Source of the DNA: Nitrospirota bacterium
Lineage (GTDB): Bacteria; Nitrospirota; Nitrospiria; Nitrospirales; Nitrospiraceae
Assembly (NCBI GenBank): GCA_028876065.1
Contig: JAGWTI010000005.1
Coordinates: forward strand, 1 to 64,000
Direction of reading: 5' to 3'
Length of the DNA stretch: 64,000 nucleotides
Shown here: positions 1 through 64,000 of the stretch, piece after piece
Position numbering within the stretch: position 1 is the stretch's first letter
How the letters are laid out: the number at the start of each line of letters is the position of its first letter
The notes under the pieces: model-generated
Seen by the model: only the letters and a program-made list of their open reading frames with translations
The model's database searches: none
What the model was told of the DNA's origin: nothing
Made by a program: the position numbers and the translations under genes

Positions 1-155
1 CCCACCTGGAGAAGGACCATCAGTTCCTGCTGAAGGGCGGGGTGTTCAGCGAGGATTTGATCGAGGCCTGGATCAGCTACAAGCGGACGAAAGAGGTCGA
101 TACCATGCGGTTGCGGCCGCATCCCTATGAGTTCTTCTTGTACTACGATGTGTAA
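1..155 (+). CDS. glnA: Glutamine synthetase, type I, C-terminal end (partial)
   Basis: The frame enters the window already open and ends at TAA 153-155. The visible 50 residues include [15 protein letters not shown] and finish [13 protein letters not shown], the very conserved carboxy terminus of class I glutamine synthetases, which make glutamine from glutamate, ammonia and ATP. The active site and the adenylylation loop lie upstream of the window and cannot be checked. No hairpin terminator is obvious in the 170 bases that follow. Confidence 0.93.
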
Positions 156-326
156 CTCGATCGTTTATGGGTGGCCCACAGGAAAGCCTTGGACAAGCAT
201 GCGGTTACTCACGAGTCAAACCAGCGTTCCGAACAACGCACCGTCATGGGCAGCCTGGTCGGGAAGGAGACTGAAAGGATAGTGGAAAGTGAGTTGTGAA
301 GACTGCTGGAGTGACAAGGAGCAAGG

Positions 327-740
327 ATGATGGGAAGCCGAATGCGAGGACACTCTGAGCGTAGGACTAGAGCTCTACTGGCCGTGGTGTCTGCCGTCAT
401 GCTTGTTGTGGGGAGCCTAGCAGGATGCTCCACTCTTGATCGGCAGGAGGACCTGGAGCAGCTTGAGAATAAGCTCGCATCCAATGCGTCGGCTGAGGAC
501 TATCTTGCGGCCGCGTTGCTCTATCAGAGGCAAGCACAACGGCTAGAGATTCAAGCCTCCAGGTATGAGCAAGAAGCTGCAGTGATTACCCCATTGGAGG
601 ATCCAAAAGAGTTTCGACGCGCTGGCCTTAGGGTCGTCGCACAACTACGCCGCAAGCAAGCCGAAGATTTCCTGCAGCTTGCGGCCGATCATCGCCAAAA
701 GGCGGAAAAGATGCTGAACTCACAGAAGCCGAGGGAATGA
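327..740 (+). CDS. Small lipoprotein of unknown function
   Basis: 137 residues. An AAGGAG ribosome site (316-321) precedes tandem ATGs at 327 and 330. The N-terminus is basic, followed by a hydrophobic stretch and a lipobox (SLAGC), so the mature protein should be lipid-anchored at a conserved Cys. The rest is charged and helical with many Gln, Glu, Lys and Arg (EDLEQLENKLAS, QRQAQRLEIQASRYEQEA), suggesting a coiled-coil periplasmic protein. Its neighbour at 829 is a second exported helical protein in the same orientation. I recognise no family. Confidence 0.75.
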   Translation: MMGSRMRGHSERRTRALLAVVSAVMLVVGSLAGCSTLDRQEDLEQLENKLASNASAEDYLAAALLYQRQAQRLEIQASRYEQEAAVITPLEDPKEFRRAGLRVVAQLRRKQAEDFLQLAADHRQKAEKMLNSQKPRE

Positions 741-828
741 AAGTGGAGATTCGATCTACTCTCAGGTGAGAGGCATTACCCTTCCCAAGCGGGATAAACA
801 GACAAGTTGTGAACCGAGAGGTGATTTC

Positions 829-1338
829 ATGAAAACAGTGATGCATGCAGGACGGTTGGCTTTATTACTCGTGCTGATAGGTTTAGTGGCTCCCAGCGGG
901 ATTGCCCTGGCAGGTGAAAGGCAGAAGAATACGGAGGTCCTCTTGCAGTATGAGCTGCTCAAAGCGCGCATGACGGAAATGATGGACAAGATTAGAACGG
1001 CGCGGCTTGCTGGCCACACCGTCGACAGAAAGCCGCGCCTCGATTTGCGTAAAGATCTCCTGGACTTCTGTTTCGGGGTCAGAAAAGATATCCAAGCCCA
1101 GGGCTCAGCTGCACACTTGAAGAAGACTTCTGCTCATCATGATCCCTCGAATTTGATCGCGATCACCTATGCGTGTGAGGCCATGGAAAAGATGTTGGAG
1201 GTGGAATACGACCTTCAACAGAGCAGTCTCCAAACGGCTGATAATCTCCGGAAAATCCAAGAAAGATACGAAGACATTTGGAAGCTTGCCGATAGTACTG
1301 CCAGAATGTCGCCAGAAGGGCACGAAGCTAGTAAGTGA
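829..1338 (+). CDS. Exported helical protein of unknown function
   Basis: 169 residues from ATG 829, chosen because GAGAGGTG (817-824) sits just upstream and the protein then opens with a clean signal peptide (MKTVMHAGRLALLLVLIGLV, likely cleaved after ALA). The frame is open to 766, but that extension carries no signal peptide. The mature part is helical and rich in Lys, Arg and Glu, with two Cys (DFCFGVRK and TYACEAM). Probably periplasmic. No recognised domain. Confidence 0.7.
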   Translation: MKTVMHAGRLALLLVLIGLVAPSGIALAGERQKNTEVLLQYELLKARMTEMMDKIRTARLAGHTVDRKPRLDLRKDLLDFCFGVRKDIQAQGSAAHLKKTSAHHDPSNLIAITYACEAMEKMLEVEYDLQQSSLQTADNLRKIQERYEDIWKLADSTARMSPEGHEASK

Positions 1339-1353
1339 TCTGAAAACACAAAA

Positions 1354-1378
1354 GCCCCGACCGGATTACGGCCAGGGC
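1354..1378 (+). terminator. Terminator-like hairpin
   Basis: Ten-base arms (1354-1363 and 1369-1378) around the loop GATTA pair with two mismatches. It starts 16 bases after the stop at 1338 and lies between that gene and the convergent tRNA. Only a weak T-rich stretch follows, so it may act as a two-way transcription barrier rather than a canonical intrinsic terminator. Confidence 0.4.
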
Positions 1379-1401
1379 CTTCACTCTTGCTGAGGTTTCG
1401 T

Positions 1402-1478
<77 letters not shown>

Positions 1479-1483
1479 CGCGG

Positions 1484-1513
1484 ATAGTAACAACCGGAAT
1501 GGACCGAAGTCAA
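1484..1513 (-). promoter_or_regulatory. Candidate sigma-70 promoter of tRNA-fMet
   Basis: On the minus strand TTGACT (1513-1508) and TACTAT (1489-1484) are 18 bases apart, directly in front of the tRNA 5' end at 1478. The -10 box ends only five bases before the mature 5' end, so the primary transcript would have almost no leader. Confidence 0.5.
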
Positions 1514-1546
1514 GACAGCTCGGCGCGGACATGCGGACGGAATGGA

Positions 1547-3220
1547 TTATGGCTTCGGAGGCGCCGCCAACACTTGGCGGACTTTGCGTTCGAGCACGGG
1601 GGGCGTAAAGGGCTTGAGGAGAAAGGGAATGCCTTGTTCCAGTATGCCATTTTGGACGATCGTATCGTCCGTGTAGCCGGATATGTAGAGCACTTTGAGC
1701 TGCGGGTTGGACTCCAAGAGGCATTCGGCCAACTCCCACCCGTTCATGCCCGGCATGACCACATCGGTCAGGAGCAATTGGATCGGGCTAGCCGATTGCC
1801 GCTCCAGTTGTAACGCTTCCTCGGCATTGCAGGCTTCCAGCACGACATAGCCGTTTTCCTGCAGCGTGTCGCGAATCAGCTCTCGAAGCGTCGCTTCATC
1901 CTCGACCAACAGGATGGTTTCCGAGCCGGTTTCCGACAAGGGTTCGTCGTATAGCTGGTGTGCTGTGGACTCCAAATGGTGAGCGAGGGGAAGGTAGATC
2001 TGAAACGCGGTCCCGCGGCCCGGTTCGCTGTCGACTTCGATGGCGCCCTTGCTCTGTTGGACGACTCCATAAACCGTGGCGAGGCCCAAGCCCGTTCCCT
2101 TGCCCACCGGTTTGGTGGTAAAGAATGGTTCGAAACAGTGGGCCTGGGCGGTATCGTCCATGCGGCAGCCCGTGTCCCGCACAATCAGTTTGGCGTAGGC
2201 GCCGGGCCGGCATCCGAGACGATCGGCTGCCGCGGCGTCCAGTTCGACGCTCTCCGTCGTGAGCGTCAGGGTACCGCCTTGGGGCATGGCGTCGCGAGCG
2301 TTCACGGCCAGGTTGACGAGCACCTGTTCGAGTTGGACCAGGTCCGCTTTGATCGGTTTGATCGCCTGGTCGAGCGCCATGACCACCGAAATGTGCTCGC
2401 CGATCAATCGTTGGAAAAGCTCCACCATATTGCCGACCACGACGTTGAGGTCCAACGAGGCGGGCTGCAGGACTTGACGGCGGCTGAAGGCGAGGAGCTG
2501 TCTGGTCAGGCCCGCCGCTCGCTCGGCAGCCTGGCAGATCGCTTCCGCTGGGCGCCGCAGGCGAAGATCGCCCGGCAACCGGCGCAACAGTTGCCCGCCG
2601 TATCCCAGGATCGCGGTCAAAATGTTGTTGAAGTCATGGGCGATTCCCCCTGCCAGCTTGCCGATGGCTTCCATCTTCTGGGTCTGACGCAACTGTTCCT
2701 CCAGCTGTTTGCGGCCGGTGATGTTGCGTACGATCACGAGGATCTGGCTCTCGTGGAGCGGCACCAGTCGGGCCTCGTAAAACACGTCCTGACGATGCAC
2801 CGACAAGGCATATTCCAGGCTGACGAGCCCCTTGCTGTCCTGGACGGTCTGAATGGCGGACTCGAACCGCTTGCCGACCTCGCCCAGGGGAATGTCCTGG
2901 ATTCGCTTACCCACCAATTGTTGCGGAGGCAGAAGGAAGTCAGTCTCGCTTCCGCCCTTGTAATCCAGGATTGTACCGTCCGCGCCCAGTAGAAAAAAGA
3001 TGTCCGGAAAGGCCTGTACGACGGCGCGCATTTCGGAGTTCGCTTGCAGCAGTTCCTGGGAGCTCAATTCCAGCGAACGTTCCAACATGCTGCGGTCCTC
3101 GTCGGCCTCGCGGTAGGCCTTGTCGACGGCGTCCAGGAATGCGTGCCAGTTCTTGGGCGGCGGCGAGTCTCCCTGGAAAAACTGCTTCAACTGACGGGCC
3201 AGCAGGCGGTGGTAGGGCAC
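1547..3220 (-). CDS. PAS hybrid sensor histidine kinase with C-terminal receiver
   Basis: 557 residues from GTG 3220. No membrane segment is seen, so it is probably cytoplasmic. An N-terminal helical part leads into a PAS domain (about 63-170), a HisKA domain with the autophosphorylated His in GGIAHDFNN (His195), a HATPase_c domain (N-box NLAVNARDAM, later GTGLGLATVYG), and a receiver with phosphoacceptor Asp486 (LLTDVVMPGMNG) and Lys536. The ATP-binding G1 box reads DTGCRMD instead of the usual DTGxGM; Arg353 comes from CGC, one base from glycine. The gene starts two bases after the stop of the FIST gene, so the pair is translated together and FIST is the likely sensory partner. Confidence 0.9.
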   Translation of the reverse strand: MPYHRLLARQLKQFFQGDSPPPKNWHAFLDAVDKAYREADEDRSMLERSLELSSQELLQANSEMRAVVQAFPDIFFLLGADGTILDYKGGSETDFLLPPQQLVGKRIQDIPLGEVGKRFESAIQTVQDSKGLVSLEYALSVHRQDVFYEARLVPLHESQILVIVRNITGRKQLEEQLRQTQKMEAIGKLAGGIAHDFNNILTAILGYGGQLLRRLPGDLRLRRPAEAICQAAERAAGLTRQLLAFSRRQVLQPASLDLNVVVGNMVELFQRLIGEHISVVMALDQAIKPIKADLVQLEQVLVNLAVNARDAMPQGGTLTLTTESVELDAAAADRLGCRPGAYAKLIVRDTGCRMDDTAQAHCFEPFFTTKPVGKGTGLGLATVYGVVQQSKGAIEVDSEPGRGTAFQIYLPLAHHLESTAHQLYDEPLSETGSETILLVEDEATLRELIRDTLQENGYVVLEACNAEEALQLERQSASPIQLLLTDVVMPGMNGWELAECLLESNPQLKVLYISGYTDDTIVQNGILEQGIPFLLKPFTPPVLERKVRQVLAAPPKP

Positions 3221-3222
3221 GG

Positions 3223-4361
3223 CTATTGCTCGGAAAAGGTGGTGATGGTCATGGTCTGGTTGTGCAGTTCACATTTGGCGCCCAGGGTGAAGGGGGAGAT
3301 TTCTCCGTAGGAATAGAATCCCGTCAACAGGGTCTGCGCGCCCAGAACATCCCGGACTCCTTCGACTTCTTCTTCGATCCGCTGCTTGAGGACGAGCTTG
3401 CGGCCGACGCAGCTGATGAGCACCGCCAAGTCCGGAGGCACAGAGTCGGCGGCCTTGTGGCTCGCCGCGGCTGCGCCCACCGCTCCATCGATCAGCCGGT
3501 TAAAGTTGGCTTTCATGAGGCGCGCATAGGCACCTTCCGGCATGTCCCCGGCGAAGGTCATGCTGTGGTCCCGTTCATTGATGGACAAGATCGTGCGGAC
3601 CACGCCGGTTTCTCCGCCTTGAATGCGGACGCTCAGCGGATAGAAGAACGCCGTCGCCGGCAGGCCTGTGGCATGCTCGCCGAGGTACCTGGTATACAAG
3701 CCCAGGGCCGATTTGCCGTCCAATTCGTACAATACGTTCCCCTTCGAGCGCGTGATGAGCCGCTCCGGCCCGAACGGATCCCAGCCTCCCATCGAACCGT
3801 ACCCCACCTTGATGCGGTTTCCGTACAGACCCAGCGCGGCAATCATGCCTTGCGCAGGCGGTCCGTCCCATAGCACGAGGGTTTCTTCGAATCGGTCCCC
3901 GTCCCCCGACAATCCCCCCGTCACGGTGATGCCCGGGGGAAGGCCTTGCGTCAGTCCCCTCACCAGCTCGCTGCCGTTGACCGCCAGCCCGTCGCTCAAC
4001 ACGAAGACGTGGACGAGATCATCTTTCTGCAGCGCTTCCGCGAGGCGTCGGCCGGCGGCCAAGCTGTCCCGGCTTCTCCGACGGTCGTACTGGTGCCCTC
4101 GATATGCGCATGGTCAAACTGCAGGGCGGTGACGACCAGCGAATCGTCCAGGACTTGCGTCCCGCAAATCTCACCGGCCGTAGAACAACCCAGGAAATGC
4201 GCGAGGCGATACGCGCGCCGGACTTCCTCGATGTGCCGTGTGTCCTTGAGAAGGGCTCGGCTGCCAAAGAGCAGGACCAACTGCGCGCCCGCGCCCAAGC
4301 GTCCCAATGGGAAAGGTTGCCATCCTGTGGCCTTGGTCCACAACGCCTGGTCAACGCGCAT
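3223..4361 (-). pseudogene. FIST-domain sensory protein interrupted by a frameshift
   Basis: Two minus-strand frames together encode one FIST protein of about 380 residues. The N-terminal part runs from ATG 4361 (MRVDQALWTKATGWQPFPLG, then FLGCSTAGEI, a FIST hallmark) to about HIEGTSTTV. The homologous reading continues in another frame as DSLAAGRRLAEAL, then HVFVLSDGLAVNGSELV and the FIST_C region to TAG 3225-3223. The switch falls near 4075-4085, and adding one base there would restore a single frame. FIST domains are thought to sense small ligands and commonly accompany signalling kinases, which fits the kinase two bases downstream. It may be a real inactivating mutation or a sequencing or assembly error. 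Confidence 0.8.
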
Positions 4362-4525
4362 GGCAACGTATCCTGTGTGTCGAACGGAGGAAGGAGGACG
4401 TGAGCCACATGGCTCGGCTACGTACATTCGCAGACATCGCCCTAGGGCAATTGATAGAGGGCTGTCAAGCCGGGAATGGCGTTCCCCGCGGTTGATTTCC
4501 ATGGGGTGGCGTGTTACCACAACGC

Positions 4526-5494
4526 ATGCGCATTGTCTTCATGGGCACGCCGGAGTTCGCGGTTGCGTCGCTCGATGCGCTGTTACGGTCGCCGCACGAC
4601 GTCGTCGGCGTGGTCACGCAGCCGGATCGGCCCAAGGGGCGAGGGCAGGAGGTGGTGGCCTCCCCGGTCAAGCTCGTCGCCCAGCGGGCGCAGATTCCGA
4701 TCCTGCAGCCGCTGAAGATGAAAGATCCAGGCTTTGTGGCCGCGCTGCAGGCCTGGCAGCCGGAGGTGATCGTGGTGGCGGCGTTCGGCCGTATCCTGCC
4801 CAAGATCATTTTGGATTTGCCTCCCAGGGGTTGTGTCAATGTCCATGCGTCCCTGCTCCCCAAGTACCGCGGGGCCGGGCCGATCCAATGGGCGGTCATC
4901 AACGGGGAGCGGGAAACCGGGATTACCACGATGCAGATGGACGAGGGGATGGATACGGGCGCCATTTTGCTGCAGGAGCCGGTCCCCATCGCGCCGGACG
5001 ATACGGCCGGCACCCTGTCGAGCAAACTCGCCGAGGTCGGGGGCCGGCTGCTGCTGGACACCCTCCGTCGCCTCGACGCGGGCGACCTCGCTCCCCGTCC
5101 GCAGGATCATGCCCAGGCCACGATGGCGCCGCTGTTGAAGAAGGAAGATGGCGCGATCGACTGGACGTTGCCGGCCGTCGCGATTGCCAACCGGGTGCGT
5201 GGGTTGTCGCCCTGGCCGGGCGCCTATACGTATAGAGGACCGGAACGCTGGAGCCTCTGGAAGGCCGACGCCGTTGAGCCGGCCGCGTCGGGGACAGGCC
5301 AGCCGGCCGTTCCGGGCACGCTGCTGGCTGCCGGCAAGGATGCGCTGCTGGTGCAAACCGGCTCGGGAGTGCTGCGCATTACGGAGTTTCAGCCGGCGAA
5401 CAGTCGGCGGATGTCCGTCGCGCAATACTTGGCCGGCCATACGCTGGAGTCGGGGCTCCGGCTCGGGCCTCCGCCATCGACCCCGGCTCCATGA
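4526..5494 (+). CDS. fmt: Methionyl-tRNA formyltransferase
   Basis: 322 residues from ATG 4526 (MRIVFMGTPEFAV); the frame is open to GTG 4511, but family proteins begin at MRIVFMG. It formylates the initiator Met-tRNA. The catalytic region is intact: NVHASLLPKYRGAGPIQWA contains the Asn/His pair and the SLLPKYRG loop, and the catalytic Asp is in DEGMDTGAIL. The C-terminal tRNA-binding domain follows (GLSPWPGAYT). No clear ribosome site is visible. It overlaps rsmB by four bases (ATGA), and the initiator tRNA gene lies 3 kb away. Confidence 0.97.
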   Translation: MRIVFMGTPEFAVASLDALLRSPHDVVGVVTQPDRPKGRGQEVVASPVKLVAQRAQIPILQPLKMKDPGFVAALQAWQPEVIVVAAFGRILPKIILDLPPRGCVNVHASLLPKYRGAGPIQWAVINGERETGITTMQMDEGMDTGAILLQEPVPIAPDDTAGTLSSKLAEVGGRLLLDTLRRLDAGDLAPRPQDHAQATMAPLLKKEDGAIDWTLPAVAIANRVRGLSPWPGAYTYRGPERWSLWKADAVEPAASGTGQPAVPGTLLAAGKDALLVQTGSGVLRITEFQPANSRRMSVAQYLAGHTLESGLRLGPPPSTPAP

Positions 5495-6885
5495 AGCCGT
5501 TGCCAGGGGCGAGGGCGGCGGCGTTGGAGGCGCTGCTAACCGTTGAACGCGCTCACGCCTATGCCGACGAAGCCCTTGATCGGAGTTTCGCCCGAGCCTC
5601 GCTGGATGTGCGTGATCGGGCTCTGGCGGTGGAGCTGGTCTATGGGGTGCTCCGTCACCGCTTGACCCTCGACTGGCGGCTCGATCATGTGGCGGACCGG
5701 CCGGTCCGTCGCCTCCCGCTCTCTGTGCAGGCGGTTCTGCGGATGGCGGCCTACCAATTGCTCTATCTCGATCGGATCCCTCCGTCCGCTGCGGTCAACG
5801 AAGCGGTCGTTCTTGTGAAAGCCAGTCCTGGCGCAGGCGCGCGATGGTCCGGCTTTACCAATGCGGTGCTCCGCAGCTTGATCCGGCAGCCGGCCCCGGC
5901 TTGGCCCGACCATGAGCGGGAGCCGGCGACGCGTCTCTCGCTGCAGTATGCCTGCCCCGCCTGGCTCGTCGACCGATGGCTGGCGCGTTTCGGCGCGGTC
6001 CAAGCGGAGCGGCTCTGCCGAGCCACGTTGGAGATTCCACCGTTGACGATCCGGGTCAACCGCTTGCGGACCACCCGTGAAGCCCTGGCCGAGGACCTGC
6101 AGCGGAGCGGCTATCAGGTCACCCGTACGGCGGTCAGTCCATTCGGGTTGGTGCTGGAGAAGTGTGGAACGGTGGCCGACATTCCCCAGTTCAGCGAGGG
6201 CTTGTTCTACGTCGAGGATGAAGCGGCCCAACTGGTGGCGACATTGCTGGACCCGCAGCCGGGTGAGCGGATCTTGGATGCCTGTGCCGCTCCGGGAGGA
6301 AAATCGACGGGCCTGGCCGCCTTGATGGAAAATCGGGGCGACGTGGTGGCCATGGACCAGAGTCGGGACCGTCTCCGGAGGCTTGAAGAAAACTGCGCGC
6401 GGCTCGGGGTCCGGATCGTTACGCCCCTCGTGGGAGATGCGGCGCAGGCGGAGCCGGCGAACAGGACGGGTCAGCCCCTCTCCTCCGCGCCCTCCGCGGT
6501 GCTGTTCGATCGCATTTTGTTGGACGCGCCCTGCAGCGGGTTGGGCGTCTTGCGACGTCACCCGGAAGGGAAGTGGCAAAAACAAGCGGAGCGGCTTCCC
6601 TCTCACCACAAACGGCAACTCCGTCTGCTCATCGCCGTGTCTCGTCTCTTGCGGCCCGGCGGCTGCTTAGTCTATAGTACCTGTTCCACTGAACCGGAGG
6701 AGACCACCGACGTGGTCGATCAATTCCTGAGTAAGCACGCGGAGTTCCGAAGAGAATCGGTATCGGCTGTCCTGCCGGAGAGCGGTCGGGGGTTGCTCAC
6801 CCCGCTTGGCGATTTTTCGACGGCGGGGAATGGCTTTTCCATGGACGGATTTTTTGCGTCCAGACTCAGAAAGGCCGGTGCGTGA
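5491..6885 (+). CDS. rsmB: 16S rRNA (cytosine-967-C5)-methyltransferase
   Basis: 464 residues. An N-terminal NusB-like RNA-binding domain (about 1-140: AALEALLTVERAHAYADEAL, NEAVVLVK) is joined to a SAM-dependent RNA methyltransferase. Visible motifs are the SAM loop DACAAPGGKSTG, the PC catalytic-loop Cys in LDAPCSGLGVLRRHPE, and the nucleophilic Cys in YSTCSTEPEE. The length is usual for RsmB (Sun). The start overlaps the fmt stop and its own stop overlaps the rpe start, so fmt-rsmB-rpe are translationally coupled. Confidence 0.96.
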   Translation: MKPLPGARAAALEALLTVERAHAYADEALDRSFARASLDVRDRALAVELVYGVLRHRLTLDWRLDHVADRPVRRLPLSVQAVLRMAAYQLLYLDRIPPSAAVNEAVVLVKASPGAGARWSGFTNAVLRSLIRQPAPAWPDHEREPATRLSLQYACPAWLVDRWLARFGAVQAERLCRATLEIPPLTIRVNRLRTTREALAEDLQRSGYQVTRTAVSPFGLVLEKCGTVADIPQFSEGLFYVEDEAAQLVATLLDPQPGERILDACAAPGGKSTGLAALMENRGDVVAMDQSRDRLRRLEENCARLGVRIVTPLVGDAAQAEPANRTGQPLSSAPSAVLFDRILLDAPCSGLGVLRRHPEGKWQKQAERLPSHHKRQLRLLIAVSRLLRPGGCLVYSTCSTEPEETTDVVDQFLSKHAEFRRESVSAVLPESGRGLLTPLGDFSTAGNGFSMDGFFASRLRKAGA

Positions 6886-7604
6886 TGGGACGTCCCGCTC
6901 CGCGCATTGCTCCGTCCATTCTCTCCGCCGATTTTGCCCGGTTGGCCGATGAGGTCGCCCGCGTCGAGGCGGCCGGCGCCGACTGGCTGCACGTGGACGT
7001 CATGGACGGCCACTTCGTCCCCAACCTGACGGTGGGGCCGCCGATCGTCGAAGCCTTGCGCAAGGTGACCAAGCTTCCGTTGGATGTGCATCTCATGATG
7101 ACGAATCCCGATGCGTTCATCCCCGAATTTGCGGAGGCCGGGGCCACGTACCTGACGGTCCATGTGGAAACCTGCCCGCACCTCCATCGCACGGTCCAGT
7201 CCATCAAGGAACGAGGCGTCAAGGCCGGGGTGACCCTGAATCCGGCGACCTCGCTGGAGACGGTGGAGGAAATCCTCGTCGAGGCGGACTTGCTGTTGAT
7301 CATGTCGGTGAATCCGGGGTTCGGGGGGCAACAGTTTATCCCGTCGGTATTGGGCAAGATCGCCCGGGCCAGGCAGCGTATCGACCAGGCCGGCAGCGGC
7401 GCGTTGCTGGAAGTGGACGGCGGCGTCAAAGTCGAAAACGCCGGGCGAATCATTGCCGCCGGAGCCGATGTCTTGGTGTCCGGCTCGGCGATCTTCTGCA
7501 GCGCGGACTATGGCGCGGTGATCGGCGCATTGCGGCAGGCCGCTCATCATACGGCCCCCGCATCCGGCGTGTCCCCGGCCGGCCGGCCGGCGCGTCGGCA
7601 CTGA
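6885..7604 (+). CDS. rpe: Ribulose-phosphate 3-epimerase
   Basis: 239 residues from ATG 6885, which shares its A with the rsmB TGA stop; a GTG three bases earlier is the alternative start. It interconverts ribulose-5-phosphate and xylulose-5-phosphate in the pentose phosphate pathway. The TIM barrel carries APSILSADF, the metal and catalytic segments HVDVMDGHFVPN and DVHLMM, the NPGFGGQ loop and the catalytic Asp in EVDGGV. The C-terminal tail (about 15 residues, SPAGRPARRH) goes beyond the usual family end. Confidence 0.96.
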   Translation: MGRPAPRIAPSILSADFARLADEVARVEAAGADWLHVDVMDGHFVPNLTVGPPIVEALRKVTKLPLDVHLMMTNPDAFIPEFAEAGATYLTVHVETCPHLHRTVQSIKERGVKAGVTLNPATSLETVEEILVEADLLLIMSVNPGFGGQQFIPSVLGKIARARQRIDQAGSGALLEVDGGVKVENAGRIIAAGADVLVSGSAIFCSADYGAVIGALRQAAHHTAPASGVSPAGRPARRH

Positions 7605-7615
7605 ACGGAGGCCCG

Positions 7616-9193
7616 GTGGATCCCCACGCTCAGATTGGCAGCCTCCATCCCCTCGAGATCAAGGTCCTGATCGCCCTCAGTCAGCATCAGGCACTCCAGT
7701 CTCGTCCGCTTCGCCAGGAGGATATCGGGCACGCGGCCGGCTTGGAGCCCTCCCAGCTCAGCATGGCCGTCGAATGGCTGCTGGCAAAAGCGCTGATCCG
7801 GGTGGAATCCGAAGTCGTCACGCCGATCGCGTCGTTGAGCAAGGTGGGCGAACGGTATTTCGAGAAGTATGCGCCGATCGAGCGCATTCTGTCGGTGGTT
7901 CGAGACGCCAAGCAGACAGGGAAGCGCGTCACGATCCAGGATCTTCAGGTGCGCGAGGGGCTGGAGCCCAGCGAAATGAGCGGGGCCGTCGGCAGCTTGA
8001 AGAAGGAAGGCGCGATTCGGATCGTCGCGGGCGGTCATGTGGAGGCCACGGGAGCGCCCAGTCCCCTGACCGAGTCGTTGCGCACTTTGCTGAAGGATCT
8101 TCACGGGGCGCCCAGGGAACTCCACGCGTTTCCCGAGGCCCTGCGCCGGGTCATCGAACAGTATGCCGTGAAGCGCGGCAATCCCAACGAACCCTTCCGG
8201 ATCGATGACCGGGTGGAACGCCGGTATCAGCTGACCGAGGCCGGACAGGACGCGGCGCGGGTGATTGCGACCCAGGGGTTGGGCGACGAGGTGTCGCAAC
8301 TGACGCCGGAGCTGCTCAAGGACGGGTCCTGGCGGACCAAACGCTTCCGGCAATACACGATCAGCCTGCGCCCGCCTCGTCTGTCCGCGGGACGGCGGCA
8401 TCCGTATCGGGAGTTCCTCGATTTGGTCAAACGCAAGCTGGTCAGCATGGGGTTCCAGGAAATGCGGGGCTCCCTTGTGGAAACCGAGTTCTGGAACATG
8501 GACGCGCTGTACATGCCGCAGTTCCATCCGGCGCGCGCCATCCACGACGTGTATTTCGTCAAGGCCCCGACCCACGCGCGGAACGACATGGTCACCGCGA
8601 CGCGGATCGCGCGTGTCGCCGCGACCCATGAATCCGGAGGCGAGACGGGGTCCACCGGCTGGGGGTATCACTATGATCGCGAGCGGGCTCAACGCCTGGT
8701 ATTGAGAAGCCAGGGCACGGCCGTGTCGGCCCACACGCTCGCCTCCAACCCGGCGGTCCCGGGGAAATATTTCTCGATCGCCCGCTGTTTCCGTTACGAC
8801 GCCGTGGACGCCACGCACGCCTGCGATTTCTTTCAGGTCGAAGGGATCGTGCTGGGCCCGGACATCAATTTTCGCACGCTGCTGGGGCTGCTGAACTTAT
8901 TCGCCGTCGAAATGGCGCAAGCGAAGGAAAGCCGGTTTCTGCCGGCCTATTTCCCTTTCACCGAACCGTCCGTCGAACTCCATGTCCGGCACCCCGAGCT
9001 GGGATGGATGGAGCTGGGCGGGGCCGGATTGTTTCGTCCGGAGGTGACGTTGCCGCTGGGCGTCGAGGTGCCGGTGATTGCCTGGGGGCTGGGGTTGGAC
9101 CGGATGGCCATGGTGGCGTTGGGCATCCACGATATTCGCGACTTGTTCTCCACCGACTTGGACATGTTGCGGACCACCCGCGGACACTTCTAA
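7616..9193 (+). CDS. pheS: Phenylalanine-tRNA ligase alpha subunit, archaeal/eukaryotic type
   Basis: 525 residues from GTG 7616, with GGAGG at 7607-7611. Bacterial PheS is usually about 340 residues with an N-terminal coiled coil. This one has about 220 residues of winged-helix repeats (LHPLEIKVLIALSQHQ, then GLEPSQLSMAVEWLLAKALI and GLEPSEMSGAVGSLKKEGAI), as in archaeal and eukaryotic cytosolic PheRS. The class II catalytic core follows: motif 2 region YFSIARCFRYD, FFQVEGIVLG, and motif 3 GWGLGLDRMAM. It pairs with the short PheT downstream. Horizontal origin is inferred; spirochaetes are the known bacterial example of archaeal-type PheRS. Confidence 0.93.
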   Translation: MDPHAQIGSLHPLEIKVLIALSQHQALQSRPLRQEDIGHAAGLEPSQLSMAVEWLLAKALIRVESEVVTPIASLSKVGERYFEKYAPIERILSVVRDAKQTGKRVTIQDLQVREGLEPSEMSGAVGSLKKEGAIRIVAGGHVEATGAPSPLTESLRTLLKDLHGAPRELHAFPEALRRVIEQYAVKRGNPNEPFRIDDRVERRYQLTEAGQDAARVIATQGLGDEVSQLTPELLKDGSWRTKRFRQYTISLRPPRLSAGRRHPYREFLDLVKRKLVSMGFQEMRGSLVETEFWNMDALYMPQFHPARAIHDVYFVKAPTHARNDMVTATRIARVAATHESGGETGSTGWGYHYDRERAQRLVLRSQGTAVSAHTLASNPAVPGKYFSIARCFRYDAVDATHACDFFQVEGIVLGPDINFRTLLGLLNLFAVEMAQAKESRFLPAYFPFTEPSVELHVRHPELGWMELGGAGLFRPEVTLPLGVEVPVIAWGLGLDRMAMVALGIHDIRDLFSTDLDMLRTTRGHF

Positions 9194-9198
9194 CCGAG

Positions 9199-9281
9199 AA
9201 CGATGAACGCGGAACGATAAATGATGAATGAAAGAGTCCGGACCTCTGCCATTCAGCATTCATCGTTCAGCATGCATCATT
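9199..9281. repeat. Intergenic imperfect hairpin, ATGATGAATG family (copy A)
   Basis: Left arm 9199-9236 and right arm 9244-9281 (about 38 bases each) are near-complementary around a short loop. Roughly 28 of 38 positions pair as Watson-Crick, and some others can form G-U pairs. The arms are made of the words GATGAA, GGAACGAT and AATGATGAATG. The element fills the pheS-pheT gap, starting 6 bases after the pheS stop and ending 14 bases before the pheT start. The same words and layout recur at 19530, 32885 and 47892. Confidence 0.8.
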
Positions 9282-9295
9282 GGATTCCGTAAGAC

Positions 9296-11029
9296 ATGCC
9301 GACCATTTCCATCAACCTGAAAGACTTCGAACAGCTCCTTGGGCCGAACGCGCTCAAGGAAGCCACGGCCGGCCGGAACGTGTTGACCGCCGGAAGCCTG
9401 GAACCCCTGCTGCCCCTAGTCAAGGGCGAACTGAAGGACCAAGATGGCGACCAGGGCGAAGTACGGGTTGAACTGCAGGACAGTAACCGGCCCGATCTCT
9501 GGTCGGCCGAAGGCGTCGCCCGTCAGATTCGGATCAAGCTGACCGGCGCCGCGCCGACCTATCCATTCTTCGGCGCGAAGCCGCAGGGAAAACGGCGGCT
9601 GCTCGTGACGCCGGGCCTGGAGAAGATTCGCCCCTATGTGGCGGCCTGCACGGCTTGCGGCTATGCGGTGACCGAGGCCGGCTTGGCGCAATTGATCCAG
9701 GTCCAAGAGAAGCTGGCCGACATCTTCGGGCGCAAGCGCAGCACGGTGTCGATCGGGCTCTATCGCCTCCCGGCGATCGTGTTCCCGGTCACCTACGATC
9801 TGGTCAGCCCCGAGGGGGCCCGATTTACCCCCCTGGGATTCGACGAGAAGATGTCGTTGCGCGAGATTTTGGCCGTGCATCCCAAAGGGTTGGAGTATGG
9901 GGCGTTGATCGCGGGCCATGATCGGGTACCGCTCCTGCGGGACGATGAAGGACAGGTCCTCTCGCTCCCTCCGATCATCAACAGCCGGGAGATCGGGGAA
10001 GTGCGGGTCGGAGACCGGGAGCTTTTCGTGGAAGTCACCGGCACCGATCTGTCGATGGTCGTGCTGACGTTGAACATTCTCGCGGTCAATCTGGCCGATC
10101 GAGGCGCGGTCATTGAACCGGTTCAAGTGACCTATCCCTACGAAACGGCCTTGGGGAAATCCATGCCCACGCCGCTGGATTTCGGCCGGCCGCAGTCCAT
10201 TCCCATCCAGGCGATCCGGGACGCGCTGGGAATGCCGTTGGAGTCGAGCCAGATCCGTGAAGCGCTCTCGGGGTACGGGTGCGAGGTCCGCGGAGCGAAG
10301 GACAAGCTGACGGTCAAGCTGCCCCCCTACCGGAACGATCTGATGCATGCGGTGGATGTGGTGGAAGACGTGGCGATCAGCCGCGGGTACGGGTCGTTTG
10401 AGCCGGTGATGCCGTCTCAGTTTACCGTGGGCGGCCTGTCTCGCGTGGAGCAGATGTCCGACCGGATACGCGATCTGATGGTCGGGATGGGCTTTCAAGA
10501 GATCATAGCCAATATCCTGGCCTCGCGGCAGGAGCTGGTCGAGCGCATGCGGCTTGCCGGGAGCGAGTGGGACCGCATCGTGGAAGTGGACAACGCCATG
10601 TCCCTGACCTTCAGCTGCCTGCGGCAGTGGATCGTGCCGTCGCTGCTGAGGGTGGAAGCGGCGTCCACCCGCTCCTTCTACCCGCACCGACTCTTCGAAG
10701 TCGGCGAGGTGGCGGTGCCTGACGAGACGGAAGAATTCGGATCGCGGACGCGAGTGGCACTCGGGGCGCTGATCGCCCATGCCACTGCGAATTTTTCCGA
10801 GGTCCATTCGAGTCTGGACCTTCTCTTGTTTTACTTGAATTGCCCGTACGGCCTGGAGCCGATCAGCCACCCGTCGTTTCTACCGGGCCGGGCCGGGCAG
10901 ATTCTGCTCCATGGGCACGCGATCGGCTTGATCGGCGAGCTGCACCCCGAAGTGCTGGAGCAGTGGCAGGTGACCATGCCGGCGGTGGTCTTCGAGCTGG
11001 AGGTGGATGCGCTGACGGAAAAGCCGTGA
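9296..11029 (+). CDS. pheT: Phenylalanine-tRNA ligase beta subunit, archaeal/eukaryotic type
   Basis: 577 residues against about 790-800 for bacterial PheT. The start MPTISINLKDFEQLLG matches archaeal PheT. A B3/4 editing-type region (LVTYPYETALGKSMPTPLDF precedes the B5 part; VTGTDLSMV lies in the core), a B5 domain (YRNDLMHAVDVVEDVAISRGYG) and the catalytic-like core are present. The bacterial N-terminal EMAP-like tRNA-binding domain and the C-terminal anticodon-binding domain are absent. It would form an (alpha-beta)2 enzyme with the preceding PheS. The gene converges on rplT. Confidence 0.93.
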   Translation: MPTISINLKDFEQLLGPNALKEATAGRNVLTAGSLEPLLPLVKGELKDQDGDQGEVRVELQDSNRPDLWSAEGVARQIRIKLTGAAPTYPFFGAKPQGKRRLLVTPGLEKIRPYVAACTACGYAVTEAGLAQLIQVQEKLADIFGRKRSTVSIGLYRLPAIVFPVTYDLVSPEGARFTPLGFDEKMSLREILAVHPKGLEYGALIAGHDRVPLLRDDEGQVLSLPPIINSREIGEVRVGDRELFVEVTGTDLSMVVLTLNILAVNLADRGAVIEPVQVTYPYETALGKSMPTPLDFGRPQSIPIQAIRDALGMPLESSQIREALSGYGCEVRGAKDKLTVKLPPYRNDLMHAVDVVEDVAISRGYGSFEPVMPSQFTVGGLSRVEQMSDRIRDLMVGMGFQEIIANILASRQELVERMRLAGSEWDRIVEVDNAMSLTFSCLRQWIVPSLLRVEAASTRSFYPHRLFEVGEVAVPDETEEFGSRTRVALGALIAHATANFSEVHSSLDLLLFYLNCPYGLEPISHPSFLPGRAGQILLHGHAIGLIGELHPEVLEQWQVTMPAVVFELEVDALTEKP

Positions 11030-11042
11030 CAAGGTGGAGTTA

Positions 11043-11070
11043 TGAGTGCTGGGCGATCACCCAACACTCA
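11043..11070. terminator. Hairpin between convergent pheT and rplT
   Basis: TGAGTG-c-TGGG (11043-11053) pairs with CCCA-a-CACTCA (11060-11070) around the loop CGATCA, giving ten pairs and one mismatch. It lies between two convergent genes, so it could end transcription from both sides, but no T-run follows on either strand. The GAGTG/CACTC words resemble those of the hairpin at 27181. Confidence 0.5.
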
Positions 11071-11087
11071 CAACCCACAATCCTCCG

Positions 11088-11447
11088 CTAGGCCGAGGCG
11101 GTCTGCTTGGCCAGGGTGGCCAGTTGGTCGAATCCCGCCGGGTCCTTGATCGCCATGTCCGACAGTACCTTCCGATCCAGCAGGACATTGGCCTTTTTCA
11201 GCGCGTTGATGAAGCGGCTGTAGGTCAAGCCGTGCTGGCGCACCGCCGCGCTGATCCGAGTGACCCAGAGTCGCCTGAAATTCCGCTTTCGCTTTTTCCG
11301 TTCGGCATAGGCATAGGTCTGGCCCTTGTCCACGGATTCCGTGGCGCTCCGGAACAGCCGGCTCTTTCCCCCGTACTGGCCCTTCGCCAGTTTAATCCGC
11401 TTTTTGCGTCGCTGCCTGGTCTTGGGACCGCCTTTTACGCGTGGCAT
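11088..11447 (-). CDS. rplT: 50S ribosomal protein L20
   Basis: 119 residues, start ATG 11447. MPRVKGGPKTRQRRKKRIKLAKGQYGGKS is the N-terminal tail that threads into 23S rRNA; RVTRISAA-type residues and the YSRFINALKKANV C-terminal globular region are complete. It is the last gene of thrS-infC-rpmI-rplT on the minus strand. L20 is known to repress its own operon in several bacteria; no specific leader mimic was identified here. Confidence 0.97.
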   Translation of the reverse strand: MPRVKGGPKTRQRRKKRIKLAKGQYGGKSRLFRSATESVDKGQTYAYAERKKRKRNFRRLWVTRISAAVRQHGLTYSRFINALKKANVLLDRKVLSDMAIKDPAGFDQLATLAKQTASA

Positions 11448-11493
11448 GTGTCGGTACTCCTCTTCCTCTCGGCTCGAAGCCGGTGTTGATGGC

Positions 11494-11697
11494 TCAGTTG
11501 TAGGGCAGCAGCCGGTTCATCGACAGCGTCATGGTGTGATCCACCGGTGCCGTGCCTTTGAGTCTCCGTTTGCGGTCGCGCGCCTTGCTGGTCAGGATGT
11601 GCCGCTTCCCGGCCTTGCGCCGCCGCAGCTTGCCGCTGCCGGTCCTGCTGAGGCGCTTGCTGGCGCCGCTGTGCGTTTTTAGTTTCAGGCCTGCCAT
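11494..11697 (-). CDS. rpmI: 50S ribosomal protein L35
   Basis: 67 residues from ATG 11697 ([15 protein letters not shown]), with a GGGAG ribosome site just upstream. The frame stays open to 11766, but that extension is unlike L35. The small basic protein has the family signature KTHSGASKR and ends MNRLLPYN. It sits between infC and rplT as usual; the gap to rplT is 46 bases. Confidence 0.96.
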
Positions 11698-11787
11698 GTG
11701 TTGTTCTCCCTTTCCAAGGTTCTTGCGCGTCGGGTGACGCCTCTCGCGGCGCCGGCTGCGCCGCATTGCGCGCGTGCGCCGCTCATT

Positions 11788-12294
11788 TCATTTGGGCGCG
11801 ACGATCATGATCAGACTGCGCCCTTCCATTCTGGGCGCGTACTCGATGGTCCCGTTTTCCATCAACTGCTGCATCACGGTGTTCATCATCGTGCGCCCCA
11901 TTTCCTGGTTCGCCATCTCGCGTCCGCGGAACGTGACCGTGACCTTGGTCTTGTTGCCGTCCGCCAGGAACTCTTTGACCTGGCGGATCTTGATCTCCAG
12001 GTCGTGTTTGTCGGTGCGGGGCCGCAGCTTGATCTCTTTGACCTGCGTGGACTTTTGGTGCTTCCGACTCTGATGCTCCTTTTTCTGGAGCTCATACTTG
12101 TACTTGCCGTGATCCATGATCCGGCAGACCGGCGGCACCGATGTCGGCGCCACTTCGACGAGATCGTAACCCAGATCCTGGGCTTTCTTGAACGCATCGG
12201 GGGTGGGCAGGATGCCCAGTTGCTCACCCTCGGGTCCGATCACACGCACCTCCCGGACTCGGATTTCACGATTCACACGCAGTTTGGGGACGAT
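11788..12294 (-). CDS. infC: Translation initiation factor IF-3, AUC start
   Basis: 168 residues if translation starts at ATC 12294-12292. A Shine-Dalgarno-like GAGAGGTG ends just before it with ideal spacing, and the reading VPKLRVNREIRVREVRVIG matches the usual IF3 N-terminus. The first in-frame GTG (12276) would lie about two dozen bases from that ribosome site and clip the N-terminus. IF3 rejects non-canonical starts, and infC of many bacteria uses AUU, AUC or AUA so that IF3 limits its own synthesis. Both domains are complete (EGEQLGILPTPDAFKKAQ; KIRQVKEFLADGNKTKV; GREMANQEMG). Confidence 0.93.
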   Translation of the reverse strand: MVPKLRVNREIRVREVRVIGPEGEQLGILPTPDAFKKAQDLGYDLVEVAPTSVPPVCRIMDHGKYKYELQKKEHQSRKHQKSTQVKEIKLRPRTDKHDLEIKIRQVKEFLADGNKTKVTVTFRGREMANQEMGRTMMNTVMQQLMENGTIEYAPRMEGRSLIMIVAPK

Positions 12295-12316
12295 ACGGCA
12301 CCTCTCAGGAAAAAGG

Positions 12317-14254
12317 TTATTCGGACGCCATGCTCTTGGCCAGGTCGGCCCGGATTAGCTCGATCGCCGCCGGGACCGCCAGGCTGCCCTTGTCTTCGCC
12401 GCCGCGTCTGCGGATCGACACGGACTCGGCCTGTTGCTCGCGGGCGCCAACGACGAGCATATAGGGAATTTTGGCCTTTTCTGCTTCACGAATTTTATAG
12501 CCGGCTTTTTCGTTGCGCAGATCAGCTTCGACACGAAGCCCGGCCGCTTTGAGCAGAGCCATGACCTTCGACGCATAGTCATGCTGGTGCTCGCTGATGG
12601 GCAGCACGATGGCCTGGACCGGAGCGAGCCAAGTCGGGAACGCCCCGGCGTAATGCTCTACCAAAATGCCGAAGAAGCGCTCGATGGACCCCATCAGGGC
12701 TCTGTGGATCATGATCGGCTGGTGGGCTTTCCCGTCCTCGCCGGTGTAAGTCAGCCCGAACCGTTCGGGGTTATTGAAATCCACCTGGACCGTGGAACAT
12801 TGCCAAGCCCGTCCAAGCACGTCCTTGATCTTGATGTCGATCTTGGGGCCGTAGAAGACGCCCTCGCCCGGGTCAATCTCGTAGGCCACGCCCCGTCCCT
12901 TGAGAGCCGCTTCCAACGCGCTGGTCGCCAAGGCCCAGTTCTCGGGCGACCCGACCGCCTTGTCGGGCTTGGTGGATACATAGACCTCGAACTCGGAAAA
13001 GCCGAACGTCCGGAGCACGAAAAAAGTAAAGTCCAGGACCCGGCTGACCTCCGTCTCGATCTGATCGGGACGGCAGAACAGATGGGCGTCGTCTTGGGTA
13101 AATCCGCGTACCCGTAACAGGCCATGCAAGACGCCGGTCCGCTCGTACCGGTAGACGGTTCCCAGCTCGCCGTACCGGATCGGCAGGTCCCGATAGCTTC
13201 TCAGATGGGACTTGTAAATCATGATATGGAACGGGCAGTTCATCGGCTTGAGCTGGTACTCGCTGGCCTCCACCTTCATCGTGGCGAACATGTTGTCCCG
13301 GTAATAGTCCACGTGCCCGCTGGTTTTCCACAAATCCAACCGCGCAACATGGGGAGAGTAGACCAGCTCGTAGCCCTGCTTCAGGTGCTGTTCGCGCCAG
13401 AAATTTTCGATGAGGAGACGAATCAGGGCGCCCTTGGGGTGCCAGAGGACCAGGCCGGGCCCGATCTCGTCCTGAATCGTGATCAGATCGAGCTCTTTGC
13501 CCAGCTTCCGATGGTCACGACGCTTGATCTCTTCGAGCTTCGCGAGGTGCGCATCCAGCTCTGCCTGCGTTGGGAACGAAGTCCCGTAGATCCGCTGCAA
13601 CATCGGGTTGCGCTCGTCGCCCCGCCAGTAGGCGCCGGCGCTGGTGAGCAGCTTGAAGGCTCCGACTCGTCCGGTGGTCGGCAGATGCGGCCCGCGACAG
13701 AGGTCGATGAACTCACCCTGGTCATAGAGGGACACGGTTTCATCTTCGATGCCCTCGAGGATTTCCGCCTTATACAACTCGCCGCGCTGTTTGAAGAAAT
13801 TGATGGCATCCCAGCGGCGCATCTCCAACCGCTTGAAGGGGCGATTGGCCTTGATGAGTTCCACGGCGCGCGCTTCGATCTTAGCCAGATCGTCCGGAGT
13901 GAAAGGCCGTTCGAAGGCAAAGTCGTAATAGAAACCTTCTTCAATGGCCGGGCCGATGGTGACTTGGGCCGAGGGAAACACTTCCTTGACCGCCTGGGCC
14001 ATGATGTGGGTGCTGCTGTGTCGATAAACCTCTTTGCCCTCCGGGGAGGCGAAGGTGATCGGCTCCACCGTGGCGCTTTCGGTCAGGCTCCAGTTCAGGT
14101 CTACGGGCTTGCCGTTGACCTTTGCGGCCAGGACGTCAGGGCCGAGGGTGCCGCCCGTCCCTCGAAGGGCCTCCCCGACAGTGCAGCCGGCCGGCACTTG
14201 ACGGGTGGTCCCATCCAGGAAGGTAATCTGAATCTGTTGGGTCTCGAGAGGCAT
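12317..14254 (-). CDS. thrS: Threonine-tRNA ligase
   Basis: 645 residues from ATG 14254; TTG 14263 is the alternative. Domains in order: TGS (ITFLDGTTRQVPAGCTVGEAL), editing SAD domain with zinc-type His/Cys residues (HSSTHIMAQAV and IDLCRGPHLP), class II catalytic core (motif 2 TVYRYERTGVLHGLLRVRGF; MNCPFH; motif 3 HRALMGSIERFFGILVEHY) and the C-terminal anticodon-binding domain. It heads the infC-rpmI-rplT operon, with 22 bases between its stop and the infC start. No T-box elements are seen upstream. Confidence 0.97.
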   Translation of the reverse strand: MPLETQQIQITFLDGTTRQVPAGCTVGEALRGTGGTLGPDVLAAKVNGKPVDLNWSLTESATVEPITFASPEGKEVYRHSSTHIMAQAVKEVFPSAQVTIGPAIEEGFYYDFAFERPFTPDDLAKIEARAVELIKANRPFKRLEMRRWDAINFFKQRGELYKAEILEGIEDETVSLYDQGEFIDLCRGPHLPTTGRVGAFKLLTSAGAYWRGDERNPMLQRIYGTSFPTQAELDAHLAKLEEIKRRDHRKLGKELDLITIQDEIGPGLVLWHPKGALIRLLIENFWREQHLKQGYELVYSPHVARLDLWKTSGHVDYYRDNMFATMKVEASEYQLKPMNCPFHIMIYKSHLRSYRDLPIRYGELGTVYRYERTGVLHGLLRVRGFTQDDAHLFCRPDQIETEVSRVLDFTFFVLRTFGFSEFEVYVSTKPDKAVGSPENWALATSALEAALKGRGVAYEIDPGEGVFYGPKIDIKIKDVLGRAWQCSTVQVDFNNPERFGLTYTGEDGKAHQPIMIHRALMGSIERFFGILVEHYAGAFPTWLAPVQAIVLPISEHQHDYASKVMALLKAAGLRVEADLRNEKAGYKIREAEKAKIPYMLVVGAREQQAESVSIRRRGGEDKGSLAVPAAIELIRADLAKSMASE

Positions 14255-14498
14255 AGGGTTCAAATAAGAAAAGGCACCATGGTTGCCGCGGGACTCGTCT
14301 CTTGGAACCTCTTCGCTCCTACGGGAGGCGTTCCGAAATCACCTGCGGCCAGACTGGCTTGCAGAAACCTTCAACGCATGGATGTCACTGCGCCTGTGGT
14401 CCTCTGTAGCCTGCGACCTTGCATCTGATTCCGTCTCCCGCAATCGAAGGGGTTCTCGTCCCCGGCGACCTGATGCCCTTATTCCACCAACAACAAAA
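14255..14498 (-). other. thrS leader between tRNA-Val and thrS, no gene seen
   Basis: About 244 bases lie between the 3' end of tRNA-Val and the thrS start, both on the minus strand. I see no coding region, no T-box sequence, no strong promoter and no good ribosome site in front of thrS. The segment could be a long leader transcribed from the tRNA promoter. Confidence 0.4.
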
Positions 14499-14573
14499 TG
14501 GTAGGCGCGGACGGTCTTGAACCGTCGACCTCTACCGTGTCAAGGTAGCGCTCTCCCCCTGAGCTACGCGCCT
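14499..14573 (-). tRNA. tRNA-Val (GAC)
   Basis: 75 bases on the minus strand. Acceptor AGGCGCG pairs with CGCGCCT; D-arm GCTC/GAGC; anticodon stem CTACC/GGTAG with loop TTGACAC (anticodon GAC); T-arm GACGG-TTCAAGA-CCGTC; discriminator A and encoded CCA. All stems pair perfectly. Confidence 0.96.
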
Positions 14574-14592
14574 AACGTTACGGGGCCATGCT

Positions 14593-14617
14593 AATATAGC
14601 CCGGTCTGCACTGTCAA
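14593..14617 (-). promoter_or_regulatory. Candidate promoter of tRNA-Val
   Basis: On the minus strand a perfect TTGACA (14617-14612) is followed by TATATT (14598-14593). The spacing to TATATT is short (13 bases); the overlapping TATTAG gives 15. The tRNA begins about 20 bases downstream. The -35 is strong, the -10 assignment uncertain. Confidence 0.4.
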
Positions 14618-14702
14618 GAATTTCGCCTGGATAGAGGCCGGTAAATGAGACCGACTGTGTCTCTGTTTCTGCTGTGGCTTGTCCTGTCGGCGCGGCTTGG
14701 TA

Positions 14703-15287
14703 CTAGGTGTGGTGTGCTCGTTCCCGTTTGACGGAAATCCGGAACTCGTTGATTTTCTTGCGGAGCGTATTGCGGTTCATGCCCAGCAGATCCGCAGCTT
14801 GCATCTGATTCCCGTTGGTTTCTCTCAAGACGAGCGTAATCAAGGGTTCTTCCACGGCCTTAATCAGAATCGGGTGCAAATCGCGGGCGGAACCGTTCTT
14901 CATCCCCCTGACGAAGTCCCTCAACTTCGATTTGATATAGTCGTCCAGCGAAAAATTCGGATCGGCATGGTTGGCCGACGGTCCTGCGCCATTCGACAGG
15001 GCGTGGAACATACGGTGTGTCTGCCGAAGGGTTGCCCGTGCCCCGGCGATAACGACCGTTTTGGCCGGATCGATGTGCCGTAAAAGTTCCGCCAACTCCT
15101 GGGGTTGGTTCCGCTTGGTTTCGATGATCACGCCGTCAAAGGTCCGCTTGGCCGCAGATCGAGGCAACGACGCCAAGTCCTTGGCTACGGTGATCGAGGC
15201 ATCCTTGAAGTCCCGTTTGATTTGGGCCTGGAGGTCGGGATCGGCAGTGAGCAATAGAATGCTGACGACGGATGTGCGGATCGACAT
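14703..15287 (-). CDS. Fis-type DNA-binding regulator with degenerate receiver domain
   Basis: 194 residues from ATG 15287. The C-terminus (LITLVLRETNGNQMQAADLL followed by GMNRNTLRKKINEF) is a Fis/NtrC-family helix-turn-helix. Residues about 8-100 read like a receiver fold: SILLLTADPDLQAQI as strand 1 with part of the acidic cluster, DGVIIET as strand 3, TVVIAGARAT as strand 4. The position that normally holds the phosphoacceptor Asp is Glu in DGVIIE, so it cannot be phosphorylated in the usual way. There is no AAA+ domain, so it is not a sigma-54 activator. The target genes are unknown. Confidence 0.8.
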   Translation of the reverse strand: MSIRTSVVSILLLTADPDLQAQIKRDFKDASITVAKDLASLPRSAAKRTFDGVIIETKRNQPQELAELLRHIDPAKTVVIAGARATLRQTHRMFHALSNGAGPSANHADPNFSLDDYIKSKLRDFVRGMKNGSARDLHPILIKAVEEPLITLVLRETNGNQMQAADLLGMNRNTLRKKINEFRISVKRERAHHT

Positions 15288-15482
15288 GAAGGCACCACGA
15301 AGAAGAGGGCGGGATTATCCTCCACAGGATTCCGCCAAGTCAACGATTAAATCGGCCCATCTCGCTAGGGCCAGCCGATGGACAAGCAACTGTAGTGCCA
15401 CAGCTCCGCGGCCAGGGCTTTGTATAATGTCGGCCAGTTTTGGCGCTATCTTGATTCAGGGGACGGGAATAGGATCTGAAAA
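15288..15482. other. Intergenic region between divergent Fis-type and sulfur genes
   Basis: No coding region seen. A perfect -10 hexamer TATAAT lies at 15423-15428 on the plus strand, without a convincing -35 at normal distance. It could drive the small open frame at 15483. Confidence 0.4.
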
Positions 15483-15719
15483 TTGGCACGCGATGACAGG
15501 TTTTGTTCTTTTTGCGCCAAGGAATCGGAAGCACGTCAGTATGTCATTGACCATGCTAACATGCCCGAGGCTGAAAAAACAGAATCCGTCACGTGCTGGC
15601 GCCGAAGGCAGAGGACGGAACCCAAAGCAAAGACCATCATGGGTGTATGTGCTCAGGCAAAGAAGATTGAAAATAAAATAACCCTGCGGCCCGAGAGACG
15701 ACTTGACATTCCTGGCTAA
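15483..15719 (+). CDS. Possible small zinc-finger protein, ClpX-like CxxC, doubtful
   Basis: An open frame of 78 residues from TTG 15483. The start LARDDRFCSFCAKESEARQY resembles the N-terminal zinc finger of ClpX (CSFCGK...), but the second CxxC needed for zinc binding is not found; only isolated Cys follow (VTCW, MGVC). The segment is less GC-rich than neighbouring genes and overlaps the promoter of the Rrf2 gene at its 3' end. It may be a decayed or frameshifted zinc-finger gene, or not a gene. Confidence 0.3.
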   Translation: MARDDRFCSFCAKESEARQYVIDHANMPEAEKTESVTCWRRRQRTEPKAKTIMGVCAQAKKIENKITLRPERRLDIPG

Positions 15720-15733
15720 CGACCTGTATAAAT
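15704..15733 (+). promoter_or_regulatory. Strong sigma-70 promoter of the Rrf2/sulfur operon
   Basis: Perfect TTGACA (15704-15709) and TATAAA (15728-15733) with an 18-base spacer, one of the best promoters in the window. Transcription would start near 15740, just before the palindrome at 15745 and about 40 bases ahead of the Rrf2 start codon. Confidence 0.75.
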
Positions 15734-15744
15734 TACCACCTCTT

Positions 15745-15761
15745 ATTTCCTATCGGAATAC
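15745..15761. promoter_or_regulatory. Candidate Rrf2 (CymR-like) operator
   Basis: TATTTCC-TAT-CGGAATA is an imperfect 17-base palindrome just downstream of the predicted transcription start and upstream of the Rrf2 gene. Known CymR/Rrf2 operators have a similar TTCC...GGAA core. A second, looser repeat (CCTAT...ATAGG, 15750-15773) overlaps it. Autorepression at this site is inferred. Confidence 0.5.
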
Positions 15762-15777
15762 TCGTGAATAGGGAATT

Positions 15778-16230
15778 GTGAAAATCTCGCTGAAGGCCAC
15801 ATATGGAATTCTCGCGGCGCTGGATTTGGCGTTGAATGGCGGCACATCGCCTGTGCAGGCGAAAATGATTGCCAAGCGTCAGGCCATTCCGCTCCGTTTT
15901 CTCGAGCAGGTGCTGAATGTAATGAAGAACGCCGGGTTGGTCGATAGCCTTCGCGGTGCCCAGGGAGGCTATCTGTTGGGAAAACTGCCGGAAGAAATCT
16001 CGTTGGCTGATATTGTGGAGGCGTTGGACGGGACCCTCTCGCAGCCGAACGGCCACAGAGGGACCACACGTCAGCTACAGGGACTGTCCAAACCGGCCTT
16101 GCTCTTGGCCGATGTCTGGGAGCAGGTCCGCCAGGCGGAACTGGGCGTCTTGACCTCCGTGACGCTTCGCGAACTGGCGGAGCGGCACCAACAGCTTGAT
16201 CGTGAACGAACCCTCATGTACCACATCTGA
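15778..16230 (+). CDS. Rrf2-family repressor, cysteine-free (CymR-like)
   Basis: 150 residues from GTG 15778. The winged-helix Rrf2 signature is clear: MKISLKATYGILAALDLAL, then AIPLRFLEQVLNVMKNAGLV and SLRGAQGGYLLGK. The protein has no cysteine at all, so it cannot bind an Fe-S cluster as IscR, NsrR or RsrR do. That places it with cluster-free members such as CymR, which represses sulfur metabolism with a cysteine synthase partner. It lies upstream of the sulfate assimilation operon and behind a strong promoter with a palindrome, so it is the likely regulator of that operon and of itself. Confidence 0.88.
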   Translation: MKISLKATYGILAALDLALNGGTSPVQAKMIAKRQAIPLRFLEQVLNVMKNAGLVDSLRGAQGGYLLGKLPEEISLADIVEALDGTLSQPNGHRGTTRQLQGLSKPALLLADVWEQVRQAELGVLTSVTLRELAERHQQLDRERTLMYHI

Positions 16231-16235
16231 ATCCA

Positions 16236-16282
16236 AAGAAGCCGTCAGCCTGCAGCCCATAGCTGACAGCTGAGCGCTTCTT
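16236..16282. repeat. Intergenic hairpin, TCAGC/GCTGA word family (copy G)
   Basis: Left arm 16236-16255 and right arm 16263-16282 (20 bases each) pair at about 15 positions around a seven-base loop; the ends AAGAAGC/GCTTCTT are perfect. It begins 6 bases after the Rrf2 stop and lies before the sulfite reductase start. It could attenuate read-through or set mRNA ends inside the operon. Confidence 0.6.
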
Positions 16283-16302
16283 AGCTATTGCGAGGCTTGC
16301 TT

Positions 16303-18801
16303 ATGAGTGTCGCGCGAACGACGCAACCTGTAGCCATACAGACCGTTCCCATTCCGCCGGACATTCTCGAAGAAATCGAGACCTTCGAAGGCGAAGCCCA
16401 GCGCCTCCAGGCCGGGGACCTGTCCAACGACCTGTTCAAACCCTTCCGGTTGCAGCATGGGATTTACGGGCAGCGCCAGCCCGGCGTGCAGATGGTGCGG
16501 ATCAAGATCCCCTTCGGCGGGTTGAATGCCAACCAGTTGCGGCGCGTGGCCGAACTGGCGGACCGGTATGGGACCGGCGTGGGACACGTGACGACGCGCC
16601 AGGACATCCAGCTCCATTTCGTCGAGTTGAAGGACGTCGGCACGGTCATGCGCGGGCTGGCCGAAGTCGGCGTGACCACCAGAGAGGCTTGCGCGAACAC
16701 GGTGCGCAACGTGACGGCCTGCCACCTGGCCGGGGTCTGCCAGGGCGAGGTGTTCGACGTGACGCCCTATGCGAAAACCGTGGCCTTGCACCTGTTGCGG
16801 AACCCGCTCAACCAGAGCCTGCCGCGGAAATTCAAGATTGCCTTCTCCGGCTGCCGTCACGACTGCGCCCTGACGCCGATCCACGACGTGGGGCTCCTGG
16901 CGGCCAAGCGGGACGATGGCACCATCGGATTCCGCATGGTCGTCGGGGGCGGGCTCGGCTCGGCTCCGCGCATCGCGCAGCTGCTGCGGGAGTTCGTCCC
17001 GATGAACGAATTGATCCCCACGATCGAGGCGGTCATCAAAGTCTTCGATACGTTGGGCAACCGCAAGAACCGCAACAAGGCCCGGATGAAATTCGTGATC
17101 GACAAGCTGGGCTTCGACGAGTTCAAGCGCCGCTGGGAAGAGGCCTACGTCAGCCTGGGCCATGCCAGGCCGGATCATGCCCCCATCAAGCTGCTCGCTC
17201 ATGCCGACGAGCCGGTGCCGCTCATCATGCCGACTCCCTCGTCCGCCTCTGCGGGCAACGGCAACGGATCGCCGGGCAACGGCCACGGGGCGGCTGAAAC
17301 GCCCTATCAGATGTGGAAGCGGACCAACGTGGTGCCCCAGAAGCAGCCCGGCTATGCGGCGGCGGTTATCAAGCTCCAGATGGGCGATTTGACCGCGCAG
17401 CAGATGCGGTTCATCGCGGCCCTGGCCGAGGACTATTCCAACGGAAATTTGCGAACCACCATCAACCAAAACCTGATTCTGCGATGGGTGCCGGAGACGA
17501 AATTGCCGGCCCTCTATGAAGACCTGGCGGCGCAGGGCCTGGCTGATCCCGGCGCGGAACTGGTGGAAGACATCATTGCCTGCCCCGGCACGGACACCTG
17601 CGGCCTGGGCATCACCTCGTCGAAGGGATTGGCGCGCGCCATGGCGGAAGTCTTCCCGCCCGGCCGTGTGCCTGAAGACCTGAAGGATGTCAGCGTCAAG
17701 ATCAGCGGCTGCCACAACTCCTGTGCCCAGCACCACATCGCGACAATCGGTTTGCACGGCGTGGGCAAGCGTCTGGGCGACCATGTGGCGCCCCACTATG
17801 AACTGCACTTGGGCGGGCAGGTAAACGGGACGGCCAAGATCGGCCAGATGACCGTGAAACTGCCGGCCAAAAGCGTGCCGGCGGCCGTCACCCATCTCTT
17901 GGCGGTCTACCGCCGTGATCGGCTGCAGGGTGAGAGCTTTCCTTCGTTCATCGACCGCGCCGGGAAGATCGCGCTCAAAGAGGAATTGATCCCCTATACG
18001 ATCGTGCCGACATTCGAGGAGGACCAAACCTTTTATTACGACTGGGAAGGGGAAGAGGAATTTATCCTGGAGGATCTGGGGCCGGGGGAATGTGCCGGCG
18101 GGGCTTTGGAAATGATCGGTGACCGGATCCTCGAGGCGGAGCAGGAACTCTATCAGGCCAAGTTGCTGGCCGAGAAACACCAGTATTCCGTCTCGGTCAA
18201 CAAGGCCTACCGGGCCGTGCTGGCCGCGGCCAAGGCCCTGCTGGTCACCGAGGGGCTGGATCCGGCCACGGACGCCGAAACCTTTACCGAGTTCGAGCGG
18301 CGGCTGGGCCAACGTAGCATCGTGCCCGCCCAATATAAGAACCTGGGCGCTCAGGCGGGTGACCTGGGCCAGAAGGACAGCAGCCCGGAATTCGCTCAGG
18401 CCAAGATTGCCTTCGCCCGCGGATTCGTGGAAGTGTGCCGGGCGGCGACCGAGCAGATCGGCAAGGACTTGAAATTGGCGCAAGCCGGCGAGGGCGAGGC
18501 AGCCGCAACGCAGGCGGCGGATGCCAAGTCCCTTGCCCCGCCCCAACCAGTTGCGGCAGGGCCGGACGCATCGGTCTACGATCTCCGCGGCGTAGCCTGC
18601 CCGCTCAATTATGTGAAGACCAAGTTGAAGCTGGAAATGATGGAGGCGGGCGAGCGGCTGGAAGTCTGGCTGGACGCGGGTGAGCCGATCAAGAACGTGC
18701 CGATGAGCCTGCGCAACGACGGACACAAGATTTTGTTGGAAGAGCCGTTGGAGCCGGAAGCAGCCCATTTCAAAGTGTTGGTGGAGAAAGTCGAAGGCTA
18801 G
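16303..18801 (+). CDS. Ferredoxin-type nitrite/sulfite reductase fused to a TusA domain
   Basis: 832 residues from ATG 16303, with GAGG at 16292-16295. The N-terminal ~550 residues are a duplicated siroheme [4Fe-4S] reductase. The second half has the ligand pattern C427-x5-C433 (CPGTDTC) and C470-x3-C474 (GCHNSC). Unusually, the first half has the same spacing, C140-x5-C146 (CHLAGVC) and C184-x3-C188 (GCRHDC). A helical segment with a central HEPN-like look (about 600-725) is followed by a TusA/SirA domain with the conserved Cys766-Pro767 (YDLRGVACPLNYVKTKL). Operon context (APS reductase, cysD, cysNC) favours six-electron reduction of sulfite to sulfide; the TusA Cys could take up the product as persulfide. 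That last step is inference. Confidence 0.88.
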   Translation: MSVARTTQPVAIQTVPIPPDILEEIETFEGEAQRLQAGDLSNDLFKPFRLQHGIYGQRQPGVQMVRIKIPFGGLNANQLRRVAELADRYGTGVGHVTTRQDIQLHFVELKDVGTVMRGLAEVGVTTREACANTVRNVTACHLAGVCQGEVFDVTPYAKTVALHLLRNPLNQSLPRKFKIAFSGCRHDCALTPIHDVGLLAAKRDDGTIGFRMVVGGGLGSAPRIAQLLREFVPMNELIPTIEAVIKVFDTLGNRKNRNKARMKFVIDKLGFDEFKRRWEEAYVSLGHARPDHAPIKLLAHADEPVPLIMPTPSSASAGNGNGSPGNGHGAAETPYQMWKRTNVVPQKQPGYAAAVIKLQMGDLTAQQMRFIAALAEDYSNGNLRTTINQNLILRWVPETKLPALYEDLAAQGLADPGAELVEDIIACPGTDTCGLGITSSKGLARAMAEVFPPGRVPEDLKDVSVKISGCHNSCAQHHIATIGLHGVGKRLGDHVAPHYELHLGGQVNGTAKIGQMTVKLPAKSVPAAVTHLLAVYRRDRLQGESFPSFIDRAGKIALKEELIPYTIVPTFEEDQTFYYDWEGEEEFILEDLGPGECAGGALEMIGDRILEAEQELYQAKLLAEKHQYSVSVNKAYRAVLAAAKALLVTEGLDPATDAETFTEFERRLGQRSIVPAQYKNLGAQAGDLGQKDSSPEFAQAKIAFARGFVEVCRAATEQIGKDLKLAQAGEGEAAATQAADAKSLAPPQPVAAGPDASVYDLRGVACPLNYVKTKLKLEMMEAGERLEVWLDAGEPIKNVPMSLRNDGHKILLEEPLEPEAAHFKVLVEKVEG

Positions 18802-18810
18802 GGGGTAACC

Positions 18811-19530
18811 GTGGCGGATCAGGCGGTCAAGACCAGACCCTCCGATGAGGAACTGAAGGCGCTGAGCGACTCTTTCGAGTCCAAACAGCCGCAGGACGTG
18901 CTCGCCTACGCCTTGGAGCGGTATCGCGGACGCATTGTCCTGGCCTGCAGCTTCGGAGCGGAAGACGTGGCGCTGGTGGACATGATCCATCGGCTGGACC
19001 CCAACGCGCCGCTCTTTTACCTGGATACGGACTTCCTGTTTCCCGAGACCCATGAGGTGCGGGACCGGATTGTGGCCAAGTACGGGTTGCGTCCCGCGCA
19101 AGTGATCCAGGTGAAATCGTTGCTGACGCCCGAGCAGCAGGCGGCTCAATATGGAGAGCGACTCTGGGCCAGGCAGCCGGACCAATGTTGCCAGCTCCGC
19201 AAGGTCGAGCCGTTGACCCGGGTGCTGGGCGGCTACGAGGCCTGGATCACCGGCGTCCGGCGCGACCAGGCGCCGACCCGCGCCAACGCTGGTTTGGTGG
19301 AATGGGACAAGAAATTTCAGTTGGTCAAGTTCAACCCGCTGGCTCGCTGGACGGTGGCGGAGGTCTGGGCCTACATCAAGGTCTACGAAGTGCCTTACAA
19401 CCGGCTGCACGACCGCGACTATCCCAGCATCGGCTGCACCCATTGCACGGCGCCGGTCCAGCCCGGTGCCGACCCGCGATCCGGCCGATGGCAGAACTTC
19501 GCGAAAACCGAGTGTGGCTTGCACAAGTAA
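18811..19530 (+). CDS. cysH: Assimilatory adenylyl-sulfate (APS) reductase
   Basis: 239 residues from GTG 18811, ten bases after the sulfite reductase stop. It reduces APS to sulfite with thioredoxin. The PP-loop-like start SFGAEDVALVDM and the RRDQAPTR substrate segment are present. The CysCys-xn-CxxC motif (C126, C127, C209, C212) that binds a [4Fe-4S] cluster marks it as an APS rather than a PAPS reductase, and the catalytic Cys235 sits in the C-terminal ECGLHK. A functional APS kinase is therefore not required for this route. Confidence 0.95.
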   Translation: MADQAVKTRPSDEELKALSDSFESKQPQDVLAYALERYRGRIVLACSFGAEDVALVDMIHRLDPNAPLFYLDTDFLFPETHEVRDRIVAKYGLRPAQVIQVKSLLTPEQQAAQYGERLWARQPDQCCQLRKVEPLTRVLGGYEAWITGVRRDQAPTRANAGLVEWDKKFQLVKFNPLARWTVAEVWAYIKVYEVPYNRLHDRDYPSIGCTHCTAPVQPGADPRSGRWQNFAKTECGLHK

Positions 19531-19593
19531 ACGCTGAATGATGAATTCAACCGGAACCGTCATTCATCACTCATCATTCAGCATTCATCATTC
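19530..19593. repeat. Intergenic hairpin, ATGATGAATG family (copy B)
   Basis: The left arm begins at the last base of the cysH stop: about 15 bases of 19530-19544 match the complement of 19571-19585 (GCTGAATGATGA against TCATCATTCAGC) with one mismatch. Further ATTCATC words extend the right side to 19593. It lies between cysH and the DsrE-like gene, whose ribosome site GAGAG follows it. Confidence 0.7.
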
Positions 19594-19610
19594 GCGGTGA
19601 GGTTCGAGAG

Positions 19611-20024
19611 ATGAAGAAACTGGCCGTGATCGTGACCGGGGGAAGCTACAACAATCTGCTCCAGGTCTGCGAATTGGTGCGCATTGCCGCTGCATCCGGC
19701 GCGCAGGTCAGCGTGCTGTTTCGGGACGAAGCGGCGTCCAAATTGACGCATGACAAGGTAAAGCAGTTGACGTTCTCAGACGCCTACAAAGGGCGCGAGT
19801 CGAGGGTCCGCGATCTGCTGCGGGAGCGGAAGCGGCATGACGTCCCGGCGGTCCTGCGGGAGGTCAAAGAAGCGGGAGACGTCAAACTTGCGATTTGCCG
19901 CGACACGCTCGAGTACTTCGAGATAGGCGTGGAACAGTTGCTGCCCGAACTGGACGAGGTGCAGAAGGCCGAGGCCTTCTGGAAGGAAGCGGTCGCGCCG
20001 GCGGATCAGGTGCTGACGTTTTAA
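19611..20024 (+). CDS. DsrE/TusD-like sulfur relay protein
   Basis: 137 residues from ATG 19611. The fold signature is that of DsrE-like proteins: strand-loop MKKLAVIVTGGSYNNLLQVC, AAASGAQVSVLFRDEA, and a single late Cys (Cys96 in KLAICRDTLEYFE) at the position where DsrE/TusD proteins carry the persulfide-forming Cys. Between cysH and cysD, it may accept or deliver sulfur with the TusA domain of the sulfite reductase. Family assignment is reasonable; the partner is inferred. Confidence 0.78.
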   Translation: MKKLAVIVTGGSYNNLLQVCELVRIAAASGAQVSVLFRDEAASKLTHDKVKQLTFSDAYKGRESRVRDLLRERKRHDVPAVLREVKEAGDVKLAICRDTLEYFEIGVEQLLPELDEVQKAEAFWKEAVAPADQVLTF

Positions 20025-20062
20025 GACAAAAATGAGAGCGAATGACTAATGGTTGACGGCTT

Positions 20063-21127
20063 ATGACGGAATTCTCGCAATTCATCGCCAAAATCGGCAA
20101 GGGTCAGAAGGCCTCCAAGGATCTGACCTGGGAAGAGGCCAAGCAGGCGATGCGGCTGCTCGTCGAAGGCCAGGCCACACCGGCGCAGATCGGTGCGTTT
20201 CTGCTCGCGATGCGGGTGAAGATGGAGTCGATCACGGAATTGGCGGCCTTCACCTCGGCGGTACGCGAGTATGTCCCGCCTCTGCCGGTGCCGCGTCAGC
20301 TGCCGCTGGTGGATCTGCCGACGTACGCAGGGAAGCAAGATACTTTCCATGTGTCCGTGGGGGCCGCGATTGTGGCCGCAGCTGCCGGCGCCTCGATCCT
20401 GATGCATGGGCATGAAGGCATTCCGGAACGGCCCGGGACCGTCGAGATATTGGTCAAACTCGGCATCCCGACCGACTTGCCACCGAAGCAGGTCGCCGAG
20501 GAAGTGACCGCGAAGGGGTTTGCCTATCTGGATATTTCTCTTTACCACCCGCCGGTCGGCCGGTTTCTGGATCTGCGGCGCGAGTTGGGGGTCAGGAGCC
20601 TCTTTCATCCGGTGGCGAAAATGCTGAACCCGGCCAGGGCCGCCTCGCAGGTGATCGGCCTGAGCCATCCCCCCTACTTCGAAAAGACGGCCGAGGCCTT
20701 GCTCATGCTGGGTAGCAAGCGGGCGTTGATCATCCGAGGATCGGAGGGCGAGCCGGAGCTGTCCATCGCGTCGGCGACCAAGGTCCTCGAAGTCCGTGAG
20801 GAGCGCATCACCCCATTGACGCTTGCGCCTAAAGATGCGGGGCTCCCTCTGGGAAGCTTTCAGACCATGGCCGGGTTTCCCCCGGGGCAGCTGGACCAGG
20901 AGGCGACCTTGTTGCGGCGCATCCTGCACCGAGAGGTACCAGGCGGCCAGCGGGATTGGGTGATCTTGAACGCGGCGATGTTGCTCTATGCAGCCGGCAA
21001 AGCGGCCTCGATTGCAGCGGGAGTTCCGGTCGCGCAACAAGCGATGGACAGCGGCGCCGCGGCGCGAAAGCTGGCCGAACTCACGACGGCCGGAGAACCG
21101 GCTGTCGCAGCTTCGGCCAAATCCTGA
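20063..21127 (+). CDS. Anthranilate phosphoribosyltransferase-like protein (TrpD2/YbiB type)
   Basis: 354 residues from ATG 20063. The helical N-terminus (DLTWEEAKQAMRLLVEGQATP) and alpha/beta domain follow the TrpD fold. Canonical TrpD motifs are altered: the PRPP-binding GTGGD is replaced by YAGKQD, and KHGN by MHGHEG. This matches TrpD2 (YbiB) paralogs, which do not make tryptophan and in E. coli bind nucleic acid. It sits inside the sulfate assimilation operon, between the DsrE-like gene and cysD, and is not near any other trp gene. Its role there is unknown. Confidence 0.82.
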   Translation: MTEFSQFIAKIGKGQKASKDLTWEEAKQAMRLLVEGQATPAQIGAFLLAMRVKMESITELAAFTSAVREYVPPLPVPRQLPLVDLPTYAGKQDTFHVSVGAAIVAAAAGASILMHGHEGIPERPGTVEILVKLGIPTDLPPKQVAEEVTAKGFAYLDISLYHPPVGRFLDLRRELGVRSLFHPVAKMLNPARAASQVIGLSHPPYFEKTAEALLMLGSKRALIIRGSEGEPELSIASATKVLEVREERITPLTLAPKDAGLPLGSFQTMAGFPPGQLDQEATLLRRILHREVPGGQRDWVILNAAMLLYAAGKAASIAAGVPVAQQAMDSGAAARKLAELTTAGEPAVAASAKS

Positions 21128-21184
21128 GCGCCGAGTTGATGTCCGGCAACTTGAAACTAAACACTCAAAACTAAAAACTCGATC
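21128..21184. other. AT-rich spacer with repeated AAACTAAA words
   Basis: The 57 bases between the TrpD2-like gene and cysD hold a weak inverted repeat (AGTTG/CAACT, about 21136-21155) and then the direct words GAAACTAAA and AAAACTAAAAACT. It resembles the other word-repeat spacers in this window but the arms are short. Confidence 0.35.
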
Positions 21185-21982
21185 ATGAAGCACCTCCGCC
21201 AGCTCGAAGACCAAAGCGTCTACATTCTGCGGGAAGCCTACAAACATTTCGACAACCTGGCCATGCTCTGGTCCATGGGGAAGGACTCGACCGTGCTGCT
21301 CTGGCTGGCGCGCAAGGCTTTCTTCGGCCACGTGCCGTTTCCGCTGCTCCACGTGGATACCAGTTACAAGATTCCCGCGATGATCGAGTACCGGGACCGG
21401 TTGGCCCGGGAATGGCGGTTGAACTTGGTCGTCGGCCAGAACAAGGAAGCCCTTGCGGCCGGCATGAACCATACGCTGGGGCGAGTCGCCTGCTGCACGG
21501 CGCTCAAGACGAACGGGCTGAAGCAACTCATCGAGCAGAAGGGCTACACGGGTATCATTTTGGGCGTGCGGGCCGACGAGGAGGGCACGAGAGCCAAGGA
21601 GCGATACTTCTCGCCGCGCGACAAGCACGGAGACTGGGACTTCCGGGATCAGCCGCCGGAGCTCTGGGACCAGTTCAAGACCGCGTTCCCGCCGGGCACG
21701 CATATCCGGATTCACCCGCTGCTGGATTGGACGGAGATCAACATCTGGGAATACATCAAGTACGAGAACATTCCCTTTATGGACCTCTACCTGGATAAAG
21801 GCGACGGCACGAGATACCGCAGCCTGGGCTGCGCCCCCTGCACCACCCCGATCAAGTCCACGGCCAAGACGGTGGATGACATCCTCGAAGAGCTGCGCCA
21901 CACCACGGTCGCCGAGCGGGCCGGGCGGGCCCAGGACGAGGGGCGCGGGATGGAACTCCTGCGCAAAGACGGGTACATGTGA
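21185..21982 (+). CDS. cysD: Sulfate adenylyltransferase subunit 2
   Basis: 265 residues from ATG 21185. It is the ATP pyrophosphatase-type catalytic subunit that forms APS from sulfate and ATP. The PP-loop is intact ([18 protein letters not shown]), followed by [31 protein letters not shown], the [10 protein letters not shown] segment and GCAPCTTPI. Its stop overlaps the start of cysNC (TGATG), giving stoichiometric coupling of the two subunits. Confidence 0.96.
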
Positions 21983-23826
21983 TGACCGCTGTACAGACCA
22001 AACCCACGGAAAACCTCAACATCGTCATCGTCGGACATGTGGACCACGGCAAGTCCACCCTGCTGGGCCGCCTCTATGCCGACACCGGCTCCCTCCCGGA
22101 CGGGAAGTTGGAAAAAGTGCAGGCTATCTGCCGACAGCAGGGCAAGGAGTTCGAGTATGCGTTCCTCTTCGATGCCTTTCTGGAGGAGCAGGAGCAAGGG
22201 ATCACGATCGACACGGCCCGCACGTTTTTCACCTGGAAGGGGCGCCAATACATCATCATCGACGCGCCCGGCCATAAGGAGTTTCTCAAGAACATGATCT
22301 CGGGCGCCGCCCGTGCGGAGGCGGCCCTGCTGTTGATCGATGCGCTGGAAGGTGTGAAGGAACAGTCCAAAAAGCACGGGTATTTGCTGTCGCTCCTGGG
22401 CGTGAAGCAGGTGGCGGTCGTCGTGAACAAGATGGACTTGGTCGGTTACCGCCAGGACGTGTTCGAGGGCATTGAAAAGGAATACCGGGACTTCCTGGGC
22501 CAGTTGAAGGTGGTGCCGGAACGGGTCATCCCGGTGAGCGCGAAGCTGGGCGACAACATTGCTTCCCGCAGTGCCCACATGCCCTGGTATCAGGGCCCCA
22601 CGGTGCTCGACACGCTGGAGGCTTTTCGCAAGGAAACCGCCCGTCGCGAACAGCCGCTCCGGTTCCCGGTTCAGGACGTTTACAAGTTCGACGCGCGTCG
22701 GATCATTGCCGGCCGTCTGACCGCCGGCCGTCTGAAGGTCGGCGACCGGCTGGTCTTCTCCCCGTCCAACAAGTCGGCCAACGTCAAATCCGTGGAAGCG
22801 TTCAATGTCGAGCCGCCTCCGACCGAGGCCACGGCCGGCCAGTCCGTCGGGGTGACGTTGGACGAACAGATCTTCATCGAGCGCGGCGAGATCGCGTCCC
22901 ATCAAGAGGCCATCCCGCTCGTCTCCACGTCGTTTCGGGTCAACCTGTTCTGGCTGGGTCGGCGTCCGCTGGAGCGCGGCCGGAAATACCAGCTTCGATT
23001 GGCCACCCATGAGGTGGACTGCGAGGTGGCGGCGGTCAATCGGATCGTCGACACGGCGGATTTGGATCAACGGCAGGGAGGCAGCGTCGTCGAGAGAAAC
23101 CAGGTGGCGGAGTTGACGCTGCGCACGAAATCGCCGATCGTGTTCGACCCGTACCATGCTTTTGAGGCGACCGGTCGGTTCGTCATCGTAGACGAATACG
23201 ATATCGCCGGCGGAGGGATCATCACCGAGTTGGTGCATGACGCGCAGGAATTCCTGCGCGATGAAGCCAGACGGAGGGATTTCGCCTGGGTCAAGGGGGA
23301 AGTCGGCGCGGAAGAACGGGCGCAACATTACGGACATCGGGCGGCGGTGGTGCTTCTGACCGGGGCGCCGCAGACCGGCAAATCGTTCCTCGCGCGCAAG
23401 CTGGAGTCGGTGCTGGTGGCCGAAGGGCGTCACGCCTATCTGTTGGAGGGGGAAAATCTCCGGCGCGGGCTGGACGCGGACCTGGCCGGATTGGATCAGG
23501 CCGGAACAGACGAAATGGCGCGCCGCTATGGCGAAGTGGCCCGGCTGCTCATCGACACGGGCCTGATCGTCGTCTCGACCACCAAAGCGTTCGGCGGAGC
23601 GTACGTGCAAGCGGCGCAGTCTATCCGAACGCTGGTTCACCCGGCTCCCGTCATTACCGTGCACATGAGCAAAGCGACCGAGGAGTTGCCGCCCGATACG
23701 GATCTGCAATTTGCCGGGCCGAAAAACTTCGATGAGGCGGCCCGCCGGATCATCGAAGAACTGAAGACGCGCGGCGTTCTTGCCCATGCGATCGGAGGGA
23801 AACCGACGTTTCAGTATTCAATTTGA
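21982..23826 (+). CDS. cysN: Sulfate adenylyltransferase GTPase subunit fused to an APS kinase-like domain
   Basis: 614 residues from ATG 21982. The GTPase domain has GHVDHGKST (P-loop), DAPGHKEF (G3) and NKMD (G4), followed by EF-Tu-like beta-barrel domains, and drives APS synthesis with CysD. From about residue 450 a kinase-like domain has a P-loop GAPQTGKSF, but the substrate motif usually seen as LDGDNxRxGL reads [14 protein letters not shown], with Asp to Glu. The downstream segments are also loosely conserved. Either a divergent APS kinase or a remnant; an APS-specific CysH makes the kinase dispensable for assimilation. Confidence 0.93.
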
Positions 23827-23831
23827 GTGGT

Positions 23832-23860
23832 TTGACTCCCTAGAAACCCTGTGCTACCGT
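23832..23860 (+). promoter_or_regulatory. Possible promoter before the Mrp gene
   Basis: TTGACT (23832-23837) and TACCGT (23855-23860) are 17 bases apart in the 81-base gap after cysNC. The -35 is good, the -10 poor. It would give Mrp expression independent of the sulfur operon. Confidence 0.35.
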
Positions 23861-23907
23861 GACCTCTCGCTTGAACGTCTATGTCCCTCAGCCAGGGGTG
23901 AGATGGT

Positions 23908-24825
23908 ATGGCCGATAAAGACCTTAAAACGATACTGGGCAAGCTTCAGTACAGCGACGACGCCAAGGTCGTGCAGCAGATTACCGCACAGATGCAGCAG
24001 GTGCAGGCCCGTATGGCCGGCATCCGGCATAAGCTGGTGGTTATGAGCGGCAAGGGCGGCGTCGGCAAGAGCATGACGACGGTGAACCTCGCTCTGGCGT
24101 TGGCTCGGTTGGGCCACAAAGTCGGGCTGTTGGATGTCGACTTAAACGGGCCGTGCGTGCCCCGCATGCTGGGCATGCACGGACAAGCCCTGACGATCAC
24201 GCCGGAGGGGGCCATCCCGCCGGTCGGCCCCCTGGGTATCAAAGTCGCCTCCATGGATTTTTTCCTGGGCGCCGCCTCCCCCGTGCGCTGGAAGGGGCCG
24301 ATGGACCTCAGCCCCGTCTGGCTCGGGCTGATGGAAATGAACGTGATCCGCGAATTTCTGGCCGATGTGATGTGGGGCGAGCTGGACTATCTGCTCACCG
24401 ACCTCCCGCCCGGCGCCGCGGCGGACAAGCCGCCGGTCATCGCCGGGTTCATTCCCGACCTGGCCGGAGCGATCGTCGTCACGACTCCCTCCGAGGTCGC
24501 CTCCGACGTCGTGCAAAAATCGGTGACCTATGCCCGCGACATGGGTATCCATGTGCTGGGCATGGTGGAAAACATGAGCCAATACCGCTGTCCCTCCTGC
24601 GGGGTCGAGAGCGAACTGTTCGAGGGGAACACGGACGCCATGTGCGAGGCGTTGAACGTGCCTTTGTTGGGCCGCGTCCCCTTCGATCGGATGCTGGCGA
24701 GGACGTTCGATAAGGGGGCGCCGATATTGGACGCCACGTACCCGACTATCCAGCGCTATCAGGAGATCGCGGAGCGGATCCAGTCGATATTGGACTATAA
24801 GAAAGTCTTGGCCGAAAAGCTCTAG
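23908..24825 (+). CDS. mrp: Mrp/ApbC-type P-loop Fe-S cluster carrier
   Basis: 305 residues from ATG 23908. A deviant Walker A motif (SGKGGVGKS, about 47-55) and the CPSC pair (Cys228, Cys231; QYRCPSCGVE) are the hallmarks of Mrp/NBP35 ATPases, which hold a bridging [4Fe-4S] cluster at the dimer interface and pass it to apoproteins. TDLPPG is the Walker B region. It follows the sulfur operon and precedes a zinc-ribbon gene, so it could mature the siroheme reductase or APS reductase; that link is positional only. Confidence 0.92.
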   Translation: MADKDLKTILGKLQYSDDAKVVQQITAQMQQVQARMAGIRHKLVVMSGKGGVGKSMTTVNLALALARLGHKVGLLDVDLNGPCVPRMLGMHGQALTITPEGAIPPVGPLGIKVASMDFFLGAASPVRWKGPMDLSPVWLGLMEMNVIREFLADVMWGELDYLLTDLPPGAAADKPPVIAGFIPDLAGAIVVTTPSEVASDVVQKSVTYARDMGIHVLGMVENMSQYRCPSCGVESELFEGNTDAMCEALNVPLLGRVPFDRMLARTFDKGAPILDATYPTIQRYQEIAERIQSILDYKKVLAEKL

Positions 24826-24851
24826 GCCCTGCAGACCCAAGAGGAGTTGTC

Positions 24852-25604
24852 ATGAAATTCGTCTGCTTGAACTGTGAAACGTACATGACCTTCGAGAAGG
24901 TGGAAAAGCCTGCGGAAGGCTCGCTGGGCGTGTTTTTCGCCTGCCCCTCGTGCAATGCCAAGTTCTCGATGGTGACGAATCCTGGCGAGACCCAGATGGT
25001 GAGTTCGCTCGGCGTCAAGTTGGGGGGGCGCACCGAAGCGGCTCAGCCCTTTGAAATGACGCGGGGGACGCTCAAAGAGGAAGCCCTTGCCGGTTCCGGC
25101 CAGATGGCCGCCTATCTGAACGAGAAAATTCAAGCCGGTAAACCGGCCGTCGGTGCGACGGCCAGCGCCCAGGCCCCGGCCCCGGCCCCGGCGAAAGAAG
25201 GTGAGAAGGCGGGAGGCTGCCCCTTCTCCGCCATGGTTGCACAAATGGGTCTGACCTCGGGCAGTCAGGCCGGAACGTCCGATTTTACCTGGACGCCCGA
25301 TGCGAAAGAGAAGTTGGATCGGCTCCCCTCCTTCGTCAAGCCGATGGTGCAGAGCAGTATCGAGGCCTATGCGCGCAAGAACGGCCTCACCACCATCACG
25401 CTGCAAGTGATGGATGACTCCAAAAACGACTCCAATGGCGTGACCTGGTCGGCCGATGCGGAGAAACGGTTGGAGAACATCCCGGATTTCATTCGCCCCA
25501 TGGCCCGCCGCGAGATCGAACGGCTGGCGAAGGAGCGTGGCGCCACCACCATTACCGCGCAAGTGATGGACGAGGCCAAAGACAAATTCATGAAATTCAT
25601 GTAA
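24852..25604 (+). CDS. Zinc-ribbon protein with two PCP-reductase-type repeats
   Basis: 250 residues. An N-terminal zinc ribbon has two CxxC pairs (C5/C8 and C31/C34; MKFVCLNC and FACPSCNAKF). A low-complexity Ala/Pro linker (about 100-120) follows. Two repeats of about 44 residues start WTPDAKEKLDRLPSFVKPMV (147-190) and WSADAEKRLENIPDFIRPMA (199-242). These match the small helical PCP_red domain found at the C-terminus of light-independent protochlorophyllide reductase subunit B. No photosynthesis genes are seen, so the domain must serve another, unknown role. A second protein with four such repeats is at 39696. Confidence 0.82.
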   Translation: MKFVCLNCETYMTFEKVEKPAEGSLGVFFACPSCNAKFSMVTNPGETQMVSSLGVKLGGRTEAAQPFEMTRGTLKEEALAGSGQMAAYLNEKIQAGKPAVGATASAQAPAPAPAKEGEKAGGCPFSAMVAQMGLTSGSQAGTSDFTWTPDAKEKLDRLPSFVKPMVQSSIEAYARKNGLTTITLQVMDDSKNDSNGVTWSADAEKRLENIPDFIRPMARREIERLAKERGATTITAQVMDEAKDKFMKFM

Positions 25605-25646
25605 TGCCCGAATCGCCCCGACAGAGGCCGATCGGCACAGGCACGT

Positions 25647-25958
25647 ATGCGACGCCGAGCGACTGAGAAGACCAGAAGAAATCCCATTCTTGCCGCGGCC
25701 CTGTCGATCATCCTCCCCGGTTTAGGCCAGTTCTACAATCGCCAGATCAAGAAGGGGCTGAGCTTCGCCATCGGAGCCCTGTTTGTCATCGTCATCTGGA
25801 TCGGTGCGTTCGATACGCCCCAACCTTTGAATCCGGAAGCATTCGAAGCGACACCGTGGAACAATCAAGACTTGTTCTTCGCGCTTGGTCCATTCTTGAT
25901 CGGGTTGATGGTGTGGAGCGGCGTGGATGCATTCCAGACGGCGCAACGCTCCCTATAG
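25647..25958 (+). CDS. Small membrane protein, first of a tandem pair
   Basis: 103 residues from ATG 25647. A basic N-terminus precedes a hydrophobic helix pair around LSIILPGLGQFYNRQIKKGL and a third helix near the C-terminus (FFALGPFLIGLMVWSGVDAF). The GLGQFYNRQ..KG pattern resembles TM2-like small membrane proteins. It is paralogous to the next gene: both have NP-LAA-LS-PGLGQFY-RQ-KG followed by GAL. Function unknown. Confidence 0.75.
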   Translation: MRRRATEKTRRNPILAAALSIILPGLGQFYNRQIKKGLSFAIGALFVIVIWIGAFDTPQPLNPEAFEATPWNNQDLFFALGPFLIGLMVWSGVDAFQTAQRSL

Positions 25959-25993
25959 CGAACGCACGGATTCCTTGTGCGGGGTCTCCACCT

Positions 25994-26329
25994 ATGCCGA
26001 CTGCTTCTGCCCACCGGCCTAAAAATCCCTCACTGGCCGCTATTCTTTCCGGGTTGATGCCCGGGCTTGGGCAATTCTATTGTCGGCAGTGGGGAAAAGG
26101 CGGAGGCTTCTTCGTCGGAGCCTTGGCGATCGATGCAGGACTTGGCGTTTCCGAAGGAATCCTGAATGTCCTACGGGGGGCGTTGGCTGGGATCCCGCCT
26201 CCGGACAGCGGCGCCATCTTGCTCCGCTCTTTCCCATTCCTGGCCTTGGCGGTGTGGAGCATTGCGGACGCGGCGAAGACGGCCCGCAGCCTCGCCTGTC
26301 CGACCAGTGCATCGAACACCGGCGCGTGA
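25994..26329 (+). CDS. Small membrane protein, second of a tandem pair
   Basis: 111 residues from ATG 25994; the frame is open to 25856, but the upstream part overlaps the previous gene and is not conserved. Shares LSGLMPGLGQFYCRQWGKGG and FPFLALAVWSIADAAKTAR with its neighbour, so the two arose by tandem duplication. Two to three membrane helices are predicted by eye. Function unknown. Confidence 0.72.
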   Translation: MPTASAHRPKNPSLAAILSGLMPGLGQFYCRQWGKGGGFFVGALAIDAGLGVSEGILNVLRGALAGIPPPDSGAILLRSFPFLALAVWSIADAAKTARSLACPTSASNTGA

Positions 26330-26348
26330 AGGTGTGCAGGATGTGCCG

Positions 26349-26377
26349 TTGACACGTTCCGAGTGGTGTGTTAGAAC
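26349..26377 (+). promoter_or_regulatory. Promoter of yebC-ruvAB with overlapping inverted repeat
   Basis: Perfect TTGACA (26349-26354), 17-base spacer, then TAGAAC (26372-26377). An inverted repeat GTGGT...ACCAC overlaps the -10 and could bind a repressor; no LexA-type box is recognised. The yebC start is 46 bases further on. Confidence 0.6.
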
Positions 26378-26422
26378 CACCGCATAAATACAGACGATTT
26401 TGCGATTTGGAGGGGAGCGACC

Positions 26423-27175
26423 ATGGGCGGCCATAGCCATTGGGCCACCACGAAGCGTCACAAAGCCGCGGTGGATGCGAAACGCGGCAAACTCTTTACC
26501 CGCATCATCCGCGAGTTGACCATTGCGGCCCGGCAGGGCGGCGATCCGGACGGCAACCCCCGCCTGCGCCTGGCCATCGCCAAGGCCAAAGACGCCAACA
26601 TGCCGGGGGATACGCTGAAGAAGGCCATTCAGCGGGGCACAGGCGAGCTGCCCGGCGTGACCTATGAAGAGTTTTCACTGGAGGGCTACGGTCCAGGGGG
26701 AACGGCTCTCTTGCTGGAAATTACCAGCGACAACCGCAACCGCACCGTGGCGGAAATCCGGAGCCTGCTCACGAAGAATGGCGGCAACATGGCTGAAGCC
26801 GGCGCGGTGTCCTGGCAATTCCACAAAAAAGGCTTGCTGGTCGTGGAAAAGGGCAAAGTGGAGGAGGACAAACTCCTGTCCCTGGCCCTGGATGCTGGCG
26901 CCGAGGACGTGAAAGTGGACGAGAAGGCGTTCGAAGTCATTACCGAGCCGCATGACTTCGAAGCGGTGAAGAAGGCGCTCACCGACGCAAAGATCGAATC
27001 CTCGCTCGCGGAAGTCACCTTCGTGCCGCAAAACTACGTGAAGCTGGAAGAGAAGGCGGCCGAACAGATGCTCAAGCTGATGGAAATCCTGGACGAGCAC
27101 GACGATGTCCAAAAGGTCCACGCGAACTTCGATATTCCGGATGAGATCATGGAGAAAGTGGCGGCGGCAGGCTGA
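26423..27175 (+). CDS. yebC: YebC/PmpR-family protein
   Basis: 250 residues from ATG 26423 behind a strong GGAGGGG site. MGGHSHWATTKRHKAAVDAK (usually GHSKW) and DANMPGDTLKKAIQRGTGEL are diagnostic. The family includes regulators and ribosome-associated factors that relieve stalling at polyproline-type sequences. It opens the yebC-ruvA-ruvB group; in many bacteria ruvC lies directly between yebC and ruvA but is missing here. Confidence 0.95.
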   Translation: MGGHSHWATTKRHKAAVDAKRGKLFTRIIRELTIAARQGGDPDGNPRLRLAIAKAKDANMPGDTLKKAIQRGTGELPGVTYEEFSLEGYGPGGTALLLEITSDNRNRTVAEIRSLLTKNGGNMAEAGAVSWQFHKKGLLVVEKGKVEEDKLLSLALDAGAEDVKVDEKAFEVITEPHDFEAVKKALTDAKIESSLAEVTFVPQNYVKLEEKAAEQMLKLMEILDEHDDVQKVHANFDIPDEIMEKVAAAG

Positions 27176-27180
27176 AAGCT

Positions 27181-27289
27181 GTGATGAGTGATCAGTAATG
27201 AGTGATGAGGGCAAAGTTTGGACCCTTCACGACCGAGATCGTCATGATCCTGTCGCAGTGCTCATCACTCGTCACTCATCACCCATCAC
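27181..27289. repeat. Intergenic hairpin, GTGATGAG family (copy C)
   Basis: Arms 27181-27209 and 27261-27289 (29 bases each) match at about 24 positions; the inner ten, GAGTGATGAG/CTCATCACTC, are perfect. The loop is about 51 bases. The element starts 6 bases after the yebC stop and ends 8 bases before the ruvA ATG, occupying the place of ruvC in other genomes. No ribosome site precedes ruvA outside the right arm. Confidence 0.75.
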
Positions 27290-27296
27290 TTAATTG

Positions 27297-27905
27297 ATGA
27301 TCGCCTCACTGACCGGCCGGCTGGCCTTCAAGGCTCCTTCCCACATGACACTCGATGTCCATGGCGTCGGGTACGAAGTCCTGATCCCCCTCAGTACGTT
27401 TTATGCCCTGCCGGAATTGAACGAAACGACCTCGGTCAGCATCCATACCCATGTGCGGGAAGATGCGATCCAACTCTTCGGCTTCCTGACCCTCCTGGAA
27501 AAGGAGGCGTTCATCCTGCTCACCGGAATTTCCGGCATCGGTCCGAAACTGGCCCTGAGCGTGTTGTCCTCCCTGAGCGTGGCGGATCTGATGTCGGCCG
27601 TGCGAGCCGGCGACGTCGAGAAGCTGGCCACGGTCCCGGGTGTCGGCAAAAAAACCGCGGCCCGGATCGCGTTGGAGATCAAAGACAAGATTGGACGGCT
27701 GGCTCCCGGGGCCGTGTCCGAACCGACGCCGTCGTCCGAGCCCTTGAATCAACTCCAAGAAGATGCCCTGTCCGCTCTGGTCAATCTGGGGTACAAGCCG
27801 GCCGAGGTCAAACAGGCACTCAAGCGCGTGGCGGCCGCGCCGGCGTCGACGAGTACGTTGCAAGAAGTCATTCGAGAGGTTTTAAAGGATTTGGCGAAGG
27901 GCTAG
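27297..27905 (+). CDS. ruvA: Holliday junction branch-migration protein RuvA
   Basis: 202 residues from ATG 27297 (TTG 27294 is possible). The OB-fold N-terminus (MIASLTGRLAFKAPSHMTLD) and VREDAIQLFGF are followed by two helix-hairpin-helix motifs (LTGISGIGPKLALSVLSSL and LATVPGVGKKTAARIALEIK) and the C-terminal RuvB-contact domain (EDALSALVNLGYKPAEV). It tetramerises on four-way junctions and loads RuvB. The start codon lies right after hairpin C without a visible Shine-Dalgarno. Confidence 0.96.
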   Translation: MIASLTGRLAFKAPSHMTLDVHGVGYEVLIPLSTFYALPELNETTSVSIHTHVREDAIQLFGFLTLLEKEAFILLTGISGIGPKLALSVLSSLSVADLMSAVRAGDVEKLATVPGVGKKTAARIALEIKDKIGRLAPGAVSEPTPSSEPLNQLQEDALSALVNLGYKPAEVKQALKRVAAAPASTSTLQEVIREVLKDLAKG

Positions 27906-27908
27906 CCG

Positions 27909-28412
27909 ATGAGATCCGGTATCGGACCAACGCGTCTAGTTGGGTATGGGGGGGTGTTGTTCGTTTTGGCTTGGTTGGCGCTGCCCTGGGTCGCTCTGGC
28001 CGAGGACCAACCGCCCAAGAGCATCAGAATGACCTGTGGAAGCTGCCCGTCCGGCTATGCGAAGACGGGAGTCACCACAGCGCCGGAAGTCTGCAAGGAC
28101 GGCGATCCGATTCTCGTGGAGTGCGTGCCCTTGGGCGTGATGAATCTCATGGCTGTGTGCGGGTCCTGCCCGGAAGGCTATCGCCAGGTGGGCGCTTCCT
28201 CGGTGCCGGCCCGCTGCGGAAGCGAGGACGGAGGACGCATGAGTCAGTGCCAGCTCGAACAGTTCGAGAACAGCCTGCCGGATCCGACTCAGGGGGGCCG
28301 CTTCTGTCCACCGAACTGCGCCGGGGCGCTGCCGACGCCGGGACAAGGGGCCATGCCGATCCCGCCGAAATATGCGCCTTCTCCATACGATCCGTCGAAG
28401 GGAAGCAAGTAA
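27909..28412 (+). CDS. Exported cysteine-rich protein with two CGSCPxGY repeats
   Basis: 167 residues, ATG 27909 directly after ruvA. A signal peptide (hydrophobic to about residue 31, cleaved near ALA-ED) precedes ten cysteines. Two homologous units are visible: C43-C46-C62-C72 (CGSCPSGYAKTG) and C84-C87-C103-C114 (CGSCPEGYRQVG), with spacings 3/16/10 and 3/16/11. A third Cys pair and a Pro-rich tail follow. It is probably disulfide-bonded in the periplasm or outside. It interrupts ruvA-ruvB and has no evident link to recombination. No family recognised. Confidence 0.75.
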   Translation: MRSGIGPTRLVGYGGVLFVLAWLALPWVALAEDQPPKSIRMTCGSCPSGYAKTGVTTAPEVCKDGDPILVECVPLGVMNLMAVCGSCPEGYRQVGASSVPARCGSEDGGRMSQCQLEQFENSLPDPTQGGRFCPPNCAGALPTPGQGAMPIPPKYAPSPYDPSKGSK

Positions 28413-28455
28413 GCAAGCTGTGGCTTCGTTGGATGGCCGACGCTGAGGTGCTGAG

Positions 28456-29460
28456 GTGACCGACCGAATCATGACCAGTCACATGACGGAAGATGAACGG
28501 GGGCTGGAAGCCACGCTCCGTCCCCAAACGCTGGACGAGTATGTCGGGCAGGAACGGATGAAGGAGTCTCTGCGCATCTGCATCGAAGCGGCGAAGCGCA
28601 GGGGGGAAGCCTTGGACCATGCGATCTTTTATGGGCCGCCCGGCCTGGGCAAGACGACGATCGCCCATATTATTGCTCGGGAAATGGGCGCGGCGATCCG
28701 GTCTACCTCCGGGTTGGTCCTGGCCCATGCGGGAGATCTGGCGGCGATCCTGACGAATCTGCAAGAGCGCGATGTCTTGTTCATCGACGAGATCCACCGG
28801 CTGCCGGCCTCCGTCGAGGAGGCCCTCTACCCGGCCATGGAGGATTACCAGCTCGATCTGGTCGTCGGGCAAGGGCCTTCGACTCGTACGATCAAGCTGG
28901 ACTTGCCGCGATTTACCCTGATCGGAGCGACGACCAGGGCCGGGGCCTTGACGTCACCCCTGCGGGAACGGTTCGGACTCGTGAACCGCCTGGATTTTTA
29001 TGCGCCGGCCGATCTGCAGACCATCGTCACCCGTTCGGCCGGACTCCTGGGCATCCCCATCGCTCCGGAAGGCGCCGCCGAGATTGCCGGCCGCGCGAGG
29101 GGAACCCCTCGTATCGTCAACCGTTTGATCAAGCGAGTGCGTGATTTCGCACAGATCAAAGCAGAAGGGCACATCACCAGGCAAGTGGCCTGCGATGCCC
29201 TGGCTTGGCTGGGGGTGGATCAGGCCGGGTTCGACGACATGGATCGGAAAATTCTCCTGACCATTCTCGAAAAATTCGGCGGCGGGCCGGTCGGGGTCGA
29301 GTCTCTGGCGGCAGCCGTCAACGAGGAAAAAGGCACCCTGGAAGACGTCTACGAACCCTTCCTCATTCAATCCGGCTACTTGGAGCGAACGGCTCGCGGC
29401 CGGCAAGCCACCAGGCTCACGTTCGAACACTTTGGAAAAACGAAAGATTTACTGACATAG
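28456..29460 (+). CDS. ruvB: Holliday junction branch-migration ATPase RuvB
   Basis: 334 residues from GTG 28456; ATGs at 28471 and 28483 are alternatives. The AAA+ ATPase has Walker [10 protein letters not shown], Walker [10 protein letters not shown], sensor 1 LIGATTRAG and the arginine finger region SPLRERFG, plus the C-terminal winged helix. It pumps DNA through RuvA-bound junctions. The usual TSGPVLE segment reads [16 protein letters not shown]. Without a nearby ruvC, the resolvase must be encoded elsewhere or replaced. Confidence 0.97.
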
Positions 29461-29477
29461 CCAAGAGGCCATCAACA

Positions 29478-29554
29478 ATCAGCCCTCAGCTTGCAAAATC
29501 GAAATCCTCAGCCAAAAATAACTCCGAACTGACGGCGGAATGCTGAGAGCTGAC
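29478..29554. repeat. Intergenic inverted repeat, CAGC/CTGAC word family (copy H)
   Basis: 13-base arms, 29478-29490 (ATCAGCCCTCAGC) and 29542-29554 (GCTGAGAGCTGAC), pair with two G-U-type or mismatched positions around a 51-base AT-rich loop. It begins 17 bases after the ruvB stop and shares words with the hairpin at 16236. The rest of the 207-base gap to pheA holds a small CCTGTA/TACAGG stem near 29610-29638 and no gene. Confidence 0.5.
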
Positions 29555-29667
29555 GACTCTCCCAATCCTTCAAATCCTATTGATAAATCTTGCAAAGCCT
29601 GGTGGCTTCCTGTACCATTTCCTGTCTGGCTACAGGCCGTGCAGGGCTGGAGCCGGCTGAGCAACCT

Positions 29668-30750
29668 ATGGCAAATCGTCAGGACATCCAGCATTTCCGG
29701 AAGGAGATCGATCGGATCGACGACGAGATCCTGCGTCTCCTGAACGAACGGTCCAAGTCCGTCATTGAAATCGGCAAGCTGAAGAAGGAATCGGACAGCA
29801 ACGCGAACCTGCATACGCCCGGGCGGGAAGCGGAAATCGTCAACCGTCTCATGGCCCAGAATCAGGGCCCGTTCCCCAACGAGGCGATCCGTCCCGTCTA
29901 TCGGGAAATCATGTCCGCCTCCCTGTCCCTGGAAGGGCCCCAGAAGGTCGCCTATCTCGGGCCGGCCGCTACGTTCACGCACCTGGCCTGCATCAAGAAG
30001 TTCGGGGCCTCCGCCCAGTATATCCCGGTCAACAGCATCAAAGATGTGTTCGACGAGGTGGAGCGGGGACGGGCCAACTTCGGGGTGGTGCCGATCGAAA
30101 ATTCGACGGAAGGCGTCGTCAATTACACGCTCGACATGTTCGTCGATTCCACCTTGTTGATCTATGGCGAGGTGCTCCTGGAAGTGTCCCATTACCTGCT
30201 CTCGAAAACCGGCCGTCTCGATGACATCGCGAAAATCTATTCGCATCCGCAGCCCATCGCCCAGTGCCGCCATTGGCTGGAGACCAATCTGCCGCAGGTG
30301 CCGGTCTCGGAAGTGACCAGCACGGCCCGGGCCGCCGAACTCTGCGCCACCGACCCAGCCGCGGCGGCCATCGCCTCGGAGTTGGCGGCGCAACTCTACG
30401 GATTGAAGATCATCAAGGCCCGGATCGAGGACAACGTCCACAACTTCACCCGCTTCCTGGTGCTCTCGAAGAAGGCGCCGGAACGGACCGGCAAGGATAA
30501 GACCTCGGTCATGATCTCGGTCAAGGACAAGGTCGGAGCCCTCTACGATCTGTTGCGGCCCTTCGCCTCCCACGGACTCAACATGACGAAGATCGAATCC
30601 CGGCCGTCCCGTCGCAAGGCCTGGGAATACATCTTTTTCGTGGACGTCGAGGGGCACATCGACGAGGAGCCGGTGAAGAAGGCGCTGGAAGAGATCAAGA
30701 GCCGGTGCCTGTTCATGAAAATTTTGGGCTCATACCCGGCCCACAGCTAA
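29668..30750 (+). CDS. pheA: Chorismate mutase / prephenate dehydratase (P-protein)
   Basis: 360 residues from ATG 29668 (MANRQDIQHFRKEIDRIDDE), the usual P-protein start; the open frame begins earlier at 29590 with unrelated sequence. The AroQ chorismate mutase domain spans about 1-90, the prephenate dehydratase domain follows (VAYLGPAATFTHLA, GVVPIENSTEGVV, VHNFTRFLVL), and a regulatory ACT domain (VGALYDLLRPFASHGLNMTK, ESRPSRRKAWEYIFF) ends the protein. It catalyses two steps to phenylpyruvate, with Phe feedback expected at the ACT domain. It heads the aromatic amino acid supraoperon. Confidence 0.95.
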   Translation: MANRQDIQHFRKEIDRIDDEILRLLNERSKSVIEIGKLKKESDSNANLHTPGREAEIVNRLMAQNQGPFPNEAIRPVYREIMSASLSLEGPQKVAYLGPAATFTHLACIKKFGASAQYIPVNSIKDVFDEVERGRANFGVVPIENSTEGVVNYTLDMFVDSTLLIYGEVLLEVSHYLLSKTGRLDDIAKIYSHPQPIAQCRHWLETNLPQVPVSEVTSTARAAELCATDPAAAAIASELAAQLYGLKIIKARIEDNVHNFTRFLVLSKKAPERTGKDKTSVMISVKDKVGALYDLLRPFASHGLNMTKIESRPSRRKAWEYIFFVDVEGHIDEEPVKKALEEIKSRCLFMKILGSYPAHS

Positions 30751-30754
30751 CTCT

Positions 30755-31834
30755 ATGGCACTGAACGTCCATCCCGACATCGCGTCGCTGACCCCTTACG
30801 TACCCGGCAAGCCGGTCGAAGAGCTGGAACGGGAACTGGGGATCGCCAAGGCCGTCAAGCTGGCGTCCAACGAGAACCCGCTCGGCCCTTCGCCCAAGGC
30901 CTTGGCCGCACTCTCCGATGCGACGGCCACGCTGCATCGGTACCCCGACGGGGGCGCGCACAAACTGCGCGTGGCCTTGGCGGACCGGTGGAAGGTTCAG
31001 CCGGACCAAGTCATTCTGGGCAACGGGTCGGACGAGATCATCGGGCTCCTCGCCAGGACGTTCCTGTCGCCCGGCGACGAAGCGGTCATGGCCGAGCAGA
31101 CCTTTGTGATCTACAAGATGGAGGTAACCGCCGCGCACGGGACCCCCGTCATCGTCCCCATGCAGGAGGGCCGCCACGATCTGGCGGCCATGGCCCAAGC
31201 CGTTACGCCCAGGACCAGGCTCCTCTTCTTGTGCAATCCCAACAATCCCACCGGGACGATGGTGACGGCGGATGAGGTGAACCGGCTGATGGCGCGCGTG
31301 CCGGAGTCGGTCATCGTGGTCTTCGACGAGGCCTATTACGAGTACGTGCAGAGCCGGGAGTTTCCGGACAGCCTGGCCTATGTGAAGCGGGGGCGGAACG
31401 CGATCGTGCTCCGCACCTTTTCCAAGATATACGGCCTGGCCGGTCTGCGCATCGGCTACGGGCTGACGACGAGCGAGATCGCAGGCTACCTGAACCGCCT
31501 CCGCCCCCCGTTCAACGCCAACAGCCTGGCCCAGCGGGCGGCTTTGGCGGCCTTGGACGACGAGGAACATGTGGCGCGCAGCCGCGCGCTGAATCAAGCG
31601 GAGATGGCCTCGGTTCGGGACGGACTCGCGGGCTTGGGGTTCCAGCCTCTGCCGAGCCAAGCCAACTTCCTCTATTTCGACGCGGGGCGGGATGGCCGGG
31701 AGGTGTTTCAGGCTCTCCTGCGCGAGGGCGTCATCGTGCGCCACATCGAAGGACGCACGGTGCGGGTGACGATCGGTCTGCCGGAGGAGAATCGCCGGTT
31801 TCTCGCCGCGCTCAAGAAGGTCGTGGGGCGATAG
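30755..31834 (+). CDS. hisC: Histidinol-phosphate/aromatic aminotransferase
   Basis: 359 residues, ATG 30755, four bases after pheA. A fold-type I PLP enzyme: NENPLGPSPKA, GNGSDEII, NPNNPTGT, the Schiff-base Lys in FSKIYGLAGLRIGYG, and the phosphate-binding Arg region VRVTIG. By sequence it is HisC, but its place between pheA and the DAHP synthase/tyrA genes suggests it also transaminates phenylpyruvate and hydroxyphenylpyruvate, as HisC does in several aro/tyr operons. Confidence 0.92.
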   Translation: MALNVHPDIASLTPYVPGKPVEELERELGIAKAVKLASNENPLGPSPKALAALSDATATLHRYPDGGAHKLRVALADRWKVQPDQVILGNGSDEIIGLLARTFLSPGDEAVMAEQTFVIYKMEVTAAHGTPVIVPMQEGRHDLAAMAQAVTPRTRLLFLCNPNNPTGTMVTADEVNRLMARVPESVIVVFDEAYYEYVQSREFPDSLAYVKRGRNAIVLRTFSKIYGLAGLRIGYGLTTSEIAGYLNRLRPPFNANSLAQRAALAALDDEEHVARSRALNQAEMASVRDGLAGLGFQPLPSQANFLYFDAGRDGREVFQALLREGVIVRHIEGRTVRVTIGLPEENRRFLAALKKVVGR

Positions 31835-31861
31835 ACGGCTATTGAGGAGTACGAGGTTGTC

Positions 31862-32875
31862 ATGATTATTGTGCTGAAGCCCGAAGCCACCGAACCCCAG
31901 ATCGACCACTTGCTGGACCGGCTGCGCGAACTGGGTCTGAAGCCGCATATGACGCAGGGCGAGGAACGGACGATCATCGGTGTCATCGGCGACGATCGGG
32001 TCCTGCAGAACCAGCCGATCACCGCGTTCCCCGGCGTGGAAAGCGTCACGCCCATCCTGGCCCCCTGGAAGCTCGTCAGCCGTGAGTTCAGGAAGGACAA
32101 CACGGTCATCGATGTGGGCGGCGTCAAGGTGGGGGGGCAGAAGCTGGCGATCATGGCCGGCCCCTGCGCGGTGGAGAAGCTCGAGTTGACCGTCGGTATC
32201 GCCCATGAGGTGAAGGCTGCGGGGGGCAGCATCTTGCGGGGCGGCGCCTACAAGCCGCGCACCTCGCCCTATTCGTTCCAGGGCGTGGGGCGGGAAGGGC
32301 TGGACTACTTGCTCGAGGCGAAGAAACAGACCGGCATGCCGGTGGTCAGCGAAATCCTGGACACCCGCGACATCGAACTGTTCCTGCAGAAGGCGGACAT
32401 CATCCAAATCGGCGCCCGCAACATGCAGAACTTCGAGCTGCTCAAGGAAGTCGGCGCCTACGACAAGCCGGTGCTGTTGAAACGGGGGCTCTCGGCCACG
32501 GTCAAAGAGCTGCTCCTGTCCGCCGAGTACATCATGTCCCGCGGCAACCGGAACGTCATGCTCTGCGAGCGCGGCATCCGCACCTTCGAAACCCAGTACC
32601 GCAACACGCTGGACCTGGCCGCGGTGCCGACCCTCAAGGAGTTGTCCCATCTGCCCGTCATCGTGGACCCCAGCCATGCCACGGGCAAGTGGAATCTGGT
32701 GGCGCCGATGGCCAAGGCCGCCGTCGCGGCCGGCGCGGACGGCCTGTTGATCGAAGTGCATTCCAATCCGGAATGCGCTCTCTGCGACGGGGAGGAATCC
32801 ATCAAGCCGGCCAAGTTCAAGGAATTGATGCAAGACCTGAGAAAGATCGCGGCGGCGGTCGGCCGGGAGATCTGA
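31862..32875 (+). CDS. aroF: DAHP synthase, type I-beta with N-terminal ferredoxin-like domain
   Basis: 337 residues, ATG 31862. The first ~70 residues ([20 protein letters not shown]) form the ferredoxin-like regulatory domain known from Thermotoga-type DAHP synthases. The barrel follows, with [39 protein letters not shown], and the metal and substrate loop [13 protein letters not shown]. It condenses PEP with erythrose-4-phosphate, the first step of the shikimate pathway. The position just before tyrA fits Tyr or prephenate feedback, which is an inference. Confidence 0.95.
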
Positions 32876-32884
32876 AACACAATG

Positions 32885-32972
32885 TTGAATGATAAATGCA
32901 GAATGATGAATGGTCCGGCCCTTGTCATGGGCGGCCTCGGCGTGAATTCATCATTCATCGTTCATCATTCAT
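32885..32972. repeat. Intergenic hairpin, ATGATGAATG family (copy D)
   Basis: 27-base arms, 32885-32911 and 32946-32972, match at about 21 positions; GAATGATGAAT against ATTCATCATTC is perfect. The loop is GC-rich (about 34 bases). The element starts 10 bases after the aroF stop and ends 10 bases before the tyrA ATG, leaving no room for a ribosome site outside the hairpin. Confidence 0.8.
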
Positions 32973-32981
32973 AATTTGCTT

Positions 32982-33860
32982 ATGGCCGTGCATTTCAAAC
33001 ACGTGGCGATCGTCGGAGTCGGCCTGATCGGCGGCTCGCTGGGGATGATCCTCAAGCGGCGGGGGATGGCCGATCACGTGGTGGGCATCGGCCGGCGCGT
33101 GGAAAACCTCAAGACCGCCGTGGAACTGGGCGCGATCGATCGGTATGTGGCGGACGCCAAGGAAGGCATCGCCGGCGCGGACTTCGTCGTGCTGGCCACG
33201 CCGGTGGACACGTACGAGCGGCACCTCAAGGAGTGGGGCGGGTTGCTGGCCGAAGGGACGATCGTCACCGACGTCGGCAGCGTGAAAGGGCCCTTGGTCG
33301 CGCAGGCGGAAGGGCTGGTGTCGGAGCGGGCCTGTTTTGTCGGAGGGCATCCGATCGCCGGGAAGGAAAAGACCGGCGTGGCGGCCGGCTCCGTGGATCT
33401 TTTCAAAGGCGCCCGCTGCATCCTGACACCGACCGCCCGCACCGATGCGCGCGCGCTGGCCACGGTCCGCGAAGTCTGGGAAGCGGCCGGGTCCGTCGTG
33501 CTCTCCATGGATCCGTTTCTGCACGACCGGGTCTTGGGCGCCGTCAGCCACCTGCCGCATGCGGCGGCTTTCGCCCTGATCAACGCGTTGACGGAGGTCA
33601 AGGAGCGGCAGACGCCGGAGCTGGACTTGCTGGCCTATGCAGGAGGCGGCTTGCGCGACACCACCCGCATCGCCGCCAGCTCGCCGGAGATGTGGCGGGA
33701 TATTTTCCTCTGGAACCGGGACAACGTGGTGGCCCAGCTCGATATTTATGTCCGCCATCTGCAGGAGCTCAAGCGGCTCATCCAAGCCGGCGACGGGCCG
33801 GGCATCGAAAAGGAACTGACGCGGGCCAAAGACGTGCGGGAGCGGCTGAACAAGGCATGA
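32982..33860 (+). CDS. tyrA: Prephenate dehydrogenase
   Basis: 292 residues from ATG 32982 (TTG 32976 is possible). The NAD-binding Rossmann motif is GVGLIGGSLG; then VLATPVDTY, TDVGSVKG, and GGHPIAGKEKTG, which is diagnostic for TyrA, with the prephenate-binding His in SHLPH. There is no chorismate mutase or ACT domain. The start follows hairpin D without a clear Shine-Dalgarno, and the stop overlaps aroA (ATGA). Confidence 0.95.
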   Translation: MAVHFKHVAIVGVGLIGGSLGMILKRRGMADHVVGIGRRVENLKTAVELGAIDRYVADAKEGIAGADFVVLATPVDTYERHLKEWGGLLAEGTIVTDVGSVKGPLVAQAEGLVSERACFVGGHPIAGKEKTGVAAGSVDLFKGARCILTPTARTDARALATVREVWEAAGSVVLSMDPFLHDRVLGAVSHLPHAAAFALINALTEVKERQTPELDLLAYAGGGLRDTTRIAASSPEMWRDIFLWNRDNVVAQLDIYVRHLQELKRLIQAGDGPGIEKELTRAKDVRERLNKA

Positions 33861-35164
33861 CCTCGCTGACCGTCAAACCGAGTGGTCCCTTGCGCGGTAC
33901 GCTGACGGTGCCGGGGGACAAGTCCATCACGCACCGGGCTCTGATTCTGAGTTCGTTGGCGGAGGGGGACAGCCTGATCACCAAGTACTGCCGCGGGGAA
34001 GACTGCCTGAACACGATGCGGGCCCTGCAGGCGTTGGGCATCCCGATCCAGGAACAGCCGGATCGCCTGCTGGTGTCCGGCAAGGGGCTGTGGGGCCTCT
34101 CCGAACCGTCCCAGCCGATCGATTGCGGGAATTCCGGCACGGGCATCCGCTTGCTGGCCGGCCTCCTGGCGGGGCAGGACTTCTTCACGGTCCTGACCGG
34201 CGACGAGTCCATCCGCCGGCGTCCGATGGGGCGGGTCGTCAAGCCGTTACGCGCCATGGGCGCGACGATCGCCGGCCGCAAGGGCGGCGAGCTGGCCCCG
34301 TTGGCGATCACCGGCAGCCGGCTCAGGGGGATCGCTTATCAGTCGCCGGTGGCCAGCGCGCAAGTGAAGTCGTCGCTGCTCCTGGCCGGCCTGTTCGCCG
34401 AAGGGCAGACCAGCATCACCGAGCCGAGACGGTCGCGGGACCATACGGAGCGACTGTTCCGGTTTTTCGGCATCCCGATCCAGGAGCGGGGCCAGGCGCT
34501 GGCGCTCGATGGACGGCCGGCCTCAGGCTGGCAGGGCGTGACCGAATTGCCCGTGGCGGGGGACTTTTCGGCGGCGGCGTTTTTTCTGGTGGGCGCGTCG
34601 CTCGTGCCCGGATCCGACGTGACGATCAGCGGCGTGGGCGTCAACCCTACCCGCATCGGCTTGCTGGCAATCTTGAACGAGATGGGAGCGGACATTCAGG
34701 TGCTGAATCCGAGGGAAGAGGCGGGGGAGCCGATCGCCGACTTGCGGGTGCGGGCTGCGTCCTTGCGCGGCGTGACGATCGGTGAGGCCCAGATTCCGCA
34801 AACCATCGACGAGTTTCCCGTGCTCTGCGTGGCCGCGGCTTATGCGAAGGGCACCACGGTGATCAGCGGCGCGGGCGAGTTGCGCGTAAAGGAAAGCGAT
34901 CGCATTGCCACAATGGCCTCCGAGCTGCGCAAGATGGGCGCCACGATCACCGAGACCCAGGACGGGATGATCATCGAGGGGGCGGCGGGCCGCCCGTTCA
35001 CGGGGGCCTCCTGCCACAGCCACGGGGATCACCGGGTGGCCATGTCCATGGCGGTGGCCGGGCTGGTGGCCGACGGGCCGTCGCAGATCGACGAGACCGT
35101 CTGTATCGAAACATCGTTCCCGGGGTTTGAGCGTACCCTGCTGGGGTTAGTGGCGAACGCATGA
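33857..35164 (+). CDS. aroA: 3-phosphoshikimate 1-carboxyvinyltransferase (EPSP synthase)
   Basis: 435 residues from ATG 33857 (MTSLTVKPSGPLRGTLTVPG), overlapping the tyrA stop. The frame is open far upstream into tyrA, but that reading is not protein-like. Active-site segments are intact: DKSITHRALIL, DCGNSGTGIRLLAGLLAG, RRPMGRVVKPLRAMGA, VKSSLLLAGLFA, and HGDHRVAMSMAVAGL near the C-terminus. It adds the enolpyruvyl group from PEP to shikimate-3-phosphate. It overlaps cmk by four bases. Confidence 0.96.
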   Translation: MTSLTVKPSGPLRGTLTVPGDKSITHRALILSSLAEGDSLITKYCRGEDCLNTMRALQALGIPIQEQPDRLLVSGKGLWGLSEPSQPIDCGNSGTGIRLLAGLLAGQDFFTVLTGDESIRRRPMGRVVKPLRAMGATIAGRKGGELAPLAITGSRLRGIAYQSPVASAQVKSSLLLAGLFAEGQTSITEPRRSRDHTERLFRFFGIPIQERGQALALDGRPASGWQGVTELPVAGDFSAAAFFLVGASLVPGSDVTISGVGVNPTRIGLLAILNEMGADIQVLNPREEAGEPIADLRVRAASLRGVTIGEAQIPQTIDEFPVLCVAAAYAKGTTVISGAGELRVKESDRIATMASELRKMGATITETQDGMIIEGAAGRPFTGASCHSHGDHRVAMSMAVAGLVADGPSQIDETVCIETSFPGFERTLLGLVANA

Positions 35165-35886
35165 GCCGATCGATCGTGCAGGCCCAATCCGACAACGCGC
35201 CGGTTGCGTCCGCCGCGCAACGGCGATTGATCGTGACGCTGGACGGTCCGGCCGGCGCCGGCAAGAGCACGGTGGCCAAGCTGCTGGCGGCGCGCCTGGG
35301 CTACCTGTATCTGGACACGGGCGCGTTGTATCGGGCCGTGGCCTGGAAGGTGCGCGCGGCCGGTATCGACCCCGCCGATGCGGCGGCGGTGGCTGGGTTG
35401 CTGCCCACGACCAAGGTCGCGCTGGAGTATCGACCGGACCGGCCCCTGGTGTTTGTGGACGGTCGGGATGTGACGGACGCGATCCGGACGCCGGAGATCA
35501 GCCAGCTGGCCTCCCTGGTCTCGGCGATTCCGGCGGTGCGCGAGTGGCTGCTTCCGGTCCAGCGTGACATCGGCGCGGCGGGCGGGATTGTCGCTGAAGG
35601 GCGGGACCTGGGGACGCGTATTTTCCCCCAGGCCCAGGCCAAGTTTTTTCTGGACGCGGACCTGACCACCAGGGCCGCGCGTCGGCATCGCGAACTGGCC
35701 GGGGCTGGCCATGCGTCGGAGCTGGAACGGACGCAACAGGAGATCGAGGATCGGGACAGGCAAGACCGGACCAGGGACGTGGCCCCCCTCGTCCCGGCGC
35801 CGGACGCAGTCCGGGTCGACTCCTCAACGCTGACGGTGGACCAGGTGGTCAACCGGCTGTTGGACGTGATCGCGATCAAACTGTGA
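35161..35886 (+). CDS. cmk: Cytidylate kinase
   Basis: 241 residues from ATG 35161. P-loop GPAGAGKST (29-37), CMP-binding YLDTGALYRAVAWK, the bacterial insert domain, and AEGRDLGTRIFPQAQAKFFL followed by the LID-region arginines. It phosphorylates CMP and dCMP. The order aroA-cmk-rpsA matches the supraoperon known from proteobacteria, here with plsC inserted. Confidence 0.96.
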   Translation: MSRSIVQAQSDNAPVASAAQRRLIVTLDGPAGAGKSTVAKLLAARLGYLYLDTGALYRAVAWKVRAAGIDPADAAAVAGLLPTTKVALEYRPDRPLVFVDGRDVTDAIRTPEISQLASLVSAIPAVREWLLPVQRDIGAAGGIVAEGRDLGTRIFPQAQAKFFLDADLTTRAARRHRELAGAGHASELERTQQEIEDRDRQDRTRDVAPLVPAPDAVRVDSSTLTVDQVVNRLLDVIAIKL

Positions 35887-36554
35887 GCGGAGTCGCCTAT
35901 GCGAGCCTGTGGTTGCTGTGTCATGCGGTCGCCCGGCTCTGCTTCCGGTTTCAGGTCCGGGGGCTGGACTTGGTCCCCAAACAGGGGGGGGTGCTGATTG
36001 CGGCCAACCATGCCAGTTATCTGGATATCCCGCTGGTAGGTTGCGGCCTCCGGCGGCGGGCCTGGTATTTGGGTCGTCAGGACCTGTTCGGGCCCAACTG
36101 GGTCAAGGCGATCTGTCGCTGGTTGGGATGGATTCCCATCAGGCTGGGGCGCCTGGATCGGGAAGGCTTTGCCAGAGCGACGAGCCTGATCAAGCAGGGG
36201 CAGGTCGTGGTCATCTATCCGGAGGGCACGCGCACACCGGATGGCGCTTTGCGGCCCGGGAAGCCGGGGATCGGGGTGATCGTGGAAGAGACTCGCTGCC
36301 CGGTGGTGCCGGCCTACATCGATGGCGCCTACAACGCGCTGCCGATGGGACAGTCCTGGGTGCGGTTCCGGCCGATCCAGGTGCGGTTCGGGGCGCCGCT
36401 GGATTTTGCGAAGGATTTGGAGCGGATGACCGGAAAGGAGTTCTATCGACACGTGAGCCGGACCGTCATGGAGCGAATCGCCGAACTGGGGCAGGTGCCC
36501 CCGCCGGCAGATCGGTCCGTCGGTGCGGCCGCCGGGTCTCTCAGCGCTGAGTGA
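35883..36554 (+). CDS. plsC: 1-acylglycerol-3-phosphate O-acyltransferase
   Basis: 223 residues from GTG 35883, overlapping the cmk TGA. Catalytic HX4D motif NHASYLD (His43, Asp48) and substrate motif YPEGTRTPDG (Glu114-Arg117) are present, with a hydrophobic N-terminus and the PVVPAYIDG segment. It acylates lysophosphatidic acid to phosphatidic acid at the inner membrane. The Ala-rich tail after residue 205 is probably disordered. Confidence 0.93.
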   Translation: MSGVAYASLWLLCHAVARLCFRFQVRGLDLVPKQGGVLIAANHASYLDIPLVGCGLRRRAWYLGRQDLFGPNWVKAICRWLGWIPIRLGRLDREGFARATSLIKQGQVVVIYPEGTRTPDGALRPGKPGIGVIVEETRCPVVPAYIDGAYNALPMGQSWVRFRPIQVRFGAPLDFAKDLERMTGKEFYRHVSRTVMERIAELGQVPPPADRSVGAAAGSLSAE

Positions 36555-36621
36555 GACCCGACGTTTCGGCGGACATTGCAGCCCACGGAGGGTTGCGCCG
36601 CCATCACGTTTACCATCAGCA

Positions 36622-36637
36622 TCCGACGAGAGTCGGA
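36622..36637 (+). promoter_or_regulatory. GNRA-capped hairpin in the rpsA leader
   Basis: TCCGAC-GAGA-GTCGGA is a perfect six-pair stem with a GNRA tetraloop, 25 bases before the rpsA ATG. Ribosomal protein S1 represses its own mRNA through leader hairpins in E. coli, so this may be an analogous site; the similarity is only structural. Confidence 0.5.
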
Positions 36638-36662
36638 AGTTTAGAAGGTTGGGATCATACGC

Positions 36663-38381
36663 ATGGACACGGCAACGAAGCAGGCGAGTGAAGTGATGGA
36701 CCGGGGGGCCTTGGAGGCGCTGTACGAAGAGACCTTCCGGAATTTCGAAGAGGGCACGATCATCGAAGGCCGCGTGGTGGCGGTCGGCAAAGACAAGGTG
36801 GTCGTGGACATCGGCTACAAGTCGGAAGGGATCATCCCGGCCGATCAATTTGTGCCGGAAGACCTGCAGGGGCTGAAGGTGGGCGATCGGCTGCAGGTGT
36901 ATATCGAGGAACGCGAGGATGCCGACGGCAACCTGATCTTGTCGAAGGAAAAAGCCGACAAGATGAAGGTGTGGGAGGAGTTGGAAAAGGCCCACAAGGA
37001 CGAGAAAGTCGTCGAAGGCCGGATCATCTCCCGCATCAAGGGCGGGATGATGGTGGACATCGGCGTCAAAGCCTTCCTGCCCGGCTCGCAAATCGACCTG
37101 CATCCCGTGCGCGACCTGGACGGCCTGGTCGGCAAGACCTTCCCGCTGAAGATCATCAAGATCAATCATCGGCGGGGGAACGTGGTGGTGTCGCGCCGCG
37201 TGCTGCTGGAGGAAACGCGGGACAAGAAGCGGCAGACGACGCTCTCGACGCTGAAGGAAGGCCAACTGATCCAGGGCATGGTCAAGAACATCACCGAATA
37301 CGGCGCGTTCATCGACCTGGGCGGGATCGACGGCCTGCTGCACATCACGGACATGTCCTGGGGGCGGGTCGGCCATCCCTCCGAGCTGTTCGTGATCGGC
37401 GACAAAGTGGAAGTCATGGTGCTGAAGTACGATCGCGAGACGGGCCGTATTTCGCTCGGCCTGAAGCAAAAGGGCGCAGATCCCTGGACGAACGTGGCCA
37501 GCAAATATCCGGTCGGCACCAGGGTGAAGGGGCGGGTCGTGAGCCTGACCGATTACGGCGCGTTCATCGAGCTGGAGCCGGGCGTCGAGGGGCTGGTGCA
37601 CGTGTCCGAAATGTCCTGGACCCACGAGGTCCGGCATCCCTCCCGCCTGGTCTCGGTCGGGGATCAGGTCGAAGCGGCGGTCCTCAACGTGGACCCGAAC
37701 AATCGGAAGATCTCGTTGGGCATGAAGCAGACGGCGCCGAATCCCTGGGACATGGTCGAGGCCAAGTATCCGAGCGGCACCCGCATCGAGGGGAAGGTGA
37801 AGAGCCTGACCGACTTCGGGGCCTTCATCGGGTTGGACGAAGGCATCGACGGGTTGATCCACATTTCCGACATGTCCTGGACGAAGCACATCAAGCACCC
37901 GTCCGAGCTGTTCAAGAAGGGCCAGCCGGTGTCCGCGGTCGTGCTGCGGATCGACAAGGAAAAGGAACGGCTGTCGCTGGGGTATAAGCAGCTGAACCGC
38001 GATCCCTGGGAAGACGAGATTCCGTCGAAGTATCGGGTGGGGACCAGCGTGAACGGCAAGGTCACCAAGATCACGGACTTCGGCGTGTTCGTCGAATTGG
38101 AAGGGGGCCTCGAAGGGTTGATCCATATCAGCGAAACCGGCCTGGAGCCGTCGGTGCGCATGGAAGAGAAGTTCAAGGCCGGGGACGAGGTGACGGCCAA
38201 GATCATCAAGGTGGACCGGGAGGAGCGCAAGATTGCGCTGAGCCTGCGGGAACACGCGATGGACGCGGAGCGGAAGCAGGTCGACGAATACCACGCCACC
38301 CAAGGCATGTTGGACCAGACGCTGGGCCGGGCGGCGAAGAAGACGAGGAAGCGCAACGACGAGGAATCCGACAACGGATAA
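36663..38381 (+). CDS. rpsA: 30S ribosomal protein S1
   Basis: 572 residues from ATG 36663, with six S1 RNA-binding repeats. The first two (GTIIEGRVVAVGKDKVVVDI; KVVEGRIISRIKGGMMVDIG) are ribosome-binding variants; the later ones carry the canonical TDYGAFIELEPGVEGLVHVS pattern. The protein recruits mRNA with weak ribosome sites, which is relevant here because several genes lack clear Shine-Dalgarno sequences. It ends with a Lys/Arg-rich tail (KKTRKRNDEE). Confidence 0.97.
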   Translation: MDTATKQASEVMDRGALEALYEETFRNFEEGTIIEGRVVAVGKDKVVVDIGYKSEGIIPADQFVPEDLQGLKVGDRLQVYIEEREDADGNLILSKEKADKMKVWEELEKAHKDEKVVEGRIISRIKGGMMVDIGVKAFLPGSQIDLHPVRDLDGLVGKTFPLKIIKINHRRGNVVVSRRVLLEETRDKKRQTTLSTLKEGQLIQGMVKNITEYGAFIDLGGIDGLLHITDMSWGRVGHPSELFVIGDKVEVMVLKYDRETGRISLGLKQKGADPWTNVASKYPVGTRVKGRVVSLTDYGAFIELEPGVEGLVHVSEMSWTHEVRHPSRLVSVGDQVEAAVLNVDPNNRKISLGMKQTAPNPWDMVEAKYPSGTRIEGKVKSLTDFGAFIGLDEGIDGLIHISDMSWTKHIKHPSELFKKGQPVSAVVLRIDKEKERLSLGYKQLNRDPWEDEIPSKYRVGTSVNGKVTKITDFGVFVELEGGLEGLIHISETGLEPSVRMEEKFKAGDEVTAKIIKVDREERKIALSLREHAMDAERKQVDEYHATQGMLDQTLGRAAKKTRKRNDEESDNG

Positions 38382-38396
38382 TGAAACAGCCTGGAT

Positions 38397-38433
38397 GCCG
38401 TCGGCGGTCGGCGTTGAGCCGGCTGCTGACGGC
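38397..38433 (+). terminator. Strong 16-bp hairpin between rpsA and sppA
   Basis: 16-base arms (38397-38412 and 38418-38433) pair along their whole length, with three G-U pairs, around the loop GTTGA. There is no T-run and the sppA ribosome site GAGG follows at once. It is more likely an mRNA-end, attenuation or stability element than a full terminator. Confidence 0.6.
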
Positions 38434-38450
38434 CGAGGATGCTGGTACCT

Positions 38451-39347
38451 ATGACTGACGACCGTTCGCAAAAACCGCGTCGCTGGCGACCGTTGCGGGT
38501 CTTGTTCTGGCTCGTGCTGGGAGGTTTCCTGCTCCTGACGCTGGTCAATATCCTGGGACCGGACCTCGACGTGTCCGGTGAAGACCGGATCGCCCTGATT
38601 CGCGTCGAAGGCGTAATTCTGGACGCTCAGCAAACCGTGGGCGATCTGAAGAAGTACGGGGAGAGCCCTTCGGTGAAGGCCATCGTCCTGCGGATCGACA
38701 GCCCCGGCGGCGGGGTGGTGCCGTCTCAGGAGATCCATGACGCCGTCAAGCGCATCCGAAACAAGAACAACAAGGCGGTCGTCGCGTCGATGGGCACGGT
38801 GGCCGCTTCGGGCGGCTACTACATCGCCGCCGCCACCGATCGGATCATCGCCAATCCCGGCACCCTGACCGGCAGCATCGGGGTGATCATGGAACTGGCG
38901 AACTTCGAGGGGCTCCTCAAGAAAATCGGCGTGGAGAGCGTGGTGGTGAAGAGCGGCGAGCACAAGGATATCGGGTCGCCCTTCAGAAAGATGAAAGAGG
39001 AAGACCGCCTCATTCTTCAAGCCGTGATGGACGATGTGCACAGCCAGTTCATCGAGGCCGTGGCGGAGGGCCGTTCGCTGGACGTGCGCGAGGTTCGCAC
39101 GCTGGCCGACGGGCGCGTCTTTACGGGACGGCAGGCCAAGGCCGCCAAGCTGGTGGACGAACTGGGCGATCTGGACGACGCCATCAAAGTCGCCGCAGAA
39201 ATGGCCGGTATCGAGGGAGAGCCCCATGTGGTGGAGCCCCGGCGGCGGTTTTCGGTCAGGGAATTGCTCGAGAGTCACGTGTTCGGCCAGCTGCCCCGGC
39301 TGGACTTTCAAACCGGCGTCAGCCTCAAATACTTGATGGCGTTCTGA
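38451..39347 (+). CDS. sppA: Signal peptide peptidase SppA (S49 serine protease)
   Basis: 298 residues from ATG 38451 (GAGG lies 12 bases upstream; ATG 38439 has no spacing). One N-terminal membrane helix (VLFWLVLGGFLLLTLVNIL) anchors it with the protease outside the cytoplasm. The S49 signature is clear: LRIDSPGGGVVPSQEI, then MGTVAASGGYYIAAATDRI with the catalytic Ser, and NPGTLTGSIGVI; the Lys partner is near the HKDIGSPFR segment. It degrades cleaved signal peptides. It is the short 36-kDa-type form. Confidence 0.93.
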   Translation: MTDDRSQKPRRWRPLRVLFWLVLGGFLLLTLVNILGPDLDVSGEDRIALIRVEGVILDAQQTVGDLKKYGESPSVKAIVLRIDSPGGGVVPSQEIHDAVKRIRNKNNKAVVASMGTVAASGGYYIAAATDRIIANPGTLTGSIGVIMELANFEGLLKKIGVESVVVKSGEHKDIGSPFRKMKEEDRLILQAVMDDVHSQFIEAVAEGRSLDVREVRTLADGRVFTGRQAKAAKLVDELGDLDDAIKVAAEMAGIEGEPHVVEPRRRFSVRELLESHVFGQLPRLDFQTGVSLKYLMAF

Positions 39348-39396
39348 TGATAGGCGGTGACGGAGTGCGCAACCCTTCTCTCCAGGAGGCTACGAC

Positions 39397-39675
39397 ATGA
39401 CGAAGGCACAGATCATCGAACGAGTCTCGGAGCAGGTCACGACGCTGACCAAGCGGCAGGCCGAGATCGTCGTCAACACGATCTTCAACAGCATCCGTAA
39501 TTCGCTGCAAAAAGGCGACAAAACCGAGATTCGTGGCTTCGGCAGTTTTCGTCTGCGCGCCCGCCGGATGAAGGAAGGCCGTAATCCGAAGACCGGCGCG
39601 ACCGTGGCGGTTCCGGCCAAGCGCGTGCCGTTTTTCAAGGCCGGCAAGGAACTGAAAGAGTTGCTGAACCGATAG
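39397..39675 (+). CDS. HU/IHF-type nucleoid protein
   Basis: 92 residues, with an AGGAGG site upstream of ATG 39397. MTKAQIIERVSEQ, then RGFGSFRLRARRMKEGRNPK with the DNA-bending arm and the Pro tip (NPKTGATVAVPAKRVPFF). The downstream location after rpsA matches ihfB in the proteobacterial supraoperon, so an IHF-beta-like role is possible; sequence alone does not separate HU from IHF. Confidence 0.94.
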   Translation: MTKAQIIERVSEQVTTLTKRQAEIVVNTIFNSIRNSLQKGDKTEIRGFGSFRLRARRMKEGRNPKTGATVAVPAKRVPFFKAGKELKELLNR

Positions 39676-39695
39676 AGCAGTCCGAAAGGTTCACC

Positions 39696-40697
39696 ATGGG
39701 AACTCTCGATTCTCAAGATCAGGCCGCTCCCGAAATCCTCTGGACCGAGGATGCCCTCCAGCGCATGGAACGGGCCCCGGTATTTCTCCGGGGCATGGTC
39801 AAGCGGCTGGCCGAGAAAAAAGCCCGTGAACTCGGGTATCCCGAAATCACCGGCGCGATCTTGGACCAGTTCAAGGGCCAAATGATGGGGCGCATGGGCG
39901 GAGAGGCGGGCATGGCGGCGGCGGCCGACCAGATGGCTCAGGGGAAATTGCCCTGGACCGCCGCGGCGAAGGAACGACTGGCGGCCGTGCCGGAATTCAT
40001 GCAGGGCATGATCAAGCAGATCGCCGAGGAACTGGCGGTCGAAGGGGGGCACCTGGAAGTCAACGTCGAACTCTTCGAGCGCGTCGAAGCGCTCGGCGAG
40101 GTGCAGGATGCGACGCGCCCTCCGATGGAGTGGAGCGACGGGGCCTTGGGGCGGCTTCAGGAGAAGATCAAGCAGGCGCCCCCGATCGCCATGGATTTCG
40201 TGACCGACATGCTCAAACGGGACACCGAGGACCTGGCCAGAGAAAAGGGGCTGACGCGGATCGACGAGGCGGCGCTGACGCAGCTGTGGGATGCGCCGTT
40301 GGAACGGGTTGCGTGGACGGATGAGTCCTGGAAGCGGCTGCAGACCTCGCCGGACTTTGTGCGCAGCGGGATCAGGAAAGCGGCCGAACGGCGCGCCCGC
40401 AAGCTGGGGTTGAAGGAGATCGATTCGGAGCATCTCACGAAGTTCCGAAACGAAGCCATGATGAAGGCCGTCAAACGCATCCGGAGCTTCGGCTACAAGG
40501 AGCTGACCTTCGACGCCTTCGAGACGGCGCTGCAGAAGACCAAACGGCTCCAGGGCAACGAGCAGGCCGAAAAGCGCCTCGCCGAGATCCGGGAGCATTT
40601 CAAGGACCCGGACACGAAAAAGCCTGAAGGCGGGACGCTCGGAGCCGAGCTGATGGATCGGTTCCGGAAATATCTGAAAGGCGAAAGTTCGCTGTAG
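39696..40697 (+). CDS. Protein made of four PCP-reductase-type repeats
   Basis: 333 residues from ATG 39696. Four copies of the same helical unit begin at Trp16 (WTEDALQRMERAPVFLRGMV), Trp87 (WTAAAKERLAAVPEFMQGMI), Trp146 (WSDGALGRLQEKIKQAPPIA) and Trp207 (WTDESWKRLQTSPDFVRSGI), each with a central Pro-x-F and a basic helix after it; a charged helical tail follows. The unit resembles the PCP_red domain of protochlorophyllide reductase subunit B and is shared with the protein at 24852. There is no catalytic domain, and function is unknown. It lies 20 bases after the HU gene. Confidence 0.82.
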   Translation: MGTLDSQDQAAPEILWTEDALQRMERAPVFLRGMVKRLAEKKARELGYPEITGAILDQFKGQMMGRMGGEAGMAAAADQMAQGKLPWTAAAKERLAAVPEFMQGMIKQIAEELAVEGGHLEVNVELFERVEALGEVQDATRPPMEWSDGALGRLQEKIKQAPPIAMDFVTDMLKRDTEDLAREKGLTRIDEAALTQLWDAPLERVAWTDESWKRLQTSPDFVRSGIRKAAERRARKLGLKEIDSEHLTKFRNEAMMKAVKRIRSFGYKELTFDAFETALQKTKRLQGNEQAEKRLAEIREHFKDPDTKKPEGGTLGAELMDRFRKYLKGESSL

Positions 40698-40726
40698 CGC
40701 CTCTGCGTCGAAGACCGGAGCATGGT

Positions 40727-41254
40727 ATGAAGCTGGCTGGCTTGGTGCTCGCGGGACTTCTCCTGGCCGGTTGTGCCACCTCGCTGAAGCAGGAAGGGCG
40801 CTGCTTGGCCAGCCTCACGCCCGATTATCTCAAAGCCCAAGAAGAGCTGGAGCATCTCGAAGCGTCCTGGCGCGCCTCGATGCTCAGGCGCGATGCCTCG
40901 CTGAACGAGTCATCCGTCGATCGCCGTCAGGAGGGCGTGACGGATGCGGGAGAGGCCTACCGCAGGCTCATAGAAGCCAAGGCGTCCTACCGTCCGATGC
41001 TGGACTGGTACGACAAAGTGTATAAACGGGTGCGCACGCGGATGGATGAAGAGGAGATCCTGACGGAAGTGGGGGCGGTGTTGATCACGAACCCGGGGGT
41101 GATCTTTTATCCCGTCATCCGTTGGAACATCCACACGGTCTTCTGGGACGGAGCCGATCCGGATGCCGAGACGGACCCGGTCACGAAGTTCTGCTCCGAT
41201 CGCCTCGCCCAGGTGGCGGCCGTGGCGGCCCAGCCGACGGCCTCGTCCAATTGA
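40727..41254 (+). CDS. Lipoprotein of unknown function
   Basis: 175 residues, ATG 40727. Signal peptide with lipobox LLLAGCATSLKQ, so the mature N-terminus is a lipidated Cys. The remaining sequence is helical (QEELEHLEASWRASMLRRDA) with a hydrophobic segment (VGAVLITNPGVIFYPVIRW). Two further Cys (EGRCLASL and TKFCSDRL) might form a disulfide. Last gene of the plus-strand run. Confidence 0.72.
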   Translation: MKLAGLVLAGLLLAGCATSLKQEGRCLASLTPDYLKAQEELEHLEASWRASMLRRDASLNESSVDRRQEGVTDAGEAYRRLIEAKASYRPMLDWYDKVYKRVRTRMDEEEILTEVGAVLITNPGVIFYPVIRWNIHTVFWDGADPDAETDPVTKFCSDRLAQVAAVAAQPTASSN

Positions 41255-41291
41255 CGAAGTCCCCCGTCTCACGAGGCGCGACGGCTCCTTC

Positions 41292-41307
41292 ACGCCGTTG
41301 ACGGCGT
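41292..41307. terminator. Hairpin between convergent genes
   Basis: ACGCCG-TTGA-CGGCGT, a perfect six-pair stem with a tetraloop, midway between the lipoprotein gene ending at 41254 and the convergent gene ending at 41340. No T-run. Confidence 0.4.
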
Positions 41308-41339
41308 CTGCCGAGGGCCTGGTCCTCTCGAAGGGGTCG

Positions 41340-41660
41340 TCAGCGGGCGGCCGATTGCTTCGGCCAGAACTTGTGCCTGATCTGGGGGAGCTGCACATTG
41401 TCGAAATTGGGAATGTCGTAGAGGCAGCGGTCGATCGTGGCCACCTCGTCTTCCGTCAAGTCCATCACCACCGACTTCTTCCAGAACTGGTCCAGCGCGA
41501 AGTAATCGTTGGTTTGCGGTTTCTCCGCGAGCAAGGCCTGCATCTTCTTGAAGCCTTCCGTCTCCGCGACGGGAACCCGGCCGTGGTTTTTATCGATGCA
41601 CCACTTGAGGACTTCCGCAATCCCGTACATCGTCAACTCGATCTTCACTTTCTCTGCCAT
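41340..41660 (-). CDS. Conserved-looking small cytoplasmic protein, unknown
   Basis: 106 residues from ATG 41660, preceded by GGAGGAG on the minus strand; the frame extends to 41732 without ribosome site. MAEKVKIELTMYGIAEVLKW then DKNHGRVPVAETEGFKKMQA, and a Trp/Phe-containing C-terminus (PQIRHKFWPKQ). No membrane segment or motif recognised. Confidence 0.7.
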   Translation of the reverse strand: MAEKVKIELTMYGIAEVLKWCIDKNHGRVPVAETEGFKKMQALLAEKPQTNDYFALDQFWKKSVVMDLTEDEVATIDRCLYDIPNFDNVQLPQIRHKFWPKQSAAR

Positions 41661-41811
41661 GGGCTCCTCCTCTGAATCAGGGGTGCATTCTACCCCAGGT
41701 CTGCGCCCATCTTCCAGAGGGAATCGCATCAATCTTCGGACGGCATGCGCCGGCCGTCACCGGCTTCATCCGTTGGCGGCGAGGGCTGCGCCCGCCCGCG
41801 GCGAATGACCA

Positions 41812-41840
41812 TTGCGAAGCGCGGAAGGGCTTTGTATACT
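41812..41840 (+). promoter_or_regulatory. Promoter of the FG-GAP repeat gene
   Basis: TTGCGA (41812-41817), 17-base spacer and TATACT (41835-41840). The start codon is 100 bases downstream. No other feature was seen in the 281-base gap 41661-41941. Confidence 0.55.
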
Positions 41841-41941
41841 CAATCGTACGCAAGAGGGCGCGGCGGGCCTCCACAGGGCTGCGGCCGCCCGTTTCCGCCC
41901 TTCCTGCCGATGGCAATGGCAGCGTAGAAAGGCCTGTTCCC

Positions 41942-43144
41942 GTGAGGCAAATCCAGACAGTCCGGCAGGGCCATGCCGCGACAATAGCGCTTCGTCTCAC
42001 CCTCGTCCTGGGGCTGCTGGGGTTCGCCGGCTGCGTCCAAAAAGACTCCTATGTCCCGCCGGACCTCTTCTACCTCTTTGCGACCTACCCGGTCGGGAAA
42101 AATCCGACCTCGGTGGCCACCGCCGATTTCAATCAGGACGGGCTCACCGATCTCATCACCACCAACATCGCGAACAACACCTTGTCGCTGTTGTTCGGCA
42201 ATGGAGACGGGACGTTCAAGGATCAGGTCCAGATCGAGGCCGCCAAGGAGCCCCGAGCCCTGGCGTTGAACGACTACAACGGCGACGGCTGGATGGATCT
42301 GGCGGTAGCCTGCGCCGGCAGCGACCATGTGGCCATTTTCCTGGGCTTGGCGAACGGGCACTTCGGGCAGGGCCAGCGCTATACCGTGAACAAGACGCCG
42401 GTGTCCATCGCCAGCGGTGATTTCAACGGCGATCAGAAGCCGGACCTTGTCGTGGCGCTCCGCAACGACAAAGTGAAAGTGTTCCTCGGCAACGGGGACG
42501 GCACGTTCACCGAAGGGGTGCTCTACGAGTACGGGGACACGCCGACGTCCATCGCGGTGGCGGACTTGAACCGGGACGGCAAGCCGGACCTGGCCGTGAC
42601 CAACGGGGGGCCCATGAGCAGCGCGGTGTCCATCTGGTTGGGAAAGGGCGACGGCACGTTTCAGAAGCCCACCGATTATCGGACCGGGAAGCGGCCGTTG
42701 GTGGTGGGCTTCGCCGATTTCAACAATGACCAGCTGACCGACTTGCTCGTGATGAACGGGGAAATGGACACGTTCACGATCTTCCTGGGTAACGGGGACG
42801 GCACGTTCCAGGCCGGCAAGGAAGCCGGTGCGGATGCGGGGCCCGTGTTCGGGCTGGCCCGTGATTTTAACGGGGACCACTTGTCCGACGTGGCCGTCGC
42901 CAATGTTCAGTCGAACGATCTCTCCATCTTGTACGGCCGCGGCGACGGCACCTTCCAATACCCTCCGCAGAACTACAAGACGAAGGGCGGCCCCTTTGCC
43001 ATCGCCTCGCTCACTCTTACCACCAAGCATGCCGCCGAAGAGCCGGGGCTGGCGATCGCCAATAACGGCACCGGCAGCGTCTCGATTTTTCTCCACCGGG
43101 GCTTGAAGGCGTTGGGAGGGCCGGCCGTTCCGGTCAAGTCTTAG
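41942..43144 (+). CDS. Exported FG-GAP/VCBS beta-propeller lipoprotein
   Basis: 400 residues from GTG 41942. Signal peptide with lipobox (LLGFAGC). About six repeats follow, each with an Asp-rich calcium-type loop: DFNQDGLTDLITTN, DYNGDGWMDLAVA, DFNGDQKPDLVVA, DLNRDGKPDLAVT, DFNNDQLTDLLVM, DFNGDHLSDVAVA, alternating with FGNGDGTF-like turns. This is the integrin-type FG-GAP propeller; such proteins often bind ligands or surfaces outside the cell. The specific ligand is unknown. Confidence 0.88.
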   Translation: MRQIQTVRQGHAATIALRLTLVLGLLGFAGCVQKDSYVPPDLFYLFATYPVGKNPTSVATADFNQDGLTDLITTNIANNTLSLLFGNGDGTFKDQVQIEAAKEPRALALNDYNGDGWMDLAVACAGSDHVAIFLGLANGHFGQGQRYTVNKTPVSIASGDFNGDQKPDLVVALRNDKVKVFLGNGDGTFTEGVLYEYGDTPTSIAVADLNRDGKPDLAVTNGGPMSSAVSIWLGKGDGTFQKPTDYRTGKRPLVVGFADFNNDQLTDLLVMNGEMDTFTIFLGNGDGTFQAGKEAGADAGPVFGLARDFNGDHLSDVAVANVQSNDLSILYGRGDGTFQYPPQNYKTKGGPFAIASLTLTTKHAAEEPGLAIANNGTGSVSIFLHRGLKALGGPAVPVKS

Positions 43145-43402
43145 CCCGCCGTAGACATGGTAGGCTCCAGCACGTCGTCAAAAAAATCGTGAACGGGACC
43201 GCTCAAGTTCTGGAGGAAAACAACCGACATAGTCTCTGGGGGCCACCCAGGATATTCAGACCGACCGCCGTTCTCCCCTGTCCTGTGTCGGGGAGACAGA
43301 TGGCGCTCCAGTGGTTCTACGCGAGCCATATGTCGAGGGGGATGAGCGGCCGAGAGCCAAGCAGGAAGGCTCCATTCAACAGTCCATGAGCGCACAATCT
43401 GC
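43145..43402. other. Intergenic region without recognisable gene
   Basis: An open frame at 43189-43389 has no family-like sequence or ribosome site and was not called. A weak CTGTC/GACAG stem lies near 43280-43300. Nothing else is seen. Confidence 0.4.
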
Positions 43403-43431
43403 TTGACAGGAGCCGTGAGACGGGGTAGAAG
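43403..43431 (+). promoter_or_regulatory. Promoter of the zinc-ribbon/D,D-carboxypeptidase pair
   Basis: Perfect TTGACA (43403-43408), 17-base spacer and TAGAAG (43426-43431), 63 bases before ATG 43495. Confidence 0.6.
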
Positions 43432-43494
43432 CTCGCCATTGTGCCGGTGAGCGGCTCTGAATGCGGGTGACAATGCGATCAGTCGAGCAGGCGT

Positions 43495-43683
43495 ATGAAT
43501 TGTCTCAAGTGCAAAGGTTTCATGATGGTGGAGCGGCACTACACGCTGTTGAACCGGCGCCTCTATGCCCGTTGTCTCAATTGCGGGTTTTGGTTGGATC
43601 TGGCCGATCTCCTCAGGTTTTTTCACAAGGTCATTGACAGCGGGGTACGTGGAAACAAAACCCGAGAAACCTTCACGCTCTAG
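43495..43683 (+). CDS. Small zinc-ribbon protein
   Basis: 62 residues from ATG 43495. Two CxxC pairs (MNCLKCKGF; ARCLNCGFW) separated by 20 residues form a classic zinc ribbon; the C-terminal half is short and basic. Its last 35 bases overlap the start of the carboxypeptidase gene in another frame, so the two may be translationally coupled. Function unknown. Confidence 0.72.
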   Translation: MNCLKCKGFMMVERHYTLLNRRLYARCLNCGFWLDLADLLRFFHKVIDSGVRGNKTRETFTL

Positions 43684-44590
43684 CGTCCGCAGGAGCCATC
43701 GCTGGTTCTTGTCGGCGCTCGCCGCCTTGATGGCGGCAGGCCCTCTTGCCTTTCCCGCTCCGACCGTCGCCCAGCCGATCGTCAACCGCGCGCTCCTGGC
43801 GGACCAAGACGACGATGCGCCCCTCGCTCTGCGGAGTCGTTCGCGTCAGCCCCAGGCGCTTCGCAGCCAGCACTCGGCGCACGGCATCCTGCTCAAAGAC
43901 CTGACCACGGGACGCACCCTCTATGAATACGGTTCCGACCGGAGGCTTTCGCCGGCCAGCCTGACCAAGATCATGTCGGCGCTGGTGATTCTGGAGTCGG
44001 GGCGGCAGGAGGATTTGGTCACGGTGAGTCGGACCGCCGCCGCCGCGCCCAAGACCCACTTGCGGCTCAGGCCCGGGCACGTCTATCACCTCGGGGACCT
44101 GCTCAAGGCGATGCTGATTACCTCGGCAAACGATGCCTGTTTGGCCGCCGCCGAGCATGTCGGCGGATCGGAAGAGCGGTTCGTGGCGCTGATGAACGCG
44201 AAGGCCGCCGCCTTGGGGCTGGCGGACACTCATTTCAGCAATGCCTGCGGGTTCGATGCGCCGGAGCATTACGCGACGGCGGCCGATCTGGCGAAGCTCA
44301 GCGAAGTGGCGCTGCAGGACCCGGTGTTCCGGTCCTTGGTGCGCGAGGAGCTCCAACTGATCAGCCCGGTCAATGCGAACCGCACCTACCTGCTGAAGAA
44401 CACCAATCGTCTGCTCGGCAAGTTTCCCGGCGTGGAGGGAGTCAAAACGGGGTTTACCTCGCGTGCGGGCCGATGCCTGATCGCCAAGGTGTCCCAGGAC
44501 GGGAAAGAACTCCTGCTGGTGCTGCTGCACGCCAACCGCCGCTGGAACACGGCGGCCAGTCTGATCAACTACGGTCTTCAGCAGCGCTGA
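43649..44590 (+). CDS. D-alanyl-D-alanine carboxypeptidase (S11 family)
   Basis: 313 residues from GTG 43649, chosen because it gives a normal signal peptide (HRWFLSALAALMAAGPLAF, cleaved near VAQ). The penicillin-binding catalytic triad motifs are complete: SLTK (Ser104, Lys107), SAN (Ser159-Asn161) and KTG (266-268). It trims the terminal D-Ala of peptidoglycan stem peptides. The C-terminal PBP5-type stalk and amphipathic anchor are absent, so it is likely a soluble periplasmic form. Confidence 0.93.
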   Translation: METKPEKPSRSSVRRSHRWFLSALAALMAAGPLAFPAPTVAQPIVNRALLADQDDDAPLALRSRSRQPQALRSQHSAHGILLKDLTTGRTLYEYGSDRRLSPASLTKIMSALVILESGRQEDLVTVSRTAAAAPKTHLRLRPGHVYHLGDLLKAMLITSANDACLAAAEHVGGSEERFVALMNAKAAALGLADTHFSNACGFDAPEHYATAADLAKLSEVALQDPVFRSLVREELQLISPVNANRTYLLKNTNRLLGKFPGVEGVKTGFTSRAGRCLIAKVSQDGKELLLVLLHANRRWNTAASLINYGLQQR

Positions 44591-44641
44591 GTCGCAGCGT
44601 TGAGCCGGTGGGGGTGGTGCGCTATCCCGCGCTCCCATCAG

Positions 44642-44669
44642 CGACCTCGGCCGAGCGCCGGGAAGGTCG
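44642..44669. terminator. Hairpin between convergent genes
   Basis: CGACCT-CGGC (44642-44651) pairs with GCCG (44657-44660) and AGGTCG (44664-44669), ten pairs with a three-base bulge, around the loop CGAGC. It lies between two convergent stop codons (44590 and 44686) and could stop transcription from both sides. No T-run. Confidence 0.5.
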
Positions 44670-44685
44670 GGGCGGAAAAGCGGCC

Positions 44686-45219
44686 TTACTGGGGGCGGGA
44701 GAATTCGATGTTGACGTCCTTGCCGAGGTAGTTCACGACGAACCCCTGCTTCTCGTAGTTCATCGCGGCGCCCATCACGTTCTCGTCTCCGAAATCTTCC
44801 TTGCCCAGTAATTTGCGGATATCGTCGGGGCTCTCGCTGTTCAGGACGGCCCGGAAAATCCCGCGCGTCTTGTAAGCAAAGCGGTTATTGATGAAAATCA
44901 GCGTGACTTTGCCGTCCACCAACTGCACCCCGGCCATCGGGCCGGTGGGCTTGCGCTGATCCAGGATGAAGATGAACGAGGCTTCCTGCTCCGGCTTGAT
45001 GCCGGCGATCTTTTCGTTGACCAGCAGATCCACGGCCTTGGCTTCCGGGTCGCCCAACTTGACGCCGAAGAGGGAGACGTCCGCGCTCTTCACGAGCTTG
45101 GGATCCATCACGTCGTTCTTCGTCAGCTCATAGGGTTCCGCCGCGGCACGCTCCAATCCGGTCAGCAGCACCGACACCACGAGCCACGCCAGCACCATCG
45201 GCCACCGTCTCCCGCTCAT
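44686..45219 (-). CDS. Exported protein of unknown function
   Basis: 177 residues from ATG 45219 with GGAGGAG just upstream; the frame extends to 45267. Signal peptide (WPMVLAWLVVSVLLTGLERA, cleaved near AAA-EP). The mature part includes DVSLFGVKLGDPEAKAVDLL and an alternating beta-type pattern ending in FVVNYLGKDVNIEFSRPQ. It may be a soluble periplasmic domain. No family named. Confidence 0.75.
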   Translation of the reverse strand: MSGRRWPMVLAWLVVSVLLTGLERAAAEPYELTKNDVMDPKLVKSADVSLFGVKLGDPEAKAVDLLVNEKIAGIKPEQEASFIFILDQRKPTGPMAGVQLVDGKVTLIFINNRFAYKTRGIFRAVLNSESPDDIRKLLGKEDFGDENVMGAAMNYEKQGFVVNYLGKDVNIEFSRPQ

Positions 45220-45408
45220 GCGCTCCTCCTTCGCCAGGAGCCCCTCGCGGGGCCCGAAACAGCTCATGAATCCGTAAAAATCGCGTCATTCTAGCCGACA
45301 GGAAGCCAACTTGCAAGGCGAGGCATGGGGAGAGGACGGGTCGCAAAGCCCCCTGTGCTTCAGGCGTGCGCACTCGGAAATGCTCACTCGCCGGCTGCAA
45401 CGCGCCGC

Positions 45409-46932
45409 TCAGCTCAAGCCGAGCAGGGGGCAGAGCAGCCGGAGCGTCAGCCAGATGAACGAGGCTCCGATGAGGTCGAACAGGAGGCCGGCACGGACCA
45501 TGCTGTGGATCGAGATATGGCCGGTGCCGTAGACGATGGCGTTGGGCGGCGTGGAGACCGGCAGGGCAAACCCCAGGCTGGCTCCCAGACAGACGCCCAG
45601 CGCGGGCGGCACCACGGGCACGTCGGCGGATTGCGCGATGGCGATCACCAGCGGCACCAACATGCTGGCCGACGCGGTATTGGAGGCCAGCTCGCTGACC
45701 AAGACGGCCACGCCGATGGACAGGGCGGTCAGGCTCCAGAGCGTGTTCACCCCGAACCAGTTCACGAAACCATGGCCGACCGCGTTCGATAACCCGGTCG
45801 TCACCATCAGCTCGCCGAAGGCCAGCCCGCCGCCGAACAGCAGGATGATGCCCCAGTTGATGTTGCCGGCCTGCTTCCAGGACAGGGTGAATTGGCCGCG
45901 CGCCATGTCGATGGGCAACAGGAACAGCAGTCCGGAGGCGGCCAGCGCCACCAGTTCGTTGGGCAGGTGGCGGTCGAACCAGACGGACACCGGATGGGCG
46001 GAGCCCCAGAAGGCGGTGATCAGGCCCGGTCCGATCCAGAACAAGACGGCAAGGCCGAAGGCCGCGCAGGCGTTGATCTGCCCTCTCGTCCAGGGGCCGA
46101 GGGCCTCGCGCTGGGCCTGAAATTGGCTGGTGAGGTAGGGAATGACGGCGGTGCCGGGCGGATGAAGCAGGAGCAGCAGCCCCCAGCAGAGCAACAACAT
46201 CAGCACGGCCAGGGGCAAGCCGAACGCCATCCAGGTGAAGAAGGAAATGGAGACCCCTGTCTGTTCGGCGAGCAGCCCGACGCCGATCAGATTCGGAGGG
46301 GTCCCGATCAGGGTGGCCAGGCCGCCGGCGGTGGCCGCATACGAGAGGATGAGCATGAGGGCGGTCCGGAAATGGCGCTGGCTCTGCGCCGACGCCCCGC
46401 CCAGCGTCGCACAGATGCCCAGCGCCACCGGCAACATCATGGCCGTGGCCGCGGTGTTGCTGATCCACATGGAGATCGCCGCCGTGATGGCTCCGACCAC
46501 CAGCAGGACGCGGGACGCACTGGCGGCGACCCAGGGAAACGACAGCATCCAGGCGGCGAATCGCCGATCGACGCCCTGCACGGCCATCGCCTCGGCAAGG
46601 AAAAAACTGCCGATGAACAGAAAGATAATCGGGTGCGCATAGGCGGCAAAGATGCTTTTCGCCGAACCGAGCCCGGCCACGACGCAGAAGGTCGTGCCGA
46701 GTAAGGAGGTGATCGGAAGGGGGATCGGTTCCATCATCCAGTAGACGACGGCCCAGGCGAGGATGGCGGTGAGGATGTGCGCATCGTCCGACAAGGCCGG
46801 GAGCGGGAACAGGTAGAGCAGCAGGGCCGCGGCCGGGCCGGCCACGAGGCCCAGCCGTTTCAATCGGCGTTGTTGCGGACTGACTCGTGCTTCAGCCGGT
46901 GCGAGAGGATCCTGGACCATGACCTCGGACAT
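45409..46932 (-). CDS. DASS (SLC13)-family sodium/anion symporter
   Basis: 507 residues from ATG 46932, with about 11-12 hydrophobic segments. The two DASS signature motifs are present in the repeated hairpin regions: ISNTAATAMMLP and SNTASASMLVP, each following a helix-breaking stretch, and PPNLIGVGLL/PPNAIVYGTG. The family carries dicarboxylates, citrate or sulfate with sodium; the substrate cannot be read from sequence, although sulfate would suit the nearby assimilation genes. Confidence 0.9.
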   Translation of the reverse strand: MSEVMVQDPLAPAEARVSPQQRRLKRLGLVAGPAAALLLYLFPLPALSDDAHILTAILAWAVVYWMMEPIPLPITSLLGTTFCVVAGLGSAKSIFAAYAHPIIFLFIGSFFLAEAMAVQGVDRRFAAWMLSFPWVAASASRVLLVVGAITAAISMWISNTAATAMMLPVALGICATLGGASAQSQRHFRTALMLILSYAATAGGLATLIGTPPNLIGVGLLAEQTGVSISFFTWMAFGLPLAVLMLLLCWGLLLLLHPPGTAVIPYLTSQFQAQREALGPWTRGQINACAAFGLAVLFWIGPGLITAFWGSAHPVSVWFDRHLPNELVALAASGLLFLLPIDMARGQFTLSWKQAGNINWGIILLFGGGLAFGELMVTTGLSNAVGHGFVNWFGVNTLWSLTALSIGVAVLVSELASNTASASMLVPLVIAIAQSADVPVVPPALGVCLGASLGFALPVSTPPNAIVYGTGHISIHSMVRAGLLFDLIGASFIWLTLRLLCPLLGLS

Positions 46933-46959
46933 CGTGCGATGGGGCCTGGGTGATGGACG

Positions 46960-47463
46960 TCAGGCGTGGTCCGCTCTGGCCGCAACACGATCGGGCTGGA
47001 TCGGCCGCCTGCGGAGGATAAACACCGCGAAGATCAGCACCATGATGACGACGACGTTCAACCCCACGTCCATGAGATAGCGATTGAACAGGAGGTCGGT
47101 GACCTCCGGCTGGTGGGACAGTTCGGCGCTGGCCGTCAGGATCCGTCTCGTGCAGGCGATGATGCCCACGGCCAGATAGGGTTCCAAGGCCAGGATCCCG
47201 GTTTGCAGAAAACGGATCACGGTCCGGTACAGCTCCAACAAGATGATGACGAGGAGCAGGTCGTTCAGGAGCTTGAGCCCGGCGACCAACAGGCCGACCT
47301 GCTCGATGGCCTTGATGAAGGAAACCCAGCTGTAGCCGAAGATGAGCATCCCCAGCAAGAGCAGGCTGAACCCGGCGGTGACATACCCCCAGCGGTCCAG
47401 CCATTCCATCCAGTGCACGACCTGGCAGGGGAGATGCTTCATGATGTCCGTCCGGTCGCTCAT
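46960..47463 (-). CDS. PsiE-like membrane protein
   Basis: 167 residues from ATG 47463. Four hydrophobic helices (VTAGFSLLLLGMLIFGYSWV; LLVAGLKLLNDLLLVIILLELY; YLAVGIIACTRRILT; VGLNVVVIMVLIFAVFIL) and the central ELYRTVIRF segment resemble the phosphate-starvation-inducible PsiE family. It ends 27 bases before the DASS transporter start on the same strand, so the two may be co-transcribed. Role unknown. Confidence 0.78.
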   Translation of the reverse strand: MSDRTDIMKHLPCQVVHWMEWLDRWGYVTAGFSLLLLGMLIFGYSWVSFIKAIEQVGLLVAGLKLLNDLLLVIILLELYRTVIRFLQTGILALEPYLAVGIIACTRRILTASAELSHQPEVTDLLFNRYLMDVGLNVVVIMVLIFAVFILRRRPIQPDRVAARADHA

Positions 47464-47485
47464 AGAGGAGCCTCCTCTCGCACGG

Positions 47486-47881
47486 TTAGGCGGTGCCCTG
47501 GTGGCTGGTGTTGGGGCTCGGGGGCGGAGCCGGATTGCGCAGTTGCCCGAACTTGAGTTCCTGCATCGACGTGATCGTGAGTTCGTGGCCGCAGCAGACG
47601 ATCTTCTGGAATCCGGCGCCGCCGTCCATGATCATGACCCGGAGGCCGCAGGAATCGGGGTGCAGTTTTTTTTCGTCCAGGATCACCGCCAGCGGCAGCT
47701 CCCCTTTTTTGCGCCCCAGCGGCGAGCCCATCTGTGTCACGACGTCGGCGTCGGTCAGTTCGTGGCCGCAGCAGACGATCTTTTCAAATCCCTCGCCCCC
47801 GCCCATCACCTTCACGACCAGCCCGCAAGAATCCGGGTGCCGCTTGCGCTCGTCGAGAATGTCGCCTTTCTTCAATGCCAT
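47486..47881 (-). CDS. Double desulforedoxin-like protein with an atypical ligand set
   Basis: 131 residues from ATG 47881. Two near-identical units: H15-PDS-C19-G ... C37-C38-G-H40 and H74-PDS-C78-G ... C96-C97-G-H99, both with 17 residues between first Cys and the CysCys pair. The GLVVKVMGGGEGFEKIVCCG layout closely follows desulforedoxin (CxxCGxxVxVxxGGxxxxxCCG), but the first Cys of the CxxC is missing and a His lies close by. An iron or zinc site with Cys3-His ligation is therefore possible. The C-terminal 30 residues are Pro-rich. Function not established. Confidence 0.72.
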   Translation of the reverse strand: MALKKGDILDERKRHPDSCGLVVKVMGGGEGFEKIVCCGHELTDADVVTQMGSPLGRKKGELPLAVILDEKKLHPDSCGLRVMIMDGGAGFQKIVCCGHELTITSMQELKFGQLRNPAPPPSPNTSHQGTA

Positions 47882-47891
47882 GCGTTCACCA

Positions 47892-47974
47892 AATGATGAA
47901 TGCGGAATGCAGAATGATGAATGGAGACAGGACGCCTCCTCTCGTTCATCATTCAGCGTTCATCGTTCCTCATT
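47892..47974. repeat. Intergenic hairpin, ATGATGAATG family (copy E)
   Basis: 32-base arms, 47892-47923 and 47943-47974, match at about 24-25 positions, several of the rest being G-U pairs; GAATGATGAA/TTCATCATTC is perfect. The right arm covers the stop codon of the MFS gene (47970-47972, minus strand). The left arm ends 11 bases before the start of the desulforedoxin-like gene. Confidence 0.8.
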
Positions 47975-49256
47975 GTGTTGTGGCCGCCGCCATGCCCCGC
48001 TGCTCGTCCACCGCCTGGAAGGCCAGCAGGCCCAGGGCAAAAAAGACCGCCATCGACAGAATGGCCCAACGCTGGCTGCCCGTCCAGGCCGTGACTTCCC
48101 CGTAGACCATGGGGCCGATCACGGCGGCGAATTTCCCCGTGACCGAGAAGAAACTGAAAAATTCGGCCTGCCGCCCGATCGGGGTAAACTGCGCCACGAG
48201 CGTGCGGCTGGCGCTTTGGTTGGCGCCCAGCACCGCGCCGGCCACGAGCCCGATCGCGTAGAACTGCGCCTGTGTCTGTACCAAGGCGGCGCAGCCGGCC
48301 AAACCGACCCAGATCAGGAGCGTGAGACTGATGGTCCGCTTCGAGCCGATCCGATCCGCCAACCGCCCGAACCAGACGGCGCCGAGGCCGGCCGTCACCT
48401 GCGTAATCAAGAAGTAGATAATCAGATCGCCCGGCGAAAAGTCCAGGACTTTGTTCGCGAAAATGCCCGATGCGACGATGACCGTGTTGATCGCATCGGT
48501 ATAGATCAGGTAGGCGATCAAGTAGGCGGACAGGTCGCGGTATTGGCGGAGTCGGCGGCCGGTCTGCGCCAATCGTCCGAAGGCGTTCCGCCAGAGGGAC
48601 AGGCCCTCCCGTGGCTGCGGCACCGCCCGCTCCTTCAGCCACAAAAAGGTGGGGAGGGAGGCGAGCAGGAAAAAGCCGGCCGTGACGACGAAGCTGATCC
48701 GGTACAGCGGCAGATTCGATTCCGTGAACCCGCCGCTGATCAGCGGGTAGGCGATCGCCAGCGAGAGGAGCCCCCCCGCATAGCCCAGCCCCCATCCGTA
48801 ACCGGACAGGCGCCCCATCGCTTCCGGAGGGGCCAGCTCCACCAGGAAGGCGCTGCAGAACATGAAGCCCAAGTCGAAGGCGATATTGGCCGCCGCGAAG
48901 AGGAGGAGGCCCATCCAGACGTCGCCGGCCTGGACGAAAAAGAGCAAGGCGGTGCAGACGACGCAGACGAGGGTGGAGGCGATCAGGCCCGCCCGCTTGG
49001 CCGCGCGGGCATCAGCCAGGGCGCCGAGCGCCGGCGACAGCAGGGCGACGATCAGCATGGAGATCGCATAGCCCCAGAACCAGACGCGCTCGGCGGTGCC
49101 CTCCTGCCCCAGGTCCCGCGCGACCACTTGCACGAAATAGACGCTGTAGGCGACGGTGACGATGAGGGTGGTGAAGGAGGAGTTGGCGAAGTCGTACAGA
49201 CACCAGGCCCAGAGTTCCCGGCGTTCGACCGGGATTGTCCGGACCTGCTCGGTCAC
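47970..49256 (-). CDS. UMF1-family MFS transporter
   Basis: 428 residues from GTG 49256, overlapping the nagZ stop (GTGA). The open frame runs on to 50069 only because nagZ is open in this frame. ELWAWCLYDFANSSFTT is the N-terminal signature of the UMF1 (Atg22-like) major facilitator family; about 12 hydrophobic helices and GRLADRIGSKRT (loop 8-9) follow. Next to nagZ, import or export of cell-wall sugars or amino acids is plausible but unproven. Confidence 0.88.
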   Translation of the reverse strand: MTEQVRTIPVERRELWAWCLYDFANSSFTTLIVTVAYSVYFVQVVARDLGQEGTAERVWFWGYAISMLIVALLSPALGALADARAAKRAGLIASTLVCVVCTALLFFVQAGDVWMGLLLFAAANIAFDLGFMFCSAFLVELAPPEAMGRLSGYGWGLGYAGGLLSLAIAYPLISGGFTESNLPLYRISFVVTAGFFLLASLPTFLWLKERAVPQPREGLSLWRNAFGRLAQTGRRLRQYRDLSAYLIAYLIYTDAINTVIVASGIFANKVLDFSPGDLIIYFLITQVTAGLGAVWFGRLADRIGSKRTISLTLLIWVGLAGCAALVQTQAQFYAIGLVAGAVLGANQSASRTLVAQFTPIGRQAEFFSFFSVTGKFAAVIGPMVYGEVTAWTGSQRWAILSMAVFFALGLLAFQAVDEQRGMAAATTQ

Positions 49257-50356
49257 GCAGAGGCTTTCAGGCGGGCGACAGCCTGGAGCAGCTGCGCGTG
49301 CAAGGCTCGATGGGAGCCGGTCCCCACCGCCACCGTCGCCGCCAGCAAGTCGGCCGGTTTGTAAGGATGGAGGAACCGTTGTTTGACCAAGGCGACCCGT
49401 CGGAGGGACGCCTCGACTCGCGCCTGGGGAATCGTCCCGTCCTCCACGGCCTTGGTGAAAGCCTCCAGGGCCGCCACTTGCAGCGCCTGCTCCTTGCAGA
49501 TCAGCACCACGTCCGCTCCGGCCTGAAAGGCGCGGACCGATGCGTCGCCGATCCCGTAATGGTCCATAATCGCCTGCATTTCCATGTCGTCCGTGAGGAC
49601 CAGGCCGTCGAAGCCCATCTGCCCGCGGAGCAGGCCGGTCAGAATCGTCGGAGAGAGGGTGGCCGGATACCGATCGTCCAACGCCGGGTAGAGGACGTGG
49701 GCGGTCATGAGGCTGGCCAAGCCACGTTGAAACGCATGATGGAACGGAGGCAGCTCGATCGCCTCCAGCCGCTCGCGCGAGCCGTTGACCAGGGGCAGTT
49801 CCTTGTGTGAATCGGCGATCGTGTCCCCGTGGCCGGGAAAATGTTTGCCGCAGGCCACGACCTTGTTGTCCTGGAGCCCTTTGAACGTGGCCTCTCCCAG
49901 ATCGCTCACCAGGGCCGGATCGGACCCGAAGGCCCGGTCGCCGATGATCGGGTTGGCTGGGTTCGTATGGACGTCCAGCACCGGCGCCATGTTCATATTG
50001 ATGCCGACGGCGTGCAACTCGGTCGCCGTCACCGAGGCAGCCGCATAGGCCAGGTCGTAGGAGCCGCAAGTGCCCAGCGAGGCGCAGGGGGGAAAGATGG
50101 TGAAGCCGGCAGGCAGCCGGGAAACCCGGCCCCCTTCCTGGTCGATCGAGATCAGCAGGGGCGAGTGGGGAGACAGTTTCTGCAGGTCGTTGGTCAGTTG
50201 GACGATCTGCGCGACGCTCTCCAGATTGCGCTTGAAGAGAATCACCCCGCCCGGCTTGTAGGTGGCGATGAAATCGGCCAACTCCGGCGTGACCGAAGTG
50301 CCCATGAACCCCAGCATGAAGAGCTGGCCGATCTGTTCGCGCAACGAGTGAGCCAT
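49253..50356 (-). CDS. nagZ: Beta-N-acetylhexosaminidase (GH3, NagZ)
   Basis: 367 residues from ATG 50356. GH3 barrel with DQEGGRVSRLPAGFT, and the NagZ-specific catalytic loop KHFPGHGDTIADSHKELP containing the His-Asp acid/base dyad. The nucleophile Asp is in LTDDMEMQAI. It releases GlcNAc from peptidoglycan turnover products in the cytoplasm. It begins six bases after the pepA stop and overlaps the MFS gene, so pepA-nagZ-MFS form one transcript. Confidence 0.95.
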   Translation of the reverse strand: MAHSLREQIGQLFMLGFMGTSVTPELADFIATYKPGGVILFKRNLESVAQIVQLTNDLQKLSPHSPLLISIDQEGGRVSRLPAGFTIFPPCASLGTCGSYDLAYAAASVTATELHAVGINMNMAPVLDVHTNPANPIIGDRAFGSDPALVSDLGEATFKGLQDNKVVACGKHFPGHGDTIADSHKELPLVNGSRERLEAIELPPFHHAFQRGLASLMTAHVLYPALDDRYPATLSPTILTGLLRGQMGFDGLVLTDDMEMQAIMDHYGIGDASVRAFQAGADVVLICKEQALQVAALEAFTKAVEDGTIPQARVEASLRRVALVKQRFLHPYKPADLLAATVAVGTGSHRALHAQLLQAVARLKASA

Positions 50357-50362
50357 CAGCGC

Positions 50363-51898
50363 TTATCGCTCCGCTTCGTTCAGCAGGTACTGGATCAGCA
50401 GGCGGGTGCCGATGCCGGTGGGGCCTTTGGACACGTAGGCCCGCTCACGCTCGCTCCAGTCTGTGCTGGCGATGTCCAGGTGTACCCAGGGACAGTCGCC
50501 GACGAACTTGCTCAGGAACAGCGCCGCGGTGATCATCCCGCCGCCCCGGCCGCCGATGTTGCGCATGTCGGCCACGTCGCTCTTGAGTTGCTCGAAGTAC
50601 TCGTCCCAGAGCGGCATTTCCCAGGTCCGTTCGCCGGCCGTGAGCCCGGCCTGCTGGACGCGGCGCTTCAGCGACTCGTCGTTGCCGAACAGGCCGATGG
50701 CGAACTGTCCCAGCGCCACCACGCAAGCCCCGGTCAGGGTCGCAATGTCGATGATCGCTTTCGGTTTCAAGCGCGTGGCGTAGGCCAGTCCGTCGGCCAG
50801 GATCAATCGTCCCTCCGCGTCCGTGTTCTGCACCTCGACGGTCTTGCCCGAAAGGGTCATCAGAATGTCGCCGGGCTTGATCGCCCGCCCGCCCGGCATG
50901 TTCTCGGTCGCCGGCAGGATGCCGATCACGTGCAGCGGCAGTTTCAAGCGCGAGATCGCCCGGATCGTGGCCAGGACCTCGGCGCCGCCGGTCATGTCCG
51001 CCTTCATCTGCTCCATGTTCTCGGCCGGCTTGAGCGAGATGCCGCCCGTGTCGAACGTGATGGTCTTGCCGACCAGCACGATGGGCTTGCTCCCGCGTCC
51101 GTTGCCCGATGCCCGTCCGGCCGGCCCCCGATATTCCAGAATGATGAACTTGGGCGGCTCGTGGCTGCCCCGCGCCACGCCCAGGAACGCGCCCATGCCG
51201 AGCTTCTCCACGGCGCGCTGCTCCAACACCGTGACCGTGACGCCTCGCTCCCTGCCGATCCGCTTGGCCTCGGCCGCGACACGCGAGGGCGTCATGATGT
51301 TGGAGGGGTGGTTGCAGAGGTCGCGCACGAACATGGCCGCTTCGGCGGCGGCCAGCCCCCGGCGTGCCCCCTCCCGGATCTGCGCCGCCTCCGAGGCCCC
51401 GGCGGCGATGAAGCAGATGTGGGTCAGGCCCTTCGAGTCCTTGTCCGGGTCGCTCCGGTAGGCGGTGAACTGGTAGCCGCCCAGGATCGCTCCTTCGGCC
51501 ATCGCCTGGGCCAGCAGCAGCCCCGTGGCGTCGGCGATCGCGCGGCCATGCAGGGGCGTGGTGAACGACCTGGCGCCGACCTGCCGCACCTTCTTGGCGA
51601 CCGTGCCCATGGCCTGCCGCACCGTATCGAGCTTCGCATCCTTCTTCTTGCCCAGCCCGACCAGCAGGACGCGCTTGGCGGGAATCTTGCCGTGCGTGTG
51701 CACCAGGACCGTCTGGCCGTTCTTCCCCTCGAACTCGCCGCTCTTGAGCAAGTCGCGCAAGAGACCCTTGAGCGCCCGATCCACCGTGGCGGCTTCGTCG
51801 TGCAGCCCGGCCTCGCCCTCATAATGGTGGAGCACCAGGACCTCGTCCGCCTCGGTTTCGATGCGGCCTTGTTTCACGTGTACGTCAACAGATGCCAT
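50363..51898 (-). CDS. pepA: Leucyl aminopeptidase (M17)
   Basis: 511 residues from ATG 51898, with AAGGAG upstream at correct spacing. The C-terminal catalytic domain shows the two-metal site: VGKTITFDTGGISLKPAENM and NTDAEGRLILADGLAYA (signature of M17), and GGRGGGMITAALFLSKFV. N-terminal macro-like domain is present. It removes N-terminal residues from peptides and in some bacteria also binds DNA. Confidence 0.96.
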   Translation of the reverse strand: MASVDVHVKQGRIETEADEVLVLHHYEGEAGLHDEAATVDRALKGLLRDLLKSGEFEGKNGQTVLVHTHGKIPAKRVLLVGLGKKKDAKLDTVRQAMGTVAKKVRQVGARSFTTPLHGRAIADATGLLLAQAMAEGAILGGYQFTAYRSDPDKDSKGLTHICFIAAGASEAAQIREGARRGLAAAEAAMFVRDLCNHPSNIMTPSRVAAEAKRIGRERGVTVTVLEQRAVEKLGMGAFLGVARGSHEPPKFIILEYRGPAGRASGNGRGSKPIVLVGKTITFDTGGISLKPAENMEQMKADMTGGAEVLATIRAISRLKLPLHVIGILPATENMPGGRAIKPGDILMTLSGKTVEVQNTDAEGRLILADGLAYATRLKPKAIIDIATLTGACVVALGQFAIGLFGNDESLKRRVQQAGLTAGERTWEMPLWDEYFEQLKSDVADMRNIGGRGGGMITAALFLSKFVGDCPWVHLDIASTDWSERERAYVSKGPTGIGTRLLIQYLLNEAER

Positions 51899-51932
51899 TC
51901 GGTTCTCCTTCAAGAAAAATTGACGGTCGTTT

Positions 51933-52010
51933 CATTGAGAGATTGACGATGGTTTCATGAATTGACGATAGGTGGAATTCGTCAATGACCCAATCGTCAA
52001 TGATTCAATG
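51933..52010. repeat. Intergenic hairpin, TTGACGAT word family (copy F)
   Basis: Arms of about 34-37 bases, 51933-51969 and 51977-52010, pair imperfectly (CATTGA...ATTGACGAT...TTGACGA against TCGTCAA...ATCGTCAAT...TCAATG). The word TTGACGAT recurs directly, with a related TTGACGGT just outside. On the minus strand it starts 4 bases after the queE stop and precedes pepA. Confidence 0.65.
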
Positions 52011-52013
52011 CGT

Positions 52014-52667
52014 TCACACCCCCCGCATGTCCGGGGCCCAGATGAACTTGTGCAATTGCAGTTGGAACCGCACCGGCAGCCGGTCGGCCAGGATCCATTC
52101 GGCCAGGTGCTGCGGGTCCAGCTCGCCGAACACGGGCGCGAACAGCACCAGGCAACGCGCCGTCAGCTCGTACTGTTTCACGATCCCGCAGGCCCAGTCG
52201 TAGTCGGCCCGGTCCTTGATCACGAACTTGGCTTCGTCCTGTTCGGTCAACCGTTCCAGGTTCGGCCAGTGCATCCGGTCCAGCATCCCGCTGCCGGGAC
52301 ATTTCACGTCCAGGATCACATGGGCGCGCCGGTCCAGCGGGGCCGTGTCGATCGCGCCGCTGGTCTCGACCAGAACCTCGTAGCCCTCGTCGCAGAGCCG
52401 GGTGATAAGGGTGAAGGCCTCCGGCTGGTGCAAGGGCTCGCCGCCCGTCACCTCCACCAGCGGACAGCCGTAGGTCTTGACCTTGGCCAGCACCGCCTCC
52501 AGCGTCATGTCGGTCCCGCCGGAAAAAGTATACTCGCTGTCGCACCAGGTGCAGCGCAAGGGACAGCCGGTCAGCCGGATGAAGACGCAAGGCTGTCCCG
52601 CGTAGGACGACTCGCCCTGGATGCTATGGAAGATCTCGGTGATGCGAAGCGTTGACGTTGTACTCAT
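52014..52667 (-). CDS. queE: 7-carboxy-7-deazaguanine synthase (radical SAM)
   Basis: 217 residues from ATG 52667. Radical-SAM motif Cys35-x3-Cys39-x2-Cys42 (CPLRCTWC), preceded by IFHSIQGESSYAGQPCVFIR and followed by EVTGGEPL, typical of QueE. It contracts 6-carboxytetrahydropterin in queuosine and deazapurine biosynthesis. Other que genes are not in the window. It ends four bases before hairpin F. Confidence 0.95.
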   Translation of the reverse strand: MSTTSTLRITEIFHSIQGESSYAGQPCVFIRLTGCPLRCTWCDSEYTFSGGTDMTLEAVLAKVKTYGCPLVEVTGGEPLHQPEAFTLITRLCDEGYEVLVETSGAIDTAPLDRRAHVILDVKCPGSGMLDRMHWPNLERLTEQDEAKFVIKDRADYDWACGIVKQYELTARCLVLFAPVFGELDPQHLAEWILADRLPVRFQLQLHKFIWAPDMRGV

Positions 52668-52671
52668 GGAG

Positions 52672-53367
52672 TCATTTCCACGTCTCGATCCGCCAGCCTT
52701 CGCGTCGCGCGATCCGCCCCATGCCCCGGATCGGATTCACCACCAGCGGGTGGCCGACGAGCCGCAGCGTGTCCACATCGCCCGGACTGTCCCCGTAGGC
52801 ATAGCTGTCCTGCAACGCGATGCCCGCCTCCTTGGCGAACGACTCGACCAGCCGGCGCTTGCCCTCCCCATAGGGATAGGGCGGCAGGATCGAGCCGGTG
52901 TAGCGGTCTCCACGCCGCTCCGGGACTGCGGCCAGGGCCAAGTCCACCTTCAAATGGCCGGCCAGGGGGGCGATCAGGAAATCCAGCGAACCGGTGATCA
53001 ACACCAAGTGATGGCCTGAGTCCCGATGCCGCTCCAGCGTCGCCAGGCTGGCGGAGGAGAGACGGGGGCAGACTTCAGCCTGTACGAATTCCGCCGCCAG
53101 CGGCTCGATCTCGGCCGGCCGTTTGCCCTCCAGATACAGCTTCCGCTCGCGCAACGGGTGCAGGGACAGGGCCGGCAGATGTTGCAGCAGATACCAGAGG
53201 CTGCGGCTTGCCTCCCGCGATCCCACGTGCCCCTTGCGCCACAGATAGCGGAAGAAGCGCACCTCGATCGCGGAGCCGGGGAGCAACGTGTTGTCCACGT
53301 CGAAAAAGGCGGCCACACATCGGTCTTGGCGCTGGGTTGGAATCGCTGGGGATGCAGGTGCAATCAT
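52672..53367 (-). CDS. HAD-family phosphatase (SerB-like subfamily IB)
   Basis: 231 residues from ATG 53367. The nucleophile motif is FFDVDNTLLPGS (Asp23, Asp25); motif II is VLITGSLDFLIAPLA, and the acidic motif YGDSPGDVDTLRLVGHPLVVNP closes the site. The layout is that of HAD-IB hydrolases such as SerB and related phosphatases. The frame continues to 53664, but that part is the antisense reading of tRNA-Leu and was not included. The stop lies four bases before queE. Confidence 0.88.
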   Translation of the reverse strand: MIAPASPAIPTQRQDRCVAAFFDVDNTLLPGSAIEVRFFRYLWRKGHVGSREASRSLWYLLQHLPALSLHPLRERKLYLEGKRPAEIEPLAAEFVQAEVCPRLSSASLATLERHRDSGHHLVLITGSLDFLIAPLAGHLKVDLALAAVPERRGDRYTGSILPPYPYGEGKRRLVESFAKEAGIALQDSYAYGDSPGDVDTLRLVGHPLVVNPIRGMGRIARREGWRIETWK

Positions 53368-53509
53368 GCAAGGTATGCGCGCGTTTGAGCGATCATACCC
53401 ATTCAGACCGTGGATTGACAAGCAACTAAGGGGGCGGGTGTGCCGGGGTGCGGAGCTTCGGCGCCTTCGGAACGACAGCCTGCCCCTGCTGGAAGGAGGC
53501 GGGAGGAGG

Positions 53510-53538
53510 TGGAGATTTAGGAAGCGTCTGGGTATAAT
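53510..53538 (+). promoter_or_regulatory. Promoter of tRNA-Leu
   Basis: Perfect TATAAT (53533-53538) with TGGAGA (53510-53515, four of six consensus) 17 bases upstream. The mature tRNA starts nine bases after the -10 box. Confidence 0.7.
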
Positions 53539-53546
53539 GCGCTCGG

Positions 53547-53630
53547 GCCGAAGTGGCGAAATGGCAGACGCGCACGTTTGAGGGGCGTGTGGGGAAACCC
53601 GTGCGGGTTCAAGTCCCGCCTTCGGCACCA
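53547..53630 (+). tRNA. tRNA-Leu (GAG)
   Basis: 84 bases with a long variable arm, as expected for leucine. Acceptor GCCGAAG/CTTCGGC, anticodon stem CACGT/GCGTG with loop TTGAGGG (anticodon GAG), variable stem GGGG/CCC, T-arm GCGGGTTCAAGTCCCGC, encoded CCA. It marks the edge of the accessory island to the right; tRNA genes are common integration sites, but I found no full repeat of its 3' end at the other side within the window. Confidence 0.97.
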
Positions 53631-53633
53631 TCC

Positions 53634-53800
53634 CTCGCTTGCGTGATCCGCCGCGTTCGATCAAATCGCGGCGGAGTGGTACCTTCCCTCCAGTAACTTA
53701 GATTCTTCGCCTCGCTTGCGTGTACCGACGCGCTATTTTTCTTGAGCGCGGCGGAGAAAACCCTCCAGTAATTCTTTGCTTGTCTCCATCGCTTGAGCCG
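53634..53800. repeat. 77-bp tandem array of hairpins after tRNA-Leu
   Basis: A unit starting CTCGCTTGCGTG recurs at 53634, 53711 and (degenerate, TCGCTTGAGCCG) 53788. Each of the first two units contains a hairpin and then CCCTCCAGTAA. Hairpin 1 is 53647-53655/53667-53675, nine perfect pairs. Hairpin 2 is 53725-53734/53745-53754, nine pairs with one mismatch. Their sequences differ, but pairing is kept. No gene is seen in the 289 bases between tRNA-Leu and hsdR; a CTAGC/GCTAG repeat lies near 53852-53868. Confidence 0.65.
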
Positions 53801-53919
53801 CTGCGTTCGATCAACCTCTCTGCTCTTGCGATTGCTCTATAGTGGCGTTACCTAGCGATTTGGGCTAGACTGCTGCCGGCCCATCGGTCGTATCTCTCCA
53901 GCACGGGAGCCGTCCTGCG

Positions 53920-56721
53920 ATGCCGACACCCGAGGACAAGGCACGGGAGACAATCGACGCTGCCTTGGAAGAAGCCGGCTGGAAGGTCCAAGACACGAGA
54001 GACGCAAATCTTGGTGCAGGGCGAGGAGTGGCCTTGCGCAATTTTCCGCTTGGAAGCTTTGGCTTTGCCGACTATTTGCTCTATGTGGATGGCAAAGCGG
54101 CTGGGGTAATCGAAGCAAAGCGGGAAGGCGCTACATTAACTGGCGTTGAAGTACAGGCTTCCAAATATAGTAAAGGGCTTCCCAAGGAGTTACCCGCTTA
54201 CACGCACCCATTACCATTTCTCTATCAAAGCACCGGCATCGAAACGCGGTTCACCAATGGCCTCGATCCGGAGCCGCGGAGTCGTGCCGTGTTCGGTTTC
54301 CACCGGCCCGAAACGCTCGCCTCGTGGGCGCCCGCGCGGGACGATGCGCCCGGAAATCTTCACGGTGCCTCGTTGGCGGCGCAGGGCAGGTCAACCCTGC
54401 GGGCTCGTCTGAAGCAGTTGCCCGCGCTCAAGACCGAGGGCCTCTGGCCCGCCCAAGTGACCGCTATCACCAATCTTGAAAAGTCCCTGGCTCAGGATCG
54501 TCCTCGTGCGCTTATTCAGATGGCGACCGGCAGCGGCAAGACCTTCACGGCCATCAATCTTATCTATCGCCTCATCAAGTTCGGCGAGGCGAAGCGCGTC
54601 CTCTTCCTGGTGGACCGCGGCAACCTCGGCGACCAGACGTTGAAAGAATTCCAGCAATACGTCTCGCCCTACAACAACTTCACGTTCACCGAGGAATTCA
54701 TCGTCCAGCGCCTCACGAGTAATCAGCTCGACACCACGGCGCGCGTCTGCATCGGGACCATCCAACGCCTCTACTCCATGCTCAAAGGCCGCGAGCTGGC
54801 CGAAGAAGACGAGGAAACCTCCGTCGCCGGGCTCGAACGGCTCGCCAAGAAGCCGGAACCCATCGACTATAACCCGGTCATCCCCATCGAAACCTTCGAC
54901 GTGATCGTCACCGACGAATGTCACCGGTCCATCTACAACCTCTGGGCGCAGGTGCTCGAATACTTCGACGCCTACCTCATCGGCCTCACCGCCACGCCCA
55001 ACAAGCAGACCTTCGGCTTCTTCCACCAAAACCTCGTCATGGAATACAACCACGAGCAGGCCGTGGCCGACGGGGTCAACGTCAACTACGACGTGTACCG
55101 CATCCGCACCGCCATCACCCAGGCCGGCTCCCGGGTGGGCTCGGGCTTCTATGTGGAGAAACGCGACCGTGAGACCCGCGCCACGCGCTGGGAGCAACTC
55201 GACGACGACTTTGCCTACGACCCGGACCAGCTCGACCGCGACGTGGTGGCCGTGGATCAGATCCGCACTATCGTCAAGACGTTCAAAGACAAGCTCTTCA
55301 CCGAGATCTTTCCCGGCCGCACCTGGGTCCCCAAGACCCTCATCTTTGCCAAGGACGACTCCCACGCCGAGGACATCGTCAAGATCGTGCGCGAGGAATT
55401 CGGCAAGGGGAACGACTTCGCCCAGAAGATCACCTATCGCACCACCGGCGCGGACCCGAAGGAACTCATCAAGGCCTTCCGCGTCAGTCCAATGCCCCGC
55501 ATCGCCGTCACCGTGGACATGATCGCCACCGGCACCGACATCAAGCCGGTCGAAATCGTCCTCTTCATGCGCGCCGTCAAATCCCGCACCTACTTCGAGC
55601 AGATGAAGGGTCGAGGCGTGCGCGTCATCAAGGCCGACGATCTCAAGAGCGTCACGCCCGACGCCGTGAGCAAAGACCACTTCGTCATCGTGGATGCCGT
55701 CGGCGTCTGCGAGCAGGACATGACCGATGCCAGGCCGATGGAAAAGAAGCCCAGCGTCTCCTTCGACAAGCTGCTGCAAGCCGTGGCCCTGGGCAGCACC
55801 GACGAAGACCTGCTCACCAGCATCGCCGGTCGGCTCGCCCGCATGGAGCACCGCATCACGAAGGAAGACGACCAGGCCATCGTGAAAACCAGCGGCGGCC
55901 ATTCGCTCAAAGACCTGAGCCGCCGACTGGTCGAAGCGGTCCATCCGGATCGGCAGGAAGCGAGGGCCAGGCAGCAGTTCGGCACGGACAAGCCCAGCGA
56001 GCAGCAAATGCAACAGGCGACGGCCGCGTTGCTTCAAGAAGCAGCCAAGCCGTTTCAATCTCCGAAGCTTCGCGAACTCTTGGTCGCCATCAAGAAAAAG
56101 AACGAACTGACCATCGACCACGTCAGCCAAGATCAAGTGATCGAGGCAGGGTTCAGTCCCGATGCCCTGGCCCGTGCCCGCACCATCGTCCAGTCGTTCG
56201 AACAGTTCATCAGGCAGCACAAGGACGAGATCACCGCGCTGCAAGTCCTCTACAGCAAGCCGTATAGACAGCGGCTGACCTTCGAGAACATCAAGGAACT
56301 GGCCGACGCCATCGAAAAGCCGCCCTACCTCTGGAACGAATCGCAACTCTGGCAGGCTTATGCCGCGCTGGAGAAATCCAAGGTCAAGGGAGCGAGCGGC
56401 AAGCGCATTCTGACGGACCTCGTCTCCCTCGTCCGGTTCGCCATCCATCAAGACAAGGAGTTGGTGCCGTTTCCTGAACGAGTCAATGCGAACTTTAATG
56501 CTTGGCTCGCGCAGCAGGAAAAGACAAAACGGTTCACCAACGAACAGCGTCATTGGCTTGAAATGATCCGTGACCATGTGGCGGCGAATCTCAGCATTGA
56601 GAAGGATGACTTCGAACTGGCACCGTTCAATCGGGAAGGTGGGCTGGGCAAGGTACATCGATTGTTTCCAGAGGGGCTTCAGCCCATAATAGAGGCACTG
56701 AACGTGGCCTTAGTGGCCTAA
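53920..56721 (+). CDS. hsdR: Type I restriction enzyme, HsdR subunit
   Basis: 933 residues from ATG 53920. The N-terminal nuclease site shows Asp51 (FGFADYLLYV) and Glu65-Ala-Lys67 (VIEAK). Superfamily 2 translocase motifs: ATGSGKT (202-208), TDECH (331-335), LTATP (356-360), and MKGRGVR (562-568). The long C-terminal helical domain binds the methylase core. It translocates DNA and cuts unmodified sequence with HsdM and HsdS. A second, diverged copy of its 3' end lies at 57525. Confidence 0.95.
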   Translation: MPTPEDKARETIDAALEEAGWKVQDTRDANLGAGRGVALRNFPLGSFGFADYLLYVDGKAAGVIEAKREGATLTGVEVQASKYSKGLPKELPAYTHPLPFLYQSTGIETRFTNGLDPEPRSRAVFGFHRPETLASWAPARDDAPGNLHGASLAAQGRSTLRARLKQLPALKTEGLWPAQVTAITNLEKSLAQDRPRALIQMATGSGKTFTAINLIYRLIKFGEAKRVLFLVDRGNLGDQTLKEFQQYVSPYNNFTFTEEFIVQRLTSNQLDTTARVCIGTIQRLYSMLKGRELAEEDEETSVAGLERLAKKPEPIDYNPVIPIETFDVIVTDECHRSIYNLWAQVLEYFDAYLIGLTATPNKQTFGFFHQNLVMEYNHEQAVADGVNVNYDVYRIRTAITQAGSRVGSGFYVEKRDRETRATRWEQLDDDFAYDPDQLDRDVVAVDQIRTIVKTFKDKLFTEIFPGRTWVPKTLIFAKDDSHAEDIVKIVREEFGKGNDFAQKITYRTTGADPKELIKAFRVSPMPRIAVTVDMIATGTDIKPVEIVLFMRAVKSRTYFEQMKGRGVRVIKADDLKSVTPDAVSKDHFVIVDAVGVCEQDMTDARPMEKKPSVSFDKLLQAVALGSTDEDLLTSIAGRLARMEHRITKEDDQAIVKTSGGHSLKDLSRRLVEAVHPDRQEARARQQFGTDKPSEQQMQQATAALLQEAAKPFQSPKLRELLVAIKKKNELTIDHVSQDQVIEAGFSPDALARARTIVQSFEQFIRQHKDEITALQVLYSKPYRQRLTFENIKELADAIEKPPYLWNESQLWQAYAALEKSKVKGASGKRILTDLVSLVRFAIHQDKELVPFPERVNANFNAWLAQQEKTKRFTNEQRHWLEMIRDHVAANLSIEKDDFELAPFNREGGLGKVHRLFPEGLQPIIEALNVALVA

Positions 56722-56732
56722 GGGGAGGATTT

Positions 56733-56933
56733 ATGTCGACAGCCGAAAGAATCTTCAGGGAAGCACAGAAACTTCCGGACACACTTGCGCAGGAAGTGCT
56801 GGATTTCATCGAGTACATTGAAATCAAACATGGCTTACGAGACCGGCTTGCTGAAGAACTGAAGCAGGCGCAGGAACCGGCTATGCGCCATGTGTGGGAC
56901 AACCAGGACGACGAGGTCTGGAATGGCGTGTAA
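56733..56933 (+). CDS. DUF2281-like antitoxin-type small protein
   Basis: 66 residues, ATG 56733 with GGGGAGG upstream. STAERIFREAQKLPDTLAQE then VLDFIEYIEIKHG is the DUF2281 pattern, small proteins commonly found in toxin-antitoxin loci. The C-terminus (QEPAMRHVWDNQDDEVW) is a frequent toxin-contact tail. It is followed by a separate antitoxin-toxin pair, so its own toxin may have been lost. Confidence 0.72.
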   Translation: MSTAERIFREAQKLPDTLAQEVLDFIEYIEIKHGLRDRLAEELKQAQEPAMRHVWDNQDDEVWNGV

Positions 56934-56962
56934 GCCTGCGGGGATGGAGGAGGGACTGCACC

Positions 56963-57193
56963 ATGAAAGTGAATGCCAAGAAAATTCTGGAAGAGGCCAT
57001 GCAGTTGGAGCCGGGCACCCGTGCCATGATTGCCGAAACCCTCTTGGAGAGCCTGGATTTCGAGGAGGATTTTGAGATTTCGCAGGCGTGGAGGGAGGAG
57101 ATTCAACGGCGTTGCGAGCAAGTCGATCGCGGTGAAGTGGAGCTGGTTGACTCCGAGACAGTGATGGCTGAGCTCCGGAAAAAGCACGCCTGA
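56963..57193 (+). CDS. Addiction-module antitoxin
   Basis: 76 residues from ATG 56963; the frame is open to 56894. The motif AKKILEEAMQLEPGTRAMIA followed by ETLLESLD belongs to the putative addiction-module component family that pairs with RelE/ParE toxins, and the C-terminus (VMAELRKKHA) is typical. Its TGA overlaps the toxin ATG, giving coupled translation with the antitoxin made first. Confidence 0.82.
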   Translation: MKVNAKKILEEAMQLEPGTRAMIAETLLESLDFEEDFEISQAWREEIQRRCEQVDRGEVELVDSETVMAELRKKHA

Positions 57194-57486
57194 TGCAAGT
57201 CCGGTGGCATCGGGAAGCTCGATTTGAGGCGGACGAAGCAGCAAGCTTTTACGGGGCAAGGCAACCGGGTCTTGACCGGCGTTTTCTCGACATCCTGGAG
57301 GATGCTCTCCGAAGAATCACCCGTCGCCCTCAGATGTACCCGAAGGTTGAGAGCAATATCTACAAGTGCAGGCTCCCCCGCTTCCCATACGGGGTCATCT
57401 ATCGGACAAAATCAGAGACAGTCGAAATACTCGCGATCATGCATCTGAAGCGAGAGCCAGGGTATTGGAAGACACGATCAGGATAA
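57193..57486 (+). CDS. RelE/ParE-type toxin
   Basis: 97 residues. QVRWHREARFEADEAASFYG, then GLDRRFLDILEDALRRI and the core PRFPYGVIYRTKSETVEILA with AIMHLKREPGYW follow the ParE/RelE fold. These toxins act on ribosome-bound mRNA (RelE) or gyrase (ParE); which applies is not clear from sequence. The gene ends 38 bases before the hsdR remnant. Confidence 0.87.
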   Translation: MQVRWHREARFEADEAASFYGARQPGLDRRFLDILEDALRRITRRPQMYPKVESNIYKCRLPRFPYGVIYRTKSETVEILAIMHLKREPGYWKTRSG

Positions 57487-57524
57487 GTCCCGCTTTCTTG
57501 CCCTAGTCTGGCTGTGCTCAAGTC

Positions 57525-57665
57525 GCGGCAAATCTGAGCATCGAGCAGAGCGATTTTGAGCTGGCGCCGTTCAATCGGGAAGGTGGGTTAGGGAAGGTGC
57601 ATCAGGTCTTTGGCAGCGAGCTGAACGGGATTATTGAAGAGTTGAACGGAGCGTTAGCCGCATGA
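57525..57665 (+). pseudogene. Remnant of a second hsdR 3' end
   Basis: This 141-base segment reads AANLSIEQSDFELAPFNREG and ends [11 protein letters not shown]-stop. It aligns without gaps to the last 46 codons and stop of hsdR (AANLSIEKDDFELAPFNREG ... IIEALNVALVA). By my count 96 of 141 bases are identical, with a 21-base identical block over APFNREG. Upstream the match fades, with an in-frame stop. Its TGA overlaps the hsdS ATG (ATGA at 57662), the usual coupling of hsd genes, so it is probably the original 3' end of the hsdR that preceded this hsdS. Confidence 0.88.
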
Positions 57666-59026
57666 TGGCCCAGCGCTTACTAGGCGAAGTTGCGGACATT
57701 GTTAGAGGCATTTCTTTTCCGAAGAACGCCAAGAGCTCGGAGCCTCGACCGGGAGACGTCGCCTGTCTGCGCACTGCAAATGTTCAGAGGGAGGTCGACT
57801 GGGTAGATCTTTGGTATGTGCCAGGTGAACATGTGAAACGCGAAGAGCAGTTCATCCAGCTTGGCGACATACTTGTTTCGACCGCCAACAGTTACGAGTT
57901 GGTTGGTAAGGTGGCGCCAGTTGGTAACCTTCCCCAAAAAGCTACCTTGGGTGCATTTATTTCCTTAATTCGTCCTCGACTAGGAACTGATCCCAAATTT
58001 CTATACCATCAACTTGCCTGGGACAAAACTCAGTCCCGGATCAGAGAAACTGCCTCGACCACGACCAATATTTCGAACGTTTCGACAACAAAGCTGGGCA
58101 ATCTTGAGCTTGAGTTTCCTGAGTTGGATCAACAACGCGCCATCGTCGCGGAGATCGAAAAGCAATTCTCCCGCCTCGATGAAGCCGTCGCTTCGCTCAA
58201 GCGCACCAAAGCCAACCTCAAACGCTACAAAGCTTCCGTCCTCAAAGCCGCCGTCGAAGGGAAGTTGTTTGGTCAGTCAAGCAATGGGACCATGAGCATC
58301 GATTGGGGAAGCAAGCCAATTAGTGTGGCAATTGATTCACTTGACCAAGGCTGGAGTCCGCAATGTGAAAATGAACCTTCGAATCGACCGAGTGTATGGG
58401 GGATCATTAAGACAACGGCGGTTCAATCAATGCGTTATCTCGGAGCCGAAAATAAACGACTTCCTGACGCATTGAGTCCAAGGCCCCATCTTGAGCTTGC
58501 AGCAGGCGACTTGTTAATGACACGCGCAGGACCTAGAGCGCGGGTAGGGGTTACTTGCCTTGTGAAAAATACCCGACCTCATCTAATGCTATGTGACAAG
58601 GTATATAGGATTCGCTGTAAGAAGGACCTGGTGAATCCAGCTTTCCTTGAGCTGGTGTTGAATGCACCTAATATTGTGGATGAATTGAACCAATTAAAAA
58701 CTGGCATCAGTGATAGTGGCGTTAACCTCACACAAAAGCGCTTGAACGAACTTGTAGTTCCTCTTCCCGCTCTCAAAGTCCAGAAACAAATCGTGGCCGA
58801 AGTCGAGCGCCGTCTGTCCGTCATCGAAGAACTCGAAGCTTCCGTCGAAGCCAACCTCACCCGTGCCGACCGGTTGCGGCAGTCCATTCTAAGCCAAGCT
58901 TTCTCTGGGCGGTTGCTCGGCCGAAACGCAAGGCCTATTCCAGACAGTTTGCCGCCAGTCTCTTTGGCCGCTGAAAGTCACGCGGACTATGGAAAAACAA
59001 CCGTGCAAGACGGTCATCACAGATGA
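57662..59026 (+). CDS. hsdS: Type I restriction-modification specificity subunit HsdS
   Basis: 454 residues from ATG 57662. Two target-recognition domains alternate with conserved helical spacers. TRD1 spans about 1-155, and the central spacer reads [20 protein letters not shown] then [20 protein letters not shown]2 spans about 215-365, and the C-terminal spacer reads [20 protein letters not shown] then [16 protein letters not shown]2 is visibly AT-richer than the rest, as is common for exchanged recognition domains. It determines the bipartite target sequence. The stop overlaps the next gene (ATGA). Confidence 0.93.
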
Positions 59027-59748
59027 GCGCGATTCCTGCATTCACGGAGAGCCATGCGGCGCTCTTGCAGACCTTTCTGTCGTCGCCCCAACGCCCGAAG
59101 AGCACCATGACCTATCCGCAACTTGCGGGGTTCTTGTTCGGTATGGCGAACGCGCCGGAATTGATCCCGCCTTCGGAATGGCTGCCGATCGTCTTTAATG
59201 ACGGGGATGCCGGATACGGAACTCGAGGCGAAGCGGAGCGTGTCCTGCAAGCCATGATGGCGCTCTACAACGACTGCGGCCTGAAAAGAACGGAGGGCCA
59301 CGCGCCGCTCCCGCCAGGCTGCGAGATCAAACCCCAGCCGTTGGACAATCTGGATGCCGACACGCCGCTGAGCCAGTGGGCGAGCGGGTTCTTGATGGGA
59401 CACACCTACCTTGACGATGTCTGGAACGAATACACCCCCGACGAACTCGACGAGGAGCTGGGCTCGGTGCTGATGGTGCTCACGTTTTTCACCTCCCCGG
59501 CGCTTGCGGAGGCCTACCGCAAGGAGGGCAAGGGGAAGGCGAGTCTGGCGCAGCTGGCCGAAACGGTCGTCAGGCTCTTTCCCGATGCGATGATCGAGTA
59601 TGCCCATCTGGGGCGGTCCATCTTTCAGGCTCGGCGCGAAGCCGGCGATCTCGGTCAAGAGCCGTCGGCTCGCCGGGATATCGGACGAAACGACCCCTGT
59701 CCTTGCGGCAGCGGGAAGAAATTCAAGAAGTGTTGCGGCGCGACGTGA
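59023..59748 (+). CDS. YecA/UPF0149-family protein with SEC-C zinc motif
   Basis: 241 residues from ATG 59023. The N-terminal helical part ([36 protein letters not shown]) is of the YecA/YgfB type; the C-terminus [18 protein letters not shown] is a SEC-C zinc-binding motif. Such motifs link proteins to ribosomes or SecA-like partners. In operon with hsdS by a four-base overlap, it is cargo inside the restriction operon. Function here unknown. Confidence 0.85.
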
Positions 59749-59792
59749 AATAAATTCATCGACCCTTGCCCAAACTCCTGCCGCATTCTCCA

Positions 59793-59850
59793 ATGCGCAG
59801 GGCAGCTGGAACTACTGCAACGGCCTCCGCGACGATAGGATGAACCATAT
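59793..59850 (+). pseudogene. Fragment of an hsdM 5' end (m1)
   Basis: CTGGAACTACTGCAACGG and CCTCCGCGACGATAGGATGA (about 59806-59842) match codons 10-22 of hsdM at 61091 (LWNYCNVLRDDGM against SWNYCNGLRDDRM). Similarity stops just before the nucleotidyltransferase start at 59863. It looks like the remains of the original hsdM start, displaced by the inserted genes. Confidence 0.75.
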
Positions 59851-59862
59851 GAGAGCCAAGTC

Positions 59863-60258
59863 ATGATCAAGGTCCTCACCCTTGCCGCAGTCAGAGAACG
59901 GTTGGGGATCAGTACGCCGAGGCGGCAGTTTCTGTATGAGCGCCTCCGCGCAGTGGTGACTCGGCTTCATGAGACGGGGCAGGTCAGGCACATTTACCTC
60001 TTCGGCAGCTTTCCCACGGAGGTGGCTCTGCCTAACGATGTCGATCTGCTCGTGGTGATGGCCGCTGGCTTTCACACCACCGGGCTCCCTGATGAACAGC
60101 TCGCCGTATTTGTGCACGATTCCTGTCGAATCCGCTATAATGTCGATGTCTTTTGGGTCACTGAGTCGATCGGCGCGGAGCCTATCGCAGACGCATTGGC
60201 CGTGTTCTCGCGTGACCGGCATTTTCGTCCTCAACCCATTGTCGAGGTGATTCCGTGA
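59863..60258 (+). CDS. Nucleotidyltransferase-domain protein (MNT-like)
   Basis: 131 residues from ATG 59863. The polymerase-beta-type nucleotidyltransferase motif is YLFGSFPTEVALPNDVDLLV, with GSF and the DVD metal-binding pair. A later Asp lies in YNVDVFWV. Small proteins of this kind act as antitoxins that AMPylate HEPN toxins (MNT-HEPN systems) or as toxins themselves. The next gene overlaps it by four bases but is not an evident HEPN protein. Confidence 0.82.
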   Translation: MIKVLTLAAVRERLGISTPRRQFLYERLRAVVTRLHETGQVRHIYLFGSFPTEVALPNDVDLLVVMAAGFHTTGLPDEQLAVFVHDSCRIRYNVDVFWVTESIGAEPIADALAVFSRDRHFRPQPIVEVIP

Positions 60259-60452
60259 TTGCCAACGATGACGAACTCCATCAGGCTGAAACGGCCGTGC
60301 AGAAACTCTGGCGGTTTCTTGAGCAGGCGAGGCAGACGCATGCGCGCACGGACTACGAACGCCTTGCCGCACCGTACTTGCTTCAGATTCAGGACCGCCA
60401 ACAAGAGATCCTGGCGTACCTTTCAACCAGGCCGGAAATGTTGCGCGCCTAG
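60255..60452 (+). CDS. Small helical partner of the nucleotidyltransferase
   Basis: 65 residues from GTG 60255, overlapping the preceding TGA. All-helical and charged (HQAETAVQKLWRFLEQARQT, then LLQIQDRQQEILAYL). The pattern resembles short proteins that accompany toxin-antitoxin genes. No RX4-6H HEPN motif is seen. Tight coupling suggests a two-gene unit with the nucleotidyltransferase. Confidence 0.65.
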   Translation: MIANDDELHQAETAVQKLWRFLEQARQTHARTDYERLAAPYLLQIQDRQQEILAYLSTRPEMLRA

Positions 60453-60479
60453 CTACGACGGGGAGCCAGGTCCCGGACC

Positions 60480-60710
60480 ATGATAAAGGAACTCGATCAA
60501 GTCGTATTGACCGCTGACGTTCCCGCTGAAGGCCTTGTCGTGGGAGATGTTGGGACGGTTGTGCTGGTCTATCGTGATGGACAGGCCTATGAGGTTGAGT
60601 TCATGACCTTGGAAGGAAGAACTGTTGCCGTGGTCACGCTGGAAGCATCACAGGTCCGCCCTGTCGGGCAACGCGAAATCGTTCACGCGCGCGAGCTGGC
60701 TTCACGATAA
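60480..60710 (+). CDS. DUF4926-domain protein
   Basis: 76 residues from ATG 60480. The run LDQVVLTADVPAEGLVVGDV, then GTVVLVYRDGQAYEVEF and VVTLEASQVRPV is characteristic of DUF4926, a small beta-barrel family often found near toxin-like or defence genes. Function unknown. Confidence 0.78.
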   Translation: MIKELDQVVLTADVPAEGLVVGDVGTVVLVYRDGQAYEVEFMTLEGRTVAVVTLEASQVRPVGQREIVHARELASR

Positions 60711-60725
60711 TCCGTTTCACCCGCC

Positions 60726-61094
60726 ATGTCACCACTTCTGCAAGACGCTCTGCCGGATCTTGCGGACGAATTAACCACGCTTCTCAGAAGTCAACAGGAG
60801 AGGGATTTAACCGAGCAGGTGCCACGGCTTCGACTCGTTGACCGGTGTCGCTGTGGCGATGACTTCTGCACCACGCTCTACACCGCTCCTAAGCCAAAGG
60901 GAGCGTACGGACCGAACCACGAAAGCCTCTCTCTGAGGCCTTCCTCGGGGCAGTTGATCCTCGACCTCGTTGACAGGAAAATTGTGTGCATTGAAATTCT
61001 CTTCCGAGAGGACCTCAGAAGCAGAGTTCTGCAACTTTTTCCGCAGACTTCAGCCGACAAGCAACTTCCTGAATCAGGCGGTCACGCTCAATGA
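60726..61094 (+). CDS. Small protein with CxCGDDFC motif, unknown
   Basis: 122 residues from ATG 60726. The motif RCRCGDDFCTTLYTA contains three closely spaced Cys followed by an acidic pair, suggesting a metal site or disulfide; LILDLVDRKIVCIEILF follows. Its stop overlaps the hsdM start (ATGA), so it belongs to the same transcript. I recognise no named family. Confidence 0.65.
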   Translation: MSPLLQDALPDLADELTTLLRSQQERDLTEQVPRLRLVDRCRCGDDFCTTLYTAPKPKGAYGPNHESLSLRPSSGQLILDLVDRKIVCIEILFREDLRSRVLQLFPQTSADKQLPESGGHAQ

Positions 61095-62590
61095 GTCCTT
61101 CGGCCATCGTCCAAAAGCTCTGGAATTACTGCAATGTCCTCCGCGACGACGGGATGAGCTACGGCGATTACGTCGAGCAGTTGACGTATCTGCTGTTCCT
61201 CAAGATGGCGGACGAGCGGACGAAGGCTCCATACAACCAACCGAGTCCGGTCCCTGACAAATACAGTTGGTCTAGTCTGCTTAAGAAAGACGGAGATGAG
61301 CTGTTCGACCACTACCGCCACAGCCTGGAAAAGCTCGGCAACGAAAAAGGCCTGCTTGGATTGATCTTCAGCAAGTCGCAGAACAAGTTCCAAGACCCAG
61401 CCAAGCTGCGCCGCCTGATCGTGGACCTGATCGACAAGGAAGACTGGTCGGCGATGAGCGCCGACGTGAAGGGCGATGCCTACGAAGGGCTGCTCCAAAA
61501 GAACGCCGAAGACGTGAAGGGCGGGGCCGGCCAATACTTCACGCCACGTCCGCTGATCCAAGCGATGGTGGACTGCGCTGCTCCCAAGCCCGGCGACACG
61601 ATCTGCGACCCAGCCTGCGGAACCGGCGGGTTCCTGCTCGCCGCGCACGACTATGTGGTGAAGCACAATCCCAACCTGACCAAGGCCGAAAAAACCAAAC
61701 TCAAAAGGGAGACCTTGAAGGGTTATGAGTTGGTGCAGAGCGTCGTCCGCCTCTGCGCCATGAACCTGCTCTTACACGGCATCGGCTCGCAGGACTATGA
61801 GCCGATCGAGGCGGCCGACTCCCTCGCGTCCGATCCGGGCGAACGGTTCAACGCCGTGCTCACCAATCCGCCCTTCGGCAAGAAGAGCAGCTATACCGTC
61901 GTGGGGCAGGAGGGGGAAGTCTCCAAGGAACGTGAGACCTATGAACGTGACGATTTCTGGGCGACGACCTCGAACAAGCAACTGAACTTCGTCCAGCATG
62001 TGAAGACGATTCTTTCGGTCAATGGCCGCGCCGCCGTCGTCGTGCCGGACAATGTGCTCTTTGAAGGCGGGGCGGGGGAGACGGTCCGGCGTAGGCTGCT
62101 CCATGACTGCGACGTGCATACGCTCCTGCGGCTCCCGACCGGCCTTTTCTACGCACAAGGTGTGAAGGCGAACGTGTTGTTTTTCGACAAGAAGCAAGCG
62201 AGCGAAACGCCCTGGACCAAGAAGTTCTGGATCTATGACTTGCGCACGAACCAACACTTCACGCTCAAGACCAACCCGCTCACGCGCGAGGATTTGGATG
62301 AGTTCGTGAAGTGCTACAACCCGGCGAATCGCCATGAGCGGAAGGCGACCTGGTCCGAGAAGAAACCGGACGGCCGCTGGCGTGCCTATGCCTATGACGA
62401 GCTCGTCGCCCGCGACAAGGCCAGCCTCGACATCTTCTGGCTCAAAGACGAATCCCTCGAAGCCTCCGACAACCTCCCCGATCCGGACGTGATCGCGCAG
62501 GAGATTGTGGACGACCTCGAATCCGCCCTCGAACAATTCCGCCTGATTGCCAACGACCTTGGCGGCGAACCCTCAGAGAAAGCGACCTGA
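61091..62590 (+). CDS. hsdM: Type I restriction-modification methyltransferase HsdM
   Basis: 499 residues from ATG 61091. The N-terminal HsdM_N helical domain starts IVQKLWNYCNVLRDDGMSYG. The N6-adenine methyltransferase domain has the SAM motif DPACGTGGFLL (173-183) and the catalytic NPPF (259-262). The C-terminal helical part contacts HsdS. It methylates the hsdS-defined target and forms the core for HsdR. Extra copies of its first codons lie at 59793 and 63795. Confidence 0.95.
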   Translation: MSPSAIVQKLWNYCNVLRDDGMSYGDYVEQLTYLLFLKMADERTKAPYNQPSPVPDKYSWSSLLKKDGDELFDHYRHSLEKLGNEKGLLGLIFSKSQNKFQDPAKLRRLIVDLIDKEDWSAMSADVKGDAYEGLLQKNAEDVKGGAGQYFTPRPLIQAMVDCAAPKPGDTICDPACGTGGFLLAAHDYVVKHNPNLTKAEKTKLKRETLKGYELVQSVVRLCAMNLLLHGIGSQDYEPIEAADSLASDPGERFNAVLTNPPFGKKSSYTVVGQEGEVSKERETYERDDFWATTSNKQLNFVQHVKTILSVNGRAAVVVPDNVLFEGGAGETVRRRLLHDCDVHTLLRLPTGLFYAQGVKANVLFFDKKQASETPWTKKFWIYDLRTNQHFTLKTNPLTREDLDEFVKCYNPANRHERKATWSEKKPDGRWRAYAYDELVARDKASLDIFWLKDESLEASDNLPDPDVIAQEIVDDLESALEQFRLIANDLGGEPSEKAT

Positions 62591-62635
62591 TGGCTATGAG
62601 GGATTGAACAGAGGGCGGATCTTTTCCAGCAAGAA

Positions 62636-62665
62636 TTGGGGTCAGGCATGAGTATTGACTTATGC
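62636..62665. repeat. REP-like hairpin with GGGGTCAG foot
   Basis: TTGGGGTCAG (62636-62645) is followed by the hairpin GCATGAGT-ATTG-ACTTATGC (62646-62665), eight pairs including one G-U. A short conserved foot plus a small hairpin is the layout of REP sequences mobilised by RAYT transposases; no such transposase is in the window. The 140-base gap also has TTGACT inside the hairpin and no gene. Confidence 0.5.
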
Positions 62666-62730
62666 GGAGTACGGATCATAGCTGTCTTTCCTTCCGCCCT
62701 TCTCCCGCGCTGCACTTGAAGAGGTGACCC

Positions 62731-63087
62731 ATGCAGCAGCCAGCCCCACTCCTCGCCGGCTTCCTCTTCATCCTGACCCTCTCCGCTCCTGCTTCGGCCG
62801 GGAGCGACCGGGCTGCGTCGGACGCCTCGCTGGCCGGGACCTGGGCCTGTCAGTCGGTCTACGGTGGCCCATTCACTGGGCGGGCTTGTCACACCTGGCC
62901 GCAACTGATGCTGCGCGACGATGGCACCTATACCTGGGGCAGCGAACAGGGGACCTGGGAGGTGCAGGAGCACCAGCTCCATCTCTCGGGGCGAACCGGG
63001 ACCGGGCATCTGGATGTAAACGGGAAGCTGATCGTCGAGTATGAGGTAAAAGGGACGAAGTACCGCCAGACGCTCTTCCGCCGGTGA
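62731..63087 (+). CDS. Exported small protein of unknown function
   Basis: 118 residues from ATG 62731, with GAGGTGA just upstream. Signal peptide (LLAGFLFILTLSAPASA). The mature domain (GTWACQSVYGGPFTGRACHT, LMLRDDGTYTWGSEQGTWEV, GTGHLDVNGKLIVEYEVKG) has alternating beta strands of a small lipocalin-like or beta-barrel fold, with two Cys that could bond. No family recognised. Confidence 0.72.
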   Translation: MQQPAPLLAGFLFILTLSAPASAGSDRAASDASLAGTWACQSVYGGPFTGRACHTWPQLMLRDDGTYTWGSEQGTWEVQEHQLHLSGRTGTGHLDVNGKLIVEYEVKGTKYRQTLFRR

Positions 63088-63111
63088 GGGTCTCCTCAGC
63101 GTCGCCCGCTT

Positions 63112-63151
63112 CTGCGCCGTCCACGTTGACGGGATGAGCAGCAGCGACTAT
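63112..63151 (+). pseudogene. Possible further hsdM 5' fragment (m2), weak
   Basis: CTGCGCCGTCCACG followed by TTGACGGGATGAGC and AGCAGCGACTAT can be aligned to hsdM codons 14-27 (CNVLRDDGMSYGDY against CAVH-DGMSSSDY) with a small gap. The core GACGGGATGAGC is identical. It is short enough to be chance. Confidence 0.3.
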
Positions 63152-63233
63152 CCTTCGGCAGGGTTCGGGACGGGCGTCGAGGAGTTGCCCGGTATGCCAA
63201 AACTATCCTCGACCATGAAGCAGGAGTTGGCAG

Positions 63234-63545
63234 ATGGCGTTTCTTGAAGAAGTGCGCCGCGCGACACAGAAGAGACTATTGTTTCTGCCTCACGCCATTC
63301 GCCAGATGTCGCGGCCCGAACGTATGATCACGCCGCAAGAGGTGGAAAGAGTTGTCATGACGGGTGAACTTGTGGAAGACTATCCTCACGACAGCCGAGG
63401 CCACAGTTGCTTGCTGTTGGGGTTGGGCGATGCCGACCGGGCTATTCATGTGGTGTGCTCTCCGAAGGCGGATTACGTGGCCGTGATCACCGCGTATCTC
63501 CCTGACACCACCCAATGGTCGTCCGACTATCGAAGGAGGCGCTAA
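63234..63545 (+). CDS. DUF4258-type putative toxin
   Basis: 103 residues from ATG 63234. LPHAIRQMSRPERMITPQEV, then VMTGELVEDYPHDSRGHSCL and PKADYVAVITAYLPDT are typical of DUF4258 proteins, usually encoded beside a YgiT/MqsA-type zinc-finger antitoxin, as here. A RelE-like toxin activity is presumed from context. Confidence 0.78.
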   Translation: MAFLEEVRRATQKRLLFLPHAIRQMSRPERMITPQEVERVVMTGELVEDYPHDSRGHSCLLLGLGDADRAIHVVCSPKADYVAVITAYLPDTTQWSSDYRRRR

Positions 63546-63547
63546 AT

Positions 63548-63775
63548 ATGGAATGCATCCATTGCAAAGGTCGGATGGTCCGAGGAACCGCTCCATTCAG
63601 TCTGGACCGAAAAGGCTATCACGTGTCGTGGGATGCCGTGCCGGCCTGGGTTTGTAGCCAGTGCGGCGAACCCTACTTTGAGTCTCGGGAGGTCGAGCTG
63701 ATTCAGAAAGCCTTAGCCGGTCTCGACCGAGAAAGCACCGCGCTGGCTGCGACCGGCCCGCCGGCCTCCCAATAA
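63548..63775 (+). CDS. YgiT/MqsA-type zinc-finger antitoxin
   Basis: 75 residues from ATG 63548, three bases after the DUF4258 stop. Two CxxC pairs (MECIHCKGRM; WVCSQCGEPYF) form the YgiT-type zinc finger, followed by a helix (ESREVELIQKALAGLD). The HTH domain found in full MqsA is absent, so it is the short form. It pairs with the preceding gene. Confidence 0.82.
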   Translation: MECIHCKGRMVRGTAPFSLDRKGYHVSWDAVPAWVCSQCGEPYFESREVELIQKALAGLDRESTALAATGPPASQ

Positions 63776-63794
63776 TACACTCCGCTATCTTCCA

Positions 63795-63845
63795 ATGAGT
63801 CCCTCCGCCATCGTCCCAACGCTCTGGAACTACTGCGAGCCCTCC
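63795..63845 (+). pseudogene. Fragment of an hsdM 5' end (m3)
   Basis: Starting at its own ATG 63795, ATGAGTCCCTCCGCCATCGT, then CGCTCTGGAACTACTGCGAG and CCCTCCGC follow the first ~48 bases of hsdM (MSPSAIV-LWNYC) closely: the first 42 bases differ at only five or six positions, after which a one-base gap breaks the frame. Beyond about 63845 the sequence is unrelated. It is the most convincing of the hsdM fragments. Confidence 0.82.
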
Positions 63846-63927
63846 GCATCGCATTTGAAGGAGATTACGGGTTCGAATTTTTTCTCCCCTTGGCAGCAAG
63901 TTCCCTTCCACTCTCTCGGAGCCCAAG

Positions 63928-64000
63928 ATGATCATTACAGACACGGAATCGGTTGATCTCGACACGCCGACCGGGCCGATGCGCACGCACCTCTTTCGGC
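63928..64000 (+). CDS. Dienelactone hydrolase family protein, N-terminal end (partial)
   Basis: Starts at ATG 63928 and runs off the window. The 24 visible residues, MIITDTESVDLDTPTGPMRT and HLFR, match the N-terminus of dienelactone hydrolase (carboxymethylenebutenolidase)-type alpha/beta hydrolases. The catalytic Cys/Asp/His lie beyond the window. Confidence 0.6.
   Translation, partial: MIITDTESVDLDTPTGPMRTHLFR

Follow-up and report, generated by a model that had tools for sequence, protein, structure and literature searches.

Heptad-Word Hairpins Following Stop Codons in a Nitrospirota Genome and the Replacement of Their Words at Orthologous Junctions

What are the word-repeat hairpins that follow stop codons in this stretch of DNA, and is it their RNA structure that has kept them there? 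A sequence-only reading of the window (the whole 64,000-nucleotide stretch analysed) had placed four of them at 9199, 19530, 32885 and 47892, and all four exist at these sites, the third beginning at 32881. All are written in the word AAYGNNG. On the plus strand, one lies between pheS and pheT (9199–9281; arms 9199–9236 and 9244–9281, loop of 7 nt) with its first base 6 nt past the pheS stop, one between cysH and a dsrE-like gene (19530–19592) with its first base coinciding with the last base of the cysH stop, and one between the DAHP synthase gene (aroF) and tyrA (32881–32976; arms 32881–32911 and 32946–32976), again beginning 6 nt past the upstream stop. The fourth, on the minus strand (47892–47974), separates an MFS/Atg22-like gene from a gene of 131 aa; its arm divides into the heptads AATGATG, AATGCGG, AATGCAG, AATGATG and a final AATG, and it does cover the upstream stop, as had been proposed, since the outermost arm repeat contains the stop of the 699-aa MFS-like gene. 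Pfam bore out the identities of most flanking genes (PheS, PheT, PAPS reductase (CysH), DsrE, DAHP synthase, prephenate dehydrogenase and Atg22/MFS), whereas the "desulforedoxin-like" label of the 131-aa gene found no Pfam match.

What had been missed was the 7-nt period, the existence of further words genome-wide, and a fifth element, alike in build and placement but in another word, GTGATGA, between a yebC-like gene and ruvA (27181–27289, plus strand; arms 27181–27209 and 27261–27289). Together with this element, the four reported hairpins include the four top-scoring inverted repeats of the window; the 19530 hairpin had a lower score in ungapped inverted-repeat scoring. In all five, the self-match was 0.63–0.84 at lag 7 and did not exceed 0.45 at the other lags between 3 and 12, and their RNA folding z-scores were −3.0, −1.8, −4.7, −3.6 and −2.4. 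Four lesser elements were also found in the window: a short heptad hairpin 3′ of pheT (11037–11076; GAGTTATGAGTGCTGGG / CCCAACACTCACAACCC) at a junction that our home-made gene caller made convergent, a short hairpin in a TCAGC word (16236–16282; AAGAAGCCGTCAGCCTGCAGC / GCTGACAGCTGAGCGCTTCTT), a GC-rich hairpin in a TCGGC/TCAGC word (38397–38433) with drifted copies in three congeners, and a weaker periodic inverted repeat in an ATTGACG word (51933–52010) that is kept in congener G003. The only Rfam 15 matches above gathering score in the window were three tRNAs, and the hairpins had no match. Dispersed repeats of other kinds are present as well, one at 53604–53816, just downstream of tRNA-Leu (53547–53630), that recurs in numerous partial copies here and in congeners G001 and G003, and others at 59671–59733 and 62637–63178, with copies elsewhere in this genome (e.g., G000:C2:34229-34771, 89% identity) and in congeners.

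A genome-wide class with many words

The window hairpins are members of a larger class of word-repeat hairpins. Each arm consists of degenerate copies of a word in tandem, with a sharp period of 7 nt (8 nt in one word family, AAAGTC), and in 1.32 Mb of this genome 48 inverted repeats had at least 70% arm self-match at lag 7, as compared to 0–4 at each of the other lags. Our hairpin counts cover that 1.32 Mb and 0.85 Mb of G003, with part of the sampled contigs picked for containing hits; on this sample there are at least 80 intergenic hairpin copies in this genome, and symmetric scoring gave 88 heptad inverted repeats here and 44 in G003. Among sampled gaps of 60–130 nt, word hairpins make up 23 of 56 in this genome and 23 of 57 in G003 (∼40%). 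The AAAGTC octad hairpins escape the ungapped detector and are revealed by a gapped palindrome search.

The words typically keep about five fixed and two variable positions and, in this genome, include AAYGNNG, GTGATGA, ATGGCNN, TCAGCNN, TCAGTNN, GAGTTNT, GGTTCGG, GTGAAGC, GAAGGCG and AATTTTC. A family defined by ATGATGAATG, as first described, is thus real but too narrow. With up to one mismatch, AATGATGAATG matches this genome 200 times (101+99 on the two strands), as compared to 0+2 for a reversed control. Matches of this type were present in all 41 genomes searched, in fewer or similar numbers in the nearest relatives. AATGATG hairpins were found in Bacteroidota, Acidobacteriota, Planctomycetes, Chloroflexi, Verrucomicrobia, Betaproteobacteria, Thiotrichaceae and others, and also in cultured Spirosoma and Larkinella. 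The AAGTC octad is at background in this genome (5 matches, control 4) and common in three congeners (32, 50 and 110 matches); word vocabularies therefore turn over at genome scale, and the vocabulary is lineage-specific, differing even between congeners. Two other genomes of the same family, G007 and G022, have very many AAGTC octads (279 and 126 matches, respectively), and with only 25 AATGATG matches G007 appears to have shifted its vocabulary.

Position, polarity and word replacement

The hairpins sit directly after stop codons. The proposal that the family hugs upstream stops holds genome-wide: between co-directional genes the median start is 2 nt past the upstream stop in this genome and 4 nt in G003, with the end 14–18 nt before the next start. 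A hairpin typically begins 0–10 nt past the stop codon; 69 of 86 lie within −12 to 15 nt of it, 30 of 86 overlap it, and in some the word itself provides the stop. Divergent gaps are avoided (8 of 120 vs. 177 of 912, p = 3e-4) and convergent gaps are somewhat over-represented (26 of 120), as judged from genes called by a simple script that makes some antisense errors and misjudged two window sites as divergent. In gaps with spare room, the hairpin tends to the stop side (12 of 16, p = 0.08).

A hairpin reads alike from both strands, and which word occupies its 5′ arm is a property of the element. The polarity of the words is fixed, the G-richer array forming the 5′ arm, with TCAGC and TCAGT words as the exceptions. 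GAATG was on the 5′ arm in 51:0 cases in this genome and G003 together, and in 58:2 in the genus with a 14-base pattern. In loci from other phyla the ratio was 98:1, although full independence holds only for copies outside the seed, as the loci had been retrieved by a pattern of this polarity; in the same loci, other words had more G than C on the 5′ arm in 50:6 cases, and aperiodic inverted repeats were balanced. The non-GAATG words of G003 had no polarity bias.

No full-length copying has occurred between elements. Among 80 elements, no pair shared 80% identity over 80% of length, and their loops were mutually as unrelated as shuffled loops, which argues against the pasting of a fixed mobile sequence.

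Comparison with three congeners (G001, G002 and G003) reveals that the stem-loop recurs at a given junction while its sequence does not, the word often being replaced. At pheS/pheT, the AATGATG-type word is kept in G002, a TCAGT-word hairpin stands in G001, and a 34–37-nt remnant is left in G003. The cysH/dsrE junction has the same word in G002 and G003 and a TCAGC-word hairpin in G001; at yebC/ruvA, where this genome has GTGATGA, all three congeners have an AAYGNNG/AATGATG-type hairpin. The MFS-gene junction (47892) retains its word in G002 and carries an AAAGTC octad hairpin in G001 and G003, and the junction 3′ of pheT likewise has an AAAGTC octad hairpin in G003. The aroF/tyrA hairpin is kept in all three congeners, and G003 has no counterpart of the 16236 hairpin at the orthologous junction.

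Of the 144 junctions for which G003 has an ortholog, 9 had the same word, 9 were swapped, 8 had a hairpin in this genome only, 5 in G003 only, 106 in neither, and 7 were borderline. Where this genome has a hairpin that was not inherited in common, G003 has one at 9 of 17 junctions, as compared to 5 of 111 without a hairpin here (p = 1.9e-6). The excess remains without the nuo operon (p = 0.004) and when length is controlled by taking gaps of 50–160 nt (9 of 17 vs. 3 of 45 hairpin-free gaps, p = 1.7e-4). The nuo operon (G000:C89) has hairpins in several words at most of its junctions, 5 of which are swapped in G003; the nuoB/nuoCD junction, for example, has an ATGGC word here and an AAAGTC octad in the congener. 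At a fair share of junctions the hairpin has disappeared altogether and is therefore not essential, and alleles without one often have gaps as short as −1 to 34 nt.

Some related observations deserve recording. Word hairpins occur at the junctions of two paralogous complex I-like (nuo) clusters, L249 (G000:C89:1-18842) and L033 (G000:C11). A 242-nt repeat of another kind (GGCTGTTCAAAAAGGCCGTCC...) at L300:9154-9396 in G003 fills a junction that holds a TCAGC hairpin in this genome (L255:11511-11607); CAGGATGNTCAAAAAGGCC inverted repeats resembling it are found at L040:6054 and L050:1619, and a related one at L045:5172.

Selection on the stem and the competing explanations

The sequence-only reading had taken the pairing of the arms to be kept by compensatory and G-U changes, and this is not what was found. 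In 12 conserved orthologous hairpins, 222 Watson-Crick pairs were unchanged, 33 single changes broke a pair, and there was one compensatory double change, where about one is expected under independence in this small sample. With symmetric scoring on the mRNA strand, G-U pairs were no more frequent than A-C mismatches, their mirror image (72 vs. 88 and 33 vs. 41). These direct tests of covariation and G-U pairing thus give no support for compensatory RNA selection, and the arms pair mainly through the word that they share, in-register pairing at the variable word positions being weakly above shuffled (61 vs. 54.0±3.1, p = 0.018). Structure nevertheless seems to matter in another way, as an entire stem can give way, at the same junction, to one of different sequence that is again self-complementary, and divergence is lower in stems than in loops (0.094 vs. 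0.170 in orthologous hairpins, p = 0.002). A constraint on the stem is present; it may act on DNA or on RNA, and its cause may be selection or arm-to-arm copying.

We tentatively favor, at a probability of roughly 0.45, the explanation that these are locally written intergenic stem-loops whose arms repeat a single degenerate word of 7 nt (sometimes 8 nt) in inverted orientation and that persist between cistrons. Each hairpin would be written in place and not inserted as a ready-made mobile sequence; slippage, for example, could generate a tandem array, after which the nascent strand would fold back and be copied. Such stems may persist between cistrons where a strong stem-loop right after a stop is useful or harmless, and the word would be largely free, so that the vocabulary of a lineage could drift or new words could take over, the stem-loop itself recurring. 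A likely role, as judged from sequence, is that of an intercistronic stem-loop separating cistrons: it could shield the upstream mRNA end, favor intercistronic processing and uncouple translation of the next gene. In published screens, structure just after a stop lowers translational coupling (PMC12548453). Period, polarity and unique loops are all as the slippage and fold-back model would have them; that distant phyla use the same words is not, and local writing leaves it unexplained. Against this explanation stand the lack of a compensatory excess and of a G-U over A-C excess on the mRNA strand, and junctions could be re-occupied merely from tolerating insertions.

This last point leads to a rival that is quite possible, namely that the hairpins are a neutral or selfish by-product, arising genome-wide and surviving only where 70–100 extra bases are tolerated, above all in the gap between stop and ribosome-binding site, so that re-occupation would reflect tolerance rather than need. 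The frequent presence/absence differences with tiny empty gaps (−1, 1, 7, 7, 17 and 18 nt), the avoidance of divergent promoter gaps and the missing compensatory excess all agree with it, and template switching from arm to arm could keep stems alike in the absence of selection. It accounts less well for swaps above the rate in equally long hairpin-free gaps, for the tendency toward the stop where room is to spare, and for the slower change of stems. Spread by a transposase as REP/BIME- or MITE-like mobile elements would account for dispersed, intergenic palindromes that differ in presence and are patchy across phyla; however, no near-identical pair exists, the loops are unrelated, Y1_Tnp is absent from the near-complete G001 and G003 despite their 121 and 181 word matches, and no fixed end motif or target duplication was seen in 14 presence/absence or swapped junctions. 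Inspection of aligned junctions for a foot tag of the GTAG/CGTC type likewise found no shared foot motif. REP elements with TnpA-REP are thus largely excluded, and we consider mobility of this general kind very improbable.

In another view, a CsrA-, S1- or cold-shock-like protein would bind the arms as tandem sites, reading the 5-nt word core in single-stranded RNA or DNA at a 7-nt step. About five fixed and two variable positions per word would suit such a reader, and MacGregor proposed one for TAACTGA repeats (PMC4679880); however, a reader of one word would not tolerate the wholesale replacement of words at the same junction or their differences between congeners, and the word cores are largely buried in the stem, so this explanation appears improbable. 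Transcription terminators or attenuators inside operons would be expected after stops, and convergent gaps are somewhat over-represented, but the hairpins have no U-tract, their outer stem is AT-rich and weak, and they are found within operons such as nuo. Of 13 terminator-like sites in 9000–28000, none coincides with the three hairpins of that stretch. This explanation, too, appears very improbable. The earlier judgment that the elements resemble neither REP or ERIC sequences nor intrinsic terminators is borne out by the lack of shared sequence among copies and of coincidence with terminator patterns in 9000–28000.

Three narrower ideas were rejected. AATGATG has TGA in every frame, but an all-frame stop-codon role does not extend to the other 5′-arm words ATGGC, TCAGC and GAAGG, which are without stops. 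A reverse transcriptase as the writer was discarded on the absence of RVT_1 from all four congeners, and a RAYT on its absence from G001 and G003; given that the Y1 transposase is missing from G001 and G003 and RVT_1 from the four congeners, neither is required.

Known relatives and significance

REP/BIME and REPIN elements resemble the present hairpins as dispersed intergenic palindromes with plausible effects on mRNA 3′ ends. Those elements have a conserved sequence of 20–40 nt and a GTAG-type tag and are tied to TnpA-REP; among the heptad hairpins, only the vocabulary is common to the copies. MIRU of mycobacteria are likewise small repeats at operon junctions touching stop and start codons, but they have a small ORF and a conserved sequence and lack inverted heptads (PMC12548453).

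The best precedent for heptad hairpins with word replacement is the P6b stem of the group I intron in the tRNA-Leu(UAA) gene (trnL) of cyanobacteria (Nostoc), which, like the stems here, consists of degenerate complementary heptads (PMC4476775). Its Class I (TDNGATT) and Class II (NNTGAGT) are unrelated words in the same structural place, and repeated, independent class replacement has been documented (PMC4476775). Replacement of the word at the same place is found here too, in 9 swaps among 144 orthologous junctions; the P6b stem differs in being confined to one intron locus with a folding role, as compared to many loci, more than eight words, positions between protein genes, and many phyla.

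Three other repeats look like parts of the same phenomenon. The portions of the report on Xanthomonas GGGAATC heptamers drawn on here describe degenerate, intergenic repeats that form close inverted pairs in 70–75 cases; two species have them mostly at the same junctions, with strong variation in length and sequence (PMC4692102). Those repeats differ in having one G4-forming word and many unpaired arrays, and these portions describe no word replacement or polarity rule (PMC4692102). The "global regulator binding site" classes of Geobacter metallireducens are tandem 7- and 8-mers paired on opposite strands with variable spacing, much as here; in the relevant parts of that source they are read as protein sites, with few fixed words and no comparison of orthologous junctions (PMC2700814). 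TAACTGA repeats of Beggiatoaceae, Cyanobacteria and Bacteroidetes share the heptad unit, the intergenic location, the patchy spread across distant phyla and the lack of a known mechanism, but they are nearly all direct, lie mostly just upstream of start codons and form no hairpins (PMC4679880). In a literature search conducted mostly outside subscription journals, we found no account of heptad hairpins in many words at the junctions of operons, nor of word swapping or polarity in them. The class belongs to a known but unexplained kind of repeat, of which it is a variant with many words and a genome-wide spread, and sequence-based family searches (Rfam, REP finders, one-word covariance models) will miss most of it.

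Heptamers are the most abundant intergenic tandem repeats in 7,006 prokaryote genomes, with no clear clue to their function (PMC6344855). Finding heptads as swapped, polar, non-copied hairpins after stop codons turns this statistical oddity into a testable system, and it raises the questions of which process writes the hairpins and of stem-loop control of expression in operons such as nuo. It is a rather doubtful idea that bacteria of many phyla share an unrecognised hairpin-writing process, in which a polymerase-driven or enzymatic step would lay down a G-richer 7- or 8-nt array, copy back the second arm and rewrite operon junctions in the vocabulary of the lineage, with selection keeping the stem-loop and not the sequence. 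If true, such a shared process would connect the unexplained excess of prokaryotic heptamers with a specific structure, position and polarity.
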